This document shows, piece after piece, positions 1 to 64,000 of a DNA stretch of 64,000 nucleotides. The translations under genes were made by a program, and so were the position numbers. Numbering within the stretch: the stretch's first letter is position 1; each line of letters begins with the position of its first letter. Source of the DNA: Rhodospirillales bacterium URHD0017 (GTDB lineage Bacteria; Pseudomonadota; Alphaproteobacteria; Reyranellales; Reyranellaceae); assembly GCA_900110395.1 (NCBI GenBank), contig FODP01000005.1:306705-370704 (forward strand). The letters are read 5' to 3'. The notes under the pieces are model-generated. The model did not search any database. It was given only the letters and a program-made list of their open reading frames with translations, and was not told the DNA's origin.

Positions 1-27
1 GACCGAACCATCGCGTATGGTCCGCCG

Positions 28-879
28 GTGACCGCCAAGCAGAAGGTCTTCTGGCTCCGCCTCGTGGCGCTGATCGGGCTCTGCCTGCCCGCGCTCGAGC
101 TTGCGTGGCGCTGGTACAACGGCGATCTCGAGCCCAGGCCCGTGACCGTGGCCACGCATTCGACCGGCGACTGGGCCGTTATCTTCCTCATGCTGTCGCT
201 CGCCATGACACCGGCACGGGCGCTGTTCGACTGGATGCCGCTGGTGCAGATCCGCCGGCGCATCGGCGTCGCCGCCGCGCTCTATGCCGGCGCGCACTTC
301 CTGATCTACGTGCTCGACCAGAAATGGAACCTGGTCGTGGTCGCAACCGAGATCATCAAGCGCTTCTATCTCACGATCGGTTTCGTCACCCTGCTGATGC
401 TGGTGGCGCTCGCCGTCACCTCGACCGACGGCTGGCAGAAGCGTCTGCGGCGCAACTGGAAGCGTTTGCACTGGCTGATCTATCCTGCGGCCTTCATCGC
501 CATCGTCCACTTCTTCATCCAGTCCAAGGTCAAGATCGGCGAGCCCGCCTTCACCGCCGGCCTGTTCGCCTGGCTCATACTGTGGCGCGTCCTGCCGGCG
601 AAGCTGCAGCGCAACTACCTTGGGCTCGTGATCCTTGGCGTTGCGGCAACGTTCGCCACCGTCGTTTTCGAGGCGGCCTGGTATTGGCTGGTGAACGGCC
701 GTGATCCGATGGTCGCGCTGCTGGCCAACCTCGATCCGGAGCTCGCCTTCCGGCCGGCGCAGAAGGTGCTGATCGCCTCGCTGCTGGTGATCCTGGCGGT
801 GGCGCTGCGGCGACTCACACTGGCTGCAAACAAGCTCTGGACGAAGCGCTATATCCAGACAACTATACCGGCTCCCTGA
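28..879 (+). CDS. msrQ: MsrQ-like heme-binding membrane subunit of the MsrPQ methionine sulfoxide reductase system
   Basis: Ferric-reductase-like integral membrane protein of 283 aa. In known MsrPQ systems, MsrQ passes electrons from the respiratory chain to the periplasmic molybdoenzyme MsrP, which repairs oxidised methionines. The family blocks are visible: HSTGDWA (residues 44-50), RRRIG (77-81) followed by AGAHFLIYV with His90, YLTIGF (114-119), LHWLIYP with His148, and His161 in the next helix. Several hydrophobic helices span the rest. The C-terminus runs about 70 residues beyond the E. coli type and contains further membrane helices. The chosen start is a GTG at 28; its last two bases are shared with a TGA stop in another frame (29-31), so an upstream gene may overlap by 4 nt. 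The frame stays open to the window edge, so the start is not certain. MsrP itself is not visible. The molybdate transporter just downstream fits a Mo-dependent partner. Confidence 0.85.
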   Translation: MTAKQKVFWLRLVALIGLCLPALELAWRWYNGDLEPRPVTVATHSTGDWAVIFLMLSLAMTPARALFDWMPLVQIRRRIGVAAALYAGAHFLIYVLDQKWNLVVVATEIIKRFYLTIGFVTLLMLVALAVTSTDGWQKRLRRNWKRLHWLIYPAAFIAIVHFFIQSKVKIGEPAFTAGLFAWLILWRVLPAKLQRNYLGLVILGVAATFATVVFEAAWYWLVNGRDPMVALLANLDPELAFRPAQKVLIASLLVILAVALRRLTLAANKLWTKRYIQTTIPAP

Positions 880-894
880 TCTTTGGAGGCTGGT

Positions 895-1683
895 ATGTTG
901 AAGAGACGGAGTTGGCTCGGCTTGGCGCTTGCCTCGTCGATGGTGCCGGGCCTGGCACAGGCACAGGACAGCGTGGTCGTCTTCGCCGCCGCGAGCCTGA
1001 AGAACGCCCTGGATGAGATCGCCGCGACCTGGTCCAAGGACACCGGCAAGCCCGGTCCCAAGATCTCCTATGCCGCGAGCTCCGCGCTGGCCAAGCAGAT
1101 GGAACAGGGCGCGCCGGCCGACCTGTTCATCTCCGCCGACCTCGGCTGGATGGACTACGTCGCCGGCAAGAACCTGATCAAGGCCGACACGCGCTTCAAC
1201 CTTCTGGGCAACAAGATCGTCCTGATTGCCCCCAAGGATTCCAAGACCACGACGCTCGCCATCTCCGGCGCCGACCTCACCAAGGCGCTGGCCGGTGGGC
1301 GGCTGTCGATGGCCAATATCGACTCGGTGCCGGCCGGCAAGTACGGCAAGGCCGCCCTGGAAAAGCTCGGCGCCTGGACCGCCGTAAAGGACAGCATCGC
1401 CCAGGCCGAGAACGTGCGTGCCGCGCTCTTGCTGGTCGCGCGCGGCGAAGCGCCGCTCGGCATCGTCTACGGCACCGACGCCGCGGCCGAGCCCAACGTC
1501 AGGATCGTCGCGACCTTCCCGGAGGAGTCGCATCCGCCCATCATCTATCCCGCTGCGCTCACCAAGGACGCGAAGAATGCCGATGCCAAGGCCTTCCTCG
1601 ATTTCCTGCGCAGCGCCAAGGCGCGTACCTCGTTCGAGAAGCAGGGCTTCACGGGCCTGGTGAAGTCAGCTTCCTCGACATGA
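895..1683 (+). CDS. modA: Molybdate ABC transporter periplasmic binding protein ModA
   Basis: Periplasmic protein of 262 aa that captures molybdate (or tungstate) for the ModBC transporter. The N-terminus has a signal peptide with the pair RR in KRRSWLG and a likely cleavage site after AQA near residue 24. The mature part begins with the family block VVVFAAASLKNAL and has YAASSALAKQMEQGAPADLFISAD, which holds oxyanion-binding serines. The ATG at 895 is preferred over an in-frame TTG at 883 because GGAGG lies at 885-889. The stop overlaps the modB start by 4 nt (ATGA), so the genes are probably translationally coupled. Confidence 0.95.
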   Translation: MLKRRSWLGLALASSMVPGLAQAQDSVVVFAAASLKNALDEIAATWSKDTGKPGPKISYAASSALAKQMEQGAPADLFISADLGWMDYVAGKNLIKADTRFNLLGNKIVLIAPKDSKTTTLAISGADLTKALAGGRLSMANIDSVPAGKYGKAALEKLGAWTAVKDSIAQAENVRAALLLVARGEAPLGIVYGTDAAAEPNVRIVATFPEESHPPIIYPAALTKDAKNADAKAFLDFLRSAKARTSFEKQGFTGLVKSASST

Positions 1684-2366
1684 CGCCTGAGGAGTGGACA
1701 GCGGTCAGGCTGAGCCTGCTGGTCGCCACCACGGCGACCCTGGCCAGCCTGCCGTTCGGCGTCGCCATCGCCTGGCTGCTGGCGCGCAAGGATTTCTGGG
1801 GCAAGGGGCTTCTCGACACGCTGGTCCATCTGCCGCTGATCCTGCCACCGGTCGTGACCGGCTATTTGCTGCTGATCTCCTTCGGCAAGCGCGGCCCGAT
1901 CGGCGCCTTTCTCGACCAGGCCTTCGGCATCGTCTTCTCCTTCCGCTGGACCGGGGCGGCGCTGGCCTGCGCGGTGATGGGCTTCCCCTTGCTGGTGCGC
2001 GCCATCCGCCTCTCGATCGAGGCAGTCGATGTGCGCCTGGAAGCGGCGGCCGGCACCTTGGGCGCCAATCCGCTTTGGGTGTTCGCCACCGTCACCCTGC
2101 CGCTCTGCCTGCCCGGCGTGATCGCGGGCGCCATCCTGTGCTTCGCCAAGTCGATGGGCGAGTTCGGCGCCACCATCACCTTCGTGTCCAATATCCCGGG
2201 CGAGACCCAGACCCTGCCCTCGTTGATCTACACCTTCACCCAGATCCCCGGCGGCGATGCCGGCGCCATGCGGCTCACCCTGGTGTCGATTGCCATCTCC
2301 ATGCTCGCCCTGCTCGGCTCCGAACTGCTGGCGCGGCGTATCGGTGTGAGGCAGATGGCGGCATGA
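1680..2366 (+). CDS. modB: Molybdate ABC transporter permease ModB
   Basis: Inner-membrane permease of 228 aa with about five hydrophobic helices, normal for ModB. The EAA loop that docks onto the ATPase is clear at residues 121-140 (EAAAGTLGANPLWVF...). The following SMGEFGATITF is a conserved ModB/CysT-type segment. It overlaps modA by 4 nt at its start and modC by 4 nt at its end, so the three form one operon. Confidence 0.95.
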   Translation: MTPEEWTAVRLSLLVATTATLASLPFGVAIAWLLARKDFWGKGLLDTLVHLPLILPPVVTGYLLLISFGKRGPIGAFLDQAFGIVFSFRWTGAALACAVMGFPLLVRAIRLSIEAVDVRLEAAAGTLGANPLWVFATVTLPLCLPGVIAGAILCFAKSMGEFGATITFVSNIPGETQTLPSLIYTFTQIPGGDAGAMRLTLVSIAISMLALLGSELLARRIGVRQMAA

Positions 2367-3430
2367 GCCTCGAGGTCGATATCGACCACAAGCGCGGAAG
2401 CTTCCAACTTGCCGCACGCTTCTCGGCCGCGCCCGGGCTGACGGCGCTGTTCGGCCGTTCGGGTTCGGGCAAGACCAGCCTGGTCGACATCGTCGGCGGC
2501 CTGATCAAGCCCGACCGCGGCCGCATCGCCGTCGACGGCCAGGTGCTGGTCGATATCGCCGAGGGCGTGTTCGTGCCGAGGCATCGCCGGCGCATCGGCT
2601 ACGTCTTCCAGGACAGCCGGCTGTTTCCGCATCTCAGCGTGCGCAGCAACCTGCTCTACGGCCGCTGGTTCGCGCGCGAGACCGCAGGCGGTGCGGCCGC
2701 CGATCTGGCCTCGGTCGTCGAGCTTCTCGGAATCGGCCATCTGCTCGAGCGCCGGCCGGACTCGCTGTCGGGTGGCGAGAAGCAGCGGGTCGCGATCGGC
2801 CGCGCCCTGCTTGCCCATCCGCGCCTGCTGCTGATGGACGAACCCCTGGCCTCGCTCGATGAGGCGCGGCGCGCCGAGATCCTGCCCTACATCGAGCGGT
2901 TGCGCGACGAGGCCGGCGTTCCCATCCTGTATGTCAGCCACTCCGTCGCCGAGGTCGCGCGGCTTGCCACCACGGTGGTGATCCTGACCGACGGCAAAGT
3001 CACCGCCGTCGGCCCGGTGCTCGACATCCTTCCGCTGGCCGACGGCAACGACGGCGGCAGCGTGCTCGACGCCAGGGTCTCGCGCCATGACGATGCCTTC
3101 CAGCTCTCGGTGCTGACCTCGACGGCGGGCGAGCTGCAGGTACCGCGGCTCAGTGCGCCGCCCGGCAGCGCTGTGCGCGCCTATATCCGCTCGCGCGACG
3201 TCATGCTGTCGCTGCGGCCGCCGCAGGACATCAGCGCGCTGAACGTGCTGGCCGGCAAGGTCGCCGAGATAACGCCCACGGCCAACGGCGCGCAGGCCGA
3301 CGTGCGGCTCGACTGCAACGGCGATGCTCTGATGGCGCGGGTAACCGCGAAATCGGTGCAGCGACTCGGACTGGCGCCCGGGGTGCCGGTCTATGCCGTG
3401 ATCAAAAGCGTTTCGTTCGAGCGCTCATGA
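2363..3430 (+). CDS. modC: Molybdate ABC transporter ATP-binding protein ModC
   Basis: ATPase of 355 aa that powers molybdate import. The Walker A motif GRSGSGKTS is at residues 31-39, the signature LSGGEKQR at 135-142 and Walker B LLLMDEP at 155-161. The C-terminal third (about 290-352, 'LNVLAGKVAEITP...') looks like the molybdate-binding TOBE domain usual in ModC. The ATG at 2363 overlaps the modB stop (ATGA). A longer in-frame reading upstream lies inside modB and is not the real start. Confidence 0.95.
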   Translation: MSLEVDIDHKRGSFQLAARFSAAPGLTALFGRSGSGKTSLVDIVGGLIKPDRGRIAVDGQVLVDIAEGVFVPRHRRRIGYVFQDSRLFPHLSVRSNLLYGRWFARETAGGAAADLASVVELLGIGHLLERRPDSLSGGEKQRVAIGRALLAHPRLLLMDEPLASLDEARRAEILPYIERLRDEAGVPILYVSHSVAEVARLATTVVILTDGKVTAVGPVLDILPLADGNDGGSVLDARVSRHDDAFQLSVLTSTAGELQVPRLSAPPGSAVRAYIRSRDVMLSLRPPQDISALNVLAGKVAEITPTANGAQADVRLDCNGDALMARVTAKSVQRLGLAPGVPVYAVIKSVSFERS

Positions 3431-3482
3431 CTTCGCCGCCGTCATACGGGGGAGGTGATCTGATTCTCAACAGGAGCCCGCG

Positions 3483-3833
3483 ATGCCGCATCTCAGCATT
3501 CGCATCGATTTCGACGACGAAGGCCGGCTCGGGCCGGGCAAGGTGGCGCTGCTGGAAGGCATCACCCGCGAAGGGTCGATCTCGGGCGCGGGTCGATCGA
3601 TGAACATGTCCTACAAGCGCGCCTGGGAGCTGGTGGCCGACATCAACGAGAGCTTCGCCGAGCCCCTGGTCGCCGCCCAGACCGGCGGCAAGGCGGGCGG
3701 CGGCGCGGCACTGACGCCGCGCGGCGAGGAGCTGGTGCGGCACTACCGGGCGATCGAGCGCAAGGCGTTGTCGGCCACGGCCTCTCATCTGAAAGCCCTG
3801 CAGGCGATTTCCCGCAACAGACGGCGGAAATAA
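3483..3833 (+). CDS. ModE-type winged-helix regulator, HTH domain only
   Basis: Protein of 116 aa matching the N-terminal LysR-like helix-turn-helix of ModE: LLEGITREGSISGAGRSMNMSYKRAWELV at about residues 24-52, then GGKAGGGAALTPRGEELV. In full ModE, two C-terminal TOBE domains bind molybdate and make the protein repress modABC. Those domains are absent here because the gene stops after the HTH. It lies 52 nt after modC on the same strand, with CAGGAG just before the ATG. It is a likely regulator of molybdenum uptake or use, but how it would sense molybdate without TOBE domains is not evident. Confidence 0.85.
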   Translation: MPHLSIRIDFDDEGRLGPGKVALLEGITREGSISGAGRSMNMSYKRAWELVADINESFAEPLVAAQTGGKAGGGAALTPRGEELVRHYRAIERKALSATASHLKALQAISRNRRRK

Positions 3834-3865
3834 CCGCTATCCTCGGCGGAACTGGGAGGTCCGCC

Positions 3866-4945
3866 GTGGCGCGAGCAAAAGTCCGCACAGGCATGCCGAG
3901 CGTTGCGCTGGACAAGGCGGAGTTCGCCCGCCGCGTGCGGCGCCGCTTCTACGATCCCGCCTTCAAGTCGGTCGAGCGCGAGATCGAGCGCATCATCGAG
4001 GTGGCCTGGGACGCCTACGACGACAGCCGCAAGTCGCCGGTCACCAGGCCGGCCGGCGCGGGCTATGCCGACCCGAGCTACGAGCTCTCGGTCGAATGGT
4101 CCGAGGCGAGCAAGGCCATCAAGCAGGCCGAGCGGCAGCAGAAGTCGAAGTCGGCGAAGTCACGCATCCTGCTGATCAACGGCTCTGCACGCAGCGACCA
4201 GACCTGCCCGGGGGAGATGTCCAAGAGCTATCGTCTGGCGAAGATCGCAGAACAGGTGTTCGCTGGAGAACGCGATCTCGAGGTCGAGCTGCTCGATCTC
4301 AGCCATCTCACCTCGGAGTACGGCCGCAACATCCATCCCTGCAAGGCCTGCGTATCCACGGCCATGCCGCTCTGCCACTGGCCGTGCTCCTGCTATCCCA
4401 ACCATTCGCTGGGCCAGCACAACGATTGGATGAACGAGATCTATCCCATGTGGACGGCCGCGCACGGCGTCATGATCGTGACACCGGTCAACTGGTATCA
4501 GGTGCCCGGGGGATTGAAGGCGATGATCGATCGTCTGGTGTGCGCCGACGGTGGCAATCCGGATCCGACCTCGACCGGCGGCAAGGATGCGCAAAAGGCC
4601 AAGGACCTCGAGATGAAGGGCTGGCCCTATCCGCGCCATCTCGCCGGACGGGCCTTCTCGGTCGTGGTGCACGGCGATGCCGCCGGCAGCGAGACCCTGC
4701 GCCGCATCCTGGTCGACTGGCTGAAGGACATGGGTCTGGTCTCGGCCGGACATGCCGCCGAGCTCGACCGCTACATCGGCTACTACGAAGCCTACGCCAC
4801 CAACCACGACGCGCTCGATCGCGACAAGGACTTCCCGGAGGAGACGCGCAACGCCGCGCGCGCCCTGGTCGAGGCCGTGAAGCTGCTGCGCCAAGGAAAG
4901 CTCGCCCAGCCCGACGCCCGGCTGCGCGATGTACGACCGAAATAA
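3866..4945 (+). CDS. NAD(P)H-dependent flavodoxin-fold oxidoreductase with N-terminal extension
   Basis: Protein of 359 aa. Residues 99-330 are a flavodoxin-like fold of the NADPH-dependent FMN reductase type: RILLINGSARS (FMN phosphate loop, 100-110), HPCKAC (158-162), and GVMIVTPVNWYQVPGGLKAMIDRL (201-224). The first 95 residues are a charged, mostly helical extension that I do not recognise. A cysteine group (C159, C162, C170, C174, C176) sits next to the flavin site. The start is GTG at 3866 with GGGAGG upstream. The next gene is 18 nt downstream on the same strand and also binds FMN, so the two may be co-expressed. The substrate cannot be told from sequence. Confidence 0.8.
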   Translation: MARAKVRTGMPSVALDKAEFARRVRRRFYDPAFKSVEREIERIIEVAWDAYDDSRKSPVTRPAGAGYADPSYELSVEWSEASKAIKQAERQQKSKSAKSRILLINGSARSDQTCPGEMSKSYRLAKIAEQVFAGERDLEVELLDLSHLTSEYGRNIHPCKACVSTAMPLCHWPCSCYPNHSLGQHNDWMNEIYPMWTAAHGVMIVTPVNWYQVPGGLKAMIDRLVCADGGNPDPTSTGGKDAQKAKDLEMKGWPYPRHLAGRAFSVVVHGDAAGSETLRRILVDWLKDMGLVSAGHAAELDRYIGYYEAYATNHDALDRDKDFPEETRNAARALVEAVKLLRQGKLAQPDARLRDVRPK

Positions 4946-4963
4946 GGGCGAACCGAGGAAACG

Positions 4964-6586
4964 ATGTCGCCGCTCCAACTGCCTTTCTCGCCGCGTTTCA
5001 TCACGTTCACGCTCGCCATCCTGGCGACGCTCCTGTTCGGCGTATGGCTCTACTTCGACCAGCGCTCGATCTTGCCCGTGGTCCTGCTCGGCATCTCGAT
5101 CTTCCTGGTCATCGTCGGCGTCATCGACCTCTTCCAGACATCGCACGCAATCCTGCGCAACTACCCGATCGCGGCCCATCTCCGCTTCATCTTCGAAGCG
5201 ATTCGCCCGGAAATGCGCCAGTACTTCTTCGAAGGCGAGAAGGACGGCATGCCGTTCAGTCGCGATCGACGCGCCATCGTCTACCAACGCGCCAAGAACG
5301 CCCTCGACGTGCGGCCGTTCGGCACCAACTACGACGTTTATGTGCCGGGCTACGAATGGATGGCGCATTCGATCGCGCCGACGTCCGTCAGCAAAGACCC
5401 GCATCGGGTAATGATCGGCGGCCCGGAATGCACGCAGCCTTACTCCGCCTCGATCTTCAACATCTCGGCCATGAGCTTCGGCTCGCTCAGCGCCAACGCC
5501 ATCCGCGCCCTGAACGGCGGCGCCAGGATCGGCGGCTTCTATCACGACACCGGCGAAGGCGGTTACAGCCCGTACCATCGCGAGGGCGGCGGCGACATCG
5601 TCTGGGAGATCGGCTCGGGCTACTTCGGCGCGCGCAACGACGACGGCACCTTCTCACCCGAGCGCTTCGCCGAGGGTGCGAAGAATCCGCAGGTGAAGAT
5701 GGTCGAGCTGAAGCTGAGCCAGGGCGCCAAGCCCGGCCATGGCGGCGTGCTGCCGGCGCCCAAGGTCAGCCACGAGATCTCGCTGACCCGCGGCGTGCCG
5801 ATGGGCCAGGACTGCATCTCGCCGTCGCGCCATTCGGCCTTCTCGACGCCGGTCGAGATGATGCGCTTCATCGCTGAGATGCGCCGGCTCTCAGGCGGCA
5901 AGCCGGCCGGCTTCAAGCTCTGCATCGGCCATGAGTGGGAATTCCTGGCGATCTGCAAGGCGATGCTGGAGACCGGCCTCTATCCCGACTTCATCGTCGT
6001 CGACGGCAAGGAGGGCGGCACGGGCGCGGCGCCCATGGAGTTCCTCGACCATATCGGCAAGCCGATGCGGCAGGGCCTCTATTTCGTGCACAACGCCCTG
6101 ATCGGCATCGGCATGCGCGACCGCATCAAGGTGGGCGCCGCCGGTAAGATCATCACCGCCTTCGACATCGTGCGCGCCATGGCGCTCGGCGCCGACTGGT
6201 GCAACGCTGCGCGCGGCTTCATGTTCGCCGTGGGCTGCATCCAGTCGCAGCACTGCCACACCGACCGCTGCCCCACGGGCGTCGCCACCCAGGATCCGAC
6301 CCGCCAGCGCGCGCTGGTCGTGCCCGACAAGATCCAGCGCGTGGTCAACTTCCACCGCGCCACGGTGCACGAGCTCGCCGAGCTGACGGCGGCGGCGGGG
6401 CTGGAACATCCCAACGAATTCAAGCCGATCCACATCTCCCGGCGCGTCTCGCCCAAGGAGGTCGTGACCTTCGACGACGTCTACCCGGCGCTCGACAACA
6501 AGGCGCTGACCAACGGCACGGCGCCGCCGCGCTGGACCCAGCCCTGGAACATGGCCGACGCCCATTCGTTCCGCGCCGTGGCCTGA
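4964..6586 (+). CDS. FMN-binding glutamate synthase family protein, membrane anchored
   Basis: Protein of 540 aa with two N-terminal membrane helices (about residues 12-60), then the FMN-binding alpha/beta barrel of glutamate synthase. Family landmarks are the ISAMSFGSLS block, GEGGYSPYH, LPAPKVSHEIS, KEGGTGAAP, and the iron-sulfur type cysteine run CIQSQHCHTDRCPTGVATQDP (C-x5-C-x4-C) seen in GltB and its stand-alone relatives. It lacks the N-terminal glutaminase domain and the C-terminal GXGXG domain of full GltB. Its reaction is therefore not established; a glutamate synthase-like or other flavin oxidoreductase role is possible. SD-like GAGGAAA precedes the ATG. Confidence 0.85.
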   Translation: MSPLQLPFSPRFITFTLAILATLLFGVWLYFDQRSILPVVLLGISIFLVIVGVIDLFQTSHAILRNYPIAAHLRFIFEAIRPEMRQYFFEGEKDGMPFSRDRRAIVYQRAKNALDVRPFGTNYDVYVPGYEWMAHSIAPTSVSKDPHRVMIGGPECTQPYSASIFNISAMSFGSLSANAIRALNGGARIGGFYHDTGEGGYSPYHREGGGDIVWEIGSGYFGARNDDGTFSPERFAEGAKNPQVKMVELKLSQGAKPGHGGVLPAPKVSHEISLTRGVPMGQDCISPSRHSAFSTPVEMMRFIAEMRRLSGGKPAGFKLCIGHEWEFLAICKAMLETGLYPDFIVVDGKEGGTGAAPMEFLDHIGKPMRQGLYFVHNALIGIGMRDRIKVGAAGKIITAFDIVRAMALGADWCNAARGFMFAVGCIQSQHCHTDRCPTGVATQDPTRQRALVVPDKIQRVVNFHRATVHELAELTAAAGLEHPNEFKPIHISRRVSPKEVVTFDDVYPALDNKALTNGTAPPRWTQPWNMADAHSFRAVA

Positions 6587-6656
6587 TCCGGTCAAAGCTG
6601 TTGCGAATCGGGCGGGCTTGGCCCAGCAATTGGGCCAAGCAAGAGAGGAACCGCCC

Positions 6657-7883
6657 ATGACCGCGCCCTTCGACGTCGCGCCTCTTCTGGCGCCCGACGC
6701 GCCGCCTCCCGCCCTCAAGTGGAACGGCTTTCCCAAGTACAATTTCATCGGCGGCCACATCGCCGCCGAGCAGGTTCCGGTCGACGACCTGGTCGCGGCC
6801 GCGACGGCGGTGCTGAAGCGCGAAGGCGCCATGCTCTCGACCTACAATCACACCGGCCCGCTGGGCTACAGGCCGCTGCGCGAGTTCTTGACGCGCAAGC
6901 TCAAGAGCCACGCCGGCATCGACTGCGCGGCGGACGAGATCCTGATCACGTCGGGCTCGACCCAGGGCCTCGCCCTGGTCAACAGCCTGCTGGTGGGCAA
7001 GGGCGATACCATCCTGGTCGAGCAGGAGACCTACGGCAGCGCGATCTCCCGGCTGGTCAAGATCGGCGTCAACGCGATCGGCATCCCGCTCGACGACGAA
7101 GGATTGCGGCTCGACCTGCTGAAGCAGAAGCTCGAGGAGCTGAAGCAGAAGGGCATCAAGCCCAAGTACATCTACACCATCCCGACGATCCAGAATCCCA
7201 CGGGCGCCATCATGGGCGAGGCGCGCCGCGCCGCGCTGCTGAAGCTCGCCGCCGAGTACGGCGTGATGATCTTCGAGGACGAGTGCTACTCGGATCTGAT
7301 CTGGACCAACAAGCGACCGCCGTCGCTCTACGCCATGGCCAAGGGTGAGGGCGTGATCTTCATCGGCTCGTTCTCCAAGTCGCTCGGACCGGCGCTGCGC
7401 GTCGGCTACATCGTCGCCAAGTGGGATGTCCTGTCGCGCCTGCAGGCGCTCAAGCAGGATGCCGGCACGGGGGCGATCGAGCAGATGGTGCTGGCCGAGT
7501 ACTGTGCCAAGCACTTCGCCGACCATGTGGTCCGCAGCAACAAGGTGCTGGCCAGCAAGATGCAGGTGCTGCGCGAGGCGCTGGCCGAGCAGTTCGGCAC
7601 CGCCGCCGAGTTCGGCGATCCGCCGGGCGGCATTTATCTCTGGATCAAGCTGCCCGAAAACGTCGATACGATGAAGCTTGCCCAGGCGGCGCTGGCGGCC
7701 GGCGTGTCGATCAACCCCGGGCCGGAATGGTCGGTGAACCCGACCTATTCGCGCAATCGCCTCAGGCTCTGCTTCGCCAATCCCGAGCCCGAGGCGATCA
7801 AGCAGGGTGTCGCGGTGCTGGCCGAGGTCTGCCGTCGCGAGTTCGGCGTGCCGCCGCGCAGCGCGAATATCGACCAGCGCTAG
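6657..7883 (+). CDS. PLP-dependent aminotransferase, class I/II (2-aminoadipate/valine-pyruvate type)
   Basis: Cytosolic aminotransferase of 408 aa. The pyridoxal phosphate lysine is in SFSKSLGPALRVGY; other fold-type I marks are TSGSTQGLALV (cofactor phosphate contact), TIPTIQNPTGAIM, DECYSDLIW and the C-terminal RLRLCFANP with the carboxylate-binding arginine. It resembles the 2-aminoadipate transaminase (LysN-like) and MocR aminotransferase branch, without a GntR domain. The ATG at 6657 is chosen for the upstream AGAGAGG rather than a TTG 39 nt earlier. It lies 70 nt after the FMN protein and ends at a strong hairpin. Confidence 0.88.
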   Translation: MTAPFDVAPLLAPDAPPPALKWNGFPKYNFIGGHIAAEQVPVDDLVAAATAVLKREGAMLSTYNHTGPLGYRPLREFLTRKLKSHAGIDCAADEILITSGSTQGLALVNSLLVGKGDTILVEQETYGSAISRLVKIGVNAIGIPLDDEGLRLDLLKQKLEELKQKGIKPKYIYTIPTIQNPTGAIMGEARRAALLKLAAEYGVMIFEDECYSDLIWTNKRPPSLYAMAKGEGVIFIGSFSKSLGPALRVGYIVAKWDVLSRLQALKQDAGTGAIEQMVLAEYCAKHFADHVVRSNKVLASKMQVLREALAEQFGTAAEFGDPPGGIYLWIKLPENVDTMKLAQAALAAGVSINPGPEWSVNPTYSRNRLRLCFANPEPEAIKQGVAVLAEVCRREFGVPPRSANIDQR

Positions 7884-7890
7884 CGTCTCT

Positions 7891-7928
7891 CCTCATTTCC
7901 TCCCCCGTCTTCGGGGGAGGAAATGAGG
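7891..7928. terminator. Perfect 17-bp hairpin between convergent genes
   Basis: The arm CCTCATTTCCTCCCCCG and its exact complement flank the loop TCTT. The hairpin fills the gap between the aminotransferase (+) and the VOC gene (-), so it can stop transcription from both sides. There is no T-tract on either flank, so it may act instead as a stability or attenuation structure. Confidence 0.65.
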
Positions 7929-7933
7929 GCGGC

Positions 7934-8362
7934 CTACTTCTTCTCTTCGGCCAGCACCATCCACATGATGCCGAACTTGTCGGCGACCATGCCGAACTTG
8001 GAAGCGAAGAAGGTCTTGGTCAGCGGCTGCAGCACCTGACCGCCCTTGCCGACGGCGGTGAAGAGCTTCTCGGCTTCGGCGTCGTTCTTGGCGTTGAGCG
8101 CGAGTCCGAAGCCCTGGAAGGATGGCTTGCCGGCACAGTGGCCGTCCGAGGCCAGGACCTGCGTGGTGCCAACGTGGAAGGCCGCGCGCATGACCTTCTC
8201 GCCCGTGTTGGGCTGCATCTGGCTTTGGTCGGGCGCTTCCTTGAAGCGCATCATCATGTCGACCTTGGCGCCGATCGCGCCCTTGTAGAACTCGAGCGCC
8301 TCCTCGCACTTGCCGTCGAAGAAGATATAGGGCTGCACGGTCTCGGTCTGTTGCACGGTCAT
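7934..8362 (-). CDS. VOC family protein, PhnB/glyoxalase-like
   Basis: Protein of 142 aa of the vicinal oxygen chelate superfamily, PhnB-like branch: QPYIFFDGKCEEALEFYKGAIGAKV at residues 10-35, then the KMM-like helix and DAEAEKLFTAVGKGGQVLQPL, ending with FGMVADKFGIMWMV. These proteins form paired beta-alpha-beta-beta-beta units. Members of this branch are often annotated as 3-demethylubiquinone-9 methyltransferase-like, but the activity is usually unknown. It starts 13 nt after the stop of the serine hydrolase, and CCAGGAG precedes the ATG, so it is probably the last gene of the minus-strand run. Confidence 0.82.
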   Translation of the reverse strand: MTVQQTETVQPYIFFDGKCEEALEFYKGAIGAKVDMMMRFKEAPDQSQMQPNTGEKVMRAAFHVGTTQVLASDGHCAGKPSFQGFGLALNAKNDAEAEKLFTAVGKGGQVLQPLTKTFFASKFGMVADKFGIMWMVLAEEKK

Positions 8363-8375
8363 GCTTCTCTCCTGG

Positions 8376-9572
8376 TCAATCGTCGATGGCTTGGTAGGCG
8401 GAGGTCCAGAAATCGGTGAATACGCGCGGCGGCTGGGGCGATTCCATCATGCGCGTCGTCATCAGGATGCCGGCCATGTCCTCGGCCGGATCGAGATGGG
8501 CGGAGCTGCCGTAGCCGCCGTCCCAGCCGTAACGCCCCGGCGTCGCCCAAAGATGCGTGCGGCGTGTGACCACAGCGCCGCCCAGGCCCCAGCTCGCGCT
8601 GTCGCCGAAGAACAGCTCGGTGCCCTGCTTCTGCGCCGGCGTGAGCTGGTCGGTCATCATCAGCTCGACGGACGGACGCGACAGGATGCGCTCGCCGCGA
8701 TGTCGCCCCTTGTTCAGCAGCATGTGCTGGAAGGCGAGATAGTCATCGACCGTCGAGACCAGGCCGCCGCCGCCCGCTTCGAAGACCGGTGGCCGGCTCC
8801 AGCGGCTGTCGCGGGCGTCGTCGAAGAAGGCGAGCTTCGTCTTGTCCTTGGGATCGGTCATGTAGCTGCTGGCCAGCCGCCCGACCCTGTCGGCCGGCAC
8901 CTGGAAGCCGGTGTCGCGCATGCCGAGCGGCCCGAACAGATGGTCCTGCATGAAGGCGCCGAGCGACTGGCCTGCGGCGCGTGCGATCAGCACGCCCAGC
9001 ACCTCGGCGCCGGTATGATAGAGCCAGCGCTCGCCGGGCTGACAGGCGAGCGGCAAGCCGCCGATCCGCTTCATGAACTCGTCGGCCGGAAAGCTCGGCA
9101 GATTGGGACCTGGCGCCAGGCCGACCTCTGCCATTGCCTTCTGGATGGGATACTTAACCGGCCACACCATCAGCGCGCCGAGGCCGAAGGTAAAGGTGAG
9201 CAGGTCGCGCGGCGTGACCGGCCGCCGGGCCGGCACGGTGTCGTCGACCGAGCTTTCAAGGCTTTTAAGCACGCGGCGGTTGGCGAGCTCGGGCAGCAAG
9301 TCGTCGACGGGCTCGTCGAGGCGCAGCCTGCACTGTTCGACCAGGATCATTGCTGCCGCCGCCGTGACCGGCTTGGTCATGGAGGCGATGCGGAAGATCG
9401 TATCGCGTTGCATCGGCGCGTCGCTTTCCAGCGACTGGCGGCCGAGCGTCACGACATGCGTCTCGCCACGGCGGCTCACCAGGGCGACGATGCCGGGCAC
9501 GCCGGTCGGCGACACATGCGCAGCCAGGGCATCGTGCAAACGCGCCAATCGCGTCTTGGACAGGGCACTCAT
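8376..9572 (-). CDS. Serine hydrolase of the beta-lactamase class C / esterase EstB family
   Basis: Protein of 398 aa. The catalytic S-x-x-K motif is S64-M-T-K67 in IFRIASMTKPVTAAAAM. The second motif appears as Y-H-T (WLYHTGAEVLG) where class C enzymes have Y-x-N, which is more common in esterases and D-aminopeptidase relatives than in true beta-lactamases. The C-terminus has WGLGGAVV and YGWDGGYGSSAHLDPAEDM in place of KTG. There is no clear signal peptide, which argues against a periplasmic antibiotic-degrading role. It overlaps the preceding SRPBCC gene by 4 nt. Confidence 0.85.
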   Translation of the reverse strand: MSALSKTRLARLHDALAAHVSPTGVPGIVALVSRRGETHVVTLGRQSLESDAPMQRDTIFRIASMTKPVTAAAAMILVEQCRLRLDEPVDDLLPELANRRVLKSLESSVDDTVPARRPVTPRDLLTFTFGLGALMVWPVKYPIQKAMAEVGLAPGPNLPSFPADEFMKRIGGLPLACQPGERWLYHTGAEVLGVLIARAAGQSLGAFMQDHLFGPLGMRDTGFQVPADRVGRLASSYMTDPKDKTKLAFFDDARDSRWSRPPVFEAGGGGLVSTVDDYLAFQHMLLNKGRHRGERILSRPSVELMMTDQLTPAQKQGTELFFGDSASWGLGGAVVTRRTHLWATPGRYGWDGGYGSSAHLDPAEDMAGILMTTRMMESPQPPRVFTDFWTSAYQAIDD

Positions 9573-10018
9573 GGCAGACTCGTCTTGAAGCGGTCCAGGC
9601 AGCGCGCCCAGCCGCCGTCATGGACGGCGCGCGCCTCCTCGGTCGGCAGTTCGCTGTGGCGCAGCGTCAGCACGGTGCGTGGACCGCGATCGATGAAGGT
9701 CACTGTCACCAGCGTCTCGCGATCGACGACGCGGGCGCCTTCGCTCGAGTAGGTGAAGACCAGGCGCTCGGGCGCCACCACCTCGCGATAGACGCCATGC
9801 TCGCTGATCAGCCCGCCGTCGGGCGCCATCAGGCGGCGGCTCCAGGCGCCGCCCGGCCGCACGTCCATCGTGCAGGCAAGCGTGGTGTAGTCGCGCGACG
9901 CCCACCAACGGGCGATCAGCCGCTCGTCCGTCCACGCCGCGAACAAGGCCGCGCGCGGCGCCGCGAACTCGCGCCGCATATAGACTTCCAGGGTCGCAGG
10001 CTTGAGGGCGAGGGTCAT
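9569..10018 (-). CDS. SRPBCC domain protein, AHSA1/CalC-like
   Basis: Protein of 149 aa that forms one START/Bet v1-like fold: EVYMRREFAAPRAALFAAWTDERLIARWWA at the N-terminus, DVRPGGAWSRRLMAPDG, then VTVTFID... and the C-terminal helix GWARCLDRFKTSL. The family binds hydrophobic ligands or partner proteins; no specific function can be assigned. The start ATG at 10018 overlaps the yceI stop by 4 nt, and the gene's stop overlaps the serine hydrolase start by 4 nt. Confidence 0.85.
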   Translation of the reverse strand: MTLALKPATLEVYMRREFAAPRAALFAAWTDERLIARWWASRDYTTLACTMDVRPGGAWSRRLMAPDGGLISEHGVYREVVAPERLVFTYSSEGARVVDRETLVTVTFIDRGPRTVLTLRHSELPTEEARAVHDGGWARCLDRFKTSLP

Positions 10019-10656
10019 GAGTCTTTCTGGAATTCGACGTCGACGACGATCTCGATCGCGTCGCCGAACAGCGGCGGCAGGCCGAAATCGACAGGATTGA
10101 TGGCGCCCTTGGCACTGACCCCGAGGCGCGGCCGGTCGGCGAAGCCCTTGCCGGCGCCTATCAGCTCGACGTCGAACGTCACCGGCCTGGTCTTGCCCAT
10201 CAGCGTGAACTGGCCGTCGACCTTGCCGCGCCGCGTGCTCATCGGGCGGAACGCACTCGATACGAAGGTCGCCCCGGGAAAGGCCGTCGACTTCAGGAAA
10301 TTGTTGCCTGAGAGCTCCTGGGCGAAGTCCTTGACGTTGGAGGTGATCGACGCCGTCTCGACCTTGGCGGTGAGCGAAGCGTTGGCCGGGTTGGCGGGAT
10401 CCCACTTCAGCGTGCCGCTCACCCTGTCGAAGCGGAAGATGCTCCAGGAGTAGCGCAGGTGCGAGACGCGGGCGATCACCGAGGCGTGGTCGGGATCGAT
10501 CGCATAAGTTCCGGCCGGCGCCTGCTTGTAGTCGGCCTCACCCATGTAGACACCAGGCGGCAGGCCGTTGGGCTGGGTGCCTTGCGCCTGAGCGGCCGCG
10601 ATCATCGGCTGGAACAATGCAAACGAAAGAACGAGCGCGCACACTGCACGAGGCAT
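10015..10656 (-). CDS. YceI family periplasmic lipid-binding protein
   Basis: Protein of 213 aa with a signal peptide (cleavage likely after AQA near residue 24). It then has the YceI lipocalin-like barrel: YAIDPDHASVIARVSHLRYSWSIFRFDRVSGTL, VKDFAQELSGNNFLKSTAFPGATFVS, GQFTLMGKTRPVTFDVEL, and ISPVDFG-like NPVDFGLPP at the end. Known members bind isoprenoid or amphiphilic molecules in the periplasm. It forms one overlapping block with the SRPBCC and serine hydrolase genes. Confidence 0.9.
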   Translation of the reverse strand: MPRAVCALVLSFALFQPMIAAAQAQGTQPNGLPPGVYMGEADYKQAPAGTYAIDPDHASVIARVSHLRYSWSIFRFDRVSGTLKWDPANPANASLTAKVETASITSNVKDFAQELSGNNFLKSTAFPGATFVSSAFRPMSTRRGKVDGQFTLMGKTRPVTFDVELIGAGKGFADRPRLGVSAKGAINPVDFGLPPLFGDAIEIVVDVEFQKDS

Positions 10657-10683
10657 CGCCTACTCCTGACCTTTGACGGGTGA

Positions 10684-11220
10684 CTACTTCTTCTCGGCGG
10701 CGGCCTTGAGATCGGCCAGGCCCTTCTCGAAATCGCGACCGATCATGTCGTCGATATTCATGAAGGTGCCAACTACCTTGGACATATAGGGACTGGGCCC
10801 GTGGATCGCCCAGGTCGCGGACGTGCTGTCCCCTTTCGGCTCCAGCAGGAACTCGCCAATATTGTGCGCCTCGAACGGCTTCAGGAAATCGAGCTTGATC
10901 ACGATTTTTTGCGGTGAGCTTTCGATCATTTCCATGCTGCCCTGGCCGACATTCTTGTCGCCTTCCCAGGCATAGGTGGCGCCTTTGCCAGCAGTGACAG
11001 CACCGTAGGCGCGCTTCATCGCCGGATCCTTCTTCTCGTAGGGCGACCATGCAGGCCACGCCTTGAAATCGTTGATCAGCGCAAAGATCTTGTCGGGCGG
11101 CGCATTGATGAGGACGACACGCTGGACACGGAAGGAATCGGGCCTGGTCGCAGCGTAGAGCAGGATGCCGGCAATCGCGACAACGACGACGACGCCGATG
11201 ATGGCAAGCGTCTTCAGCAT
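10684..11220 (-). CDS. Membrane-anchored SRPBCC family protein
   Basis: Protein of 178 aa. Residues 4-24 (TLAIIGVVVVVAIAGILLYAA) form a membrane anchor or uncleaved signal, followed by a polyketide cyclase-like SRPBCC domain: VVLINAPPDKIFALINDFKAWPAWSPYEKKDPAMKR and the C-terminal helix MIGRDFEKGLADLKAAAEK. The ATG at 11220 has GAAGG 8 nt upstream; a GTG at 11235 is an alternative. It lies 27 nt before yceI and probably heads the five-gene minus-strand run down to 7934. Two SRPBCC proteins in one operon suggest handling of a hydrophobic ligand, but this is inference. Confidence 0.82.
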   Translation of the reverse strand: MLKTLAIIGVVVVVAIAGILLYAATRPDSFRVQRVVLINAPPDKIFALINDFKAWPAWSPYEKKDPAMKRAYGAVTAGKGATYAWEGDKNVGQGSMEMIESSPQKIVIKLDFLKPFEAHNIGEFLLEPKGDSTSATWAIHGPSPYMSKVVGTFMNIDDMIGRDFEKGLADLKAAAEKK

Positions 11221-11339
11221 TGATGCAACCTTCACTTAACCTTGGGGTTAACCATTAGAAAGCGTTCGCGAGGCTGTCAACCGGTGAGACAAATTCGGCT
11301 CAGCCCCGAGCTGGCTTATGTGTTAGTCACGAAAACATC

Positions 11340-12947
11340 ATGATCGAGTTCAGTGCCGGCCGTCCGGCAACACGTTCGTCGAGCGGCATGGTGACCAGTC
11401 CGCATGCGCTTGCCTCGGAAGCCGGCGCTGCGGTGCTGCGCGATGGCGGTACCGCCGTCGACGCGGCGGTGGCGACCAGCGCCGCCCTCTCCGTGCTCTA
11501 TCCCCACATGACCGGCATCGGCGGCGATGCCTTCTGGCTGATCCACGACGCCGCCACCAAAGCCGTGCGCTACATCGACGGCGGCGGCCGCGCGACCTCG
11601 CGCGGCACGATCGAGGCCTTCACCCGGCGCGGTCTTGCCGAGGTGCCCTACAAAGGCCCATTGCCCGGCACGCTGACCGTGCCCGGCGCCGTCGCAAGCT
11701 GGAGCATGGCGCACGCCGCCTACGGGCGCCTGCCGCTCAAGCGCTGCCTGCAAAGCGCCATCGGCTACGCGCGCGACGGCTTCCCGGTGACGGCGCGCCT
11801 CGCGCATTGGCACTCCGCCGCAGTGGACGATCTGTCGAAGAGCCCCGAAGCGGCGGCGATCTTCCTCAAGGACGGCGCGGTCCTCACCAACCGCGACCTC
11901 GCGCGCACCTTGGAGGCGATCGCCAGCGACGGCTGGTATGGCTTCTACGACGGCGAGGTGGCACGCGAGCTGGTGCGCTATTCCGACGCCAACGACGGCT
12001 TCTTCACCTCGGACGACCTTTTGGCCCAGTCGGCGCGTTGGGGCGAGCCGATCAAGGGCAGCTATCGCGACGTCACGATCTACGAGACGCCGGCGCCGAC
12101 CCAGGGCTTCGCCGTGCTGAAAATGCTGAACCTGCTGGAGCCCTTCGAGCTGCACAATAAACCGTTCCTCGGGCCCGACGCGGTGCATCTGATGGTTCAG
12201 GCCAAGCAGCTTGCCTATCACGACCGCGACCGCCACCTCGCCGATCCGCGCTTCGCCGACGTGCCGATGGACCGGCTGATCTCCAAGGCCTATGCCGACG
12301 AACGGCGATCGCTGATGGATCACGACCGCGCCCTGCCGTGGGATCGCATTCCCTCCTACGGCAGCCTGTCAGGCGACACGGTCTACATTGCCGTCGTCGA
12401 CGGCGCTGGCAACGCGGTCTCGCTGATCCATTCGGTCTACGGCATCTTCGGCGCGGCGGTGGTCGCGGGCCGCAGCGGCGTGGTGCTGCAGAACCGCTCG
12501 GCCTATTTCTCGCTCGATCCCAAGAGTCCCAACCGCGTCGAGCCCGGCAAGACGCCCCTGCACACGCTGATCGCCTCGCTCGCATTTCGGAACGACACGC
12601 TATGGGCCGCCGTAGGCTGCATGGGCGCCGACGGCCAGCCGCAGATCCACATGCAGGTCTACAGCGCGATGATCGACCATGGGCTCGATATCCAGCAGGC
12701 GCTCGACATGCCGCGCTTCCTGTCCGGCCGCTTCGGACTCCTCGAGCCGCGCGATACGCTGCACATAGAGGCGCGCTTTCCGCGCGAGACCATTGCCGAG
12801 CTGGAACGCCGCGGCCACCTGCTCGACCGCTGGGGCGACTGGGACGAGACGGCTGGCCATGCCAACGGCATCACCGTCGATGCCGCGACGGGCGACCGCC
12901 TGGGCGGCGCCGATCCGCGCAGTGACGGTGCTGCGGTTGCCTGCTGA
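11340..12947 (+). CDS. Gamma-glutamyltransferase family protein (N-terminal nucleophile hydrolase)
   Basis: Protein of 535 aa, normal length for the GGT family, which cleaves gamma-glutamyl bonds such as that of glutathione. The N-terminal part has MVTSPHALASEAGAAVLRDGGTAVDAAVATSAALSVLYPHMTGIGGDAFWL. The self-cleavage site is likely Thr347 in SGDTVYIAVVDGAGNAVSLIHSVYG, which follows the usual layout of the small subunit. No clear signal peptide is seen, unlike the periplasmic E. coli enzyme. Some members of this branch are cephalosporin acylase-like or act on other gamma-glutamyl compounds. It is transcribed divergently from the SRPBCC gene across about 100 bp. Confidence 0.88.
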   Translation: MIEFSAGRPATRSSSGMVTSPHALASEAGAAVLRDGGTAVDAAVATSAALSVLYPHMTGIGGDAFWLIHDAATKAVRYIDGGGRATSRGTIEAFTRRGLAEVPYKGPLPGTLTVPGAVASWSMAHAAYGRLPLKRCLQSAIGYARDGFPVTARLAHWHSAAVDDLSKSPEAAAIFLKDGAVLTNRDLARTLEAIASDGWYGFYDGEVARELVRYSDANDGFFTSDDLLAQSARWGEPIKGSYRDVTIYETPAPTQGFAVLKMLNLLEPFELHNKPFLGPDAVHLMVQAKQLAYHDRDRHLADPRFADVPMDRLISKAYADERRSLMDHDRALPWDRIPSYGSLSGDTVYIAVVDGAGNAVSLIHSVYGIFGAAVVAGRSGVVLQNRSAYFSLDPKSPNRVEPGKTPLHTLIASLAFRNDTLWAAVGCMGADGQPQIHMQVYSAMIDHGLDIQQALDMPRFLSGRFGLLEPRDTLHIEARFPRETIAELERRGHLLDRWGDWDETAGHANGITVDAATGDRLGGADPRSDGAAVAC

Positions 12948-14537
12948 TCAGACGACGGCGAAGCCCTCGTAGCCCGCCTGCACCACGGCCTCGCAGCGTT
13001 CGATGTAGGCCGGGAAGCCGCCGATGTAGGGCATGAACACCCGCGGTTTGCCGGGGATGTTGGCGCCGATGTACCACGAGGAGCAGGACGAGCGCAGCGT
13101 GGCGCCGGCGGCCTCACCGACATGGCCGACCCACGCCTCCTCGGCGTCGCGGCTTGCCTCGATCAGGGTGGCGCCGCGCGAGCGCACGTATTCGATGCAG
13201 TCGGCGATCCATTCGACGTGCTGCTCGATCGACGGCAGCATGTTGGTCAGCACCGACGGGCTGCCCGGCCCGGTGATGGTGAAGAGGTTGGGGAAGCCCG
13301 CCATGGCGACGCCGAGGTAGGTCTTGGGCCCCTCCGTCCACTTCTCCTGCAGGCTGCGCCCGTCGCGGCCGCGGATGTCGATGCGCAGCAGTGCGCCGGT
13401 CATGGCGTCGAAGCCGGTGGCCAGCACCAGGCAATCGAAGGTGTAGTCCTTGCCATTGGCGCGGAGCCCGTCGGCGGTGATGCGCTCGATCGGCCGCTCA
13501 CTGACATCGACCAGCGTGACATGCGGCTGGTTGAAGGTCGCCCAGTAGCCGGTATCGACGCAGAGCCGCTTGCAGCCGATGACGTTGCGCGGCGAGAGCC
13601 TGTCGGCGAGCTCGGGGTCCTTCACCACCTCGCGGATCTTGGCGCGCACGAACGCCGCCGCCGTCTTGTTCGAGTCGTCGTTCAGCAGCAGGTCGGAGAA
13701 GGACGCCATGAAGCCGAGGCCACCATAGTCCCAGCGCTCCTGGAATTCGCGTTGCCGCTCCGCATCGGGTGTCGCGGCGGCCGAGGCCAGGTTGATCTTG
13801 AAGTCGATGCCGGGCGGCGTCGACTTGGCGCGCTTGCGGATCGCCGGGTAGTTGGCCTTGACCTCGCGCACGTAGTCCGGATCGAGCGGGGCGTTGTGCG
13901 CCGGGACGGTGTAGTTGGCCGTGCGCTGGAACACCGTCACGTGCTTGGCCTGCCTGGCGATCATCGGGATCGACTGGATCGCCGACGAGCCGGTCCCGAT
14001 CACGCCCACTGTCTTGGCAGTGAAGTCGACGCCTTCGTGCGGCCAGTTGCCGGTGTGATAGGTCGGGCCCCTGAAGTCCGCCAGGCCGGGGATCCTGGGC
14101 GTGTTGGGCGAGGAGAGGCAGCCCAGGGCCGTGACGACGAAGCGCGCGATGACGCGGTCACCCTTGTCCGTTTCGACGGTCCAGGCGTGTGCGGCCTCGT
14201 CGAACGTGGCCTTGGTGACGCGCGTCTCGAACTCGATGTCGCGGCGCAGGTCGAAACGGTCGGCGACGTGGTTGGCGTAGCGCAGGATCTCGGGCTGGGT
14301 CGCGTAGCGCTCGGTCCACTCCCATTCCTGCTGCAGTTCGGGCGAGAACTGGTAGGAATACTGGACGCTCTCGACGTCGCAGCGCGCCCCGGGATAGCGG
14401 TTCCAGTACCAGGTGCCGCCGACGCCTTTGCCGGCCTCGAACACCCGCACCTTGAACCCTTTCACCCGCAGCCGGTGCAGCATGTACATGCCGCCGAAGC
14501 CGGCGCCTATGACCACCGCATCGAAATCGAGCGACAT
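12948..14537 (-). CDS. Flavin-containing Baeyer-Villiger-type monooxygenase
   Basis: Protein of 529 aa. An FAD-binding Rossmann motif GAGFGGMY starts at residue 11 and is followed by EAGKGVGGTWYWNRYPGARCDVES, the classical cyclohexanone monooxygenase-type segment. The type I BVMO fingerprint FxGxxxHxxxWP is present as FRGPTYHTGNWP, and a second Rossmann motif GVIGTGSSAIQ binds NADPH. Such enzymes insert oxygen into ketones to give esters or lactones; the substrate is not predictable. Its stop directly abuts the GGT stop (tail to tail), and its start lies 39 nt from the divergent DAO gene. Confidence 0.92.
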   Translation of the reverse strand: MSLDFDAVVIGAGFGGMYMLHRLRVKGFKVRVFEAGKGVGGTWYWNRYPGARCDVESVQYSYQFSPELQQEWEWTERYATQPEILRYANHVADRFDLRRDIEFETRVTKATFDEAAHAWTVETDKGDRVIARFVVTALGCLSSPNTPRIPGLADFRGPTYHTGNWPHEGVDFTAKTVGVIGTGSSAIQSIPMIARQAKHVTVFQRTANYTVPAHNAPLDPDYVREVKANYPAIRKRAKSTPPGIDFKINLASAAATPDAERQREFQERWDYGGLGFMASFSDLLLNDDSNKTAAAFVRAKIREVVKDPELADRLSPRNVIGCKRLCVDTGYWATFNQPHVTLVDVSERPIERITADGLRANGKDYTFDCLVLATGFDAMTGALLRIDIRGRDGRSLQEKWTEGPKTYLGVAMAGFPNLFTITGPGSPSVLTNMLPSIEQHVEWIADCIEYVRSRGATLIEASRDAEEAWVGHVGEAAGATLRSSCSSWYIGANIPGKPRVFMPYIGGFPAYIERCEAVVQAGYEGFAVV

Positions 14538-14576
14538 CGTTCCTCCCGACCCAACCTCGTGCCATCCTTAGCGCAC

Positions 14577-15899
14577 ATGGCCGACACCGACTATCCCGCA
14601 AGCTGGTATGCCGCCACGCGAGATGCCGCTTCCGAGCGACCTCAGCTGAACGGCCGGGTCGCGGCGGACGTTGCGATCGTGGGCGGAGGCTTCGCCGGCC
14701 TGCACACGGCGCGCCTGTTGGCCATGCGCGGCCTCAAGGTCGTGCTGGTCGAGCGGCAGCGCATCGGCTGGGGCGCCTCGGGCCGCAACGGCGGCTTCGT
14801 AGGGCCAGGCTATGCGCTGCGCACCGGCGCCTTGATCGAGCAGCTGGGCGAGGACCATGCCCGCCAGCTCTACGCCCAGTCGCAGCGCGGCGTGGAGATC
14901 GTGCGCTCCTCGCTGAAGGAGATGGGTCGATCCGACATCCTGATGGGCTGGGGCCGGCTCTCGGTCTCGCGCACTGACCAGGGGCCGGACTTCGCCGAGC
15001 GATCGCGCGCGCTGGCACAGAAACTTGGGGCGACGTTCGAGCCTTGGGAGGCCGACCAGGTGCGCGCCCTGCTCGTCACCACGCGCTACTTCCAGGGGCT
15101 GCACGATGCGCAAGGCTTCCAGGTCCATCCGCTCAACCTGGCGCTGGCGCTGGCGGCCGACGCCGAGCGCCGCGGCGTGCAGGTCCATGAAGCCACCGAG
15201 GCACGGGCCCTGGAGCGCCGGGGCACCGAGTGGCAGCTCCGGACGGCGATGGGCGAGATCACGGCGCGCCATGTCGTGCTGGCAGGCAACGCAGACCTCG
15301 GCCGTGTCCATCGGCTGAGCAGCGCCGTCCTGCCGGTCGCGACCTATGTCGCGGTGACCGGCAAGCTCGGCCCGCAACTCGGCGAGGCGATCCGCTGGCG
15401 CGGCGCCATCGGCGACACGCGCCGCGCCGGCGACTATTACCGCATCGTCGACGAGGATCGCCTGCTGTGGGGCGGCCGCATCACCACCGACACGCGCGAG
15501 CCGGCGCAGCTGCGCAGCATGATGCGGGCCGACATCCTCTCGGTCTATCCGCAGCTTGGGCCGCAGCTCGGCGACATCACAATCGAATACGCTTGGCCCG
15601 GCATCATGGGCTATGCGCTGCACAAGATGCCCCAGGTCGGCGAGATCGAGCCCGGCCTGTGGGCCTGCACCGCCTTCGGCGGCCATGGCGTTGCCCAGAC
15701 CGCGGCCGGCGCCGATGCGGTCGCGGCCGGCATCGCCCACGAAGACGACCGCTGGCGCCTGTTCGCGCCGTTCGGCACCGCCTGGGCCGGCGGTGCGCTC
15801 GGCCGCGTTGGCACACAGCTCGTCTATTGGAAACTGCAAGCCAGCGACTGGTGGGACGAGAAGCGCCAGGCGAAGAACGCGGAGACAGTGCGGACATGA
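14577..15899 (+). CDS. FAD-dependent amine/D-amino acid oxidase-type oxidoreductase (DAO family)
   Basis: Protein of 440 aa. The FAD motif is VAIVGGGFAGLHTARLLAMRGLKVVLVER (about residues 27-55), followed by GWGASGRNGGFV, the PuuB-like segment of the gamma-glutamylputrescine oxidase branch of DAO proteins. The C-terminus has GIMGYALHKMPQVGEIEPGLWACTAFGGHGVAQT, the flavin-closing block. The ATG at 14577 gives a protein of family length; the frame runs open far upstream across the BVMO gene, but that stretch is a shadow. Its stop overlaps the molybdoenzyme start by 4 nt, so the two may act on one pathway of amine or N-heterocycle oxidation (inference). Confidence 0.88.
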   Translation: MADTDYPASWYAATRDAASERPQLNGRVAADVAIVGGGFAGLHTARLLAMRGLKVVLVERQRIGWGASGRNGGFVGPGYALRTGALIEQLGEDHARQLYAQSQRGVEIVRSSLKEMGRSDILMGWGRLSVSRTDQGPDFAERSRALAQKLGATFEPWEADQVRALLVTTRYFQGLHDAQGFQVHPLNLALALAADAERRGVQVHEATEARALERRGTEWQLRTAMGEITARHVVLAGNADLGRVHRLSSAVLPVATYVAVTGKLGPQLGEAIRWRGAIGDTRRAGDYYRIVDEDRLLWGGRITTDTREPAQLRSMMRADILSVYPQLGPQLGDITIEYAWPGIMGYALHKMPQVGEIEPGLWACTAFGGHGVAQTAAGADAVAAGIAHEDDRWRLFAPFGTAWAGGALGRVGTQLVYWKLQASDWWDEKRQAKNAETVRT

Positions 15900-18196
15900 G
15901 CAAGGTTGGAATCGGTGCGTCGCCGCGGCGTCGCGAGGATCAGCGCTTCGTCACCGGCCAGGGCGCCTATCTCGACGACCTGCGCTTCGAGCGGCTGGCC
16001 CACGCCTTCGTCCTGCGCTCGCCCCATGCCCATGCCCGCATCCGCTCGATCGACACGACCGCGGCCAAGGGCGCGCCCGGCGTGCTCGCCGTGCTGACCG
16101 CGAGCGATGCGACGGGCGATGGATTGAGGCCGCTGCGCCCGTACGCCGAGGCCAACATCCAGACCGGCGAGCCCTTTGCCTTCGCGCCGCAGCCTTTGCT
16201 CGCGCACGACAAGGTGCGGTTTGCCGGCGAGCCGGTCGCCCTGGTCGTGGCCGAAAGCGCCGCACAGGCGGCCGACGCGGCCGAACTGGTCGACATCGAG
16301 TACGCGCCGCTGCCCGCCGTGACGTCGGGCGACGCCGCGCGCGCCGCCGGTGCGCCGCTGATCGCCGACGACGTGCCGGGCAACCTCTGCCTCGACTGGC
16401 GCACCGGCGATGCCAAGGCCGCCGATGCCGCCTTCGCCCGCGCGGCGCACGTCGTCGCGCTGACGCTCGACAACCATCGCATCGTCATGAACCCGATGGA
16501 GCCGCGCGGCGGCGTCGGACAGTTCGATGCGGCGAGCGGCCGCTATACGCTGCATGTCTCCAGCCAGAACATCCACATCAACCGCGACCATGTCGCCCGC
16601 GCGCTCGGCGTCGGCTCGAAGGATGTCCGCTTCATCGCTCCCGATGTCGGCGGCGGCTTCGGCGCCAAGAACTTCGCCTATGTCGAGCACGCGCTGGTCC
16701 TGTGGGCGGCAAAGCGCACGAGCCGGCCGGTGAAATGGATCGCAAGCCGCAGCGAGGTTTTTTTGACCGACCACGCCGCGCGCGACACTGCAGCCGAGGC
16801 CTCGCTGGCGCTCGATGCCGCCGGTCGCTTCCTCGCTCTCAAGGTCACGAGCGTCGCCAATCTCGGCGCCTACATGATCGGCGCCGGCGGCGCGGTGCAG
16901 ACCTATCAGTACATCCATCTGCAGGGCACGGTGTACCGCATCCCGGCGATCGCGCTTCATGTCGTGGCGGTGCTGAGCAATACCGCGCCGATCGGCGTCA
17001 CCCGCGGGCCGGGCTTCGCCGAGACCGTGAACATCATCGAACGACTGATCGACGCAGCGGCAATCAAGGCGGGCTTCGACCGCGCCGAGCTGCGCCGTCT
17101 CAACATGGTGCCGGCCGACGCCATGCCGATGACCAACTTCTTCGGCTTCCAGGTCGACAGCGGCAGCTTCGCCGAGACGTTGGGCGCGGCGCTGGCACGC
17201 GCCGATCTCGTGGGCTTCGCCGCGCGTCGCAAGCAAAGCGAGAGGACGGGCCGGCTGCGGGGCCTGGGTTTTGCCTATCACATCAAGGGTACGGGCGGGC
17301 CGCCCGAGGAGAATGTCGATGTGCGCTTCGAGGGCGATGGGACGGTATCGCTGATCACCGGCACGCAGCATATCGGCCAGGGCCATGAGACGACGTTGCC
17401 GCAGATCCTGGCCCACCGCCTGGGCGTCGCCAACGATCGCATCCGTCTGCGCCAGGGCGACACCGACCTGATCGCGCACGGCGGCGGCCATGGCAGCTCG
17501 CGCGCCACCTACATGGGCGGCACGGCGATCTGGCGTGCCTCCGACGCGATCATCGCCAAGGGCATGGCTATCGCCGCCGACGCGCTGGAGGCGGCCGAGG
17601 CCGACCTGCGCTTCGAAGATGGACGCTTCGTCGTGTCGGGCACCGACCGTGCGATCGGCCTGCTCGAGGTGGCGGCGCTCGGCCGCGACAAGGGCGAGCC
17701 GATCGACACCTATGAGTTCTGGAAGCGCGAGCACATGACCTTCCCCAACGGCGCCCACGTCGTCGAGGTCGAGATCGACCGCGACACCGGCCGCGTCGAT
17801 CTGGTGCGCTACACCGCGGTCGACGACTACGGCGTGATGGTCAATCCGATGATCGTCGCCGGCCAGATGCATGGCGGCATGGCGCAGGGCGCCGGCCAGG
17901 CGTTGCTGGAGCACGCGGTCTACGATCCGGGCTCGGGGCAGATGCTGGCCGGCTCCTTCATGGACTATGCCCTGCCCCGTGCCGACGACCTGCCCTCCTT
18001 CGACGTCGGCTTCAACGGCATACCCTGCACGACCAATCCTCTGGGCGTGAAAGGCTGCGGCGAGGCCGGTGCCATCGCCGCCTTCCCGGCCATCGCCAAT
18101 GCCATCCTCGACGCCCTGGCGCCGCTCGGCGTGACAGGCTTCGACGGCCCGGCGACGCCGGCGCGTATCTGGCAGGCCATGCAGGCGGCGCGATGA
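15896..18196 (+). CDS. Xanthine dehydrogenase family molybdopterin-binding large subunit
   Basis: Protein of 766 aa, length normal for CoxL/XdhB-like large subunits. The a/b hammerhead domain spans about residues 15-125 (RRREDQRFVTGQGAYLDDL...). Molybdenum-cofactor contacts include APDVGGGFGAKN, TRGPGFAE, TGTQHIGQGHETTLPQ, and the catalytic glutamate in GVKGCGEAGAIAAF near the C-terminus. Such enzymes hydroxylate aldehydes, purines, CO or N-heterocycles and normally need a [2Fe-2S] small subunit and an FAD subunit. Neither is beside it; instead it overlaps a DAO-type flavoprotein upstream (ATGA) and a DUF938 gene downstream (ATGA). The molybdate operon 12 kb away could supply its metal. Confidence 0.92.
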   Translation: MSKVGIGASPRRREDQRFVTGQGAYLDDLRFERLAHAFVLRSPHAHARIRSIDTTAAKGAPGVLAVLTASDATGDGLRPLRPYAEANIQTGEPFAFAPQPLLAHDKVRFAGEPVALVVAESAAQAADAAELVDIEYAPLPAVTSGDAARAAGAPLIADDVPGNLCLDWRTGDAKAADAAFARAAHVVALTLDNHRIVMNPMEPRGGVGQFDAASGRYTLHVSSQNIHINRDHVARALGVGSKDVRFIAPDVGGGFGAKNFAYVEHALVLWAAKRTSRPVKWIASRSEVFLTDHAARDTAAEASLALDAAGRFLALKVTSVANLGAYMIGAGGAVQTYQYIHLQGTVYRIPAIALHVVAVLSNTAPIGVTRGPGFAETVNIIERLIDAAAIKAGFDRAELRRLNMVPADAMPMTNFFGFQVDSGSFAETLGAALARADLVGFAARRKQSERTGRLRGLGFAYHIKGTGGPPEENVDVRFEGDGTVSLITGTQHIGQGHETTLPQILAHRLGVANDRIRLRQGDTDLIAHGGGHGSSRATYMGGTAIWRASDAIIAKGMAIAADALEAAEADLRFEDGRFVVSGTDRAIGLLEVAALGRDKGEPIDTYEFWKREHMTFPNGAHVVEVEIDRDTGRVDLVRYTAVDDYGVMVNPMIVAGQMHGGMAQGAGQALLEHAVYDPGSGQMLAGSFMDYALPRADDLPSFDVGFNGIPCTTNPLGVKGCGEAGAIAAFPAIANAILDALAPLGVTGFDGPATPARIWQAMQAAR

Positions 18197-18792
18197 AGCG
18201 CCACGCTCCCGCAACGGCGCGCAACCGCCAGCCCATCCTCGACGTCCTGCAGCCGCGCCTGCCCGCCGAGGGCCTGGTGCTGGAAGTCGCCAGCGGCTCG
18301 GGCGAGCATGCCGTGCACTTCGCCGCCGCCTTGCCGCAGCTCGTGTTCCAGCCCAGCGATCCCGACGATGAAGCGCTGGCCAGCATCGATGCCTGGGCCG
18401 AGACCAGCGGCCTTGTGAACATCCGGCCGGCGATGACGCTCGACGCCGAGGCCCCGGCCTGGCCGGTCGAACAGGCGGACGCGGTGCTCTGCTGCAACAT
18501 GATCCATATCGCGCCCTGGACCGCGGCGGTCGGCCTGGTCACGGGTGCGGCCCGCATCCTGCCGGACCACGGCCTTCTCTATCTCTACGGTCCGTTCCGC
18601 CGCGACGGCCGGCACACGGCGCCGAGCAACGAGGCCTTCGACCGCGACCTCCGGCGGCGCAATCCCGCCTGGGGCATTCGCGACCTCGAAGCGGTGGCGG
18701 CGCTCGCCGCGGCTGAGGGCTTTGCCGCACCGGAGGTCGTGGAGATGCCGGCCAACAACCTGTCCGTCATCTTTCGGCGGTCTTGCTTTTAG
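18193..18792 (+). CDS. DUF938 family SAM-dependent methyltransferase-like protein
   Basis: Protein of 199 aa. It matches DUF938: KRHAPATARNRQPILDVLQPRLPAEGLVLEVASGSGEHAVHFAAALPQL, with the SAM loop EVASGSGEHAV at about residues 33-43, then CNMIHIAPW and LYLYGPFRRDGRHTAPSNEAFDRDL. The methyl acceptor of the family is not known to me. It starts inside the stop of the molybdoenzyme gene (ATGA), so it is the third gene of that operon. Its last codons overlap the convergent binding-protein gene by 4 nt. Confidence 0.88.
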   Translation: MKRHAPATARNRQPILDVLQPRLPAEGLVLEVASGSGEHAVHFAAALPQLVFQPSDPDDEALASIDAWAETSGLVNIRPAMTLDAEAPAWPVEQADAVLCCNMIHIAPWTAAVGLVTGAARILPDHGLLYLYGPFRRDGRHTAPSNEAFDRDLRRRNPAWGIRDLEAVAALAAAEGFAAPEVVEMPANNLSVIFRRSCF

Positions 18793-20699
18793 GACGCGAC
18801 CCAGAACGTGTCGGGCTGGTAGAGCCCGATATAGCCGCCGGGATCCCAGGCGTAGTAGCCCTCCTTCGGCACGTTGCGGACCTTGGGTCCGACCACGACC
18901 GGCTGGCGCGCGCCGTTGACGGTGCCGATCGAGAACACCTCGTCGGTGTTGGTCTGCAGAATCTTCTCCCAGACCCGTCGGCGGCCCGCGTCGTCGGTCG
19001 AGTTCTCCCACTCCTTCACATAGTCCAGCAGCCGGCAGGCCGGCTCGAGGTCGCACTTCTCGCCCTGCTTGCCGTCGGACTCGACGAACAGACCCCATTT
19101 CGGCCATTGCAGGCCGCCGCGCATCGTCGGGGCGAACTCGCGAGGGCTGGTGTTCGGCGTCGGCACGGCGGTGACGATGCCGGAATAGGCCATCATCAGG
19201 GCCTCGCCGGACAGATTGCGCAGGCGGAAGTTCTCGAGCGTCTGCGGCTTCACCAGTATCTTGATGCCGATCTTCTTCCAGTGGTCGGCGATCAGCTGAA
19301 GGACGTCGGCTTCTTCCGTCTGTTCCCGCTGGCTCTCGACGATGATGACCGCGGAACGTCCGTCGGGCAACAGCCGGAAGGTGTCCCGACCGCGCTTGGC
19401 GAGGCCGATCTCGTCGAGGAGCTTGTTGGCAGCCGCAGGATCGTGTTGCGCCCACTCGGTCGCGTAGTCGGGCCTGAACAGAACCGACCTCGGCATGATC
19501 GTGTTGTTCGACGGCGTGGCCAGCCCGATGAAGGCGACCTGGTTCAGCTCCTCCCGATCGATGCCGATCGACAGCGCCCGGCGGAAGCGCACATCGCGGA
19601 AGAGCGCGCGCCATTGCCCATCGTTGGCATTGAGATTGGGATAGAGCGCGACCTGCGAGCCGGACCCGAATTCCCACAGGCGCAGCTCGGCGCCGGAGCT
19701 CTTGGCGCTCTTCTTCAGGAAGGTGTAGTCGCGCATGTTGAGATAGCGCGACTGCAGGTCGGATTCGCCGAGACCGGCCTTGGCCGGGATCAGGTTGGCC
19801 GCCGCCATCGTGAAGACGACGCGATCGACATAGGGCAGCTGGCGGCCGCTCTCGTCGATGCGGTGAAAGAAGGGATTGCGCACGAAGACGAAGCGCTGCG
19901 CCGGCGAAGCGGTCGTATTGATCCAGGAATTGAGGCTGGGAAGATCGATGTTGTCATCGCTGTACATCGCGTCGGCGCGGCGAAAGATCTGCACCCAGTT
20001 CCCGGCAAACTGCCCGCCCTTCGCCCGTCTCGCGATCTCGGCAGGGTCGGTATATTTCGTGTGGAACTTCTTGAGATAGTGGGCTGGCCGGAACAGGAAG
20101 AGCGGTGCGGCGCGCGCCTGGCTTTCGATGAAGTAGGGGTTGGGCCTCTGCCAGCTGTATCTGATCGTAAGCTCGTCGATTATCTCGACCTTGGGCGGCT
20201 GGTCGTCGACCATCAGCTCGATCGATGGGCCGCCGGGCGAGAGCTCCCGGTTGTTGGCGACATCCTCCCAGAAGAACCGGAAATCCGCGGTAGTGAAGGG
20301 ATGGCCGTCGGACCACTTGTGGCCCGCCCTCAGCCTGAAGGTGAAGTCGCGCCCTTCGCTGACGTCGTAGCTTTCCAATATGTCGGGATGGAGCTTGAAC
20401 CGGTCGTCATAGACGATCAGCCGTGTGTAGCTGTAGACCGTCATCAACGCGGTCTCGCGCGCACTCGATATCAGCATGTCGAGCTGGCCGCCCGGCCGGC
20501 CGGGACCGTCATCGCCGGAGAACCGCCGAACGATCCGCGGTTGGCCGGGAATGCGTTGGGCAACCGGCGGCAGCGTCCCGGATTTCACCCTGTCGGCGAA
20601 AAGCGAGGTTTCCTGCATCGCCGGAATCGGATCGGCGGCGAAGGCCTGGTCGCAAAGAAGGCCGGACACAAAGCCGCCAATGAATGATCGTCGCTGCAC
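18789..20699 (-). CDS. ABC transporter substrate-binding protein, family 5 (peptide/nickel type)
   Basis: Periplasmic protein of 636 aa. The N-terminus RRSFIGGFVSGLLCDQAFAADP is a signal peptide with a twin-arginine-like start. The family 5 core is present: LRAGHKWSDGHPFTTADFRFFWEDV, then FRRALSIGIDREELNQVAFIGLATPSNNTIMP, and NKLLDEIGLAKRG. At 636 aa it is longer than DppA/OppA (about 540). The start is GTG at 20699 with GAGGAG upstream. No permease or ATPase gene is beside it, so it is an orphan binding protein here. The ligand is unknown. Confidence 0.88.
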   Translation of the reverse strand: MQRRSFIGGFVSGLLCDQAFAADPIPAMQETSLFADRVKSGTLPPVAQRIPGQPRIVRRFSGDDGPGRPGGQLDMLISSARETALMTVYSYTRLIVYDDRFKLHPDILESYDVSEGRDFTFRLRAGHKWSDGHPFTTADFRFFWEDVANNRELSPGGPSIELMVDDQPPKVEIIDELTIRYSWQRPNPYFIESQARAAPLFLFRPAHYLKKFHTKYTDPAEIARRAKGGQFAGNWVQIFRRADAMYSDDNIDLPSLNSWINTTASPAQRFVFVRNPFFHRIDESGRQLPYVDRVVFTMAAANLIPAKAGLGESDLQSRYLNMRDYTFLKKSAKSSGAELRLWEFGSGSQVALYPNLNANDGQWRALFRDVRFRRALSIGIDREELNQVAFIGLATPSNNTIMPRSVLFRPDYATEWAQHDPAAANKLLDEIGLAKRGRDTFRLLPDGRSAVIIVESQREQTEEADVLQLIADHWKKIGIKILVKPQTLENFRLRNLSGEALMMAYSGIVTAVPTPNTSPREFAPTMRGGLQWPKWGLFVESDGKQGEKCDLEPACRLLDYVKEWENSTDDAGRRRVWEKILQTNTDEVFSIGTVNGARQPVVVGPKVRNVPKEGYYAWDPGGYIGLYQPDTFWVAS

Positions 20700-20948
20700 A
20701 CTGGCTCCTCAGCCGCGCCTCACCATGCCGATATGGGCGTTAGCGGCGACGATTGCCAGCAACGTCAATGGTCTTCCCCGGATGTGGGGCGTACCGAACA
20801 CGGCAACGGCGTTCCGAGCCGCATCTTAAAGGCACCAAATAGCGCTCGCCTTGGCGCGTCGTCTCACGACCATTCGATACGTCCCAAAGTTCCGCTAGAA
20901 GCCGCTTCCCCGATGTCACCGGGCCCGCTTCTTGCTCTGAGTTCGCCC

Positions 20949-21740
20949 ATGCTCGTCGCGCAGATCTCCGACCTTCACGTCCGGCCCGTCGGCCAGAGCT
21001 ACAAGAACGCCGTCGATTCCAACCGCATGTTCGCCGCTGCGGTCGAGCACCTGAACCGGTTCGATCCGCGCCCCGACCTGGTGCTGATCACCGGCGACCT
21101 CGTGGATGAAGGCCTCGACGCCGAATACGCCAACCTGCGCGACCTGTTGGCCAAGCTCGAGCCGCCCTGCCTGCTGATGGCGGGCAACCACGACGATCGC
21201 GAGGTCCTGGCCCGCTGCTTTCCCGACCATGCCTATCTGCCGTCACGCGGCCCTAAACACTTCGTGATCGACCGGCCGCCGCTCCGCATCGTGGCGCTCG
21301 ACACCACGGTGCCGGACGACCATCACGGCGAGGTCGACGAGGCGGGGTTGGCCTGGCTGGAGGCGACGCTACGCGAAGCCAACGGCGCGCCGACCCTGGT
21401 GCTGATGCACCATCCGCCGATCGTCACCGGCATCCCCTACCTCGACAAATACATGTGCCGGCAGCCCGAGCGCCTCGCCGCCGTGATCGGCCGCTACGCC
21501 AATGTCGAGCGCGTCCTGTGCGGCCATGTCCATCGGCCGATCCTGCAGCGCTGGGCCGGCACGGTCCTGGTCTCGTGCCCGAGCACGGCGACACAAATTG
21601 CATTGAATCTCCGCCCCGACGCCGCGCCGGCCTCTTTCTGCGAACCGCCAGCCTGCCTGCTCCACTGGTGGCGGGACGGCGCAATAGTGACGCACACCAG
21701 CTATATCGGCCGTTTCGAAGGGCCCTTCCCCTTCGCGTGA
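20949..21740 (+). CDS. Class III phosphodiesterase / metallophosphoesterase (CpdA/GpdQ type)
   Basis: Protein of 263 aa with all metal-binding motifs of the calcineurin-like family: QISDLHV (D and H), ITGDLVDEG, AGNHDDRE, LMHHPPI and CGHVHRP. Architecture and length fit CpdA (cAMP phosphodiesterase) or GpdQ-like glycerophosphodiesterases; which substrate applies is not clear. The ATG at 20949 directly precedes the conserved beta strand; an in-frame ATG at 20913 is a possible earlier start. The 249-bp gap to the divergent binding-protein gene probably holds both promoters, but I see no clear operator in it. Confidence 0.88.
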   Translation: MLVAQISDLHVRPVGQSYKNAVDSNRMFAAAVEHLNRFDPRPDLVLITGDLVDEGLDAEYANLRDLLAKLEPPCLLMAGNHDDREVLARCFPDHAYLPSRGPKHFVIDRPPLRIVALDTTVPDDHHGEVDEAGLAWLEATLREANGAPTLVLMHHPPIVTGIPYLDKYMCRQPERLAAVIGRYANVERVLCGHVHRPILQRWAGTVLVSCPSTATQIALNLRPDAAPASFCEPPACLLHWWRDGAIVTHTSYIGRFEGPFPFA

Positions 21741-21816
21741 ACACGCTCACGGTGGCGTTCCGGGTTGGGATGCGGTAACGATTTTGCACAGTTATTGCGG
21801 GGAGCGTCGTCGGAAC

Positions 21817-22980
21817 ATGAATCGCAGCCTGATTCTGCTGCCGCTGCTGGTCGCGTTCGTGACCGGCTGCAAACCCGAGAACAAGTTCCAGCCGCCGCCG
21901 CCGCCGGAGATCAAGGTCGCCGTCCCACTCGCGCAGAACGTCATCCCCTACGAGGAGCTGACAGGCAACACCGTGGCCTTCGCCACCGTCGACCTGGTGG
22001 CCCGCGTCGAAGGCTTCTTGATCTCGCAGAACTACGTCGACGGCTCGGTCATGAAGAAGGGCGACACGCTCTTCGTCATCGAGCAGACGATGTACAAGGC
22101 GCAAGTGAAGGAGGCCGAAGCCCAGCTCGACGCCGCCAAGGCCAAGCTCGTGCAGTCGGAAGCCGAGTTCGTCCGCCAGGAAACCCTGCTGCGCCAGAAC
22201 GTCACCGCGCAGAACACCTACGACCAGGCCAAGGCCAAGCGCGACAGCGACCGCGCCAATGTCGAGAATTCCGAGGGCAACCTCACCATCGCCCAGACCA
22301 ATCTCGGCTACACCACGGTGCAGGCGCCGTTCGACGGCATCGTCTCCAAGCACCTGATCTCGGTCGGCGAGCTTGTCGGCAACGGCAAGGCGACCAAGCT
22401 CTCTACCATCGTCCAGCTCGACCCGATCTACGTCGAGTTCAACGTGAGCGAGCAGGATGTCCTGAAAATCCGGCAGAACCTCGCCAACCGGCGCCTCACC
22501 GTCGAGGAGCTGGGCAAGATCCCCCTCGATATCGGCCTGATGAACGAGGAGGGCTACCCGCACCAGGGCTTCCTGAACTACGTGGCGCCCGAGATCGATG
22601 CGCAGACCGGCACCATCCTGGTGCGCGGCCTGTTCAAGAACCCCGATCGCGACCTGATCCCGGGCTTCTTCGCCCGCATCAGGCTGCCGATGGGCCTGGG
22701 CTCGACGGCCGTCCTGCTGATCCCCAATCGGGTCATCGCCGAGGACCAGGCCGGCAAGTACACCCTGGTCGTCAACAAGGACAACGTCGTCGAGCAGAAG
22801 CGCATCAAGACCGGGCAGCTCCTGGTCGGCGGCCTGCGGGTGATCATCGACGGCCTCGCGGCCGACGACCGCGTCGTGCTGACCACCAACGGCCAGGCGG
22901 TGCCCGGCGGCAAGGTCGTGCCGAAGCTGGAGACCATCCCGCCGCCGCCGCCCAGCGCCAACATCACGACGACCAAGTAA
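21817..22980 (+). CDS. RND efflux system periplasmic adaptor (membrane fusion lipoprotein)
   Basis: Protein of 387 aa with a lipoprotein signal: LLPLLVAFVTGC, lipid-modified Cys at about residue 18. It is followed by AcrA-like domains: lipoyl half ELTGNTVAFATVDLVARVEGFL, a coiled-coil hairpin (KAQVKEAEAQLDAAKAKLVQSEAEF...), the returning lipoyl half TVQAPFDGIVSKHLISVGELV, and the beta-barrel DPIYVEFNVSEQD. It bridges the RND pump to an outer-membrane channel. GGGGAG lies upstream of the ATG at 21817. The pump gene starts 16 nt downstream. Confidence 0.93.
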   Translation: MNRSLILLPLLVAFVTGCKPENKFQPPPPPEIKVAVPLAQNVIPYEELTGNTVAFATVDLVARVEGFLISQNYVDGSVMKKGDTLFVIEQTMYKAQVKEAEAQLDAAKAKLVQSEAEFVRQETLLRQNVTAQNTYDQAKAKRDSDRANVENSEGNLTIAQTNLGYTTVQAPFDGIVSKHLISVGELVGNGKATKLSTIVQLDPIYVEFNVSEQDVLKIRQNLANRRLTVEELGKIPLDIGLMNEEGYPHQGFLNYVAPEIDAQTGTILVRGLFKNPDRDLIPGFFARIRLPMGLGSTAVLLIPNRVIAEDQAGKYTLVVNKDNVVEQKRIKTGQLLVGGLRVIIDGLAADDRVVLTTNGQAVPGGKVVPKLETIPPPPPSANITTTK

Positions 22981-22996
22981 GCGCCGGTCAGCACCG

Positions 22997-25900
22997 ATGA
23001 TTTCCGAGTTCTTCATCAATCGGCCGGTCCTCGCCAACGTGCTGGCGATCGTCATCGTGATCCTGGGCGCGGTCGCGCTGGCCACCCTGCCGGTCGCCCA
23101 GTATCCCAACATCGTGCCGCCCACCGTCCAGGTGACGACGACCTATCCTGGCGCCAGCGCCAAGACCGTGGTCGACAACGTGGCGCTGCCCATCGAGCTG
23201 CAGGTCAACGGCGTCGAAGGCATGATCTACATGCAGTCGTACAGCACCGATGCCGGCACCTACACCCTCACCGTGACCTTCGCCATCGGCACCGACCTCG
23301 ACTTCGCGCAGGTGCTTGTGCAGAACAAGGTGAGCGCGGCGCTGGCGTCGCTGCCCACGCCCGTCCAGGCGCAGGGCGTCATCGTGCAGAAGAAGTCGAC
23401 CTCGATCCTGCAGATCGTCTCGCTGAACTCGCCGGACTCGACCTTCGACAGCCTCTACATGGCGAACTACGCCACCATCAACCTGATCAACGAGCTGTCG
23501 CGCCTGCCGGGCGTCGGCAACACGCAGGTGCTGGGCATCGGCGAATACTCGATGCGCGTCTGGCTCGATCCGCAGAAGCTCTACACCTACGGCCTGACGC
23601 CGTCGCAGGTGGCCCAGACCATCCAGGAGCAGAGCCAGCCCGTCACGACGGGCCAGGTCGGTGCGCCGCCCGCGCCCAAGGGCCAGGACTTCCAGTTCAC
23701 GGTCGACATCCAGGGGCGGCTGAGCACGCCGGAGGAATTCGGCAACATCGTCGTCAAATCGGAGCAGGGCAACGGCGGACGCATCCTCAGGCTGAAGGAC
23801 ATCGGACGGGTCGAGCTCGGCGCCCAGACCTACACGATGACCTCCAAGCTGAACGATCGGCCGAACGCCGGCATCGCCATCTATCAGCTCCCCGGGGCCA
23901 ACGCCCTCGACGTCGCCAAGCGCGTCAACGCCAAGATGGCCGAGCTCGGCAAGGCCTTCCCCAAGGGCCTGGCCTACGAGGTGCCGTTCGACACCACCCG
24001 CTTCGTCAACGCCTCGATCCAGGAGGTCTTCCTGACCCTGATCGAGGCGGGCGTCCTGGTGCTGATCGTGATCGTGCTGTTCCTGCAGGACTGGCGCGCC
24101 ATGCTGGTGCCGGCCACCACCATCCCGGTGACCATCATCGGCGCCTTCGCCGCCATGGCGGCACTGGGCTTCACCGTCAACACCACCACCCTGTTCGGCA
24201 TCGTGCTGGCGATCGGCATCGTGGTCGACGATGCCATCGTCATCGTCGAAGGCGTCGCCCACTACATCGAGCGCGGCATGACGCCCCACGACGCCGCCAT
24301 CAAGGCGATGCGCGAGCTGCTCGGCCCGGTGATCGGCATCACCCTGGTGCTGATGTCGGTGTTCCTGCCGGCCGCCTTCGTGCCCGGCCTGACCGGCCAG
24401 ATGTTCGCCCAGTTCGCGCTGGTGATCGCCGCCACCGCCCTGATCAGCGCGATCAACGCGGCGACGCTGAAACCCACCCAGTGCGCCCTGTGGCTCCGGC
24501 CCACGGTGCCGCCGGAGAAGCGCAATGTCTTTTTCCGCGGCTTCAACAAGGTCTACGGCAAGCTCGAGGACGGCTACGCCTGGCTGATCGGCGCGATGGC
24601 CCATCGCAGCGTCATCATGATGTTCATCGCCTTCGTCGTCGCCGGCCTCGGCGGCTGGGGCGTGGCGCGCCTGCCGACGGCCTTCATCCCCAACGAGGAC
24701 CAGGGCTACATGTTGGTCGGCCTGCAGCTGCCCGACGGGGCCTCGCTGGAGCGCACCAACGCGGCCATGGAGCAGGTCAGCAAGATCGCCATGGCGACGC
24801 CGGGCGTCGACAAGGTCGTGGCGCTCTCCGGCATGTCGGTGCTCGACAGCAACTCGATGCTGGCCAATGGCGGCGTCGCCTACGTGATCCTCAAGGACTG
24901 GAGCGTGCGCCTCAAGGAGCCGAACCAGGACCTGCGCTCGATCGTCATGCACATCGGCGGCGAACTCAGGGCGCTGCCGGACGGCCGCGGCTTCCCGCTG
25001 GTGCCGCCCGCCATCCAGGGCATCGGCAATGCCGGCGGCTTCGCGCTGCAGGTCGAGCAGAGGGACGGCAGCTTCGACTACGTCAAGCTGCAGAATGCCA
25101 CCGACAACCTGATCCGCAACGCCAGCACGCAGTCGGCGCTCACCAACGTGGTGACCTCGTTCCGCGCCGGTGCGCCGCACATTCGGGTCGATATCGACCG
25201 CTCGAAGGCCGAGACGCTCAAAGTGTCGATCGGCGACGTGTTCAGCACGCTCTCCTCGTACCTCGGCTCGGCCTTCGTCAACCGCTTCAACAAGTTCGGC
25301 CTGACCCTCATGGTCTTCATGCAGGCCGATGCGCAATACCGCACCAAGGCCGAGGACATCCTGAAGCTGCAGGTGCGCAACATCGAGGGCAAGATGGTGC
25401 CGATCGGCGCGCTGGCCGAGCTGCACGAGGCGACGGGGCCGCCGCTCATCAGCCTCTACAACCTCTATCCGTCGGGCTCGATCGTCGGGACGCCGGCGCC
25501 GGGCTTCAGCTCGGGCGAGGGCATCCAGCTGATGGACGACATCTCCAACGCGGTTCTGCCGCCGGGGACCGGCTACGAATGGACGGCGATGTCGTACCAG
25601 GAGAACCTGGTGGGCAGCCAGATGACCTACGTGTTCGCGCTCGCCATCCTGCTGGTCTATCTCTGCCTCGCCGGACAGTACGAAAGCTGGATCCTGCCGC
25701 TCGCGGTCATCTTCGCGGTGCCGCTGTCGCTGGTCGGCCCGGCCATCGCGCTTGGCGCGCTCGGCCTGCCCAACAACCTCTATACCCAGATCGGCCTGAT
25801 GCTGCTGATCGCGCTCAGCGCCAAGAACGCCATCCTGATCGTCGAGGTCGCGCGCGAGCGGCGCCTGATCGACGGCAAGGACATCGTCGAGGCGGCGGTC

Positions 25901-26173
25901 GAAGCCGCCCGCACACGCTTCCGGCCCATCCTGATGACCTCGTTCGCCTTCATCCTGGGCGTCGTGCCCCTGGTGACGGCGACCGGCGCCGGCGCCAATT
26001 CGCGCATCTCGCTCGGGCTGGCGGTATTCAGCGGCATGATCGCCTCGACCTGCCTCGCCGTGCTGTTCGTGCCGTCGTTCTTCACGGTGCTGCAGCGCTT
26101 CGAGGAGTGGCGCAGCAAGAAGCCAAAGCCGGCACCGAAAGCCGTACCGGAGCCGACGCCGCACGTACCGTGA
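22997..26173 (+). CDS. RND multidrug efflux pump, AcrB/HAE1 family
   Basis: Inner-membrane proton-driven exporter of 1058 aa, full AcrB length. It opens with the typical MISEFFINRPVLANVLAIVIVILG. The proton-relay acidic pair is visible as GIVVDDAIVIVEGV in helix 4. The end of the second half has SAKNAILIVEVARE and RFRPILMTSFAFILGVVPLVTATGAGANSR, both conserved. It works as a trimer with the adaptor encoded just upstream. No TolC-type outer membrane factor gene follows; a palindromic repeat and an SGNH gene come next, so the channel must be encoded elsewhere. No regulator lies nearby. Confidence 0.95.
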   Translation: MISEFFINRPVLANVLAIVIVILGAVALATLPVAQYPNIVPPTVQVTTTYPGASAKTVVDNVALPIELQVNGVEGMIYMQSYSTDAGTYTLTVTFAIGTDLDFAQVLVQNKVSAALASLPTPVQAQGVIVQKKSTSILQIVSLNSPDSTFDSLYMANYATINLINELSRLPGVGNTQVLGIGEYSMRVWLDPQKLYTYGLTPSQVAQTIQEQSQPVTTGQVGAPPAPKGQDFQFTVDIQGRLSTPEEFGNIVVKSEQGNGGRILRLKDIGRVELGAQTYTMTSKLNDRPNAGIAIYQLPGANALDVAKRVNAKMAELGKAFPKGLAYEVPFDTTRFVNASIQEVFLTLIEAGVLVLIVIVLFLQDWRAMLVPATTIPVTIIGAFAAMAALGFTVNTTTLFGIVLAIGIVVDDAIVIVEGVAHYIERGMTPHDAAIKAMRELLGPVIGITLVLMSVFLPAAFVPGLTGQMFAQFALVIAATALISAINAATLKPTQCALWLRPTVPPEKRNVFFRGFNKVYGKLEDGYAWLIGAMAHRSVIMMFIAFVVAGLGGWGVARLPTAFIPNEDQGYMLVGLQLPDGASLERTNAAMEQVSKIAMATPGVDKVVALSGMSVLDSNSMLANGGVAYVILKDWSVRLKEPNQDLRSIVMHIGGELRALPDGRGFPLVPPAIQGIGNAGGFALQVEQRDGSFDYVKLQNATDNLIRNASTQSALTNVVTSFRAGAPHIRVDIDRSKAETLKVSIGDVFSTLSSYLGSAFVNRFNKFGLTLMVFMQADAQYRTKAEDILKLQVRNIEGKMVPIGALAELHEATGPPLISLYNLYPSGSIVGTPAPGFSSGEGIQLMDDISNAVLPPGTGYEWTAMSYQENLVGSQMTYVFALAILLVYLCLAGQYESWILPLAVIFAVPLSLVGPAIALGALGLPNNLYTQIGLMLLIALSAKNAILIVEVARERRLIDGKDIVEAAVEAARTRFRPILMTSFAFILGVVPLVTATGAGANSRISLGLAVFSGMIASTCLAVLFVPSFFTVLQRFEEWRSKKPKPAPKAVPEPTPHVP

Positions 26174-26200
26174 GTCTCTTTCCTCCCATCTAACTTCTCC

Positions 26201-26318
26201 GTCATCCCGACCGGAGCCTCGCGCAGCGAGGCGTAGTGGAGGGACCTGTTTTGTTGCTGCATCGACAAAATAGATCCCTCGACTACGCCGCCCTTTGGGC
26301 GGCTTCGCTCGGGATGAC
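26201..26318. repeat. 118-bp palindromic intergenic element
   Basis: The element begins GTCATCCCGA and ends TCGGGATGAC, an exact terminal inverted repeat. The inside is also largely self-complementary: GGCGTAGTGGAGGGACC on the left matches GGATCCCTCGACTACGCC on the right (with mismatches), next to matching TTTTGT/ACAAAA. It looks like a small dispersed fold-back repeat of the kind common between alphaproteobacterial genes. It may also act as the terminator of the RND operon. Confidence 0.8.
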
Positions 26319-26354
26319 GGGAGAGGAACTTGCGTTGCCCGAATTCTGTGCTAG

Positions 26355-27878
26355 GTGGCTTTCCCGTCCCCTGGGAGTGCCCTGAAGCTGAAGAACGTCC
26401 TGCTGTTTCTCGCGTCGATCGTCGCAAGCATCCTCGTTGCCGAAGCAGCCGTCCGCTACATCGACGGCTACCGCATGTTCGCCCTGCCGCTCGGCGACCC
26501 GGAAGGCAGTGCCAGCGTCGACCCGGCGATGCTGGACAAGTTTCCGCTCGCGGCCGGCGTCGACCGAAAATGGTTCTTCAGCGAGCCGCCGCCGCTGCCC
26601 AACCGGCGCAAGACCGACCCCGAATGGCAGCGCCTGTTCCACTACGTCGAGGACCACAATGTCGGCGGCAAGGATTTCCGCCCGCCCGACGTGTTTAAGG
26701 CATGGAACTCGGCCTTCGCCGGCGATCCCTGCAAGCACAAGTTCCTGCGCCACGCGCCGGGCATGCTCTATCTCTACGATCCGCCCGACGGCGAGGCCCG
26801 GCCGCCCTACCGCTACATGCCCGACGCCACGATGCCGACCTGGCTGGTGACCAACCAGATGGGCTGGCGTGGCGCCCCGATCGAGGTGCCGCGCGGCAGC
26901 AAGACCGTCCGCATCGTGTTCGTCGGCTCCTCGACCACCGTCGGCGCGCCGCACCTGCCCTTCTCCTATCCCGAGTTGGTCGGCTACTGGCTGAACCGCT
27001 GGGCCGAGTCGCAGAAGCTCGCTGTGCACTTCGAGGTGCTGAACTCGGCGCGCGAGAGCGTCGTGTCGACCGACAACGTCGCCATCGTGAAGAACGAGGT
27101 GGCGCCGCTTCGGCCCGACCTGGTCGTCTACTACGAGGGCGGCAACCAGTTCGAGCTGCACTCGATCGTCGACAAGGTTGCGCCGAGGTCGGCCGCGCCC
27201 AAGGCCCCGCCGGTTACCGCCGCGCCCGGCTGGCTTCAGGCCGCCGCACGCTATTCCGCCATCGCCGCCCGCATCCGCGCCGCCGTCGGCATGACCGGCC
27301 CCGCGCAGGACGGCCGCGAATGGCCCAAGCCCGACTACAAGCTGCAATGGCCGGAGGGGCTCAGCGAATCCGATCCCGACCTCGCCTACCCCAGGCTGCC
27401 GGTCAACCTGAACCTGATCCAGCGCGACCTCGATGCGATGCGCACTGCTGTCCAACAGGTCGGCAGTGACTTCGCGGTGAGCTCGTTCCTGTGGATGGTG
27501 AAGGACGGCATGGTGCTCGACCCGGTCCGCCACCACTACACCCTCGAGCAGCTCAACAGCGTCTACTGGCCGTTCCGCTATCGCGACATGGAGCGGCTTT
27601 CGAACTTCCAGAACCGGCTGCTCGCCAAGTACGCCAAGGCGCACGACATTCCGTTCATCGACACGGCCCGCTACTTCCCGCTCGATCCCGACCTGTTCGT
27701 CGATGCCGTCCACACCAACTATGCCGGGCTCAGGCTGCAGGCCTGGATCACCTTCAACCTGCTGCTGCCCGTGGTCGAAAAGCACCTGGCCGCCCGCTCG
27801 TGGCCCCGCCCGACCGACCCGGCCGCACCGGCCCTGCCCACGATCACTGCGCGAAAGATCACCTTCACCTGCCAGTGA
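26355..27878 (+). CDS. Membrane-anchored SGNH hydrolase-like protein
   Basis: Protein of 507 aa that I recognise only at fold level. A membrane anchor lies at residues 12-30 (KNVLLFLASIVASILVAEAAV). The SGNH-like marks are VFVGSSTTVGAP (block I, with the usual Asp of GDS replaced by Ser), VVYYEGGNQFEL (block III, Asn) and DAVHTNYAGLRL (Asp-x-x-His) near the C-terminus. Substrates of such proteins are often acyl groups on surface sugars. The GTG at 26355 is the most likely start; there is no good SD. It lies 76 nt before the dioxygenase start, and a related protein follows that gene. Confidence 0.65.
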   Translation: MAFPSPGSALKLKNVLLFLASIVASILVAEAAVRYIDGYRMFALPLGDPEGSASVDPAMLDKFPLAAGVDRKWFFSEPPPLPNRRKTDPEWQRLFHYVEDHNVGGKDFRPPDVFKAWNSAFAGDPCKHKFLRHAPGMLYLYDPPDGEARPPYRYMPDATMPTWLVTNQMGWRGAPIEVPRGSKTVRIVFVGSSTTVGAPHLPFSYPELVGYWLNRWAESQKLAVHFEVLNSARESVVSTDNVAIVKNEVAPLRPDLVVYYEGGNQFELHSIVDKVAPRSAAPKAPPVTAAPGWLQAAARYSAIAARIRAAVGMTGPAQDGREWPKPDYKLQWPEGLSESDPDLAYPRLPVNLNLIQRDLDAMRTAVQQVGSDFAVSSFLWMVKDGMVLDPVRHHYTLEQLNSVYWPFRYRDMERLSNFQNRLLAKYAKAHDIPFIDTARYFPLDPDLFVDAVHTNYAGLRLQAWITFNLLLPVVEKHLAARSWPRPTDPAAPALPTITARKITFTCQ

Positions 27879-27953
27879 CGGCTTTTTCGGGACGGGTGTA
27901 AACGCCTCTTCATTGCGGTAGCCTTGGCGGAAGCAACACGGCGGAGCGAGCCC

Positions 27954-28799
27954 ATGCGCAATACGCGTCTCGAGATTCGTCTGCTCTCCGGCGCCGGCGG
28001 CGCGGAGATTTCCGGCGTCGACGTGGCGCGGGATCTCGACGACGAGACCATCGGCGAGATCCGCGATGCGCTGAACGAGCATTGCGTGGTGTTCTTCCGC
28101 GACCAGGAGCTCGACGTCGCCCGCCACAAGGCCTTCGCCCGCCGGTTCGGCGAGATCTTCATCCATCCCAACTATGTCGGCATGGGCGAGGATTCCGAGA
28201 TCGTCATGGTCCGCCGCGAGCCCGGCGACACCGGCTATGTCGGCGAGGACTGGCACGCCGACACCACCATGGTCGCCGAGCCGCCGATGGGCGCCATCCT
28301 CTACGGCATCGACATCCCGGCCTATGGCGGCGACACCATGTTCGCCAACCAGTACCTCGCCTACGAGACGCTGTCGGACGGCATGAAGAAGATGCTGGCG
28401 GGGCTGCGCGCCGTGCACAGCGACATCATGGTGGCGGGCCCGCAGGCCGGGAAGAACAAGGGCCGCTCGACCAAGCATCGCGACGGTGCCGACTGGCGCG
28501 AGACGATCAGCACGCATCCGGTGGTGCGCACCAATCGCGAGACCGGCCGCAGGATGCTGTTCGTCAACAAGTCCTACACGGTGGGCTTCGAGGGCATGAC
28601 CGAGGCCGAGAGCAAGCCTTTGCTCGACTTCCTGTTCGAGCACGGCAACCGGCCGGAATTCACCTTCCGCTACCGCTGGCAGAAGGGGTCGATCGCCTTC
28701 TGGGACAATCGCAGCGCCAAGCACATTGCGCTGGGCGACGTCGGCCCGTTCCGCCGCCTGCTGCGGCGCATCCAGATCTGCGGCGACAAACCCGTCTGA
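27954..28799 (+). CDS. TauD/TfdA family Fe(II)/2-oxoglutarate-dependent dioxygenase
   Basis: Protein of 281 aa. The iron ligands are the HxD of DWHADTTM (about residues 100-107) and the distal His in SAKHIALGD. The 2-oxoglutarate-binding arginine is probably in PFRRLLRRIQI. Also typical are GAEISGVDVARDL and HCVVFFRDQELD at the N-terminus and YGGDTMFANQYLAYETLS. The family cleaves sulfonates, phenoxyacetates and related compounds or hydroxylates amino acids; the substrate is unknown. The ATG at 27954 is preferred to a TTG at 27924 because of the upstream GGAG. Its two neighbours are SGNH-like proteins. Confidence 0.92.
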   Translation: MRNTRLEIRLLSGAGGAEISGVDVARDLDDETIGEIRDALNEHCVVFFRDQELDVARHKAFARRFGEIFIHPNYVGMGEDSEIVMVRREPGDTGYVGEDWHADTTMVAEPPMGAILYGIDIPAYGGDTMFANQYLAYETLSDGMKKMLAGLRAVHSDIMVAGPQAGKNKGRSTKHRDGADWRETISTHPVVRTNRETGRRMLFVNKSYTVGFEGMTEAESKPLLDFLFEHGNRPEFTFRYRWQKGSIAFWDNRSAKHIALGDVGPFRRLLRRIQICGDKPV

Positions 28800-28814
28800 T
28801 CTCAAAAAACAGCG

Positions 28815-30056
28815 ATGAAGAAACGCCTCTTCTCTTTGATCTCGATCGTCGTCGGATTCGTCATCGCTCTCGCCGCAGTCGAAGTCATGGCGATCGCCTG
28901 GCTTTATCTCGAAGACGGCCGCCATACGCCCGCGGCTGAGCTGTTCGAGCGCACCCAAAACACCTACGTGCGCGACATGACCCGGGGCACCGGCTGCCGC
29001 TTCATCGACACGCTCTATCCGCATCCTTACTGGGCGTTCGTCCATCACGCCAACCCGCCGTGCGGCGTCTCGTGGGCCAACAATGTCGGCCTGTTCGGGC
29101 CGGACTTCCCCACCGTCAAGCCCAACGACCGCTATGTCATCATGATCAGCGGCGGCTCGGTCGCGGCCTATCTCGGCGGCAACCAGAAGCCGCCCTATCC
29201 GCGCTACCTCCAGGAAGAGCTGAACGCCCACTACGTCAGTCCCAACGGCAAGCCGTGGTTGGTGCTGGATGCCGCCGCCGGCGCGTGGAAGGAGCCGCAG
29301 TCGTTCATCGCCTTCGCGATGTATGCCACCGCGGTCGACGCCATCATCAACCTCAGCGGCTACAACGAGCACCATTACTTCCAGCCGAAGATGGACCAGC
29401 GCCTGGAAGGACCCGCCGCCAACTTCCTGGAGGTCAATCCGTTCGCCGCCGACGAGAATTTCGGCGATGCCGCGATCGGCTGGGTGATGGGTCGCCTCGC
29501 CGGGGCGATGTCGATCCACCCGATTCTCGGCAAATCGCACGCGGCCTACCTGCTCATCCGCGGCATCGAGGCGGCCGCCAAGGGCAAGGACAGCTTCAAG
29601 TCCAACAAGCGGACGACGATCCCCAGCCTCTTCGCCTTGCCGAAGGACGTCAGCGATAATCCGCAACGCCTGTTCGACGTCCAGCTCGACCTCTACCAGA
29701 AGTACTTTCGCGCGACCGAGGTGGTGGCGCACGACAACGGCGTGAAATCCGCCTATTTCATGCAGCCCATCCCGGCCTGGGGCAAGACGCTGACCGACGA
29801 CGAACGGCGCGTCGTCGGCGACCTGGCTTACGGCGAGCTCTATCGCCGCATGGTCGCCGGCATGATGACCCTGCGCGAGCGCGGCCTGCCGATCTACGAC
29901 CTCGGCGACATTTTCAAGAACGACACCAGCACCATCTACGCCGATTCGATCCACTATCGCGCCGACGCCGAAGGCCTCAGCCCCGGCAACCGCATGGTGG
30001 CGGCGCGGATCGGCGAGCTGCTGGCCGAGACCTGGGGCTTGCAGCGCAAGCCCTGA
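28815..30056 (+). CDS. Membrane-anchored SGNH-like protein, relative of the gene two positions upstream
   Basis: Protein of 413 aa. Residues 4-31 are a membrane anchor (RLFSLISIVVGFVIALAAVEVMAIAWLY). SGNH-like blocks appear as VIMISGGSVAAYLGG (block I), INLSGYNEHHY (Asn block) and YADSIHYRADAEG (Asp-x-x-His). The overall plan matches the 507-aa protein at 26355, with the catalytic-looking Ser, Asn and Asp-His elements kept but the GDS box altered. It starts 15 nt after the dioxygenase stop and is likely co-transcribed. No precise function can be given. Confidence 0.62.
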   Translation: MKKRLFSLISIVVGFVIALAAVEVMAIAWLYLEDGRHTPAAELFERTQNTYVRDMTRGTGCRFIDTLYPHPYWAFVHHANPPCGVSWANNVGLFGPDFPTVKPNDRYVIMISGGSVAAYLGGNQKPPYPRYLQEELNAHYVSPNGKPWLVLDAAAGAWKEPQSFIAFAMYATAVDAIINLSGYNEHHYFQPKMDQRLEGPAANFLEVNPFAADENFGDAAIGWVMGRLAGAMSIHPILGKSHAAYLLIRGIEAAAKGKDSFKSNKRTTIPSLFALPKDVSDNPQRLFDVQLDLYQKYFRATEVVAHDNGVKSAYFMQPIPAWGKTLTDDERRVVGDLAYGELYRRMVAGMMTLRERGLPIYDLGDIFKNDTSTIYADSIHYRADAEGLSPGNRMVAARIGELLAETWGLQRKP

Positions 30057-30331
30057 GGGGATTTCCGCAGTTTCCGCAGTTTCCGCTACCCCTTTGTCTC
30101 GCTTTTGGGGTGCAGGCACTGCTGGCGGAAATCGGACTTTCCGGCATTCCCGGTATTTCCGACAGAGAGCGAAGTGGGGGGGCAAAGAGCCACCCACTAA
30201 GGGTTGGGTGATTGGAAGTCCCTTCAGGCTCCTCTCCCCCGCTAGCCCCTCTTCGCTCCTGCGGAGCTCCGGGGGACTTGCATGGATCGCGTAGCTCAGG
30301 CCACCCGAAGCTGCGCAGCAGCGTAGGGTGG
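30057..30331. other. Non-coding stretch with short direct repeats
   Basis: No convincing gene is present. The first part has TTTCCGCAG twice in tandem (30062-30079) followed by TTTCCGC, and more TTTCCGG/TTTCCGA copies up to 30160. The rest is repeat-like sequence that leads into the palindromic element at 30332. It separates the SGNH gene from the convergent nitronate monooxygenase gene. Confidence 0.6.
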
Positions 30332-30417
30332 CTAGGGGGAGAGGTTGGGTTTGGGGGCGACGCACGTCGATTCCCCCTCACCTAGCCTCTCCCCCTAGCG
30401 GGGGAGAGGAACATGAA
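30332..30417. repeat. Palindromic GGGGGAGAGG-type dispersed repeat, copy 1
   Basis: The left arm CTAGGGGGAGAGGTTGGG matches the right arm CCCCCTCACCTAGCCTCTCC inversely. The right 45 bases (30373-30417, ending GGGGGAGAGGAACATGAA) recur at 58006-58050 with 43 of 45 identical. A shorter version lies at 60848-60879. All three copies are intergenic. The stretch from 30418 to the next stop at 30508 shows nothing recognisable. Confidence 0.8.
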
Positions 30418-30507
30418 GTGGCCAATGAACGGATAAACGATGCAAAGAGCGGCAAGCGGCAGCTTGCCAAAGAAACGTAGCACAAACTCCAGTGCTATTC
30501 AATAACT

Positions 30508-31467
30508 TTAGTTCTTTTGCCTGGCAACTGCCGGCAGCCGCTCGGCCAGGCGCGCCGCCTCGGAGAGCATGCCTTCGATCAACGCGCGCACCGGCACGAC
30601 CTCGCTGATCAGGCCGGCGACCTGGCCCGCCGCCGATTGCCGACGGTCGCTCTTGTCCTCGCCGTAGCGCGAGCCGCGGACACGGTTTGCGAGCTCCTTC
30701 AGCTCGGCGGCATCGGCGCCACGCGCCACCGCATCCTCGTAGGCCGCGATCTCGGGCGTGCGGATGCAGCGCACGGTGGCGCCGGTCATGGCGCGGGTGA
30801 CGATGGTGTCGGTCTCGCGCATCGCCAGCAGTCGCCCGCGGCCCCAGTCGTTCAGGTCGGACTCAGCCGTAGCCATGAAACGCGTGCCCATCTGGATGCC
30901 GACGGCGCCCAGGGCAAAGGCCGCGAGCAGGCCGCGCGCGTCGCCGATGCCGCCGGCCGCCAGCACCGGGATCTTCACGGCGTCGACCACCTGCGGCACC
31001 AGCGGCAAGGTCGAGACGGTGCCGACATGGCCGCCGGCTTCCGAGCCGGAGGCGACGACGGCGTCGACGCCTTCGGCCTCCATGCGTCTCGCATGCTCGA
31101 CCGTCGGGATCACCGACACGACTTTCATGCCGGCATCCTTCAGCCGTCGCACGACGGCCTCGCCCGGATCGGCCCGGCCGGTGGTGACGATGGGGATGCC
31201 GAGCTCGATGCAGGTTGCGGCACAGCGCTCGGTGATGCCGCGGCCCATGGGCATGATGTTGACGCCGAACGGCCGGTTGGTGCGCGCCCGTACCCCCGCG
31301 ATATCGGCGCGCAGCTTCTGGTCGGTGCCGCCGAAGGTCGGCAGCACGCCGAGCCCGCCGGCCTCGCTGACAGCGGACACCAGCTCGACTCCGCCGCCGC
31401 CCTGCATGGCGCCCTGCAGGATCGGATACTTGATGCCCAGCAGATCGCAGATGACGGTGTGGAACAT
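30508..31467 (-). CDS. Nitronate monooxygenase / 2-nitropropane dioxygenase family protein
   Basis: FMN-dependent TIM-barrel protein of 319 aa. The family blocks are LLGIKYPILQGAMQGGGGVELVSAVSEAGGLGVLP, the FMN-binding VASGSEAGGHVG, PVLAAGGIGDARGLLAAFALGAVGIQMGTRFMAT, and the C-terminal GQVAGLISEVVPVRALIEGML. These enzymes oxidise propionate 3-nitronate or related compounds, and some act as enoyl reductases. The ATG at 31467 sits 1 nt beyond the methyltransferase stop and is preferred over longer starts that overlap that gene. It is the last gene of a five-gene minus-strand run. Confidence 0.9.
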   Translation of the reverse strand: MFHTVICDLLGIKYPILQGAMQGGGGVELVSAVSEAGGLGVLPTFGGTDQKLRADIAGVRARTNRPFGVNIMPMGRGITERCAATCIELGIPIVTTGRADPGEAVVRRLKDAGMKVVSVIPTVEHARRMEAEGVDAVVASGSEAGGHVGTVSTLPLVPQVVDAVKIPVLAAGGIGDARGLLAAFALGAVGIQMGTRFMATAESDLNDWGRGRLLAMRETDTIVTRAMTGATVRCIRTPEIAAYEDAVARGADAAELKELANRVRGSRYGEDKSDRRQSAAGQVAGLISEVVPVRALIEGMLSEAARLAERLPAVARQKN

Positions 31468-31468
31468 G

Positions 31469-32470
31469 TCAGCCGGCCTTGGTGCCGGTGACGCGGCTAA
31501 GCGATCCCGGGATGAAGTCGTGCAGGCCGACATCGCGGAAGCCAGCGTTGCGGAAGTAGCCGATCACGTCGGCTTCCGAATGGGCGAGACCCAGCGAATC
31601 CGACACCGCCTGACCCAGGCCCCAATAAGCAGGTCCCCACGGTCCGGTGCGCTGGTCGTTGGTCATCTCGCCGACAAGATGCATCTCGCCGCCGGGCAGC
31701 AGGGCATCGTGCGCCTTCCTGATGACGCTCGCGATCATGTCGCGGCCGTACATCGGCAGGTTGGAGGCCATGATCGCGACATCGCACTCGGCAGGGAACG
31801 GATCGCGCGTGAAGTTGCAGGCGCGGGCTTCGACCCGGTCGGCAACGCCGTTGGCGGCGATGAAGTCGCGCGCCACCTCGCACACCACCGGAAGATCGAG
31901 CACCACGGCGCGGATCGCGGGATGCTCCTTGGCGGCGGCGATGCAGTAGGCGCCCGAACCGCCGCCGATATCCATGATGCGCTTGCGGCCCGAAAGGTCG
32001 ACCTGGCGCACAAAGCGGCGGCCGGCGCCCAGGCCGATCGAGAAGGTCGCCTCGTGGTAGCGCCGCGCATCGGCCACGGTGAAGGTCTCGATCGAGCCCA
32101 TCACCTTGAGATCCTTGGTCCGCAGATGCTCGGCGAGCCGGCCCCATTGCGTCCACTGAGGCTTGGTGAAGGTGATCCAGGGGCCCATGTAGCCGGGCTT
32201 GCCTTCGACCAGATAGCGCTCGACGTCGGCGGCATTGCGATGCCGGCCGGCGGCCATCTCGAGCAGGCCGGCAGCGCACAGCAAGACCATCAGGCGTTCG
32301 GCATTGGTCGGATGGATGTCGACGGCGCGGGCGACCTCCTCGTAGGTACCCGCGCCATTGCTGATTGCCGTGAACACGCCGATCTCGACGGCTGCCATGA
32401 GGGCGGCCGACTGGCCGTAGGACTGGGCGATGTTCTGCAGGCGGACGGTGGTGGGCGTTGGTTCCGCCAT
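31469..32470 (-). CDS. SAM-dependent O-methyltransferase, CrtF/hydroxyindole OMT-like
   Basis: Protein of 333 aa. The N-terminal half is the winged-helix dimerisation domain of plant-type O-methyltransferases (SAALMAAVEIGVFTAISNGAGTYEEVARAVDIHPTNAERLMVLLCAAGLLEM). The SAM-binding motif is KRIMDIGGGSGAYCIAAAKEHP, followed by VVLDLPVV, and DPFPAECDVAIMASNLPMYG. These enzymes methylate hydroxyl groups of small molecules such as carotenoid or polyketide intermediates. The acceptor is unknown here. It is followed after 1 nt by the nitronate monooxygenase gene. Confidence 0.88.
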   Translation of the reverse strand: MAEPTPTTVRLQNIAQSYGQSAALMAAVEIGVFTAISNGAGTYEEVARAVDIHPTNAERLMVLLCAAGLLEMAAGRHRNAADVERYLVEGKPGYMGPWITFTKPQWTQWGRLAEHLRTKDLKVMGSIETFTVADARRYHEATFSIGLGAGRRFVRQVDLSGRKRIMDIGGGSGAYCIAAAKEHPAIRAVVLDLPVVCEVARDFIAANGVADRVEARACNFTRDPFPAECDVAIMASNLPMYGRDMIASVIRKAHDALLPGGEMHLVGEMTNDQRTGPWGPAYWGLGQAVSDSLGLAHSEADVIGYFRNAGFRDVGLHDFIPGSLSRVTGTKAG

Positions 32471-32567
32471 GCTGGACTCCGACGTTGAGACAGATCGCGA
32501 TGATCGTCTGCACGGCGAAGGCCGTAAAGCGCAGCGTGACGGCGATTACGCTGAGCGATGCGAAACT

Positions 32568-33323
32568 CTATCTTTCGCCGAGCTGGACCTGTCGATCGAC
32601 CAGCAGCCACGTTGCCCGAGCGACCGCCAGGATCGTTCCGTCCGAGCTCAGCAATGCGCTGTTTGCAAACAGTTTGCGGCCATCCCTGCCGGTCGGCCAC
32701 GCGGCAACGACGCATCGGTCGCCGGGACGGGGCCGCCTCTCGATGCGCGCACTCATTCGTCCGAGAAGAATTGTCTCGGCGCCGGTCATCCCCAGGTGTT
32801 GCGCGCCAACAGCCGCATATCCGGTCGGACAGTCCAATGCCGCCCAGATGAACTCGGCCGCGACGGCACCATCCTCGTTCGCGAGATCGGGGTAGGGCAC
32901 CCATGGCGCCGCGACTGTTCCGGCCTTGTAGTCGGCGCGCGACGGTAAAGGACCCGGAATGATGCGCAGCCCATCGCCGTCGACGCGCCGCGGCCCGCAC
33001 ACAAAGCACGTCGGCAATGGATGGCGGCTTTCGTCATGTCGCGATCGGCGAACCGCGTCCCGGGCCTCGGACAAGGGAACGACGGGGACTTCAGGACTTT
33101 CGATATCGACTCGTCGACCCGTGGCGAGCGTCGTCCCGTCCTGCCTCAGCTCCACGCCGTGTTCGGTGACGACGACGTCGAGCCGTTGGCCGAGCGGCGG
33201 TGGCGCCAGCAGGGTAATCTCCGCGCTGCCGCCGATATGGCCGGCCAGCATGCCGCAAACGTAACCGCCGTTGGCTGACTCTGGCGGACCGCAGAAACGT
33301 CTGTCGATCACGATGGATGTCAT
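32568..33323 (-). CDS. Two-domain hotdog thioesterase-like protein
   Basis: Protein of 251 aa that I recognise only at fold level. The first half opens with SIVIDRRFCGPPESANGGYVCGMLAGHIGGSAEITLLAPPPLGQRLDV, which resembles the helix and strand order of acyl-CoA thioesterase-like hotdog domains. A middle segment CFVCGPRR has a C-x2-C pair. The second half repeats the pattern (AAEFIWAALDCPTGYA ... RMSARIERRPRPGDRCVV). GGGGAGG precedes the ATG. It lies 15 nt after the quinone oxidoreductase, so it is in the same operon. It could bind or hydrolyse an acyl thioester, but activity is not established. Confidence 0.6.
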   Translation of the reverse strand: MTSIVIDRRFCGPPESANGGYVCGMLAGHIGGSAEITLLAPPPLGQRLDVVVTEHGVELRQDGTTLATGRRVDIESPEVPVVPLSEARDAVRRSRHDESRHPLPTCFVCGPRRVDGDGLRIIPGPLPSRADYKAGTVAAPWVPYPDLANEDGAVAAEFIWAALDCPTGYAAVGAQHLGMTGAETILLGRMSARIERRPRPGDRCVVAAWPTGRDGRKLFANSALLSSDGTILAVARATWLLVDRQVQLGER

Positions 33324-33338
33324 CGATGCCTCCCCGCC

Positions 33339-34316
33339 TCACCCGACCTGCAGCACGATCCGTCCTTGCGAACTGCGGTTCGCGACGGCGCTCATCGCGT
33401 CGGCGACGCGATCGAGGGGAAGCACCCGGTCGACATGCGGGCGCAGCTTGCCTTCGCCGACCCACGTCATGAGGGTCTCGGCCGCACGACTGGCGTCGTC
33501 CGGACAGCGTTGTGTCCAGGCAGCGATGAAGACCCCGACGATCGAATAGTTCTTGAGCAGGGGCAGGTTCATGGCGAGCGACGGAATCTCGCCGCTGGTG
33601 AATCCGATCGGCATCAGCCGGCCGTTGAAACGCATGAGCCGGGCAAGGGCGGTGAAGAGCGCGCCGCCGACATTGTCGACGCAGACGTCGAGGCCTTCGC
33701 CGCCGGTGAGCGCCTTCACGCGCTCGCGTACATCTTCGCGCGAATGATCGATGACCTCGGCGGCGCCGTGCCGGCGCACGATGGCCGCCTTTGCGTCGCC
33801 GCCGACGACGGCAATGACACGCCCGCCAAGCAGATGCGCAAGCTCGACGCAGGCCAGCCCGATCCCGCCGGCGGCACCCGTCACGAGGACGGTTTCGCCG
33901 GCTTGCAGCCGTGCCCGCTCGACCAGGGCATACCAGGCCGTGAGATAGCTGTTCAGGACCGTCGATCCGACGCAGAAATCCACGTTGGCCGGAAGACTGA
34001 CGGTCATCGCCTCCCGGGCGACCATGCGTTCGGCAAAACCGCCGAACCAGTTCTCGCAACTGACCCGATCGCCGGGATGGAAGCGCGTGACGCGCTCGCC
34101 GCAAGCGACCACGATGCCGGCGGCGTCGGTTCCCGGGACGTAAGGGAGAACCGGTCGCATCTGATAGCGGCCGGTGGTCATCAGGTAGTCCATGTAGCTC
34201 ACGGACGCGGCACGGACGTCGACCAGAACTTCATCCGCCGCCGGCTGCGGATCGGCGGCTTCGCCCAGGCTCAAGGCTTCGATGCCGTCGAAGGCCTTGC
34301 AGAGAACAGCGCGCAC
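33339..34316 (-). CDS. Zinc-less MDR-type NADPH:quinone oxidoreductase
   Basis: Protein of 325 aa of the medium-chain dehydrogenase/reductase family. Landmarks: VLPYVPGTDAAGIVVACGERVTRFHPGDRV (about residues 57-86) and the NADPH loop VLVTGAAGGIGLACVELAHLLGGRVIAVVGGDAK. The zinc ligands of alcohol dehydrogenases are missing, as in quinone oxidoreductases. The GTG at 34316 is chosen because GAGGAGGG lies just upstream. A longer frame reaches 34496 but crosses a tandem repeat and the end of the previous gene. It belongs to the run 35163-30508. Confidence 0.88.
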   Translation of the reverse strand: MRAVLCKAFDGIEALSLGEAADPQPAADEVLVDVRAASVSYMDYLMTTGRYQMRPVLPYVPGTDAAGIVVACGERVTRFHPGDRVSCENWFGGFAERMVAREAMTVSLPANVDFCVGSTVLNSYLTAWYALVERARLQAGETVLVTGAAGGIGLACVELAHLLGGRVIAVVGGDAKAAIVRRHGAAEVIDHSREDVRERVKALTGGEGLDVCVDNVGGALFTALARLMRFNGRLMPIGFTSGEIPSLAMNLPLLKNYSIVGVFIAAWTQRCPDDASRAAETLMTWVGEGKLRPHVDRVLPLDRVADAMSAVANRSSQGRIVLQVG

Positions 34317-34337
34317 TTCACCCTCCTCGATCCGTTT

Positions 34338-34388
34338 CGGACATTGTTTCGGACATTGTTTCGGACATTGTTTCGGACACTGTTTCGG
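34338..34388. repeat. 12-bp tandem repeat in an mRNA leader
   Basis: CGGACATTGTTT occurs three times in a row from 34338, then once as CGGACACTGTTT, then CGG. The array fills most of the 82-nt gap between the MddA-like gene and the quinone oxidoreductase, ending about 20 nt above the latter's start. The copies are nearly identical, which suggests recent slippage expansion. Confidence 0.9.
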
Positions 34389-34398
34389 CCATGGGCAT

Positions 34399-35163
34399 TC
34401 ATTCCGCGCCCGGGCGGGCAGCCGGCCGCAGGCGGCCGCCGCGAAGGCGCGGCACCAGCATCGGGACACGTCGGCGATAGTGCTCGTAGGACGCACCGAA
34501 CTGTCCCACCAGGTCCTGTTCCTCGAGCCGGACGCCGACGAGGATGTATCCCGTCATCATGACCGCGAAGAGCAGGTGTCCCGCGGTCATGTGCGGCGTC
34601 GCCCAGAAGGCGAGCAGGAAACCCAGCATGAGCGGATGACGCACGAGTCCGTACAGCAGGGGCGTCTTGAACGGGGTGACGCGAGCCGCGGCGCCGCGCA
34701 GCGCATCGAATACCTGGCGCACGCCGAACAGCTCGAAGTGATCGATCAGGTACGTCGAGGCGAGCGCTATCAGCCAGCCGATCCAGGAAATCGCGATCAG
34801 GATCGCGGCCGGCAGGCCCTCGACGCGCCAGATCGTCGTCGTGATCGGCCGCCATTGCCAGAGGATGAGGATCAGCAGGAGGCTCGAGACCAGCACGTAG
34901 GTGCTGCGCTCGCACGACGCCGGAATGACGGTCGTCCACCAGCGCTTGAAGGCCGGACGCGCCATGATGCTGTGCTGGCAGGCGAACGCCACGAGCAGCG
35001 CCACGTCGATCAGGATCGACGGCAAAAGCCCGCTCTCGACTCCGACGTCGATCGACTTCGGCACCCAATAGTTGCCGATGAAAGCCACCGTGTAGACGAA
35101 CGAAACGAAGAAGACGAGGTAGCTCGCAACGCCATAGATCAGGGCAGCAACGCGTCCGATCAC
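34399..35163 (-). CDS. mddA: Methanethiol S-methyltransferase (MddA) homologue, membrane protein
   Basis: Integral membrane protein of 254 aa. MddA methylates methanethiol with SAM to give dimethyl sulfide. Strongly conserved segments are ALIYGVASYLVFFVSFVYTVAFIGNYWVPKSID, FACQHSIMARPAFKRWWT, ERSTYVLVSSLLLILILWQWRP, STYLIDHFELFGVRQV, YGLVRHPLMLGFLLAFWATPHMTAGHLLFA and RLEEQDLVGQFG..Y..YRRRVPMLVP. This is the MddA branch of the isoprenylcysteine methyltransferase-like superfamily. GTG at 35163 has GGAGG 5 nt upstream; ATG at 35214 or a start at 35265 would add a non-conserved N-terminus. It heads a five-gene minus-strand run. Confidence 0.8.
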   Translation of the reverse strand: MIGRVAALIYGVASYLVFFVSFVYTVAFIGNYWVPKSIDVGVESGLLPSILIDVALLVAFACQHSIMARPAFKRWWTTVIPASCERSTYVLVSSLLLILILWQWRPITTTIWRVEGLPAAILIAISWIGWLIALASTYLIDHFELFGVRQVFDALRGAAARVTPFKTPLLYGLVRHPLMLGFLLAFWATPHMTAGHLLFAVMMTGYILVGVRLEEQDLVGQFGASYEHYRRRVPMLVPRLRGGRLRPAARPGAE

Positions 35164-35321
35164 GAAGTCCTCCAACGGGTACGAATGACGATCCTGTGGC
35201 GCCGGTGCTACCATTGCGGCGTCCCCTCGCCGTCCTCCCGGATGCGCCGGAAGAGGTTCTTGCAAGTGGCGAGGCGTGCGATCATGAGGTCCGTGGCTGG
35301 TAGCATCGCCCTGTCCCTTGA

Positions 35322-36908
35322 ATGTCCCCGGACGCCATCCATGGCGCGCGCATCCCGATGACCGTGTTCAGCCTGCGGACGCTTGGATTCCCGGAGATCC
35401 GTCGCGACGACCGGCCGTGCCCGTTGGCCTTGCGCAAGGGCCTCGCCCTGCTGATCCATCTGGCCGAAGCCGGGGGCCCGGTCGGGCGCGACGCGATCGC
35501 CACCCTGTTGTGGCCGGAAAGCTCCGAAGATGTCGTGCGGGCACGGCTGCGGCGCCTGCTGCATCGCCTTCAGGGCGTGCTCGGCGATGACGTTCTCGCG
35601 ATCGACCGCTCGACGGTTCGATGGTCGCCGGCCATCGACCTGCAGGTGGATTCCCGACTGTTCGAGCAGGCTTGCGACCGCGGCGAGTTCGAGCGCGCCT
35701 GCCGTCTTTATGTCGGCGACTTTCTCGCGGGTTTCTCGCCGGGCGACTGCCCGCAGTTCGATGAATGGGCCTTCTTCCGCCGCGAGGCCTTGCGGGGCCG
35801 GGCAATCCAGGCGCTCGAGCGCATGGTGCACGACAAGAATGCGGCCGGCGACCATGCGACTGCAGCGGCGTATGCCGTCAGGCTGGTCGAGCTCGATCCG
35901 CTCAGCGAGGTGTATGGCCGGCACCTCATCCGCAATCTCGTGCTCGCCGGAGACCGGGCTGGTGCCGAGCGCCACCTTGGCGCCCTGACGCAACGTCTTC
36001 GCGACGAGCTCGACGTGGCACCCGAAGCAGAGACGCTGGCGCTGCTCGGTGCCGGCGCAACGCCCGCGGCCGAGGAGCCACCGCCTACGCGCTACGTCAG
36101 CGGCGGCGGCGTCCATCTCGCGTTCCAGACCTATGGCGCCGGCCCGGTCGACATTCTGATGCTGCCCGGCTTCGTGTCCCACGTCGAACGTGTCTGGGAA
36201 GAGCCGCGGTGCCGGACGTTCCTGTCGTCCCTCGCCGGGATGGGCCGCCTCATCCTGCTCGATCGCCGCGGCGTCGGGCTTTCCGACCGGGTCGGGTTCG
36301 TCCCCAGCGTCGAAGCGACTGCCGAGGACATCGGTACCGTGCTCGATGCCGCTCGCAGCCGCCGGGTCGTGCTGTTCGGCGCATCCGAGGGCGGACCGGC
36401 CTGCATCAGATTTGCCGCGGACTTTCCCGATCGTGTCGCCGGCCTGATCCTGTTCGCCTCACTGGCGAAGGGAAGCGCGGCGCCCGACTATCCGCACACG
36501 CTGAAGGCTGGTCAGTACGACATGTGGCTTCGCCAGCTCGTCGAGGTCTGGGGCGGGCCTGCCGGCATCGAGACGTTCGCGCCCAGCCTGTCGGGCGATC
36601 CTCGGGCGAGGGCGTGGTGGGCCGGCTTGCTGCGGGCGGCGTCGAGCCCGGGAGCCATAAAAGGCGTGCTCGAGGCGTTGCGTGACACCGATGTCCGGCA
36701 TCTTCTGGAACGGATTTCCGTTCCGACCCTGGTGCTGCACCGTCGCGGAGACAGCGCGGTTCGCATCGGCGCCGGCCGGCATCTCGCCAGCCACATCGCC
36801 CAGGCACGCTTCGTCGAGCTCGACGGCGCCGATCACTGGGCCTTCGCGGGCGATCAGCAGCCCGTCCTGGCCAGCATCAGGCAGTTCGTCGGCAGCCTTG
36901 CGGCGTGA
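35322..36908 (+). CDS. Fusion of a BTAD (SARP-type) regulator domain with an alpha/beta hydrolase
   Basis: Protein of 528 aa. Residues 14-95 look like a compact winged-helix start (VFSLRTLGFPEIRRDDRPCPLALRKGLALLIHLAEAGGPVGRDAIATLLWPESSEDVVRARLRRLLHRLQ). Residues 100-240 form the bacterial transcriptional activator domain (FEQACDRGEFERACRLYVGDFLAGF ... DEWAFFRREALRGRAIQALERM ... ELDPLSEVYGRHLIRNLVLAGDRAGAERHL). Residues 255-528 are an alpha/beta hydrolase with nucleophile GASEGG, acid in HRRGDSAV and His in GADHWAF. In relatives, a cyclase domain often takes the hydrolase's place. It is divergent from mddA across about 160 bp. The hydrolase part may sense a small ligand (inference). Confidence 0.85.
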   Translation: MSPDAIHGARIPMTVFSLRTLGFPEIRRDDRPCPLALRKGLALLIHLAEAGGPVGRDAIATLLWPESSEDVVRARLRRLLHRLQGVLGDDVLAIDRSTVRWSPAIDLQVDSRLFEQACDRGEFERACRLYVGDFLAGFSPGDCPQFDEWAFFRREALRGRAIQALERMVHDKNAAGDHATAAAYAVRLVELDPLSEVYGRHLIRNLVLAGDRAGAERHLGALTQRLRDELDVAPEAETLALLGAGATPAAEEPPPTRYVSGGGVHLAFQTYGAGPVDILMLPGFVSHVERVWEEPRCRTFLSSLAGMGRLILLDRRGVGLSDRVGFVPSVEATAEDIGTVLDAARSRRVVLFGASEGGPACIRFAADFPDRVAGLILFASLAKGSAAPDYPHTLKAGQYDMWLRQLVEVWGGPAGIETFAPSLSGDPRARAWWAGLLRAASSPGAIKGVLEALRDTDVRHLLERISVPTLVLHRRGDSAVRIGAGRHLASHIAQARFVELDGADHWAFAGDQQPVLASIRQFVGSLAA

Positions 36909-36926
36909 AAGCGGCTACCGGCTTGA

Positions 36927-36986
36927 GCCAGCGAGTCGGCGGGTGCGCGGGCGAAGCGTGCGCCGGCGAAGCCGCGGCTCGCTGGC
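36927..36986. terminator. Inverted repeat downstream of the BTAD-hydrolase gene
   Basis: GCCAGCGAG (36927-36935) pairs with CTCGCTGGC (36978-36986), with more GC-rich complementarity between. It begins 18 nt after the stop codon. No T-run follows, so the terminator call is tentative. From 36987 to 37126 I see no gene. Confidence 0.4.
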
Positions 36987-37126
36987 GCCTATGACGTTTG
37001 GAATGGCGATAGCAAGTCGAGCATCACCAGCTTCTCAATCGTCACCACGGACGCCGCGTTCAGCACCGTGCGCTGTCACGACCGGATCATCCATGAGGAG
37101 CGCCCGTTCGCATCACCAGCCTTCCT

Positions 37127-37279
37127 TCAGCGCTTCTCGGTCGGGCCCATGAATATCGAGCCCTTGCCATACTGGGCCTCGAGCATTTCCTTGGCCTTGA
37201 AGTAATTGTCTGCCTGGACCGTGACTTCTTGGACACCGGACTTGAGTTTGATCTTCGCCTTGAACGTTCTTGTAGCCAT
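37127..37279 (-). CDS. Small protein of unknown function, 50 aa
   Basis: The predicted product MATRTFKAKIKLKSGVQEVT.. has 50 residues, is basic, and alternates hydrophobic residues as in a small beta-sheet followed by a helix (NYFKAKEMLEAQYGKG). The ATG at 37279 is well supported by GGAGGG 4 nt upstream; an in-frame start at 37363 lacks this. It stands alone in a gene-poor stretch next to a DUF2779 relic. I do not recognise the family with certainty; the pattern resembles small proteins found near mobile DNA. Confidence 0.6.
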   Translation of the reverse strand: MATRTFKAKIKLKSGVQEVTVQADNYFKAKEMLEAQYGKGSIFMGPTEKR

Positions 37280-37526
37280 TGTCCCTCCGATGGCGTCGCC
37301 GCAGCGCGCACCAACATGACGATACTGGTACTCACTCAGCGCAGCATTGACCGTCGCCGACAATCGATTGACGTTGGCCGCCTAGCGGCTTAGTCAAGCT
37401 CTCTCTCCTAAGGATGGCCCAGATCCGAAAGGGCGAGCCGCTTGCGAACGCTGCTGATTGATCCTCCAGAGCCTCGGAACCACTACGCGGACTGTGTCGA
37501 AGGTGTCAGGCCGCTTGGGGCATAGT

Positions 37527-37760
37527 CTAGAGTTTGAAGTCGGATCGGCCGGCGAACTTCTGCCAGATGCGCATCGTTGCGTGGGTGTCCAGCTTGCAAT
37601 ACTCGAGAAGTTGCCTCTCGATCTCCTGCCTACGGGCAGGGGAGGTGTCCTTGTGAATGGCTTCAAGGAAGGCAGCCATGGCCATACCTCCGTCCCGAAC
37701 ACCCTCCAACAACCGGGATCTGACGGCCATCGAAGCCGCCCGCCAGTCGATGGGCCTCAT
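37527..37760 (-). pseudogene. C-terminal remnant of a DUF2779-type protein
   Basis: The 77-residue frame ends VRDGGMAMAAFLEAIHKDTSPARRQEIERQLLEYCKLDTHATMRIWQKFAGR. This closely follows the end of DUF2779 proteins (DGGMA-x-AAFLEA ... LLxYCKLDTxAMVRI), whose full length is several hundred residues. The sequence upstream (37761-37870) does not continue the family in any frame I checked. What remains therefore looks like a relic of a larger gene deleted here. No SD is seen for the frame. Confidence 0.6.
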
Positions 37761-37873
37761 GCCGGACTGGGTGCGGCGCCTGGTGGCGCTTCGAAACTTT
37801 CTCGGACACTTCGTTGGGCTTAAGGATTGGCTGCACGTTTCTAAGACCGGAGAGTTAGCTAGAAATCCAGGGA

Positions 37874-39121
37874 TTACACTGTGTCCGTTGCCTCCACGCT
37901 GGCCACCTTGAACAGCGTCCGGCTGCCGTCGTAGGCGACATTGCGGAAGATGAGGGTGTGGGCCTCACTGCGCCTGACCTTGACGACGACATGCTGCAGG
38001 TCGGGCATGGCTGCGAGCACACGCTCCGGAGCGCAGAAGCGTGACAGATCCGCGCCACAGACGACAATGCCAAGAGCGCCAGCGATGACCTCGACGCCAA
38101 TAGCGATGGCAATCGTGTCGTTGCTGTCGCCGGGTTCCAGAGACATTGCGAGTGCATAGCCCCATCTGTCGGGACCCGTCTCGATCGGAACGCCGGCGAC
38201 ATCGCCGAACTGGAGGCCATGCGCGTGAGCTGGCGCGCGTGTCAACGCGCGGGTCGAGGAAACAAGCTTGCGCCACAGGCCGGAAGGGCCATCCGTCGCC
38301 GCCGGCCTGAGGGCAGCATCATTGAGAAGCTCGACCTTCTGGATAGGCGACTCCCGCCTGGCGCCATCCTCGAGCCTTTCGTCGAGCCGGGCTGGCAGCG
38401 GGAACAACAACTCCATGCTTGTGGAGCCGCCTGGATCTGCCAAGCCGCCGTCTTTCCGTTGCAGGATGAAGTTGTCGTAGCCATCCAGCACGAGCGCCTT
38501 GCGATAGCCGAGCCGCGACAACCAGGCGAGGGTTTCGGTGCCACTCTGCTGGCGCTTGGCCAGGGCATGGTTGAGCTCGATGACGACGACCGGGTCGTGC
38601 TTCAGCAGCGTCTGCTCCGCACCCCGCAGCACATCGAAATCGAAGCTGTCGACGTCGATCTTGAGGCAGTCGACGCGCTCGATGCCGTTCTCCGCAATGA
38701 AGTCGTCCAGCCGGTAGAAGGGATAGTCCTTCACCTCGCCTTCGGTGCCCCACAGCCGGAAGATGCGTTCATGCTGCTGTCCCGTCTTGGCCCCGAGAGC
38801 GACCTCGTGCACGGCCGCGTTTTGCACATTGTTGTGCAGGAGATTGCGGCGCAGCATGTCCGCTGTCGTGGTCGGCTCGAAAGCAAAAACGCGGCCCCGA
38901 GAAGCGAGCTGCGAAAACAGGATCGTGTAATAGCCTATGTTTGCGCCGATATCGAAGATCCACCAGTCCGGCCGCACATGCTCTACGAACCAGCCCTTCG
39001 TCTCCATCTCGCATTGGGGATAGTAGTCGCGAAACTCCTCATAGAAGGCGACCAATTCTATGCTCTTGCGTCCGGGGACTGCGGTCTCGACGCGATCAGA
39101 CATGCGGGGTTGCAAGGACAT
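37874..39121 (-). CDS. FkbM family SAM-dependent methyltransferase with extra C-terminal domain
   Basis: Protein of 415 aa. Residues 45-245 are the FkbM methyltransferase: WWIFDIGANIGYYTILFSQLASRGRVFAFEPTTTADMLRRNLLHNN (SAM site), then DYPFYRLDDFIAENGIERVDCLKIDVDSFDFDVLRGAEQTLLKHDPVVVIELN. FkbM enzymes O-methylate sugars of polyketides and surface glycans. The remaining 165 residues, after a proline-poor linker, are an additional beta-rich region I cannot assign. ATG at 39121 is used; a TTG lies two codons earlier. It sits at one end of a surface-type cluster. Confidence 0.88.
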   Translation of the reverse strand: MSLQPRMSDRVETAVPGRKSIELVAFYEEFRDYYPQCEMETKGWFVEHVRPDWWIFDIGANIGYYTILFSQLASRGRVFAFEPTTTADMLRRNLLHNNVQNAAVHEVALGAKTGQQHERIFRLWGTEGEVKDYPFYRLDDFIAENGIERVDCLKIDVDSFDFDVLRGAEQTLLKHDPVVVIELNHALAKRQQSGTETLAWLSRLGYRKALVLDGYDNFILQRKDGGLADPGGSTSMELLFPLPARLDERLEDGARRESPIQKVELLNDAALRPAATDGPSGLWRKLVSSTRALTRAPAHAHGLQFGDVAGVPIETGPDRWGYALAMSLEPGDSNDTIAIAIGVEVIAGALGIVVCGADLSRFCAPERVLAAMPDLQHVVVKVRRSEAHTLIFRNVAYDGSRTLFKVASVEATDTV

Positions 39122-39304
39122 CCTCAACTCGCCTCGCCAAAGGTTGCACCGTTACAGAACGAGGAGAATTAGCAGCTGCTAGGCAAAGGCCTGGGACAGT
39201 CCATAGCACATATCCCTGGCGACAGAAGACGTTTTGCCCCAGTCGATACTTGCGTAACTCATCGCTCCAGTGCTGGTACAGTGACCTATGAAGGAACCCG
39301 CGAG

Positions 39305-40372
39305 ATGAACTCCGATTACAAGCTTGTCACCTCGCCGCGGTCCAAGAAGCAAGCCTGGAAGTATTGGGGTTCCGTGGTCGCCGTGAACCTTGGCGCGGCC
39401 GTCGTCGCCGCCCTCTGCTTTGGCGTTTGGCAGCGATTCCATTTGCCACAAGCCACGGCCAGTGTTCCCGGCAAAGGTGGAGCCTTCTACGAACTGGCCG
39501 ACGATGTCGGATATATCCCGAGGGCCAACGCCCGGATGACGCGTGCGGCGGTGGAAGAGCGCCGGACGAACGATGATGTCGTCTACACCACGGGGGCTGA
39601 CCATTTCCGAGTTGTGCCGGGGACGGCCGAGGAGGCCGATGCCTGCGTCCTCCTGTTCGGCGATTCGTTCACCTTCGGCGTTGGCGTGAACGACGAAGAA
39701 ACCTTCGCCGCTCAGATCGTGAAGGAGAGTGGGCGCCGCGTGGCCGCCCAGAATTTCGCCGTGTCGGGTTGGGGGCCGCATCAGTTTCTGGCCGGACTGC
39801 AATCCGGCCGCTTTCAGCGAGCCGTCCGGTGCCGGCCAACGGATGCCGTATTCCTCATGATTCCCTCGCTGATCTGGCGCGCAAGCGGCGTGACGAATGC
39901 ATGGGACACGACCGGGCCGCGCTACCGGCTGGGCGTGGCGGGACGGCCGGTCCGGGACGGCACCTTTGGCGATCCGGATCCCTACAACTGGCGGCGATGG
40001 ATTGGCCTGGATCCGGTCAGCAAAAGCGAGGCATCGTCGCTTGCAGCAGCCGTGGTCGTGGAGGCCATGAGTGAGCTCAAGCGGCTCTATCCGGGCATCC
40101 GAACGCACTTCATTTCATACCGCGTCGGCCCATGGAGCGACAGCAACTTCAGTGCGGAGGAGCTGGCGGCATTTGAATACAACCTTGGACAGAAGGGCAT
40201 CACGGCGCTTCCGCTGGAAGCAATCATCCCTCGGTACCGCTTCGCACAGCTTGACTATGTCCTGGACCCAACCGACCTTCACCCCAACGCACGGGCACAT
40301 CATCTCATTGCCGAATTCTTCCTTCGAGAAATCAAGCCGGACCAGCAAGAGACAAAGGGACATAGCAAGTAA
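39305..40372 (+). CDS. Membrane-anchored SGNH/GDSL hydrolase-like protein
   Basis: Protein of 355 aa. A single membrane helix lies near residues 20-42 (WGSVVAVNLGAAVVAALCFGVW), so the catalytic part faces the periplasm. The GDS block is intact: VLLFGDSFTFGVGVNDEETFAAQI (catalytic Ser). The C-terminal block is DPTDLHPNARAHHLIAEFF (Asp-x-x-His is DLH preceded by T). Proteins of this plan often add or remove acetyl groups on glycans. The ATG at 39305 has AAGGAA upstream. Its stop TAA overlaps the next start (TAATG), so it is coupled to the TPR gene. Confidence 0.78.
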   Translation: MNSDYKLVTSPRSKKQAWKYWGSVVAVNLGAAVVAALCFGVWQRFHLPQATASVPGKGGAFYELADDVGYIPRANARMTRAAVEERRTNDDVVYTTGADHFRVVPGTAEEADACVLLFGDSFTFGVGVNDEETFAAQIVKESGRRVAAQNFAVSGWGPHQFLAGLQSGRFQRAVRCRPTDAVFLMIPSLIWRASGVTNAWDTTGPRYRLGVAGRPVRDGTFGDPDPYNWRRWIGLDPVSKSEASSLAAAVVVEAMSELKRLYPGIRTHFISYRVGPWSDSNFSAEELAAFEYNLGQKGITALPLEAIIPRYRFAQLDYVLDPTDLHPNARAHHLIAEFFLREIKPDQQETKGHSK

Positions 40373-41598
40373 TGCCGCCCTCTCAACACGGTGAGACCGC
40401 CCGCTCCAGCTCCCTCAAGAGAACCGTACGCCAACTTGCCGACGTCGCCTCCTCGGCCCCGGCCCTCGCGTCGTCCTTCGACCACATGCACAGGATCTGG
40501 CGCCGGGCCATCGATCGACTCGGCGTCTTCCACGGGCCGCAGACCTTCGGGAAACTGGGCCCGGAGGCGCTCTACCTGCGTGCCAGGGTGCAGGCCCTCG
40601 CCGGCAACCTCAAAGCGGCGGAGCGCCAGTTCGCCGAAGTCGCGTCGCTGGCGCCGACGTTCACCCCCGCCCTGGAAGGGCATGGCGAGGTGCTCGACAT
40701 GCTGGGCGAGAGCGAACGCGCCCGATCCAGGTACGACAGCGCGCGGAAGTTGCGGTCACAAGTCAGGAGCGGGGCGCCGGACCGTTGCGCCGTCCTGCGC
40801 AATCGCGGCCCCTTCACGTCCGATATCATCGCGTACACGGCGATGCTGCGGATGGGTCGAGCGAAGCGGCGAGCGCTGACCTATATAACGCGCGGCAACG
40901 CTTACCTGGCCTCGGGGTACCCCAAACTCGCCCTGCTCGACTATGGCTTCGCGCTCCGCCTGCGCCCGGACCTTCACGAAGTCACCGCGCTCAAGGGCGA
41001 AGCGCAGGCCATGTTGGGGCGCTACCCATCGGCGCTCCGCGCCTTCGATGTCGCGCTTGCGGCCCGTCCCATGGATGCCGAGATTTACAGTGGCCGAGCC
41101 GTCGTGCACATGGTGCTCGGCAGGCTCGACGCCGCCGACGCCGACTGGCGCCGGCAACTCGCGCTGTTGCCGCCGGACCGGTCGTCGGCGCGCGCCTGCG
41201 TGTTGTTGCGACTGGCGGACTATGAAGCGGCACTAACCGAGCTGAAAGGGGCTCTCGAAAAAGAGCCTGCCGATCCCTACTGGCAACTCTATCGCTTGAC
41301 GTCGCTCCACCGCCTCGGTCGGCCGGTCGACCGTCCCGGCTTCGATGACGCGACTGCCAATGACTGGCCCCGCGCCTTGCTAGCCTTGCATGCCGGACGA
41401 CTGTCGGCGCAGGATGCGCTGAAGCGGGCGGACAATGAGGGCCGGCGCGCCGAGGCACTGTTCCAGCTGGGCATCGTCACCTGCCGGCACGACCGCGCGG
41501 AGGCCTGCCGCTACTGGCAGCAAGTCGTCGACAAGGCGCCTCCGACCTTGATCGAGCACGCGGCGGCGCGCCATGAACTGGCCCGTCCCCGCTCCTAG
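40372..41598 (+). CDS. TPR-repeat protein
   Basis: Protein of 408 aa, mostly helical, with tetratricopeptide-like repeats: ALYLRARVQALAGNLKAAERQFAEVASLAPTFTPALEGHGEVLDMLGESERARSRYDSA, then RGNAYLASGYPKLALLDYGFALRLRPDLHEVTALKGEAQAMLGRYPSALRAFDVALAARPMDAEIYSGRAVVHMVLGRLDAADADWRRQLAL and at least one more pair. No signal peptide or membrane helix is seen. TPR proteins act as scaffolds, often in polysaccharide assembly. The start codon overlaps the stop of the SGNH gene, so the two are made together. Confidence 0.85.
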   Translation: MPPSQHGETARSSSLKRTVRQLADVASSAPALASSFDHMHRIWRRAIDRLGVFHGPQTFGKLGPEALYLRARVQALAGNLKAAERQFAEVASLAPTFTPALEGHGEVLDMLGESERARSRYDSARKLRSQVRSGAPDRCAVLRNRGPFTSDIIAYTAMLRMGRAKRRALTYITRGNAYLASGYPKLALLDYGFALRLRPDLHEVTALKGEAQAMLGRYPSALRAFDVALAARPMDAEIYSGRAVVHMVLGRLDAADADWRRQLALLPPDRSSARACVLLRLADYEAALTELKGALEKEPADPYWQLYRLTSLHRLGRPVDRPGFDDATANDWPRALLALHAGRLSAQDALKRADNEGRRAEALFQLGIVTCRHDRAEACRYWQQVVDKAPPTLIEHAAARHELARPRS

Positions 41599-41608
41599 CC
41601 GCGTCGCG

Positions 41609-41866
41609 CTATAAACTGGCGCTCAGCAATTTATAGCCAAGCAATATGGCGGAGAGGGCCCAAAGCACCAGTGACTGGTGATAGAACAGATTTGTCGTCA
41701 ATCGATACTGCATGAAGCGCATTCCCAATTCCGCATCCAGAAGGAAGTCGGCATCGGGATCCATCTCGAAGTCGGGGAAATCACGGGCAATAACGAAGTT
41801 TCCGATCGTCGCCAACATTGAGCACAGGAAAGCGAATACCGCCGTCGTCAGTATTGCGCCGATCAT
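41609..41866 (-). CDS. Small two-helix membrane protein, 85 aa
   Basis: The product has two hydrophobic segments (residues 3-26, ILTTAVFAFLCSMLATIGNFVIA, and 62-82, QSLVLWALSAILLGYKLL). They are joined by an acidic stretch rich in Asp (PDFEMDPDADFLLDAELG). I do not recognise the family. The ATG at 41866 is supported by AAGGGGA upstream; a GTG start about 20 codons earlier is possible. It is 77 nt after the SGNH gene at 41944 on the same strand and convergent with the TPR gene. Confidence 0.55.
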   Translation of the reverse strand: MIGAILTTAVFAFLCSMLATIGNFVIARDFPDFEMDPDADFLLDAELGMRFMQYRLTTNLFYHQSLVLWALSAILLGYKLLSASL

Positions 41867-41943
41867 GTCGATCCAGCTCCCCTTGATAGGCAGATGAAGA
41901 TGAAAAGTGGGCTGCGAAGCCACAACTCTGGCACGTGTGCCCC

Positions 41944-43236
41944 CTATTGGTCCCCTGGTCGTTTGCCGGCGACCAGTCTTGCCCGAGCAGCGAGCAATTC
42001 GTTCGACACGCGCTCGGCAACGATCCGAGTACCGAGGTCGGTCCAGTGTCCGTCGGTCACGCGATAAGTGCCGCGAACACCATTGAGGGTCTCGCGTAGA
42101 TCGATGAGCGGCATGCCCCGCTGACGAAGCGCTGTCGCCAGTCGCCTGTGCCGCGAGTCGCTGCTCATCGAGTACGAGAAATAATTCGGCCACGGCCGCC
42201 AGAATTCGACATAGCTGGGATCGACGACGCCGACGGGTACCAAGGCGACGATCATTTGCGCGCCGTGGGCCTGTGCGACCTGTTCGGCGCCGACCAGCCA
42301 GCTGAGCGTCTCGTCGACCCGTGAATCGCCCACCATGCGATCGGCTTCTTCGGCGCTGCGCGGGATTTCCCACTGGGCGGTTTCCCATTCGATGATGGTC
42401 GAAAGCAGCCAACCCGCCAGATATGCGCGATCAGGCCCGCGCTTCGCGGCCGCCGCCGCGAGCCCGTTGCCGCCGCGTGACAGGATCTCGCGTATCGTGT
42501 CCTCAGCGAGCCCTGGATAGTAGTAGGTCTTTATATGGCGGACGATGCGGTCGAACCGTTCGGCAGACGGCTGCTCTGCCCATTCGTTGAGCATCGCGAA
42601 TTCGCCGGCGATGTCCTTGTTGGCGTGAGCGATCTCGAGGCTGCCAAGCCTGTTCGCCAACAGCCAGGTTGTGCGGGGAGCAACGGTTCCGAGGATCGAC
42701 GGCACGGGCAGTTCGTCGATCAGCGGCGGGATGGCGAGGGTCTCAAGCCTGGTCGCAATGAAGTCATTGCCGGCATACACGAAGACCACGATGACATCCG
42801 GGTCGAGCCGAACGGCCACGTTCTTGATGCGGTAGTAGTAGTGGCGTGGACTCGTCGCATTGATGCCGAGATTGATCGCCTCCATGCCGGTTCGGCCCTC
42901 GTCGGCCCATCGCCGCTCGATCAGCTCGGAGAGCGGCGGCACGTGGTAGCTGCCTTCGAGGAAGCTGTCGCCGACGAGGACGGACCTGAACCGAATATCC
43001 GACGGACGCTCGATCGACCTTGGCCGATCCCTGACGGCCCAGTCGTTGTAGTGGAGCTCGAGCCCGTCGGCGAACGCCTTCGCAGCATTGACCTGCATGG
43101 CCTCGATCGGTATCGGCCGGAGATCCCGGGCGGGCCAGGACGGCGCGGAAAAGGACGCGATGAACTCCGCACCCGCCAGCGTGACGCCCAACAGCACAAG
43201 AAAATAGACAGGCCACAGCCAGGGTCTCCTGCTCAT
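41944..43236 (-). CDS. Membrane-anchored SGNH hydrolase-like protein
   Basis: Protein of 430 aa. Membrane anchor at residues 6-28 (WLWPVYFLVLLGVTLAGAEFI). The SGNH blocks are VLVGDSFLEGS (GDS with catalytic Ser), a Gly block INLGINATSP, VVFVYAGNDFIATRL (Asn block GND) and VTDGHWTDLGTRIVAE (Asp-x-His). All four catalytic elements are present, so it is more likely to be active than the two proteins at 26.3 and 28.8 kb. Its start overlaps the stop of the glycosyltransferase gene at 43233 by 4 nt. A role in acylating or deacylating the glycan made by that enzyme is a reasonable inference. Confidence 0.8.
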   Translation of the reverse strand: MSRRPWLWPVYFLVLLGVTLAGAEFIASFSAPSWPARDLRPIPIEAMQVNAAKAFADGLELHYNDWAVRDRPRSIERPSDIRFRSVLVGDSFLEGSYHVPPLSELIERRWADEGRTGMEAINLGINATSPRHYYYRIKNVAVRLDPDVIVVFVYAGNDFIATRLETLAIPPLIDELPVPSILGTVAPRTTWLLANRLGSLEIAHANKDIAGEFAMLNEWAEQPSAERFDRIVRHIKTYYYPGLAEDTIREILSRGGNGLAAAAAKRGPDRAYLAGWLLSTIIEWETAQWEIPRSAEEADRMVGDSRVDETLSWLVGAEQVAQAHGAQMIVALVPVGVVDPSYVEFWRPWPNYFSYSMSSDSRHRRLATALRQRGMPLIDLRETLNGVRGTYRVTDGHWTDLGTRIVAERVSNELLAARARLVAGKRPGDQ

Positions 43237-44864
43237 GCTCTCCTCGGAAGCGGCGCCATACGGAGCTGTGCGGAGTACCGGGCAACCGGCCTGTAACGGT
43301 CGAGAACGCGCACGATCTTGCCCTTCATCGACATGGCGGTGCGCGGATTGCCAGCCAACACCTGGCTGCAGAAGGGGTTGAGGTTCGCCCCGATGTAGTC
43401 GGTGAACAGACGCCAGTACCAGTTGTGGATCACGTTGACCCCGATGAAGCGGCGCGGCGCGCTTTGGCTCTCGGGTCGCGTTTCCGCCTCGAGAGAGGCG
43501 GCGTGGCGGAACAGCCTCTCAACCACCTCGAGGCGCTCCTTGTCGAGAGGCGTTGCCAGCCGTCCGATTCGCAGGGGCTCGTCGCTGCGCTGCGTGACCA
43601 GACCGAACTCGAATATGAACATCTCGGCGCGCCGCAGCAGGTCGTGGAACGGGCCGGTTTCGACGCCGGGCAGATCGGTCGGCAGGCCGGCGCATTCCTG
43701 AGGCACCAGGATCGGGCCGGTGAAGCCCATGCTCCGCCACGCCGTCGAGAAACGCGTGAGCAATTCCGCGCGCGTCCCGATGAACATGAGTGCCGTGTGC
43801 TTCGGATAGGTCAGCACCTGATCGCAAACGAACGGCAGAGTGTGCGGCACGTCATAGGTGAGGTCGTCGAGATGACACCAGTCGAGGCTGGTCGTCTCGT
43901 AGGGAGCTTGTGCCGGTTCGATGGCGGCGCCGACACCGGCAAAGAACCGTTCAAAGGACGTGTCACAGTCGAGCCGGATCTCCTCGATGTCGAGATCGGG
44001 CCAACCCCAGCTGTTGGCCTGAGCCGGCAGATAGGGTGTCGCGACGTCCCAGACAAAACGGTTGAGGTCATTCTGCTTGGTCTGCCGGCCCTTGTTGTTG
44101 GCGGCAGCGACGCGGGTATGGTCGCAGTGGTAGGCGAAGACCTTGTCGATCAGCGTGTCGACCGTGCCGCGATAGAGCGCAAGGCGCGCCGCGAGGTTGG
44201 AATCGCAATGCCAGCCCAGCAGCATCTCCTCGTCGAAGCCGTGGATGGCGAACATGTCGTCGCGCAACGCAGCCTGGAAGTCGCCCAGCGCGTCGTAGCG
44301 CATGGGCATGGAATTGTGGACGACCTGATTGAGCCGGAAGCGCACCGCCCAGTCGCGCAGCTTTGCCAGATTGCCGACTGGATCGCGGCGATCAAAGGCT
44401 GCTTCCCACAGCATCTCCGGCAACTCGAAGCGGGGCGTCTCGTAGAAGCCGTCGGGCAGCGCGCCCATGATGTCGCTGAGCGACTCGTCTTCGTTGCGCG
44501 GCACCAGCAGCATGTCGCTGTTGGTGTAGAGGATCCAGCGATTGCGCGGGTTGGAACGCCTGAGGGCGACGTTGCGCGACTGCGCCTCCAGGGCAACCAG
44601 GTGGGTGCGCGCGCCAAGGTGGGAATGTTGCTGGGGGCGGACGCGGAAGATGCGAATGACCTTCTTCGCCTTGTCGGTCAGCGTATCGGCGATGGCCTCC
44701 AGGAAGGTCGGATGGTCGTCGGATGTGTTGTAGTCGACGAACAGGATTTCGTCGTCGGGATCGGACATCACCTCGGCGAGGGCGTTGAAGCTGATGGCCG
44801 CGCGCTTGTGCAGATTGTAACCGTGGCTGTCGTTGCGGCCGTACGTAATGACGGAAATCATCAT
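43233..44864 (-). CDS. Glycosyltransferase-like protein, GT-A fold
   Basis: Protein of 543 aa. The N-terminal half resembles family 2 glycosyltransferases: MMISVITYGRNDSHGYNLHKRAAISFNALAEVM, DDEILFVDYNTSDDHPTFLEAI, and RWILYTNSDMLLVPRNEDESL, where NSDM takes the DxD position that binds metal and nucleotide sugar. A further acidic region DDMFAIHGFDEEMLLGWHCDSNLAARL fits the acceptor-side motif. The C-terminal 200 residues are unassigned and include CxxD..PHTLPFVCDQVLTYPKHTALMFIGTR. The protein is soluble by sequence. It overlaps the SGNH gene by 4 nt. Confidence 0.75.
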   Translation of the reverse strand: MMISVITYGRNDSHGYNLHKRAAISFNALAEVMSDPDDEILFVDYNTSDDHPTFLEAIADTLTDKAKKVIRIFRVRPQQHSHLGARTHLVALEAQSRNVALRRSNPRNRWILYTNSDMLLVPRNEDESLSDIMGALPDGFYETPRFELPEMLWEAAFDRRDPVGNLAKLRDWAVRFRLNQVVHNSMPMRYDALGDFQAALRDDMFAIHGFDEEMLLGWHCDSNLAARLALYRGTVDTLIDKVFAYHCDHTRVAAANNKGRQTKQNDLNRFVWDVATPYLPAQANSWGWPDLDIEEIRLDCDTSFERFFAGVGAAIEPAQAPYETTSLDWCHLDDLTYDVPHTLPFVCDQVLTYPKHTALMFIGTRAELLTRFSTAWRSMGFTGPILVPQECAGLPTDLPGVETGPFHDLLRRAEMFIFEFGLVTQRSDEPLRIGRLATPLDKERLEVVERLFRHAASLEAETRPESQSAPRRFIGVNVIHNWYWRLFTDYIGANLNPFCSQVLAGNPRTAMSMKGKIVRVLDRYRPVARYSAQLRMAPLPRRA

Positions 44865-44957
44865 GTCCTCGCGCGGCCGATCAACACACGAACGTACGCC
44901 GCCGGCTGAAGACTACCAATCGCGCGGCGCCATGTCTGCGGCATGGAGCACTCGAGA

Positions 44958-45950
44958 TCAAGAGCGCTCACCAAAGCCGAAATTCGAGCGCCATGTCCGC
45001 GGCTTCGGCTCGTCGAGCAGGCCAAGCGCCCCGCGCATCTGCGTTTCGGCCTTTTCGTAACGCTCCTCGCCGAAGGCCAGGAGAAACGCTTCGGCCCTGT
45101 CCTTGAGAACCTTATGGACCAGCTCGAGGACGGAGTTGGCGATCGGCCCCCAGGGTTGCGATGCCGAATTGTAGCGCCCGCCCAGGACGGTCGCATTCGA
45201 GTGCTTGTTCAGGCCATGCATGCGGTAGGCATAAAGCGCTTCATGGATGCCCATGGCTCCGGTGAGCAGAAGCGCGAACGTCGACAGATAGAAGTCGAGA
45301 TAGAGCCTGAGATCCTCATCCGGAGGGACGAGCACGAGATCGACGAAGCTTCGTCGGAACATCATGCTTGCCGTGGAATTCGTGCTGCTTGCGCTCGTCC
45401 ACTCGGCCCGCAACGTCACGCCGGTGTTGACCGGGTATGTCAGGGCACTTGTCGCCGGATCGAATGCCGGTATGTGAGCCGGATCAATCGGTCGCGCCGG
45501 GGGTGGATGCGGATCCGAATCGAACCACCACGCGGTCCCTGCCAGGAGGCGGTCGTCGCCGTCGATGATATGTGAATCGCAATAGGTCAGCGCGACTGGA
45601 AAGTCGGAGTTCATGTGCACCGACAGGTGCCGCGCCAGGAAGGGTTCGTACCAGACATCGTCGGAATCGAGAAAGCACACGAACGGCGTCTCAAGCTTCG
45701 CCAGGCCGCGGCGAACCGCTCCGCCCTGGCCTAGATTGTTCTCGAGCCTGACGTAGTCGAAGCGGGAATCATTCAAGCCTGCAAGGCAGCCGCGGATCGC
45801 CTCATCGGATCGGTCGGTCGATGCGTCGTCGACGACAATGGCGCGAAAGTCCCGGGCCGTCTGTCGCGCGACCGACTCGATGGCTTTGGCGACGAAAGCT
45901 CCGTTGTTGTAGTTGGCGATTACGACTCCGACGGTGGGAGCGAGGGGCAT
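44958..45950 (-). CDS. Glycosyltransferase family 2 protein
   Basis: Protein of 330 aa with a clear GT-A domain: PTVGVVIANYNNGAFVAKAIESVARQTARDFRAIVVDDASTDRSDEAI, NLGQGGAVRRGLAKLETPFVCFLDSDDVWYEPFLARHL (DxD motif SDD). The later region has the usual acceptor-binding stretch with YAYRMHGLNKHSN. It transfers a sugar from a nucleotide donor to a surface glycan or lipid intermediate. The ATG at 45950 begins just before the first strand; an in-frame GTG at 46010 lacks a well-placed SD. It is the first gene of the minus-strand cluster after the tRNA. Confidence 0.9.
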   Translation of the reverse strand: MPLAPTVGVVIANYNNGAFVAKAIESVARQTARDFRAIVVDDASTDRSDEAIRGCLAGLNDSRFDYVRLENNLGQGGAVRRGLAKLETPFVCFLDSDDVWYEPFLARHLSVHMNSDFPVALTYCDSHIIDGDDRLLAGTAWWFDSDPHPPPARPIDPAHIPAFDPATSALTYPVNTGVTLRAEWTSASSTNSTASMMFRRSFVDLVLVPPDEDLRLYLDFYLSTFALLLTGAMGIHEALYAYRMHGLNKHSNATVLGGRYNSASQPWGPIANSVLELVHKVLKDRAEAFLLAFGEERYEKAETQMRGALGLLDEPKPRTWRSNFGFGERS

Positions 45951-46149
45951 TGCCGAGAAAGCCTTTCGATCTGACGTCCAATCCCTAAACAAACGCGAGG
46001 CTGCAACCACTCCTTCTTCCGCATAGCTCGTCCGTCACATGGGCCAACCGCTTCAGTCGGCCCTCCTCCGCCAAGGCTTCGGAGGGCATTCTGCTTCGCG
46101 CGTCATTGTGGCAAGGCCTGTTCTGCGTAGCGCACAGCGCGAAGCAGAA

Positions 46150-46226
46150 TGGCGTCCCCGAGAGGATTCGAACCTCCGACCTCCGGTTTAGGAAACCGCT
46201 GCTCTATCCAGCTGAGCTACGGGGAC
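46150..46226 (-). tRNA. tRNA-Arg, anticodon CCT
   Basis: The minus strand reads GTCCCCG (acceptor, 46226-46220), TAGCTCAGC..., an anticodon loop TTCCTAA with anticodon CCT, the T-arm GGTTCGAATCC, CGGGGAC and then G plus an encoded CCA (46152-46150). The cloverleaf is complete and 77 nt long with CCA. It decodes AGG. Its 3' end faces the glycosyltransferase cluster. Confidence 0.95.
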
Positions 46227-46302
46227 GTATGCACGACAGTTCGGCAACTCGAGCGCGGCGCATTGTTTACCGCAAAACCTGCAATGCACAAGAGGCCGCC
46301 GT

Positions 46303-47328
46303 TCAGGTCGCGCCCTCGGCAATCAGGCTCCTGGCGCAATCCACCACCGTCTCCTCGAGCGACCGCGGCCGCCAGCCGAGCACGGTCTGTGCCTTGGCCG
46401 AGCTGAAGGCGCGCTGTTGCCCGAGACGCGGCGCCACGGCCGCCAGGCTCCGGTCGAACAGCGCGGCGAACCGCAAGACCAGGTCGGGCACCTTGCGCGT
46501 CGGCACCTTGCCGGCGGCGGCGCCGAGCCGGGAGCGCAGCAGGGCCGCGAGATCGGCGATCCAGGCGAAGTCCCCGGCCGCGATGAAGCGCTCGCCCGCC
46601 GCCTCAGGCGCGGTCATCGCGGCGACATGCAGGTCGGCCACGTCGCGCACATCGACGATGCTGAAGCCCAGCCGCGGCAGGCCGGGGACCTTGCCGCTGA
46701 GCAGGCGTTCGACGAGCTGGACCGAGGCGGAATAGTCGCGGCTGAGGACCGGACCCAGCACGACCGACGGATTGACGGTGGCGAGCGTCGTGGCGCCTCC
46801 CGAGGCGCCGACCAGATCCCACGCGGCGCGCTCGGCCAGGGTCTTGGAGCGCGAATAGGCGCTGACCTCGGGATCGTCGAGATCGGTCCATACCGTTTCG
46901 TCGCTGAGGCTCGCGCGTGCGCCGCCGCGCGGCGTCGTCGCCGCCACCGACGAGGTCAGGACCACGCGCTTCACGCCGGCGTCGAGGGCAGCGCCGATGG
47001 CGCGCCGAGTGCCGTCGCGCGCCGGAATGATGACGTCGTCGGCGTTCTTCGGCTCCTCGATGACCACGGGCGAGGCGACATGGAGCATGTAGTCGCAGCC
47101 GGCCGCGACCGTACGCCAACCGGCATCCGACGTGAGCTCGGCGGCATGGACGCTGAGGCGGTCCTTTGCATCCACCTCCTTACCGATGGCGGCGCGCACC
47201 GCGCCCTCGCGCGCCAGGCTGCGGATCGTCGTGCGCACCGTGTAGCCCTGCTGCAGCAGCCTGATCACGCACCAGCTGCCGATGAAGCCCGACCCGCCGG
47301 TCACCAGCACTGTTCCCTGTCCGCTCAT
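46303..47328 (-). CDS. NAD(P)-dependent extended SDR, dihydroflavonol-4-reductase-like
   Basis: Protein of 341 aa. The nucleotide-binding motif is VLVTGGSGFIGSWCVIRLLQQG (residues 6-27), followed by HVASPVVIEEPKNADDVIIPARDGTRR, and the catalytic Y-x-x-x-K in YSRSKTLAERAAWD. The serine of the triad is in VVLTSSVAA. Such enzymes reduce or oxidise aldehydes, ketones or sugars. GGAG precedes the ATG. It lies 51 nt after the amidohydrolase gene and is likely the last member of that operon. Confidence 0.9.
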   Translation of the reverse strand: MSGQGTVLVTGGSGFIGSWCVIRLLQQGYTVRTTIRSLAREGAVRAAIGKEVDAKDRLSVHAAELTSDAGWRTVAAGCDYMLHVASPVVIEEPKNADDVIIPARDGTRRAIGAALDAGVKRVVLTSSVAATTPRGGARASLSDETVWTDLDDPEVSAYSRSKTLAERAAWDLVGASGGATTLATVNPSVVLGPVLSRDYSASVQLVERLLSGKVPGLPRLGFSIVDVRDVADLHVAAMTAPEAAGERFIAAGDFAWIADLAALLRSRLGAAAGKVPTRKVPDLVLRFAALFDRSLAAVAPRLGQQRAFSSAKAQTVLGWRPRSLEETVVDCARSLIAEGAT

Positions 47329-47379
47329 CGTCGCTCTCCGCGCATTCGTCGCTTCAGTCGACCTGGGCGAGGTCGCTCA

Positions 47380-48585
47380 TCACGCCCGCTTGTCGGAAAC
47401 GACCACGCCTTCCTTCAGCACGAGCTTGAGCTGTCGCACGTTCTGGATGTCCTCCAGCGGATTGCCGCCGACCACGATCAGATCGGCCAGCTTGCCGACC
47501 TCGATCGTGCCAAGGTCGTTGCCCACGCCGCAGACCGCTGCGCCATTTCGGGTCGCTGCGACCAGCGCCTGCCACGGTGTGGCGCCATCGCGGACCCACA
47601 GTCCCAGTTCGAGCAGCGCGGCGTCCTTGAGCGGCCGGATGTCCGAGCCCAATGCCATCTTGACGCCGGCCTTGAGCGCCCTGGCGAACCCGTCCCGATG
47701 GACGTCCGCTGCCGCGTCTGCGCGGCAGCACAACGCATGCGCCATGTTGCGCTGCCTGACCCAGCGCTGCTCCCAATCGTTGTTCGCCTGCTCTGGCGTG
47801 AGGTGGCTGATCGCCAGCGTCGGCACGTACCAGGTGTCGTGCTTCAGGAACAGCTCGATGCATTCGTCATCGAGGATGTAACCGTGCTCCACGCTGTGTG
47901 CCCCCAGCCGGATGGCGTTCTTCACCGCTTCCGGGTTGGTCGCATGGGCCATCACCTTGAACTCGCGCAGGTGACAGATCTCGAAGGCTGCCTTCAGCTC
48001 GTCCTGCAGCAGGAAGGAGTGCCGGTGGAGGTCCCAGGCCGGCCCCAGGATGCCACCCGACAGGTTCAGCTTGATGTGGTCGACGCCATTCTTGATCTGC
48101 TCGCGGATCGCCTTGACGAAGCCGTAAGGTCCGTCGCATTCGAGCGCATGCCCGGAGGTCAGGAAGTGGCCGCCGGTCGTCGTCAGGAAGTGGCCGGAGG
48201 CGAACAGGCGCGGTCCGACATACTGGCCCGAGTCGAAGGCGCGCTTCCAGGCGACATCCATGTAGTGGTGCGCGCCGGCGCAGCGCAGTCCGGTGATGCC
48301 GGACTCGGTAAGGGCCGCCATCAGTCGATGGCCGAACAGCGTGACCTGGTCGGCGAGCGGCATCTCGGTCGGAAGGTAGTAGTCCGGATGAATGTGGACG
48401 TCCCACAGTCCGGGCATCAGCCAGGCGCCGCGGAGGTCGATCAGGGTGGCGCCACCTGCCGCGGGCACGCTGCCGTCGATGCGGATCTCGCGAATGCGTC
48501 CGTTCTCGATCAGGACCGCCGCGCCCTCGACTGCCGTGGGCTGGACGCAGTCGATCAGCGTGGCGTTCGTGAGGAGCGTTCGCAC
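47380..48585 (-). CDS. Metal-dependent amidohydrolase, prolidase/imidazolonepropionase-like
   Basis: Protein of 401 aa of the amidohydrolase superfamily. The H-x-H metal site is DVHIHPDYY, after a beta-sandwich start LLTNATLIDCVQPTAVEGAAVLIENGRI. A lysine in HIKLNLSGG is the likely carboxylated metal bridge, the next histidines are in VMAHATN and SVEHGY, and the final Asp is in MALGSDIRPL. It is soluble and cytosolic. Substrates in this branch include Xaa-Pro dipeptides and cyclic amides. The GTG start lies 6 nt after the stop of the 64-aa gene. Confidence 0.9.
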   Translation of the reverse strand: MRTLLTNATLIDCVQPTAVEGAAVLIENGRIREIRIDGSVPAAGGATLIDLRGAWLMPGLWDVHIHPDYYLPTEMPLADQVTLFGHRLMAALTESGITGLRCAGAHHYMDVAWKRAFDSGQYVGPRLFASGHFLTTTGGHFLTSGHALECDGPYGFVKAIREQIKNGVDHIKLNLSGGILGPAWDLHRHSFLLQDELKAAFEICHLREFKVMAHATNPEAVKNAIRLGAHSVEHGYILDDECIELFLKHDTWYVPTLAISHLTPEQANNDWEQRWVRQRNMAHALCCRADAAADVHRDGFARALKAGVKMALGSDIRPLKDAALLELGLWVRDGATPWQALVAATRNGAAVCGVGNDLGTIEVGKLADLIVVGGNPLEDIQNVRQLKLVLKEGVVVSDKRA

Positions 48586-48591
48586 AAGCGG

Positions 48592-48786
48592 TTACTCGCG
48601 TTCGTCGTTCGCCAGTGCCACGATCGCCTCCCGGCTCAGCTCCTTCATGCCGGTCTGCAGATCCGTGACGGTGACTCCCTTGGCATCCTTCAGATCATTC
48701 AGTGCGTCCAGGACCTCATCAGCGGTGTTGCAGCCGATGTCGGCTCTGCCCGGGACGTGGATCACGAATCGTGTCTTTGGCGGCAT
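48592..48786 (-). CDS. Small conserved-looking protein, 64 aa
   Basis: The 64-residue product has a beta-strand start (KTRFVIHVPGRADIGC), then a helix (NTADEVLDALNDLKDAKGV), a strand and a final helix (SREAIVALANDERE). It is acidic with one cysteine. I do not recognise it. The ATG at 48786 has AGGAGAG upstream, better than a start 24 nt earlier. It lies between the LLM gene and the amidohydrolase gene (6 nt from the latter) and so looks part of the operon, possibly as an accessory subunit. Confidence 0.6.
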   Translation of the reverse strand: MPPKTRFVIHVPGRADIGCNTADEVLDALNDLKDAKGVTVTDLQTGMKELSREAIVALANDERE

Positions 48787-48859
48787 GTCTCTCTCCTGTG
48801 TCATGGCCACTCTACCCTTGGGTTGGACGGCGCCCTAATCTTACCGAGCTGGTCGAACG

Positions 48860-50033
48860 TCAGCCGAGCTCGGCAAGGCGCGGCAGGACCTCCTTGCTGA
48901 ACATGGTCAGGTTGTCGACCGTGTCGTCGTGAGTGATGTGGCCGCCCTGGCCCATCATCAGGAGGTGGCCGAAGCCGCCGACATGGCCGTGAAACGCCTC
49001 GATCTGCTCGACCACCATGTCGGGCGTGCCGGCGAAGCAAATGCCGGCGTCGATGAACTCCTCGACGCTCGCCCCGTTCGGGTCGACCTGCCGGCCGTTG
49101 CGCAGCTGTGCCGCGCGTGGGCACGCCTGAACCGTAGCCGGGCGACTTCAGCGCCTGCGCCGTCGCGGCGACCGACTGATAGCCGGGCGGAAAGGCGAAC
49201 TGGGCGCCGACGCGGAGCGCCGTGCGGCTGTAGTCGAGAATCTGGTCGGCGCGCCGGAAGCCTTCCTCCCTGGTGGAGCCGACCCCCACGATCGCCATGT
49301 AGGCGAACCGGTCGCGCGGCGCTTCGCGGCCTTGGCTCGCCGCCCCCTTGCGGTAGGCGGCATAGATCCCCGGGGTCCGGACGTAGCCGGTATTGAGGGA
49401 ACCGATGACATAGCCGCGCTCGCCGCCGACCTGCGCGGACTCGGGGCTGTTCACGGTCAGCCAGACCGGAGGGTGCGGCTGCTGGTAAGGGCGCGGCCAG
49501 ACGTTGACCTGGCGGTACTGGAAGTAACGCCCCTCCCAATTGAACGGGCCGTCATGGGTCGTCATCGCCTTCAGGATGAGGTCATGCGCCTCCCAGAAGC
49601 GCGTCATCAGGTCGGCGGGGTTGCTGTTGGCCGGCGTCACTTCGAAGGGCGCACCCTTGACGAAGCCCATCTCGACGCGGCCGCGCGAGATCACGTCCAG
49701 CATCGAATATTCCTCGGCGACGCGCACCGCATCGAAACGGTTGCCGATCGGCATGCCGAGGCACAACAGGCGCGCCTTCTTCGTCTCGCGGGCAAGGATC
49801 GCCATGGGGATCGTGCTGACCGAGTCGATGCAGGTCGCCGTGGCGTGGTGTTCGTTGACCATGATGTTGAGCCCGAGCTCGTCGCACAGGGCCCACTCGT
49901 CGAGACCGCGGTGGTACAGGTCGGCCGCGACTTTGGGCTCACAGAGCCGGCTCGGGACGACGTTGCGCAGCTGGGCGCCGAGTTCCTTCCACGCGGGAAA
50001 ATAGGCGAGCTCGCTGAAATGCCAGACCTTCAT
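48860..50033 (-). pseudogene. LLM class flavin-dependent monooxygenase, frameshifted
   Basis: The intact part (50033 to about 49110) encodes a luciferase-like TIM barrel: AWKELGAQLRN..., MVNEHHATATCIDSVSTIPMAILARETKKARLLCLGMPIGN, VEMGFVKGAPFEVTP, ending KSPGYGSGVPTRGTAA. The family sequence then continues in another frame (from about 49108 to the stop at 48860) as QLRNGRQVDPNGASVEEFIDAGICFAGTPDMVVEQIEAFHGHV...MMGQGGHI...LPRLAELG. One base too many, or two too few, near 49108 separates the two parts. Without the shift the product would be about 390 aa, the family norm. It may be a pseudogene or a sequencing error. No slippery heptamer is present. It lies 7 nt after the hydrolase gene. Confidence 0.88.
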
Positions 50034-50040
50034 CTTGACC

Positions 50041-50808
50041 TCACCTGTGCACGAAGGCGTCGATGGCGCGGATGACAGCTTGGGATTGCTCGATCTCGGG
50101 ATAATGTCCCGCCCCTCGAATGACCGTCAGCTCCGCGGCGGGGAGCGCCGAGGCGAGCGATTGTCCGTAGGACGGCTTGGCAAACCCGTCGGCCTCTCCC
50201 CACAGCACCAGCGTCGGCAGATCGACCCGATGCAGCCAGCGCTTCAGGCCCGGATTGTGCAGGTACGGTCGCCAACCATAGTGGGCGAGCATGTGGCGCT
50301 CGCGCGCGAGCGCCTCGAGCTGGCCGGGGGACAGCGCTGCATAGTTCGGCGCATGGCGCTGCCAGTCGGCGAAGAGCATCGGAAATGCCTCGATGTCGGG
50401 CATGTAGAAGATATCGGCGAAGTCGCGCTCTTCGCGGCCGGAAAACTTCACGCCCACCGACGAGACGAGGATCAGCTTGGCAAGCCGCGCGCGATTGCGC
50501 ACGCACATCTCGAGCGCAATCCATCCACCGAGCGACGCGCCGACGAGAACCACGTTGTCGAGCCTGAGCTCGTCGAGGAGATCGAGATAGAGATAGGCGA
50601 GATCGTCGACCGAACGGAGGTCATTCGCAGCGGACGCCGCACCGTAGCCAGGATGGCGCGGCGCAATCACCCTCCAGTTCCTTGCGAGCGCATTGAGATG
50701 CGGCCTCGCCTGCTCGAAATACTGCTCGGCGTGCAGGTAGAGAAGCGGCGGGCCCGAGCCTGCGATATGGGTCTCGACGGGAAAGCCCTTGATATCGAGT
50801 GTTTCCAT
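50041..50808 (-). CDS. Alpha/beta hydrolase
   Basis: Protein of 255 aa with a normal alpha/beta hydrolase layout: oxyanion region GSGPPLLYLHAEQYFEQ, nucleophile LVGASLGGWIALEMC (G-x-S-x-G), acid in LVLWGEADGFAKP and catalytic His in IRGAGHYPEIEQ. The cap region is RDFADIFYMPDIEAF...HMLAHYGWRPYLHNPGLKRW. It starts the minus-strand operon that continues with the LLM monooxygenase. In such pairs the hydrolase often cleaves the lactone or ester made by the monooxygenase; that link is inference. Confidence 0.88.
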   Translation of the reverse strand: METLDIKGFPVETHIAGSGPPLLYLHAEQYFEQARPHLNALARNWRVIAPRHPGYGAASAANDLRSVDDLAYLYLDLLDELRLDNVVLVGASLGGWIALEMCVRNRARLAKLILVSSVGVKFSGREERDFADIFYMPDIEAFPMLFADWQRHAPNYAALSPGQLEALARERHMLAHYGWRPYLHNPGLKRWLHRVDLPTLVLWGEADGFAKPSYGQSLASALPAAELTVIRGAGHYPEIEQSQAVIRAIDAFVHR

Positions 50809-50973
50809 TGCGACCGTCCTGTGCAGGCCTTTTTATCTGCGCTGGAAAATGCCGCGAGCCAAGGCCTTCAGCGGGGACTCGCGCCCTTGACCCCGCTGGC
50901 CGGAATTGAAGGACCAGATCCGGACATCGTCAGTCGCGACGCACGCCGCTACATTGGCCGGAGGGAGGCGTGA

Positions 50974-51829
50974 ATGGACGTCCGCAAGATCAAGACGGCA
51001 CCGGGCCTGGAATTCGATTGCTCCCTGGCGGGCTCGCTTGACGAGGCGCCGGTCCTGCTTCTGCACGGCTTCGGCGTATCGCGGCATTTCTGGGACCGCC
51101 AGGTTCCCGCCCTGGCCAACGCGGGCTATTTCGCGATCGCTCCCAACCAGCGAGGCTATTCGCCTGGCGCCCGTCCCGATCCGAAGGATCTCGATGCCTA
51201 CCGCATCGACCGCCTGGTGGGCGACGCACTCGACATCGTCGCCGCAGCCGGGCATGGCGGCAGTCGCTTCCATCTGGTCGGCCACGATTGGGGCGGCAGC
51301 CTCTTCCTGGATCATCGCCGCGCGCCATCCCGAGCGACTGCGCTCGCTCTCCATGCTGTCGCGGCCGCATCCGGCCTCGTTCCTGCGTGCGCTCGCCCTG
51401 CCCGACGGCGAGCAGAAGCGGCGATCGGGGCATCACACGGCCTTCCTCGAGCCGGATGCCGTTCCGAAGTTGCTGGCGAACAATTGCGAATGGCTGCGCT
51501 CGCGCCACCGGCGTCAGGGCGTGCCCGAGGCGGCGACCGACGCCCATATGTCCGTTCTGGGCAACGAGGCCGCGCTCGAGGCGGCGCTCGCCTGGTACCG
51601 TTCCAGCCGCCCGCGCCAGGAGCTCGGCCCGACCAAAGTGCCGACGCTCTACATCTGGGGCGATGCCGACGACACGGTGGGCCGTGTGGCGGCCGAAGGG
51701 ACGGGCGAATTCATAGACGCCCCGTATCACTTCGAGGTGCTGCCAGGGGTCGGCCACTATGCGGCGGACCAGGTGCCCGACAAGGTCAATGCGTTGCTGC
51801 TGGGCCACCTGCGGCGACACGCGGACTGA
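50974..51829 (+). pseudogene. Alpha/beta hydrolase, epoxide hydrolase/dehalogenase-like, frameshifted
   Basis: The first part (50974-51300) encodes APVLLLHGFGVSRHFWDRQVPALANAGYFAIAPNQRGYS...HLVGHDWGGS, with the nucleophile Asp in GHDWGG typical of epoxide hydrolases and haloalkane dehalogenases. The rest continues one base out of frame (from 51302) as SSWIIAARHPERLRSLSMLSRPHP...TLYIWGDADDTVG...PGVGHYAADQVPDKVNALLLGHL, which supplies the acid and His. Removing one C near 51301 restores a protein of about 284 aa. GGGAGG precedes the ATG. It is either a recent pseudogene or an assembly error. Confidence 0.88.
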
Positions 51830-51862
51830 ACGGGCGGTACGGGCAAGGACAGCCCGACGGGT

Positions 51863-53143
51863 TCATCGCGCGTTTGCCAGTCGATGCATGGCGCGACCAA
51901 GAACGCGAACGCCGCCGGCGAAGTCTTCGCGGTCCAGCGCTTCGTCGGAGTTGTGGCTGCCGTTTGCGTTGCGGACAAGCATGACCGCCGACGGAATACC
52001 CGCCCGGACGAACATCGCCGCGTCATGTCCGACGGTGGGCATGCGGCGCGTGGCGATTCCAAGCGCCCCTGCGCCGTCTTCGATCAGCGCGATCAGCGCC
52101 GGATCCATTCGGGTCGGTGTCGTCCCGACCTCCCGGCCCAGCTCGAACGTGACTCCCCGATCGTTCTCGATGCCCTTGATCAGATCGAACAGGAGAGTCC
52201 GCGCCTCATCCAGGGAGGTCTTCACGGCCGCGCCGATATTGAGGCTGAACCTCACGTCTCCGGCGACCTTCGTCATGGCGTGCTGCACCGCATCCGTCGA
52301 GAATTTGCCGAGGGTGAAGACGAAGTCTTCGTCGCCTTGCGCGATCCTGTCCTTCCAGTACCCGTCGAGACCGAGCGCCAGCTCCGCCACGGCGAGGACG
52401 GCGTCCTGCCTGAAACGTCGCGGCAGCGCGGCCGAATGGCCATAGGCGCCGATGCAACGCGCATCGGGAAAGCGGACATTGCCGCGCACCGCGGTGGCGA
52501 TGCCGACCGGAACGCCGTCCGCTTCCAGGAGAGGTCCTTGCTCGATATGGAGCTCGAGAAAGGACGTGACGAGAGCGGAATTGAGCACCGGCGCTGCCGC
52601 ACCGTCGGTTCGCGGATATCCCAGGTTCTGGATGTGCTGTCGCAGCGATTTTCCGCTGTCGGATCTCACGAGATCGCCGATCTCATCCAGTGTCGACAAT
52701 CCGAGCATGAGCCGGCTGCCGAGATAGGCCGTGCCGAACCAGGGGCTCTCCTCGCAGCGCATGGCTACCGCCCGAAAGGGCCGGGCGCGATCGGCCGGCC
52801 CGGCATTGGCCGCGGCGAGCACAGCCAGACCCGCCGCTACACCGGCGAGGCCGTCGTAGTTGCCGCCGTGCGGCACCGAATCGAGATGCGAACCCGTGGT
52901 GACGCAGGGCGTCTCGGGATCGACGCCGGGCAGCAGGAACTGAATGTTTCCAAACGCGTCGTTCAATACCTGCAAGCCATGCCGCCGCGCGAAGGCGCGG
53001 ACGAGGTCTGCGGCCAGCTCTTCGTTTCTGCTCCAGGCGGCGCGCGTGATGCCGGGGCTGTCTGTCGTCTCATGTCCTATCCGTTCCAGGAGCTCCCAGA
53101 CTTCTGTGATGCACGAGTCGAGATGGGAAGGAGCGTCGGTCAT
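51863..53143 (-). CDS. M20-family Zn-dependent amidohydrolase (allantoate / N-carbamoyl-L-amino acid hydrolase type)
   Basis: Protein of 426 aa. Metal ligands: GSHLDSVPHGGNYDGLAGV (His and bridging Asp) and MRCEESPWFGTAYLGS (Glu and Glu pair). The C-terminal metal His is in VGHDAAMFVRAGIPSAVMLVRNANGSHNSDEALD. This plan matches HyuC/AllC-type enzymes, which cut N-carbamoyl or ureido groups. The ATG at 53143 has GAGAG upstream; a GTG at 53161 has no SD. It is convergent with the frameshifted hydrolase and divergent from the CBS gene. Confidence 0.9.
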   Translation of the reverse strand: MTDAPSHLDSCITEVWELLERIGHETTDSPGITRAAWSRNEELAADLVRAFARRHGLQVLNDAFGNIQFLLPGVDPETPCVTTGSHLDSVPHGGNYDGLAGVAAGLAVLAAANAGPADRARPFRAVAMRCEESPWFGTAYLGSRLMLGLSTLDEIGDLVRSDSGKSLRQHIQNLGYPRTDGAAAPVLNSALVTSFLELHIEQGPLLEADGVPVGIATAVRGNVRFPDARCIGAYGHSAALPRRFRQDAVLAVAELALGLDGYWKDRIAQGDEDFVFTLGKFSTDAVQHAMTKVAGDVRFSLNIGAAVKTSLDEARTLLFDLIKGIENDRGVTFELGREVGTTPTRMDPALIALIEDGAGALGIATRRMPTVGHDAAMFVRAGIPSAVMLVRNANGSHNSDEALDREDFAGGVRVLGRAMHRLANAR

Positions 53144-53412
53144 ACAAAATCTCTCGGGCACACCGTGCGATCATGTCCGTCTGCAAACGCGGCAGCGAAC
53201 AGCGGCGCTCAGGGCGCCGTGGAGTCTGGGGCGCCGCCAACGACTCAGGCGATCGTACACGCTATTGCCAGCCGACGAACGACTGGATGATATTCGGTGC
53301 GATCCCGCGCTCCGACGGGGTGCCGCCTGCTTTGATATCCATCAAGGCGGCGCGGTCCTGTCCCGCCGCATGATACCAACGATGACGGAACGCTCCAACC
53401 GGGGGGCCATCC

Positions 53413-53832
53413 ATGCGCAAGCTATCCGATGTCATCTTGGAGCAGCGACCTCTGGTCATGAACGAGAAGGCCACGGTAAAGGAGGCTTGCGCCGCCATGC
53501 GTGAGGCACGGGCCGGATCGGTCCTGGTCACCGACGATGCCGGCCGACTTTCCGGCATCTTCACCGGCCGCGACGCGGTCTGCCGCGTGCTCGCCGAGGG
53601 ACGGCCGGCCGCGACGACGACGCTGGGCGAAGCGATGACCCGCAATCCCATGACGCTGAAGCCCGAGGAGATGGCGATCGACGCCCTGCGCCTGATGTGG
53701 GACGGCGGCTTCCGGCACGTTCCCCTGGTCAGGAACGGCAAGATCCTGGGCGTGGTTTCCCGCGGCGACTTCAAGGGCGTCGAATACGGCCGCCACGAGG
53801 ACGAGCGCGACCTCTGGGAACATATGAGATAA
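53413..53832 (+). CDS. Two-CBS-domain protein
   Basis: Protein of 139 aa made of a Bateman pair: KLSDVILEQRPLVMNEKATVKEACAAMREARAGSVLVTDDAGRLSGIFTGRDAVCRVLAEG (CBS 1) and LGEAMTRNPMTLKPEEMAIDALRLMWDGGFRHVPLVRNGKILGVVSRGDFK (CBS 2). Such modules bind adenosyl nucleotides and control partner proteins. Its partner is unknown. GGGGGG lies upstream of the ATG. A stretch resembling the cupin-gene promoter follows right after it. Confidence 0.92.
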   Translation: MRKLSDVILEQRPLVMNEKATVKEACAAMREARAGSVLVTDDAGRLSGIFTGRDAVCRVLAEGRPAATTTLGEAMTRNPMTLKPEEMAIDALRLMWDGGFRHVPLVRNGKILGVVSRGDFKGVEYGRHEDERDLWEHMR

Positions 53833-53851
53833 GCGCTTCCCGCCCGCTTTG

Positions 53852-53937
53852 TTGCCTGGGAAACGGCCCCATACAACGGTCACTGGCAACGAGCGTCAGA
53901 ACGGCAAGTGAGCCCAGGGATGATCCGGTGTGTGCGG
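53852..53937 (+). repeat. Imperfect direct repeat A, copy of the cupin promoter and start
   Basis: This stretch mirrors 55899-55985: TTGCC, then GCCCCATAC(A/T)ACGGTC (15 of 16 identical, 53866-53881 versus 55913-55928), then GATGATCCGGTGTGTGCGG (19 of 19, 53919-53937 versus 55967-55985). The spacing agrees to within 1 nt; the bases between are about half identical. The 19-mer includes the cupin start codon. Confidence 0.75.
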
Positions 53938-53958
53938 CGAGCGGTCGAGCGGTCAGCC

Positions 53959-55788
53959 TTACCCCCAGGGCAAACCCCAGACGATGGCGTAAACAACCAA
54001 CACCGGCAGGCCAACCAATATCAACATGCCGAAGACGAAGGGCACGATATGCCATTTGAGATACTGCAGCACGGTCAGGTAGGCGGGATGCGTTCGCACA
54101 GCGTAGATCCATCGTTCCGACCAGCCGGTTTTGGCCTCATCGACCTGCTGATGGTGTTGCGACTGCCATAGGCAGAACATTCGGCTTCTGATGCGCCGTT
54201 GCAGCGCGCTGCCGCGCAACATCGCGGCAACAAGGACAACGAGGAGAACCAGGAATATGACGATGTTTCTCTCGAACGAGTGAAGCCAGAAGCCTGCAAA
54301 TCCCGGCAGGAAGTTGCCGATGAATTCGATCACGGGAGACAGCCACCGGACGAAAGGCCTCAGCCGTTGCTGAACCTCGCCAATGACACCGCCTTGCAGG
54401 AACGAGGACTTTTCGATCAGGGGAAGCAGCGCCAGGACGAGAGACACGCCGACTGTCGCGAAATAGTTCACACGCTTGCGCCAAACGTCGTTCCAGACCT
54501 TGTCTTGTCCGGCGACTCGCGCGGCCGCCTCAGCGTCGGTTTCCGGGCGTGGCAAGAGCCCGCCGTACCAACGCTCGACCTGGTAGTCCTTGGGCAGGAC
54601 GACGGGCGCGTAGCGGTCGACGCTGAAGCGGATGCGCTCGATGACGCTCTCGTGCACGACCACCGACCGCAGAAGCGGCCACATGTCCCGATCGGGATCC
54701 TGCATGATCCGGGTCGTGGGATCGGGCGGCTGGATGCGCGCCGCGATCTTGCGCGGCTGATATCGGTAGTAGCCGGCAACACCACGTCGCGAGTCATGAA
54801 GCGGCGCGGAGCTGCTGCGCGGTGGTGCGACCTGCTCCAGGGCCTCCGGGCGAAAGCGCAACCCGCTCTCGCGCATCATCCAGTGCAGAGAGGGATAGGA
54901 CAGCGAATCGTCGGGATAGCCGCCGCCGACGTTGGCATGCATGCCGGAAAACCAGACCTGGCGGAGGCGGTCGGGCGGCACGTGACCCTCCTCGACAAGC
55001 TTGTGCTCGTTGACCTCATCCCAGAGCAGCGGATGAAAGGTGTCGCGTTCATCGTCAAGGGCGAGGGCGTGTCGGGCCGTCGTGACCTTTTGGGAAAGCC
55101 TGTAGTCGGGCATGGACAGCGGCCAGACCCAGTCGTCGATGCCGCGCGTCAGCTCGGCCACGGGCGTGCCATAGGCGGCAACCGTGTCCCATACGCCGAC
55201 AAACCTGATCGCGGCGACATCGTCCCTGGTCATGGCTGCGGACGCTGTCGAAACATGAGCCCCCTGGCGATGGGGGATATCGCCATACGCGACCTGACCG
55301 GCGAGATGCCGGTATCCCCGGATGAAGACGTCGCGGAGCCACCGCAGAGGTGCCACGAGGCCCTTTGTCCGGTTGAAGCTGCTCCGATAGGCGCGATAGG
55401 CGTCCTTCGCCGCATAGGCGAGTTCGACGTCGGAGCAATGCCGCAGCAACCCTTGTCGCGCGACGAACCCGACCAGCACACGGATGGTGAAGGCTCCGCG
55501 ACTGAAGCCGAAAGCGTAGATCTCGTCGCCGGGTTCCCAGGTCCGGCAAAGACAGGTGTAAAGGTCGATCACGTTCCGCTTCAGACCCCAGCCGACGGTG
55601 CCGCCCAGTATGGCCAGCGGCTTGAAGGAAGAGGTGCCGACCCCGTCATCGAAGAAGGCGAACTGCGGGGCCTGGCCATTGCTTGCCGGCGTGAGGTCGA
55701 GCGCCTGATACAAACGCCAGACATTGGTCTTGAACAGCTTGCCCGCGCTGTTCCCGGTCCCATCCGAAAAGACGATGATCCGTTTCAT
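53959..55788 (-). CDS. DUF2235 (Tle1-like phospholipase domain) protein with C-terminal membrane helices
   Basis: Protein of 609 aa. The N-terminal 350 residues form the DUF2235 alpha/beta hydrolase: KRIIVFSDGTGNSAGK, FFDDGVGTSSF, the nucleophile elbow AFGFSRGAFTIRVLVGF (G-x-S-x-G), and a late VWFSGMHANVGGGYPDDSLSYPSLHWMM holding the acid and His region. The C-terminus has at least three membrane helices, including FATVGVSLVLALLPLI, NIVIFLVLLVVLVAAMLRG and FVFGMLILVGLPVLVVYAIV. Related domains occur in type VI secretion lipase effectors, but no secretion genes lie nearby. It is bracketed by direct repeats at 53852 and 55899. Confidence 0.9.
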   Translation of the reverse strand: MKRIIVFSDGTGNSAGKLFKTNVWRLYQALDLTPASNGQAPQFAFFDDGVGTSSFKPLAILGGTVGWGLKRNVIDLYTCLCRTWEPGDEIYAFGFSRGAFTIRVLVGFVARQGLLRHCSDVELAYAAKDAYRAYRSSFNRTKGLVAPLRWLRDVFIRGYRHLAGQVAYGDIPHRQGAHVSTASAAMTRDDVAAIRFVGVWDTVAAYGTPVAELTRGIDDWVWPLSMPDYRLSQKVTTARHALALDDERDTFHPLLWDEVNEHKLVEEGHVPPDRLRQVWFSGMHANVGGGYPDDSLSYPSLHWMMRESGLRFRPEALEQVAPPRSSSAPLHDSRRGVAGYYRYQPRKIAARIQPPDPTTRIMQDPDRDMWPLLRSVVVHESVIERIRFSVDRYAPVVLPKDYQVERWYGGLLPRPETDAEAAARVAGQDKVWNDVWRKRVNYFATVGVSLVLALLPLIEKSSFLQGGVIGEVQQRLRPFVRWLSPVIEFIGNFLPGFAGFWLHSFERNIVIFLVLLVVLVAAMLRGSALQRRIRSRMFCLWQSQHHQQVDEAKTGWSERWIYAVRTHPAYLTVLQYLKWHIVPFVFGMLILVGLPVLVVYAIVWGLPWG

Positions 55789-55898
55789 TGTCGTCAGTTT
55801 CGTTTTTGCAATCCTCGATAAGTATACCTCATTTCACTACAACCACCAAGCTTCCACGGGAGCTTGCCTTGGCCGCACCGTGGCCGGCGTCCCGATTC

Positions 55899-55985
55899 TT
55901 GCCAGTCGAATTGCCCCATACTACGGTCGCCCGCGACGACAGCCTGCAACGACCAAGGGTGTAGAGGATGATCCGGTGTGTGCGG
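55899..55985 (+). repeat. Imperfect direct repeat B, cupin promoter and start region
   Basis: Second copy of the repeat described at 53852. It holds a promoter-like TTGCCA (55899) with TACGGT 17 nt further on, AAGGG 8 nt before the start codon, and the first codons of the cupin gene. The repeat pair encloses the DUF2235 gene exactly. Confidence 0.75.
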
Positions 55986-56354
55986 CTTTGGACCGGCGAG
56001 GACCAGAATTCGCATGCCGAGGAGGGGTTCATCGATCTCGCGCCCGGCTCGCGCGGCGACTTCCTCACCGGCAAGCTCGGCGCCAGCCACGCCTCGTTCC
56101 AGGAGACCCGGTCCGGCGGGACCTTCGAATGGCATACCGCGCCGGTCCGCCAGCTCGTCATCACCCTGAGCGGCAAGCTCGATTTCCAGACGCGCGGCGG
56201 TCAGCACTTCATCCTGGAGCCCGGCGAGATCCTGCTGGCCGAGGACACGACCGGCGGCGGCCATAGCTGGAAGCTGGTCAACGACGAGCCGTGGCGGCGC
56301 CTCTATGTCGTGCTCGAGCCGGGCGTGGCCGTTCCTTTCAAGCGCGCCGGCTAG
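55968..56354 (+). CDS. Cupin domain protein
   Basis: Protein of 128 aa with a single cupin barrel: FIDLAPGSRGDFLTGKLGASHASFQETRSGGTFEWHTAPVRQLVITLSGKLDFQTRGGQHFILEPGEILLAEDTTGGGHSWKL. The metal-binding His positions of classical cupins are only partly present (His in FEWHTAP and GGHSW). The function is unknown. It follows repeat B and is 47 nt upstream of mqo, so it may share its transcript. Confidence 0.85.
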   Translation: MIRCVRLWTGEDQNSHAEEGFIDLAPGSRGDFLTGKLGASHASFQETRSGGTFEWHTAPVRQLVITLSGKLDFQTRGGQHFILEPGEILLAEDTTGGGHSWKLVNDEPWRRLYVVLEPGVAVPFKRAG

Positions 56355-56367
56355 GCCGGCCCCAAAA

Positions 56368-56409
56368 GATCGCATGATAGAGATCGCATGATGGAGATCG
56401 CATGAGCGA
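56368..56409 (+). repeat. Three tandem 14-nt start modules forming two mini-ORFs before mqo
   Basis: AGATCGCATGATAG, AGATCGCATGATGG and AGATCGCATGAGCG follow each other without gaps. The first ATG (56374) opens a 5-codon frame (MIEIA) whose TGA overlaps the second ATG (56388). That opens a second 5-codon frame (MMEIA) whose TGA overlaps the mqo ATG (56402). Each 14-nt step shifts the frame by one. A GAG sits before the second and third ATGs. Confidence 0.85.
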
Positions 56410-57901
56410 CAACAACGAAGTCATGAGCGCCGACGTCGTCCTGGTAGGCGCCGGCATCATGAGCACCACGCTCGCGGTGTTCCTGAAGGAGCTGCAGCCG
56501 CACCTGCGCATCGCCATGATCGAGCGCATGCCGGGCGAGGCGCAGGAGAGCTCGGGCGCCTGGAACAACGCCGGCACCGGCCACGCCGCCAACTGCGAGC
56601 TGAACTACACGCCGATGCGCAAGGACGGCAGCGTCGACATCTCGAAGGCGCTCGAGGTCAATGTCGAATTCGACATGTCGCGGCAGTTCTGGTCGTACCT
56701 GATCAGGAAGGGCGCCATCGCCTCGCCTGACAGCTTCATCCATCCCGTGCCGCACATGAGCTTCGTGATCGGCGAGGATCGCGCGGCCTTCCTGAAGAAG
56801 CGCCACGCCGCGATGAGCGCGCATCATTGCTACCACGGCATGGAGTTCAGCCAGGACCACAGGCAGATCGCCGAATGGGCGCCGCTGATCATGGAAGGCC
56901 GCGATCGCAACCAGGTCGTCGCCGCCACCCGCATCATCAGCGGCGCCGACGTGAACTACGGTGCGCTCACGCGGAACCTGATGGACTACCTCCGCAAGCA
57001 GGACCGCTTCGCCGCGCATTTTTCGCACGAGGTCACCGACCTGCAGCGCCGGCCGACCGGCGACGGCTGGTGGCTCGACGTGCACGACAGCACGACGGGC
57101 GAGACGCGGCGCATCGGCGCCCGTTATGTCTTCCTCGGCGCCGGCGGACGGGCGATCTCGCTCTTGCAGAAGTCGGGCATTCCCGAGGCCAAGGGCTTCG
57201 CCGGCTTCCCGGTGAGCGGCATCTGGCTGCGCTGCGGCAAGGCCGAGGTCGCCGATCGGCACAACGCCAAGGTCTACGGCATGGCCGCGGCCGGCTCGCC
57301 GCCGATGTCGGTGCCCCATCTCGACACGCGCATCATCGACGGCAAGCGCTGGCTGCTGTTCGGTCCCTATGCCGGCTTCTCGACCAAGTTCCTGAAGCAC
57401 GGCTCGCTGCTCGACCTGCCGATGTCGATCCGGCCGGACAACATCCTGCCGCTGCTGGCCGTGGGCCGCGACAACTTCCCGCTCGAGGAATACCTGGTCG
57501 GGCAGGTGTTCCAGAGCAAGGGCCATCGCTACAAGGCGCTGCGCGATTTCTATCCCGAGGTGAAGGAAAGCGACTGGGAGCTCGACGTCGCCGGCCAGCG
57601 GGTCCAGATCATCAAGAAGGACAGGCTGCATACTGGCACGCTGGAGTTCGGCACGGAGATCGTGCACTCGGCCGATTCCTCGCTGGTCGCCCTGCTCGGC
57701 GCCTCGCCCGGCGCCTCGACCGCCGTCTGGATCATGGTGCACATGCTGGAGAACTGCTTCCACGAGCAGCTGGTCGGCCACTGGGTGCCCAAGATCAAGG
57801 AGATGATCCCGTCCTACGGCGGCGACCTCAAGACCGATGCCGCACTGGTCGAGCGCGTCCGCAAGGACACCGCCGAGGTGCTGGGGCTGAAGACGGTCTG
57901 A
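56402..57901 (+). CDS. mqo: Malate:quinone oxidoreductase
   Basis: Peripheral membrane FAD enzyme of 499 aa that oxidises malate to oxaloacetate and passes electrons to quinone, a TCA step alternative to malate dehydrogenase. Family marks: [34 protein letters not shown] (FAD site), [36 protein letters not shown], and the C-terminal [19 protein letters not shown]. Length is normal. Its start codon is the third ATGA module of the repeat just upstream. FumC, the previous TCA enzyme, is encoded 1.5 kb further on. Confidence 0.96.
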
Positions 57902-57907
57902 TCATGG

Positions 57908-58095
57908 TCTTCCGGACCGCGGGCCTCCAGGCTCGCTCATGCTTCATGCTCCTCTCCTCCGCTAGGGGGAGAGGCTGGGTGAGGGGGCATCGACGGCTCG
58001 TGCAGCCCCCTCACCTAACCTCTCCCCCTAACGGGGGAGAGGAACATGAATATGAGATGAGCATGAGCGGGCCTGGAGGCCTGCGGTCCGGAAGA
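57908..58095. repeat. 188-bp near-perfect palindrome between mqo and thrE
   Basis: The outer arms TCTTCCGGACCGC (57908) and GCGGTCCGGAAGA (58083-58095) are exact complements. Inward, GGCCTCCAGG and CCTGGAGGCC match, then GCTCATGC and GCATGAGC. The core carries copy 2 of the GGGGGAGAGGAACATGAA repeat (58006-58050) opposite its own inverted partner (57943-57987). The right arm ends 2 nt before the thrE start codon and contains its SD-like GGAAGAG. Confidence 0.9.
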
Positions 58096-58097
58096 GC

Positions 58098-59333
58098 ATG
58101 AGTTCCCTCACCGACTCCCTCGACGTTATCCTGCGCTTCGGCGCAGTGATGCTGCGGTCGGGCGATACCGCCTTTCGCGTGCGCGATGCCATGGGGCTTG
58201 TGGCCAAGGCGCTCGGCATCGAGCGCCTGGCCGTGCACATCACCATCGGCGGCATGACGGCGACGGCTGAGGCCGGCGGCGAGACTGTGACGCTCGCGCG
58301 CGAGGTGGCGCCCCTCGGTGTCGATGCGTCACGCATCGCTGCGCTCGAGCAGCTGGCGCGGACGAGCAAGCCCGGCCTGACGGCCGAGGCGCTGGCCAAC
58401 GAGATCGACGCCATCGAGGCGACGCCCGCACTGCATTCCCTGCTGCCGATCGCGCTGTCGATGGCGGTCGCCTCCGCCTGCTTCTCGTACCTCAACGGTG
58501 GCGACCTGCTGGCGACCGGGGCCGCTGCCGTCGGCGGCGGCCTCGGCCAGACCGCGCGCACCCTGCTGTCGCGCAAGGGGTTCAACCAGTACGCCACGGC
58601 CGCGCTCTGTGGCGTGCTGGCCTCGGGGGTCTACTGCCTGATCGTGCTGGGCTTTGGCGTGCGCGAATTCGCGCTCGCCCATGCCGTCGGCTTCATCTCG
58701 TCGGCGCTGTTCCTGGTGCCGGGCTTCCCGCTGGTCGCGGCCCTGCTCGACCTCGTGCAGCACCAGACGACCGCCGGCATCGCCCGGCTGTTCTATGCCG
58801 TGCTGCTGACCTTGGCGGCCGCCGTCGGCCTGTCCTCCGTCGCCGCTCTCGCCGGCCTGACGCCGGCGCCAGCGGGACCGGCCGGCCTCGGCATCGAGCC
58901 GATGACCCTGCTGTGGCGCGCCGTGGCCTGCTTCGCCGGCGGCTGCGGCTACGGCATCCTGTTCAACAATCCGCTGCGCACCGTGCTGGTGGTGGCCATC
59001 CTGACGCTGGTCGCCAACGAGATCAGGCTGGCGCTGCATGACGTGGGCTTCGGCCTGCCGAGCGCCACGTTTTTCGGCGCGCTTGCCGTCGGGCTGGGCG
59101 CCTCGCTGGTGCGCGAGCCGCTGCACGTGCCGCGCATCGCGCTGACGGTCCCCAGCATCATCATGATGACGCCCGGTCTCTACGCCTTCCAGACCATCGT
59201 CTTCCTGAACCAGGGCAAGGTGACCGACGCCATCGCCGCCGGTGCGGTCTGCTGCTTCGCCGTTGGCGCCATGGCCATGGGCCTGATCGCCGCCCGGTTC
59301 GTCACCGAGCGGCAGTGGCGGTTCGAGCGATAA
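58098..59333 (+). CDS. thrE: Threonine/serine exporter ThrE (DUF1212/DUF3815 family)
   Basis: Inner-membrane protein of 411 aa. The N-terminal soluble part is the ThrE signature: LDVILRFGAVMLRSGDTAFRVRDAMGLVAKALGIERLAVHITIGGMTATAEAGGETVTLAREVAPLGVD. About ten membrane helices follow, including VNAYATAALCGVLASGVYCLIV-like and PSIIMMTPGLYAFQTIVFLNQG. It exports threonine and serine in characterised members. The gene starts directly at the edge of a 188-bp palindrome, so its translation may depend on that structure. Confidence 0.88.
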   Translation: MSSLTDSLDVILRFGAVMLRSGDTAFRVRDAMGLVAKALGIERLAVHITIGGMTATAEAGGETVTLAREVAPLGVDASRIAALEQLARTSKPGLTAEALANEIDAIEATPALHSLLPIALSMAVASACFSYLNGGDLLATGAAAVGGGLGQTARTLLSRKGFNQYATAALCGVLASGVYCLIVLGFGVREFALAHAVGFISSALFLVPGFPLVAALLDLVQHQTTAGIARLFYAVLLTLAAAVGLSSVAALAGLTPAPAGPAGLGIEPMTLLWRAVACFAGGCGYGILFNNPLRTVLVVAILTLVANEIRLALHDVGFGLPSATFFGALAVGLGASLVREPLHVPRIALTVPSIIMMTPGLYAFQTIVFLNQGKVTDAIAAGAVCCFAVGAMAMGLIAARFVTERQWRFER

Positions 59334-59344
59334 GGGCTCAAATC

Positions 59345-59369
59345 CCCTCCCCCGTATGACGGGGGAGGG
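59345..59369. terminator. Hairpin between convergent thrE and fumC
   Basis: A 10-bp GC-rich stem (CCCTCCCCCG paired with CGGGGGAGGG) encloses the loop TATGA. It lies between two stop codons, which suits bidirectional termination, though T-tracts are absent. The core CCCCCGTATGACGGGGG recurs at 63000 and, inverted and in part, near 3440. Confidence 0.6.
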
Positions 59370-59380
59370 AGAGGTGCGGG

Positions 59381-60784
59381 TCACTCCGTCGCCACGTACG
59401 GCCGGACCATCTTTGCCGGATCGACGATCTTGTTGAACTCGGCCTCGGTCACGTAGGCGAGCTTCAGCGCCGCCTCCTTGAGCGTCAGGTCGTTGTCCAT
59501 CGCGTAGTGGGCGATCTTGGAGGCCTTGTCGTAGCCGATCACCGGGGCCAGCGCCGTCACCAGCATCAGCGAGCGGTCGACGTATTCCTTGATCTTCTTG
59601 AGGTTGGGCTTGGTGCCCTCGACCAGGAACTTGCGGAAGTTGGTGCAGCCGTCGGCCATGATCGTGATCGAGTGGGTGATGTTGAAGATCATCAGCGGCT
59701 TGTAGACGTTCATCTCGAGATAGCCGCCGGCGCCACCGAAGCCCACCGCCACGTCGTTGGCCATCACCTGGACGGCGATCATGGCCAGCGCCTCGCACTG
59801 CGTCGGGTTGACCTTGCCCGGCATGATCGACGAGCCGGGCTCGTTCTCGGGGATCTCCAGCTCGGCGAAGCCGGCGCGCGGGCCGCACGACATCAGGCGG
59901 ATGTCGTTGGCGATCTTGTAGAGCGAGGCGGCGAGCGTGCGGAAGGTGCCGGAAAGCTGCACCAGCGCATCATGCGCGCCCTGCACGGTGAACTTGTTGG
60001 GCGCGCTGACGAACGGCAGCTTGGTGAGCTTGGCGATCTCAGCCGCCGCGGCCTCGGCGAAACCGGGTGCTGCATTGATGCCGGTGCCCACCGCCGTACC
60101 GCCCAGCGCCAGATGGTAGACGCCCTTCAGCGCATCCTGGAGACGCTCGATGTTGTCCGCCAGCATGCCGGCATAGCCCGACCATTCCTGGCCGAGCGTG
60201 ATCGGCGTGGCGTCCTGCATGTGGGTGCGGCCGATCTTGACGATGCCGTCCCACGCCTTGGCCTTGGCGTCGATCGCGCCGTGCAGCGCCTTCACCGCCG
60301 GCAGGAGCCGCTCGACCGTGTTCACCGCCGCGGCGATGTACATCACCGACGGGAAGCTGTCGTTCGACGACTGGGACATGTTGACGTGGTCGTTGGGATG
60401 GACCGGCTTCTTCGAGCCCAGCGGCGTGCCGGCGATCTGGCAGCAGCGGTTGGAGATCACCTCGTTGACGTTCATGTTGAACTGGGTGCCCGAGCCCGTC
60501 ATCCAGACGTGCAGCGGAAACATGTCGTGATGCTGGCCGGCCAGGATCTCGTCGCAGACCTCGACGATCAGGCCGTGCACCTTGTCGTCGAGCCGCTTGC
60601 CGGCATGGTTGGCGTTGGCTGCCGCCTTCTTGAGGATGGCGTAGCCGGTGATCATCTCGCGCGGGATGAGGTCCTTGCCGATGCTGAAATGCTCGAGCGA
60701 GCGCTGGGTCTGCGCACCCCACAGCTTGTCGGCCGGCACGCCCACTTCACCGAGGCTGTCGGTCTCTTTGCGTACGTCTGCCAC
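59381..60784 (-). CDS. fumC: Fumarate hydratase class II
   Basis: Cytosolic tetrameric enzyme of 467 aa that hydrates fumarate to malate. The superfamily signature [16 protein letters not shown] is complete. Also present are [14 protein letters not shown] at the N-terminus, the [18 protein letters not shown]-like [19 protein letters not shown], and the catalytic His-containing [18 protein letters not shown]. Length is normal for FumC, and the oxygen-stable class needs no iron-sulfur cluster. It is convergent with thrE. A palindromic repeat lies in its upstream region. Confidence 0.97.
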
Positions 60785-60838
60785 GGGGGGACTCCTTTGA
60801 TATCTGTGCGACTGAGTACGTCTTCCTCTTCTTAAGTA

Positions 60839-60887
60839 CGTCTTCCTCCTCTCCCCCGCTAGGGGGAGAGGAACATGAAGGAAGACG
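60839..60887. repeat. Palindromic repeat upstream of fumC, copy 3 of the GGGGGAGAGG family
   Basis: CGTCTTCC (60839) pairs with GGAAGACG (60880-60887), and CCTCTCCCCC pairs with GGGGGAGAGG inside. The right arm holds GGGGGAGAGGAACATGAA as in copies 1 and 2. A shorter direct copy of TACGTCTTCCTC lies just to the left (60818). Confidence 0.8.
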
Positions 60888-60916
60888 AGCAGCGCACCGA
60901 GGGTCAGTGCAAATTT

Positions 60917-61375
60917 CTAGTCGCCCCGCGGCCTCGCCCTGAGCGACTTCACCGCCCCGTGCTTCTTCTTGTCGTCCAGCCGCCGGCGTTTGCTCGCCTT
61001 GGGGGGCCTGGTCTTCTTGCGCGGTGCCGGCGGGCGGGCGGCGGCGCGCACCAATTCGACCAGGCGGGCCAGCGCCTCCTCGCGGTTGCGCTTCTGGCTG
61101 CGCTCGCCCTGCGCCACCAGCACCAGCACGCCGTCCTGCGTCAGGCGCCGGCCGGCCGCCCGCTCCAGGCGCTGGCGCACGTCGTCAGGCAACGACGGTG
61201 AATGACGCACGTCGAAGCGGAGCTGGACTGCGCTCGACGTCTTGTTGACGTGCTGGCCGCCGGGGCCGGCGGCGCGCACGAAGGTCTCCTCGATCTCGGC
61301 CGGATCGATGGTGAGCGACCCCGTGATCCAGATCGACGCAGCCTTGCCGTGGGAGCCGGCCGCGCCCGACGTCAT
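60917..61375 (-). CDS. arfB: Peptidyl-tRNA hydrolase ArfB (ribosome rescue)
   Basis: Protein of 152 aa. The catalytic GGQ motif is at residues 39-41 in FVRAAGPGGQHVNKTSSAVQLRFDV, which frees stalled peptides on ribosomes without a stop codon. The basic C-terminal tail (KKTRPPKASKRRRLDDKKKHGAVKSLRARPRG) enters the mRNA channel in characterised ArfB. Both hallmarks and length fit. It lacks the first domains of RF1/RF2. The start at 61375 overlaps the ankyrin gene stop by 4 nt. Confidence 0.93.
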   Translation of the reverse strand: MTSGAAGSHGKAASIWITGSLTIDPAEIEETFVRAAGPGGQHVNKTSSAVQLRFDVRHSPSLPDDVRQRLERAAGRRLTQDGVLVLVAQGERSQKRNREEALARLVELVRAAARPPAPRKKTRPPKASKRRRLDDKKKHGAVKSLRARPRGD

Positions 61376-61926
61376 TCGCGTCCGCCGGCCTTGCGCAGCA
61401 TGGCCTCGATCGCCGGCTTGCCGGCCTGGCGGGCATAGGCGAGCGGCGTGCGGCCGGTGAAATCGGCCTTGTTGGGATCGGCCTTCTTGGCGAGCAGTGC
61501 CCGCACGACCTCGGCATAGCCGCGGCGCGCGGCAATGCTGAGCGCGGTGGCGCCCTGACGCGTCTGCGCGTCGACCTTGGCGTTCCTGACGAGCAGGATC
61601 TCGACGATGTCGCCGTCGCCCTTCTCGGCGGCACGGATCAGCGAGGTGTTGCCTTCCTTGTCCATGGTGTCGGGGAATGCGCCGCCCTTCAGCAGGGTCT
61701 CGACGACGCCGATCTGCCCGGCGACGACGGCGACCATGAGGAGCGGCTGGCCGCTGGAATCGATCTGGTTGGGGCTTTCGCCCTTCAGCAGGGCACTGCG
61801 GACCTTTTCCTCGTCGCCCTCGCGCACCGCCTTGACGATGGGCTTCAGGGTCAAGGTGTCGAGCTGCGCCAGCGCCGGGCTGGCCGCAAAGGCGATCGTC
61901 AGGGCCAGGAACGTTCGGCGTATCAT
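61372..61926 (-). CDS. Secreted ankyrin-repeat protein
   Basis: Protein of 184 aa with a signal peptide ([18 protein letters not shown], cleavage after about residue 20). It carries four ankyrin repeats: [134 protein letters not shown]. It probably binds a partner protein in the periplasm. It overlaps arfB and gshB by 4 nt each, so the three are one operon. Confidence 0.9.
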
Positions 61927-62882
61927 CCGGTTCTCCGCGTTGCCTGATAGCGTGCTTCGATGGCGTCCCAGATCTGCGCCTCGAGGGCGACGCCGTCAAA
62001 GCGGTTGATCTGCTGCAGCCCGGTCGGCGAGGTGACGTTGATCTCGGTGAGATAATCGCCGATCACGTCGATGCCGACGAACAGCAGGCCGCGCTTGGCG
62101 AGCTCGGGCCCGATGATGTCGCACAGTTCCTGGTCGCGCTTGCTCAAGACGTCCTTCACCGCGACGCCGCCGACATGCATGTTCGAGCGCGCCTCGCCCT
62201 CGGCCGGCACGCGGTTGATGACGCCGACCGCCTTGCCGTCGATCAGGATGATGCGCTTGTCGCCCTTGCGCACCTCGGGCAGGTAACGCTGGGCGATCAC
62301 CGGCTCGCGGCTGCGCTGCGAGAACATCTCCAGCAGCGAATTGAAGTTCTCGTCGTCGGGCCGCACGCGGAACACGCCGGCGCCGCCGTTGCCGAACAAC
62401 GGCTTCAGGATGATGTCCTTGTGCTCGTCGCGGAAGGCGCGGATGGCGCGCGCGTCGGAGGAGATCAGGGTGGGCGGCATGACGTTGTCGAAGTGCGTCA
62501 CGAACAGCTTCTCCGGCGCGTTGCGCACGCTCGCCGGGTCGTTCACCACCAGGGTCTTGGGATGGATGTGCTCCAGGATATGGGTGGTCGTGATGTAGGA
62601 CATGTCGAACGGCGGGTCCTGTCGCAGCAGCACCACATCCAGCGTCGCGAGATCGAGCATCTCGGGCGCACCCAGGGTGAAATGGTTGCCCTTCTCGCGC
62701 CGGAGCTTCATCGGCTGGGCACGGGCCAGCACCTTGCGGTCGCGGAAGATCAGGTCGGGCGGCGTGTAGTGCCAGACCGTGTAGCCACGCCGCTCGGCCT
62801 CGAGGCCCAGCACGAACGTCGAATCGCCATCGATGTCGATGCTCGACACATGGTCCATCTGGATGGCGACGTTCAGCTTCAT
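61923..62882 (-). CDS. gshB: Glutathione synthetase
   Basis: Cytosolic ATP-grasp enzyme of 319 aa that joins gamma-glutamylcysteine and glycine. It begins [43 protein letters not shown]. Landmarks are [53 protein letters not shown] (ATP-binding loop), and [31 protein letters not shown]. Length is normal. Its closeness to yraN is a common arrangement in alphaproteobacteria. The GGT at 11.3 kb may act on its product. Confidence 0.96.
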
Positions 62883-62913
62883 GATGCGAGAAATCCCGTA
62901 GCGGTGGCTGCTC

Positions 62914-63049
62914 CCTCCCCAGCGAAGCTGGGGAGGTGTCGGCGTCTTACGCCGACGGAGGGGTCATGAGCATCAGTACTGGTGCTCATGACCCCTCCGC
63001 CCCCGTATGACGGGGGCACCTCCCCTTCGCGGATTCCGCGAAGGGGAGG
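62914..63049. repeat. Four consecutive hairpins between sirB1 and gshB
   Basis: Hairpin 1 at 62914-62936: CCTCCCCAGC, loop GAA. Hairpin 2 at 62956-62999: a 17-bp stem CGGAGGGGTCATGAGCA around a 10-nt loop. Hairpin 3 at 62999-63017: GCCCCCG around TATGA. Hairpin 4 at 63019-63049: CCTCCCCTTCGCGGA with a 1-nt centre. All stems are perfect or nearly so. Together they fill the gap between the two minus-strand genes. Confidence 0.9.
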
Positions 63050-63062
63050 CAACCTTAGTCAT

Positions 63063-63896
63063 TCAGTTAAGCCCCCGCCGCAGTTCCTGCAACAGGCTCG
63101 ACACGCGCTCGCGCACGGCCGGATCGCCGGCCGGGCCCTCGACATGGAGGAAGCGCTCGTAAGCCGCAATCGCCGCGCGCCGCTTGTCGAGCCGGGCATT
63201 CAGCTGGCCGGCCTCGAACAGGAGCTCCGGCCGGTCGGGCGCGATCACCAGCATGCGGTCGAGCGACTGCGCGGCCGTGGACCAGTCCTCGCGGTTGGCC
63301 AGCCGCAGGCGGACGTTGTTCTCCAGCCGCAGCAGCACGTCGCGGTCCGCCACCGGATCGAAATGCTGGGGACTGAGCTCGGCCTCGGGGCCCAGGACCT
63401 GGCGCAGCAGGCCGCGCAGGTCGGCGGCGTCGCGCACCGTGCCGTCATGGAAGGGGTCGACCACGTGGCGCGCGCCGTCGATGCCGATGCGGATCAGGAA
63501 ATGCGCGGGGAAGGCCAGGCCCTCGGCCTCCCAGCCCTGGCGGCGGGCGACGTCGAGATAGAGGATCGACAGCGCCACCGGCAGGCCCTTGCGCCGCTCG
63601 ATGACGCGCACGAGGTCGGCATTCTGCAGGTCGTCGTAGGATTCGGTGTCGCCGCGGTAGCCGTAGGAACGCGCGATCACCTCGGCAAGCGTCTCGGGCG
63701 AGGCGCCACGGCGGCGCACCAGGTCGGCGAGATCGGACGCCATCGATGCGACATGCTGGCGGAATGGCGCGAGATCCACTCCCTCGGTGCGGCGCAGCAC
63801 GCTCAAGGTCAGCGCCGCCTCGAGGAGATCGAGACGCTGTCCATCGCCGGCGCAAAGATCGCTGAGACGCGCCAGCTTGCCTTCAGGTTGGGCCAA
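63063..63896 (-). CDS. SirB1 family protein (transglutaminase-like fold plus tetratricopeptide)
   Basis: Protein of 277 aa. The N-terminal 180 residues are the SirB1/YchA-like transglutaminase-related domain: DLADLVRRRGASPETLAEVIARSYGYRGDTESYDDLQNADLVRVIERRKGLPVALSILYLDVARRQGWEAEGLAFPAHFLIRIGI, then VVDPFHDG. The last 90 residues are TPR-like (VRLRLANREDWSTAAQSLDRMLVIAPDRPELLFEAGQLNARLDKRRAAIAAYERFL). Family function is unclear. The start is TTG at 63896, 3 nt beyond the YraN stop, with GGAG 8-9 nt upstream. Confidence 0.88.
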   Translation of the reverse strand: MAQPEGKLARLSDLCAGDGQRLDLLEAALTLSVLRRTEGVDLAPFRQHVASMASDLADLVRRRGASPETLAEVIARSYGYRGDTESYDDLQNADLVRVIERRKGLPVALSILYLDVARRQGWEAEGLAFPAHFLIRIGIDGARHVVDPFHDGTVRDAADLRGLLRQVLGPEAELSPQHFDPVADRDVLLRLENNVRLRLANREDWSTAAQSLDRMLVIAPDRPELLFEAGQLNARLDKRRAAIAAYERFLHVEGPAGDPAVRERVSSLLQELRRGLN

Positions 63897-63899
63897 AGA

Positions 63900-64000
63900 T
63901 CACTCCGGCGGCCGCCAGACATCGGGCAGATGGCGCGGCCAAAGCCCGCCCACCAGCACGGCGTCGAAGCGCACCGAATGGGCGGCGTAGTGCGGATGGC
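63900..64000 (-). CDS. YraN family (UPF0102) protein, C-terminal end only
   Basis: Only the last 33 codons are in the window; the gene continues beyond its right edge. They read HPHYAAHSVRFDAVLVGGLWPRHLPDVWRPPE followed by TGA. The RFDAVLV...WPRHLPDVWRP ending matches alphaproteobacterial YraN proteins, putative endonuclease-fold proteins. The position beside gshB supports the call. Because only the tail is visible, confidence is limited. Confidence 0.7.
   Translation of the reverse strand, partial: HPHYAAHSVRFDAVLVGGLWPRHLPDVWRPPE

Follow-up and report, generated by a model that had tools for sequence, protein, structure and literature searches.

The closest described relatives of the gene set reported here come from several kinds of system. 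The Caulobacter flagellin glycosyltransferase FlmG joins a TPR substrate-binding part and a GT-B-like glycosyltransferase in one chain (PMC7591256), while the Klebsiella O antigens involve complexes of glycosyltransferases and methyltransferases, the O4 terminator including a TPR-like bundle (PMC11231755). AlgJ has a DxH motif, is circularly permuted, and has no block III asparagine (PMC4148444), and systems in which an SGNH protein is paired with an MBOAT protein are also known (PMC12148441). The locus described in this work was found in a 64,000-nucleotide stretch of DNA, referred to as the window, of the Reyranella-type, 8.18-Mb genome of Rhodospirillales bacterium URHD0017. It probably carries an additional, accessory version of a surface-glycan module of Reyranella; a literature search identified no paper describing this gene set.

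Seven ORFs were confirmed at positions 37874-46010 of the window, beside a gene for tRNA-Arg(CCT) (Table 1). All the components listed by the original prediction, which was made from the sequence alone, are present: an FkbM methyltransferase, two anchored SGNH proteins (SGNH1 and SGNH2), a TPR protein, a two-helix protein (TM2), two glycosyltransferases (GTx and GT2), and the tRNA-Arg. The genes form two convergent runs, one consisting of SGNH1 and TPR on the plus strand and the other of GT2, GTx, SGNH2, and TM2 on the minus strand, and the FkbM gene is located on the minus strand, separate from both. At 40370 the sequence TAATG combines the SGNH1 stop codon with a possible start of TPR, and the stop codon of GTx likewise overlaps the SGNH2 start (ATGA).

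Table 1. Features of the locus, with coordinates in the window.
Feature	Coordinates	Strand	Evidence and remarks
Variable block	32458-46147		Absent from G046, the nearest relative compared
FkbM methyltransferase	37874-39127	-	PF05050, 76 bits (cut-off 22.7); TIGR01444, 92.5 bits, above cut-off
SGNH1	39281-40372	+	PF13472, 29 bits, slightly under the cut-off of 32.9
TPR protein	40372-41598	+	PF07719, 60 bits; alternative start possible at 40486
TM2	41609-41860	-	83 amino acids, two membrane helices; no family match
SGNH2	41944-43236	-	PF16822 (ALGX), 31.9 bits (cut-off 26.5)
GTx	43233-44864	-	No Pfam or NCBIfam match
GT2-family glycosyltransferase	44958-46010	-	PF00535, 86.5 bits; alternative start possible at 45950
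tRNA-Arg (CCT)	46150-46226	-	ARAGORN and Rfam; island boundary at the tRNA 3' end

Five of these genes, TPR, GTx, SGNH2, TM2, and FkbM, recur jointly in Reyranella, in several gene orders and at unrelated sites whose flanking genes vary. GTx is present in 52 of the 65 genomes of the genus, as is TPR, and at all 53 TPR-GTx loci counted, i.e. those on contigs that extend far enough to judge, the gene immediately upstream of GTx, in the same orientation, is TPR. The TM2 family comprises 11 loci, nine of them at 3.1 kb or less from a TPR gene of this family. Of the 12 places with close relatives of FkbM, 10 have such a TPR gene at a distance of less than 5 kb; the remaining two belong to genomes where neither GTx nor TPR was detected, and one of them adjoins the conserved surA-pdxA genes. 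Sets including SGNH2, TM2, and/or FkbM were found in six genomes, G029, G048, G015 (two loci), G030, G044, and G057. The SGNH2 relatives of G029, G030 (contig C72), G057 (C10), G044 (C152), and both G015 loci are all accompanied by TPR and TM2 and, with the exception of the one on the short G029 contig, also by FkbM. The order is TPR-GTx-SGNH2-TM2 in G029 and TPR-GTx-TM2-FkbM in G048, where the module directly adjoins a TOTE-type primase/helicase gene (PF22548; L115, G048:C85, 3907-6714). The arrangement in the window can be described as that of the G029 operon with its last three genes, GTx-SGNH2-TM2, inverted. In G015, G030, G044, and G057, TM2-TPR is opposite in strand to SGNH2-(methyltransferase)-FkbM, and these modules do not have a GTx gene of their own, a fact that counts against the explanation that we favor. 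In a phylogenetic tree the TPR proteins of eight modules form one branch (SH-aLRT 92) apart from the core TPR proteins, i.e. those encoded by the TPR-GTx pair that most genomes of the genus carry and that we call core, with the window protein beside that of G029. The window GTx is placed outside the core clade in the GTx tree, with modest support.

The two other genes of the cluster are linked to this set by position only. SGNH1 was rejected as a member of the module, as its relatives have other neighbors at the eight loci whose surroundings were read; in G052 one of them is near two SGNH2 paralogues, with neither TPR nor GTx. GT2 was also rejected: those of its close relatives whose surroundings were read sit elsewhere, and only relatives with 54-56% identity come as close as about 5 kb to TPR-GTx, in a few genomes. 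Both SGNH1 and GT2 have probably been carried along as passengers or serve in tailoring independently of the module. Their lack of linkage elsewhere, together with the mixed strands and the unrelated genes also carried by the variable block, would be expected if the whole set had been gathered by chance beside the tRNA gene and its products had no joint action, but the co-recurrence of the other five genes at independent sites, with a single TPR branch, has already weakened this explanation, which we consider very improbable. The association of five of the seven genes goes beyond chance. Co-occurrence in other genomes was the test that the original prediction had set for itself, and its reading survived the comparison, although its treatment of the neighbors as one set holds for these five genes and not for SGNH1 and GT2, whose relatives mostly occur among unrelated genes.

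The locus is a small genomic island or variable site at tRNA-Arg(CCT). In genome G046 the flanks consist of DNA with about 90-92% identity; the homology breaks off where the tRNA gene has its 3' end (46148) and resumes at 32457, and in place of the block in between there are about 2.1 kb of unrelated DNA. The G+C content of the stretch including the module is 62.9%, compared with at least 64.9%, and on average 66.4%, in stretches of the same length from the rest of the window. The boundary at the tRNA 3' end, the absence from a near relative, and the odd composition together fit a tRNA-associated island. The genes of the block that were scanned did not include an integrase, and a search allowing up to three mismatches did not detect a second copy of the tRNA end, so that the idea of a tRNA repeat marking the integration site was rejected; both negatives count against the favored explanation. 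Other features were observed in and around the block. The region 35322-36908 (plus strand) codes for an alpha/beta hydrolase joined to a BTAD transcription-activator domain, and a short tandem repeat coding for CPKQ units is located at about 34300-34400, at the start of an alcohol-dehydrogenase ORF. A second variable block (47380-55788), also missing in G046 and with mostly low GC3, is found on the other side of the tRNA gene; it includes genes for an amidohydrolase, a luciferase-like monooxygenase, a hydrolase, an M20 peptidase, and, at 53959-55788 on the minus strand, a protein with a Tle1-like T6SS phospholipase domain (PF09994, 227.6 bits).

The window genome includes two TPR-GTx pairs, the copy in the window and the core pair on contig C36, with identities of 73% for GTx and 40% for TPR. 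The core pair is located in a surface-polysaccharide region that includes, in this genome, a Wzm/Wzt-type ABC exporter: the flanking genes encode an ABC-2 permease and ATPase as well as a UDP-sugar dehydrogenase and a PfkB/cytidylyltransferase protein. An AT3 acyltransferase, methyltransferases, a DegT aminotransferase, and a nucleotidyltransferase are encoded further along C36, and a core relative of SGNH2 is located about 68 kb away on the same contig. None of the genes of the window cluster encodes an exporter component, whereas exporter genes are present at the C36 core pair. Most simply, the product of the core region would be the glycan that the island modifies. The suggestion in the original prediction that the glycan could be made elsewhere agrees with the location of these paralogues, on another contig and next to ABC exporter and nucleotide-sugar genes.

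The neighborhood of the core pair also bears on the possibility that the substrate is a protein. TPR could recognize a protein such as flagellin and GTx glycosylate it in the cytosol, the two acting as a split version of Caulobacter FlmG, in which case SGNH2 would be unrelated. FlmG demonstrates that TPR-GT pairs can act on proteins, and the absence of membrane segments from both TPR and GTx fits such a role; however, FlmG is a single chain with a GT-B-like glycosyltransferase, GTx is encoded by a separate gene and modeled as GT-A, and the core pair is found among glycan-export and sugar genes. We regard protein glycosylation as unlikely.

Residues 1-250 of GTx were modeled as a GT-A glycosyltransferase, with the chondroitin polymerase K4CP (Z 12.5 over 210 residues) and SpsA (Z 11.4) as the best structural matches and with an invariant aspartate, D117, at the expected metal site; confidence in the model of this N-terminal domain is only moderate. 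When residues 300-510 were folded alone they produced a Rossmann domain with a good mean pLDDT (83.6), the nearest structures being the sugar O-methyltransferases SpnH (Z 9.0) and MycF (Z 8.8), with Z scores close to background. The glycine-rich SAM motif I is absent from this domain in the 31 aligned sequences and the domain was not classified as a methyltransferase; it may therefore not be an enzyme. A PDB sequence search with GTx gave nothing useful, and GTx was not present in the phage collection searched. Distant relatives (about 40-58% identity) were detected in other Alphaproteobacteria and on Azospirillum plasmids; the plasmid proteins, 40-43% identical, are encoded in sugar loci and annotated as hypothetical proteins. 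The relatives found at loci L136 and L137 (genomes G160 and G440) are about 910 amino acids long and have an extra C-terminal part. A second glycosyltransferase family (cluster 8, e.g. L009:1951-3036), about 20-30% identical to the GTx N-terminal domain, is common beside core TPR-GTx pairs.

These properties can be set against a different scheme, in which GTx, FkbM, and TPR would polymerize or cap a glycan and the TPR protein would be a spacer replacing the coiled coil of WbdD. ABC-dependent O-antigen systems use complexes of glycosyltransferases and methyltransferases, and they include the Klebsiella O4 terminator with its TPR-like bundle (PMC11231755), and the core TPR-GTx pair of this genome adjoins an exporter, but the GTx C-terminal domain does not have the SAM glycine motif and an FkbM of the module subfamily is missing from most core loci. 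Control of chain length by these proteins seems to us scarcely probable. A related idea, to which we attach slightly more weight while still judging it improbable, is that TPR-GTx is the first example observed of a novel type of enzyme that polymerizes or terminates glycans: a GT-A domain fused to an inactive methyltransferase-like domain, with a separate TPR solenoid as the spacer, conserved in the genus and exchanged between strains as an island module together with an SGNH/TM2 pair for periplasmic tailoring.

SGNH2 belongs to the SGNH superfamily. It is anchored at its N terminus and includes the conserved blocks in the order S91, G124, N157, and D395-x-H397, the last being part of a DxHW motif (D395-G-H397-W). 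The serine, asparagine, and histidine are present in all homologues that cover them, and the glycine in most. AlgJ was the sole match in a PDB sequence search, at the DxHW motif. SGNH1 is a membrane-anchored GDSL-type protein with a transmembrane-like segment at residues 28-51; it was not assigned to the superfamily, as the block III asparagine is missing in SGNH1 and in its 20 aligned homologues, and a PDB sequence search gave nothing useful. The intact GDS boxes that the original prediction attributed to both proteins hold for the serine, while all four blocks are found only in SGNH2. SGNH2 is not part of an MBOAT-SGNH pair: the sole MBOAT gene of the genome is located on contig C14 beside an SGNH-like neighbor of its own, and was rejected as partner for this reason. 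The window cluster provides neither an MBOAT nor an AT3 partner, which counts against the proposal presented below. The genome includes eleven AT3 acyltransferases, one of them that of the C36 glycan contig, and a distant AT3 protein may be the acyl source for SGNH2. The FkbM protein was identified as an FkbM methyltransferase by its matches to PF05050 and TIGR01444; it has an extra C-terminal domain and is probably cytosolic, and a PDB sequence search with it gave nothing useful.

The joint recurrence of the genes, the presence of GTx-TPR kin in surface-polysaccharide loci, and the absence of the island from a near relative are the basis of our proposal. We think it reasonably likely that the island module alters a glycan whose synthesis is encoded in the core region; GTx, FkbM, and TPR would act in the cytosol and SGNH2 and TM2 on the periplasmic side. 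GTx would add a sugar to the lipid-linked glycan of the core ABC-exporter pathway, with TPR as a scaffold holding it to a partner or substrate, and FkbM would O-methylate the product. Once the glycan has been exported, SGNH2 could add or remove an acyl group on it from its anchored position in the inner membrane, with TM2 as helper or partner; if the reaction is an acylation, the acyl carrier would have to be supplied from outside the cluster. The outcome would be an altered coat in strains carrying the island. The original interpretation of the cluster as a surface-glycan system is thus supported in part; that a glycan is altered, and in which manner, is what we infer. What was a list of genes becomes a defined unit: a TPR-glycosyltransferase pair that is found across the genus and has no name yet, plus its island counterpart, which brings membrane tailoring genes of its own. 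This unit would give access to the variation of surface glycans in Reyranella and Azospirillum.

With respect to known systems, SGNH2 shares with the alginate O-acetyltransferases AlgJ and AlgX the DxHW motif, the match to the ALGX Pfam family, and the membrane/periplasmic type of SGNH protein. However, in the circularly permuted AlgJ the block III asparagine is missing, whereas in SGNH2 the GDS block comes first, the DxH last, and the asparagine is present; in addition, no MBOAT gene adjoins SGNH2. The GTx C-terminal domain has a fold like that of the sugar O-methyltransferases TylF, MycF, and CmcI, but is fused to a GT-A domain and does not include the glycine-rich SAM motif. In the Wzm/Wzt O-polysaccharide loci of Klebsiella O3, O4, O7, and O12, glycosyltransferase and methyltransferase parts are likewise distributed over several proteins beside an exporter; in the window, in contrast, there is no exporter, no WbdD was recognized, and GTx has no match to Pfam or NCBIfam. 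TPR and GTx, as separate genes in a surface-polysaccharide neighborhood, with a GT-A rather than a GT-B domain, do not constitute an FlmG-type protein, but the joint action in the cytosol that we propose for them is like that of the TPR and glycosyltransferase parts of FlmG.
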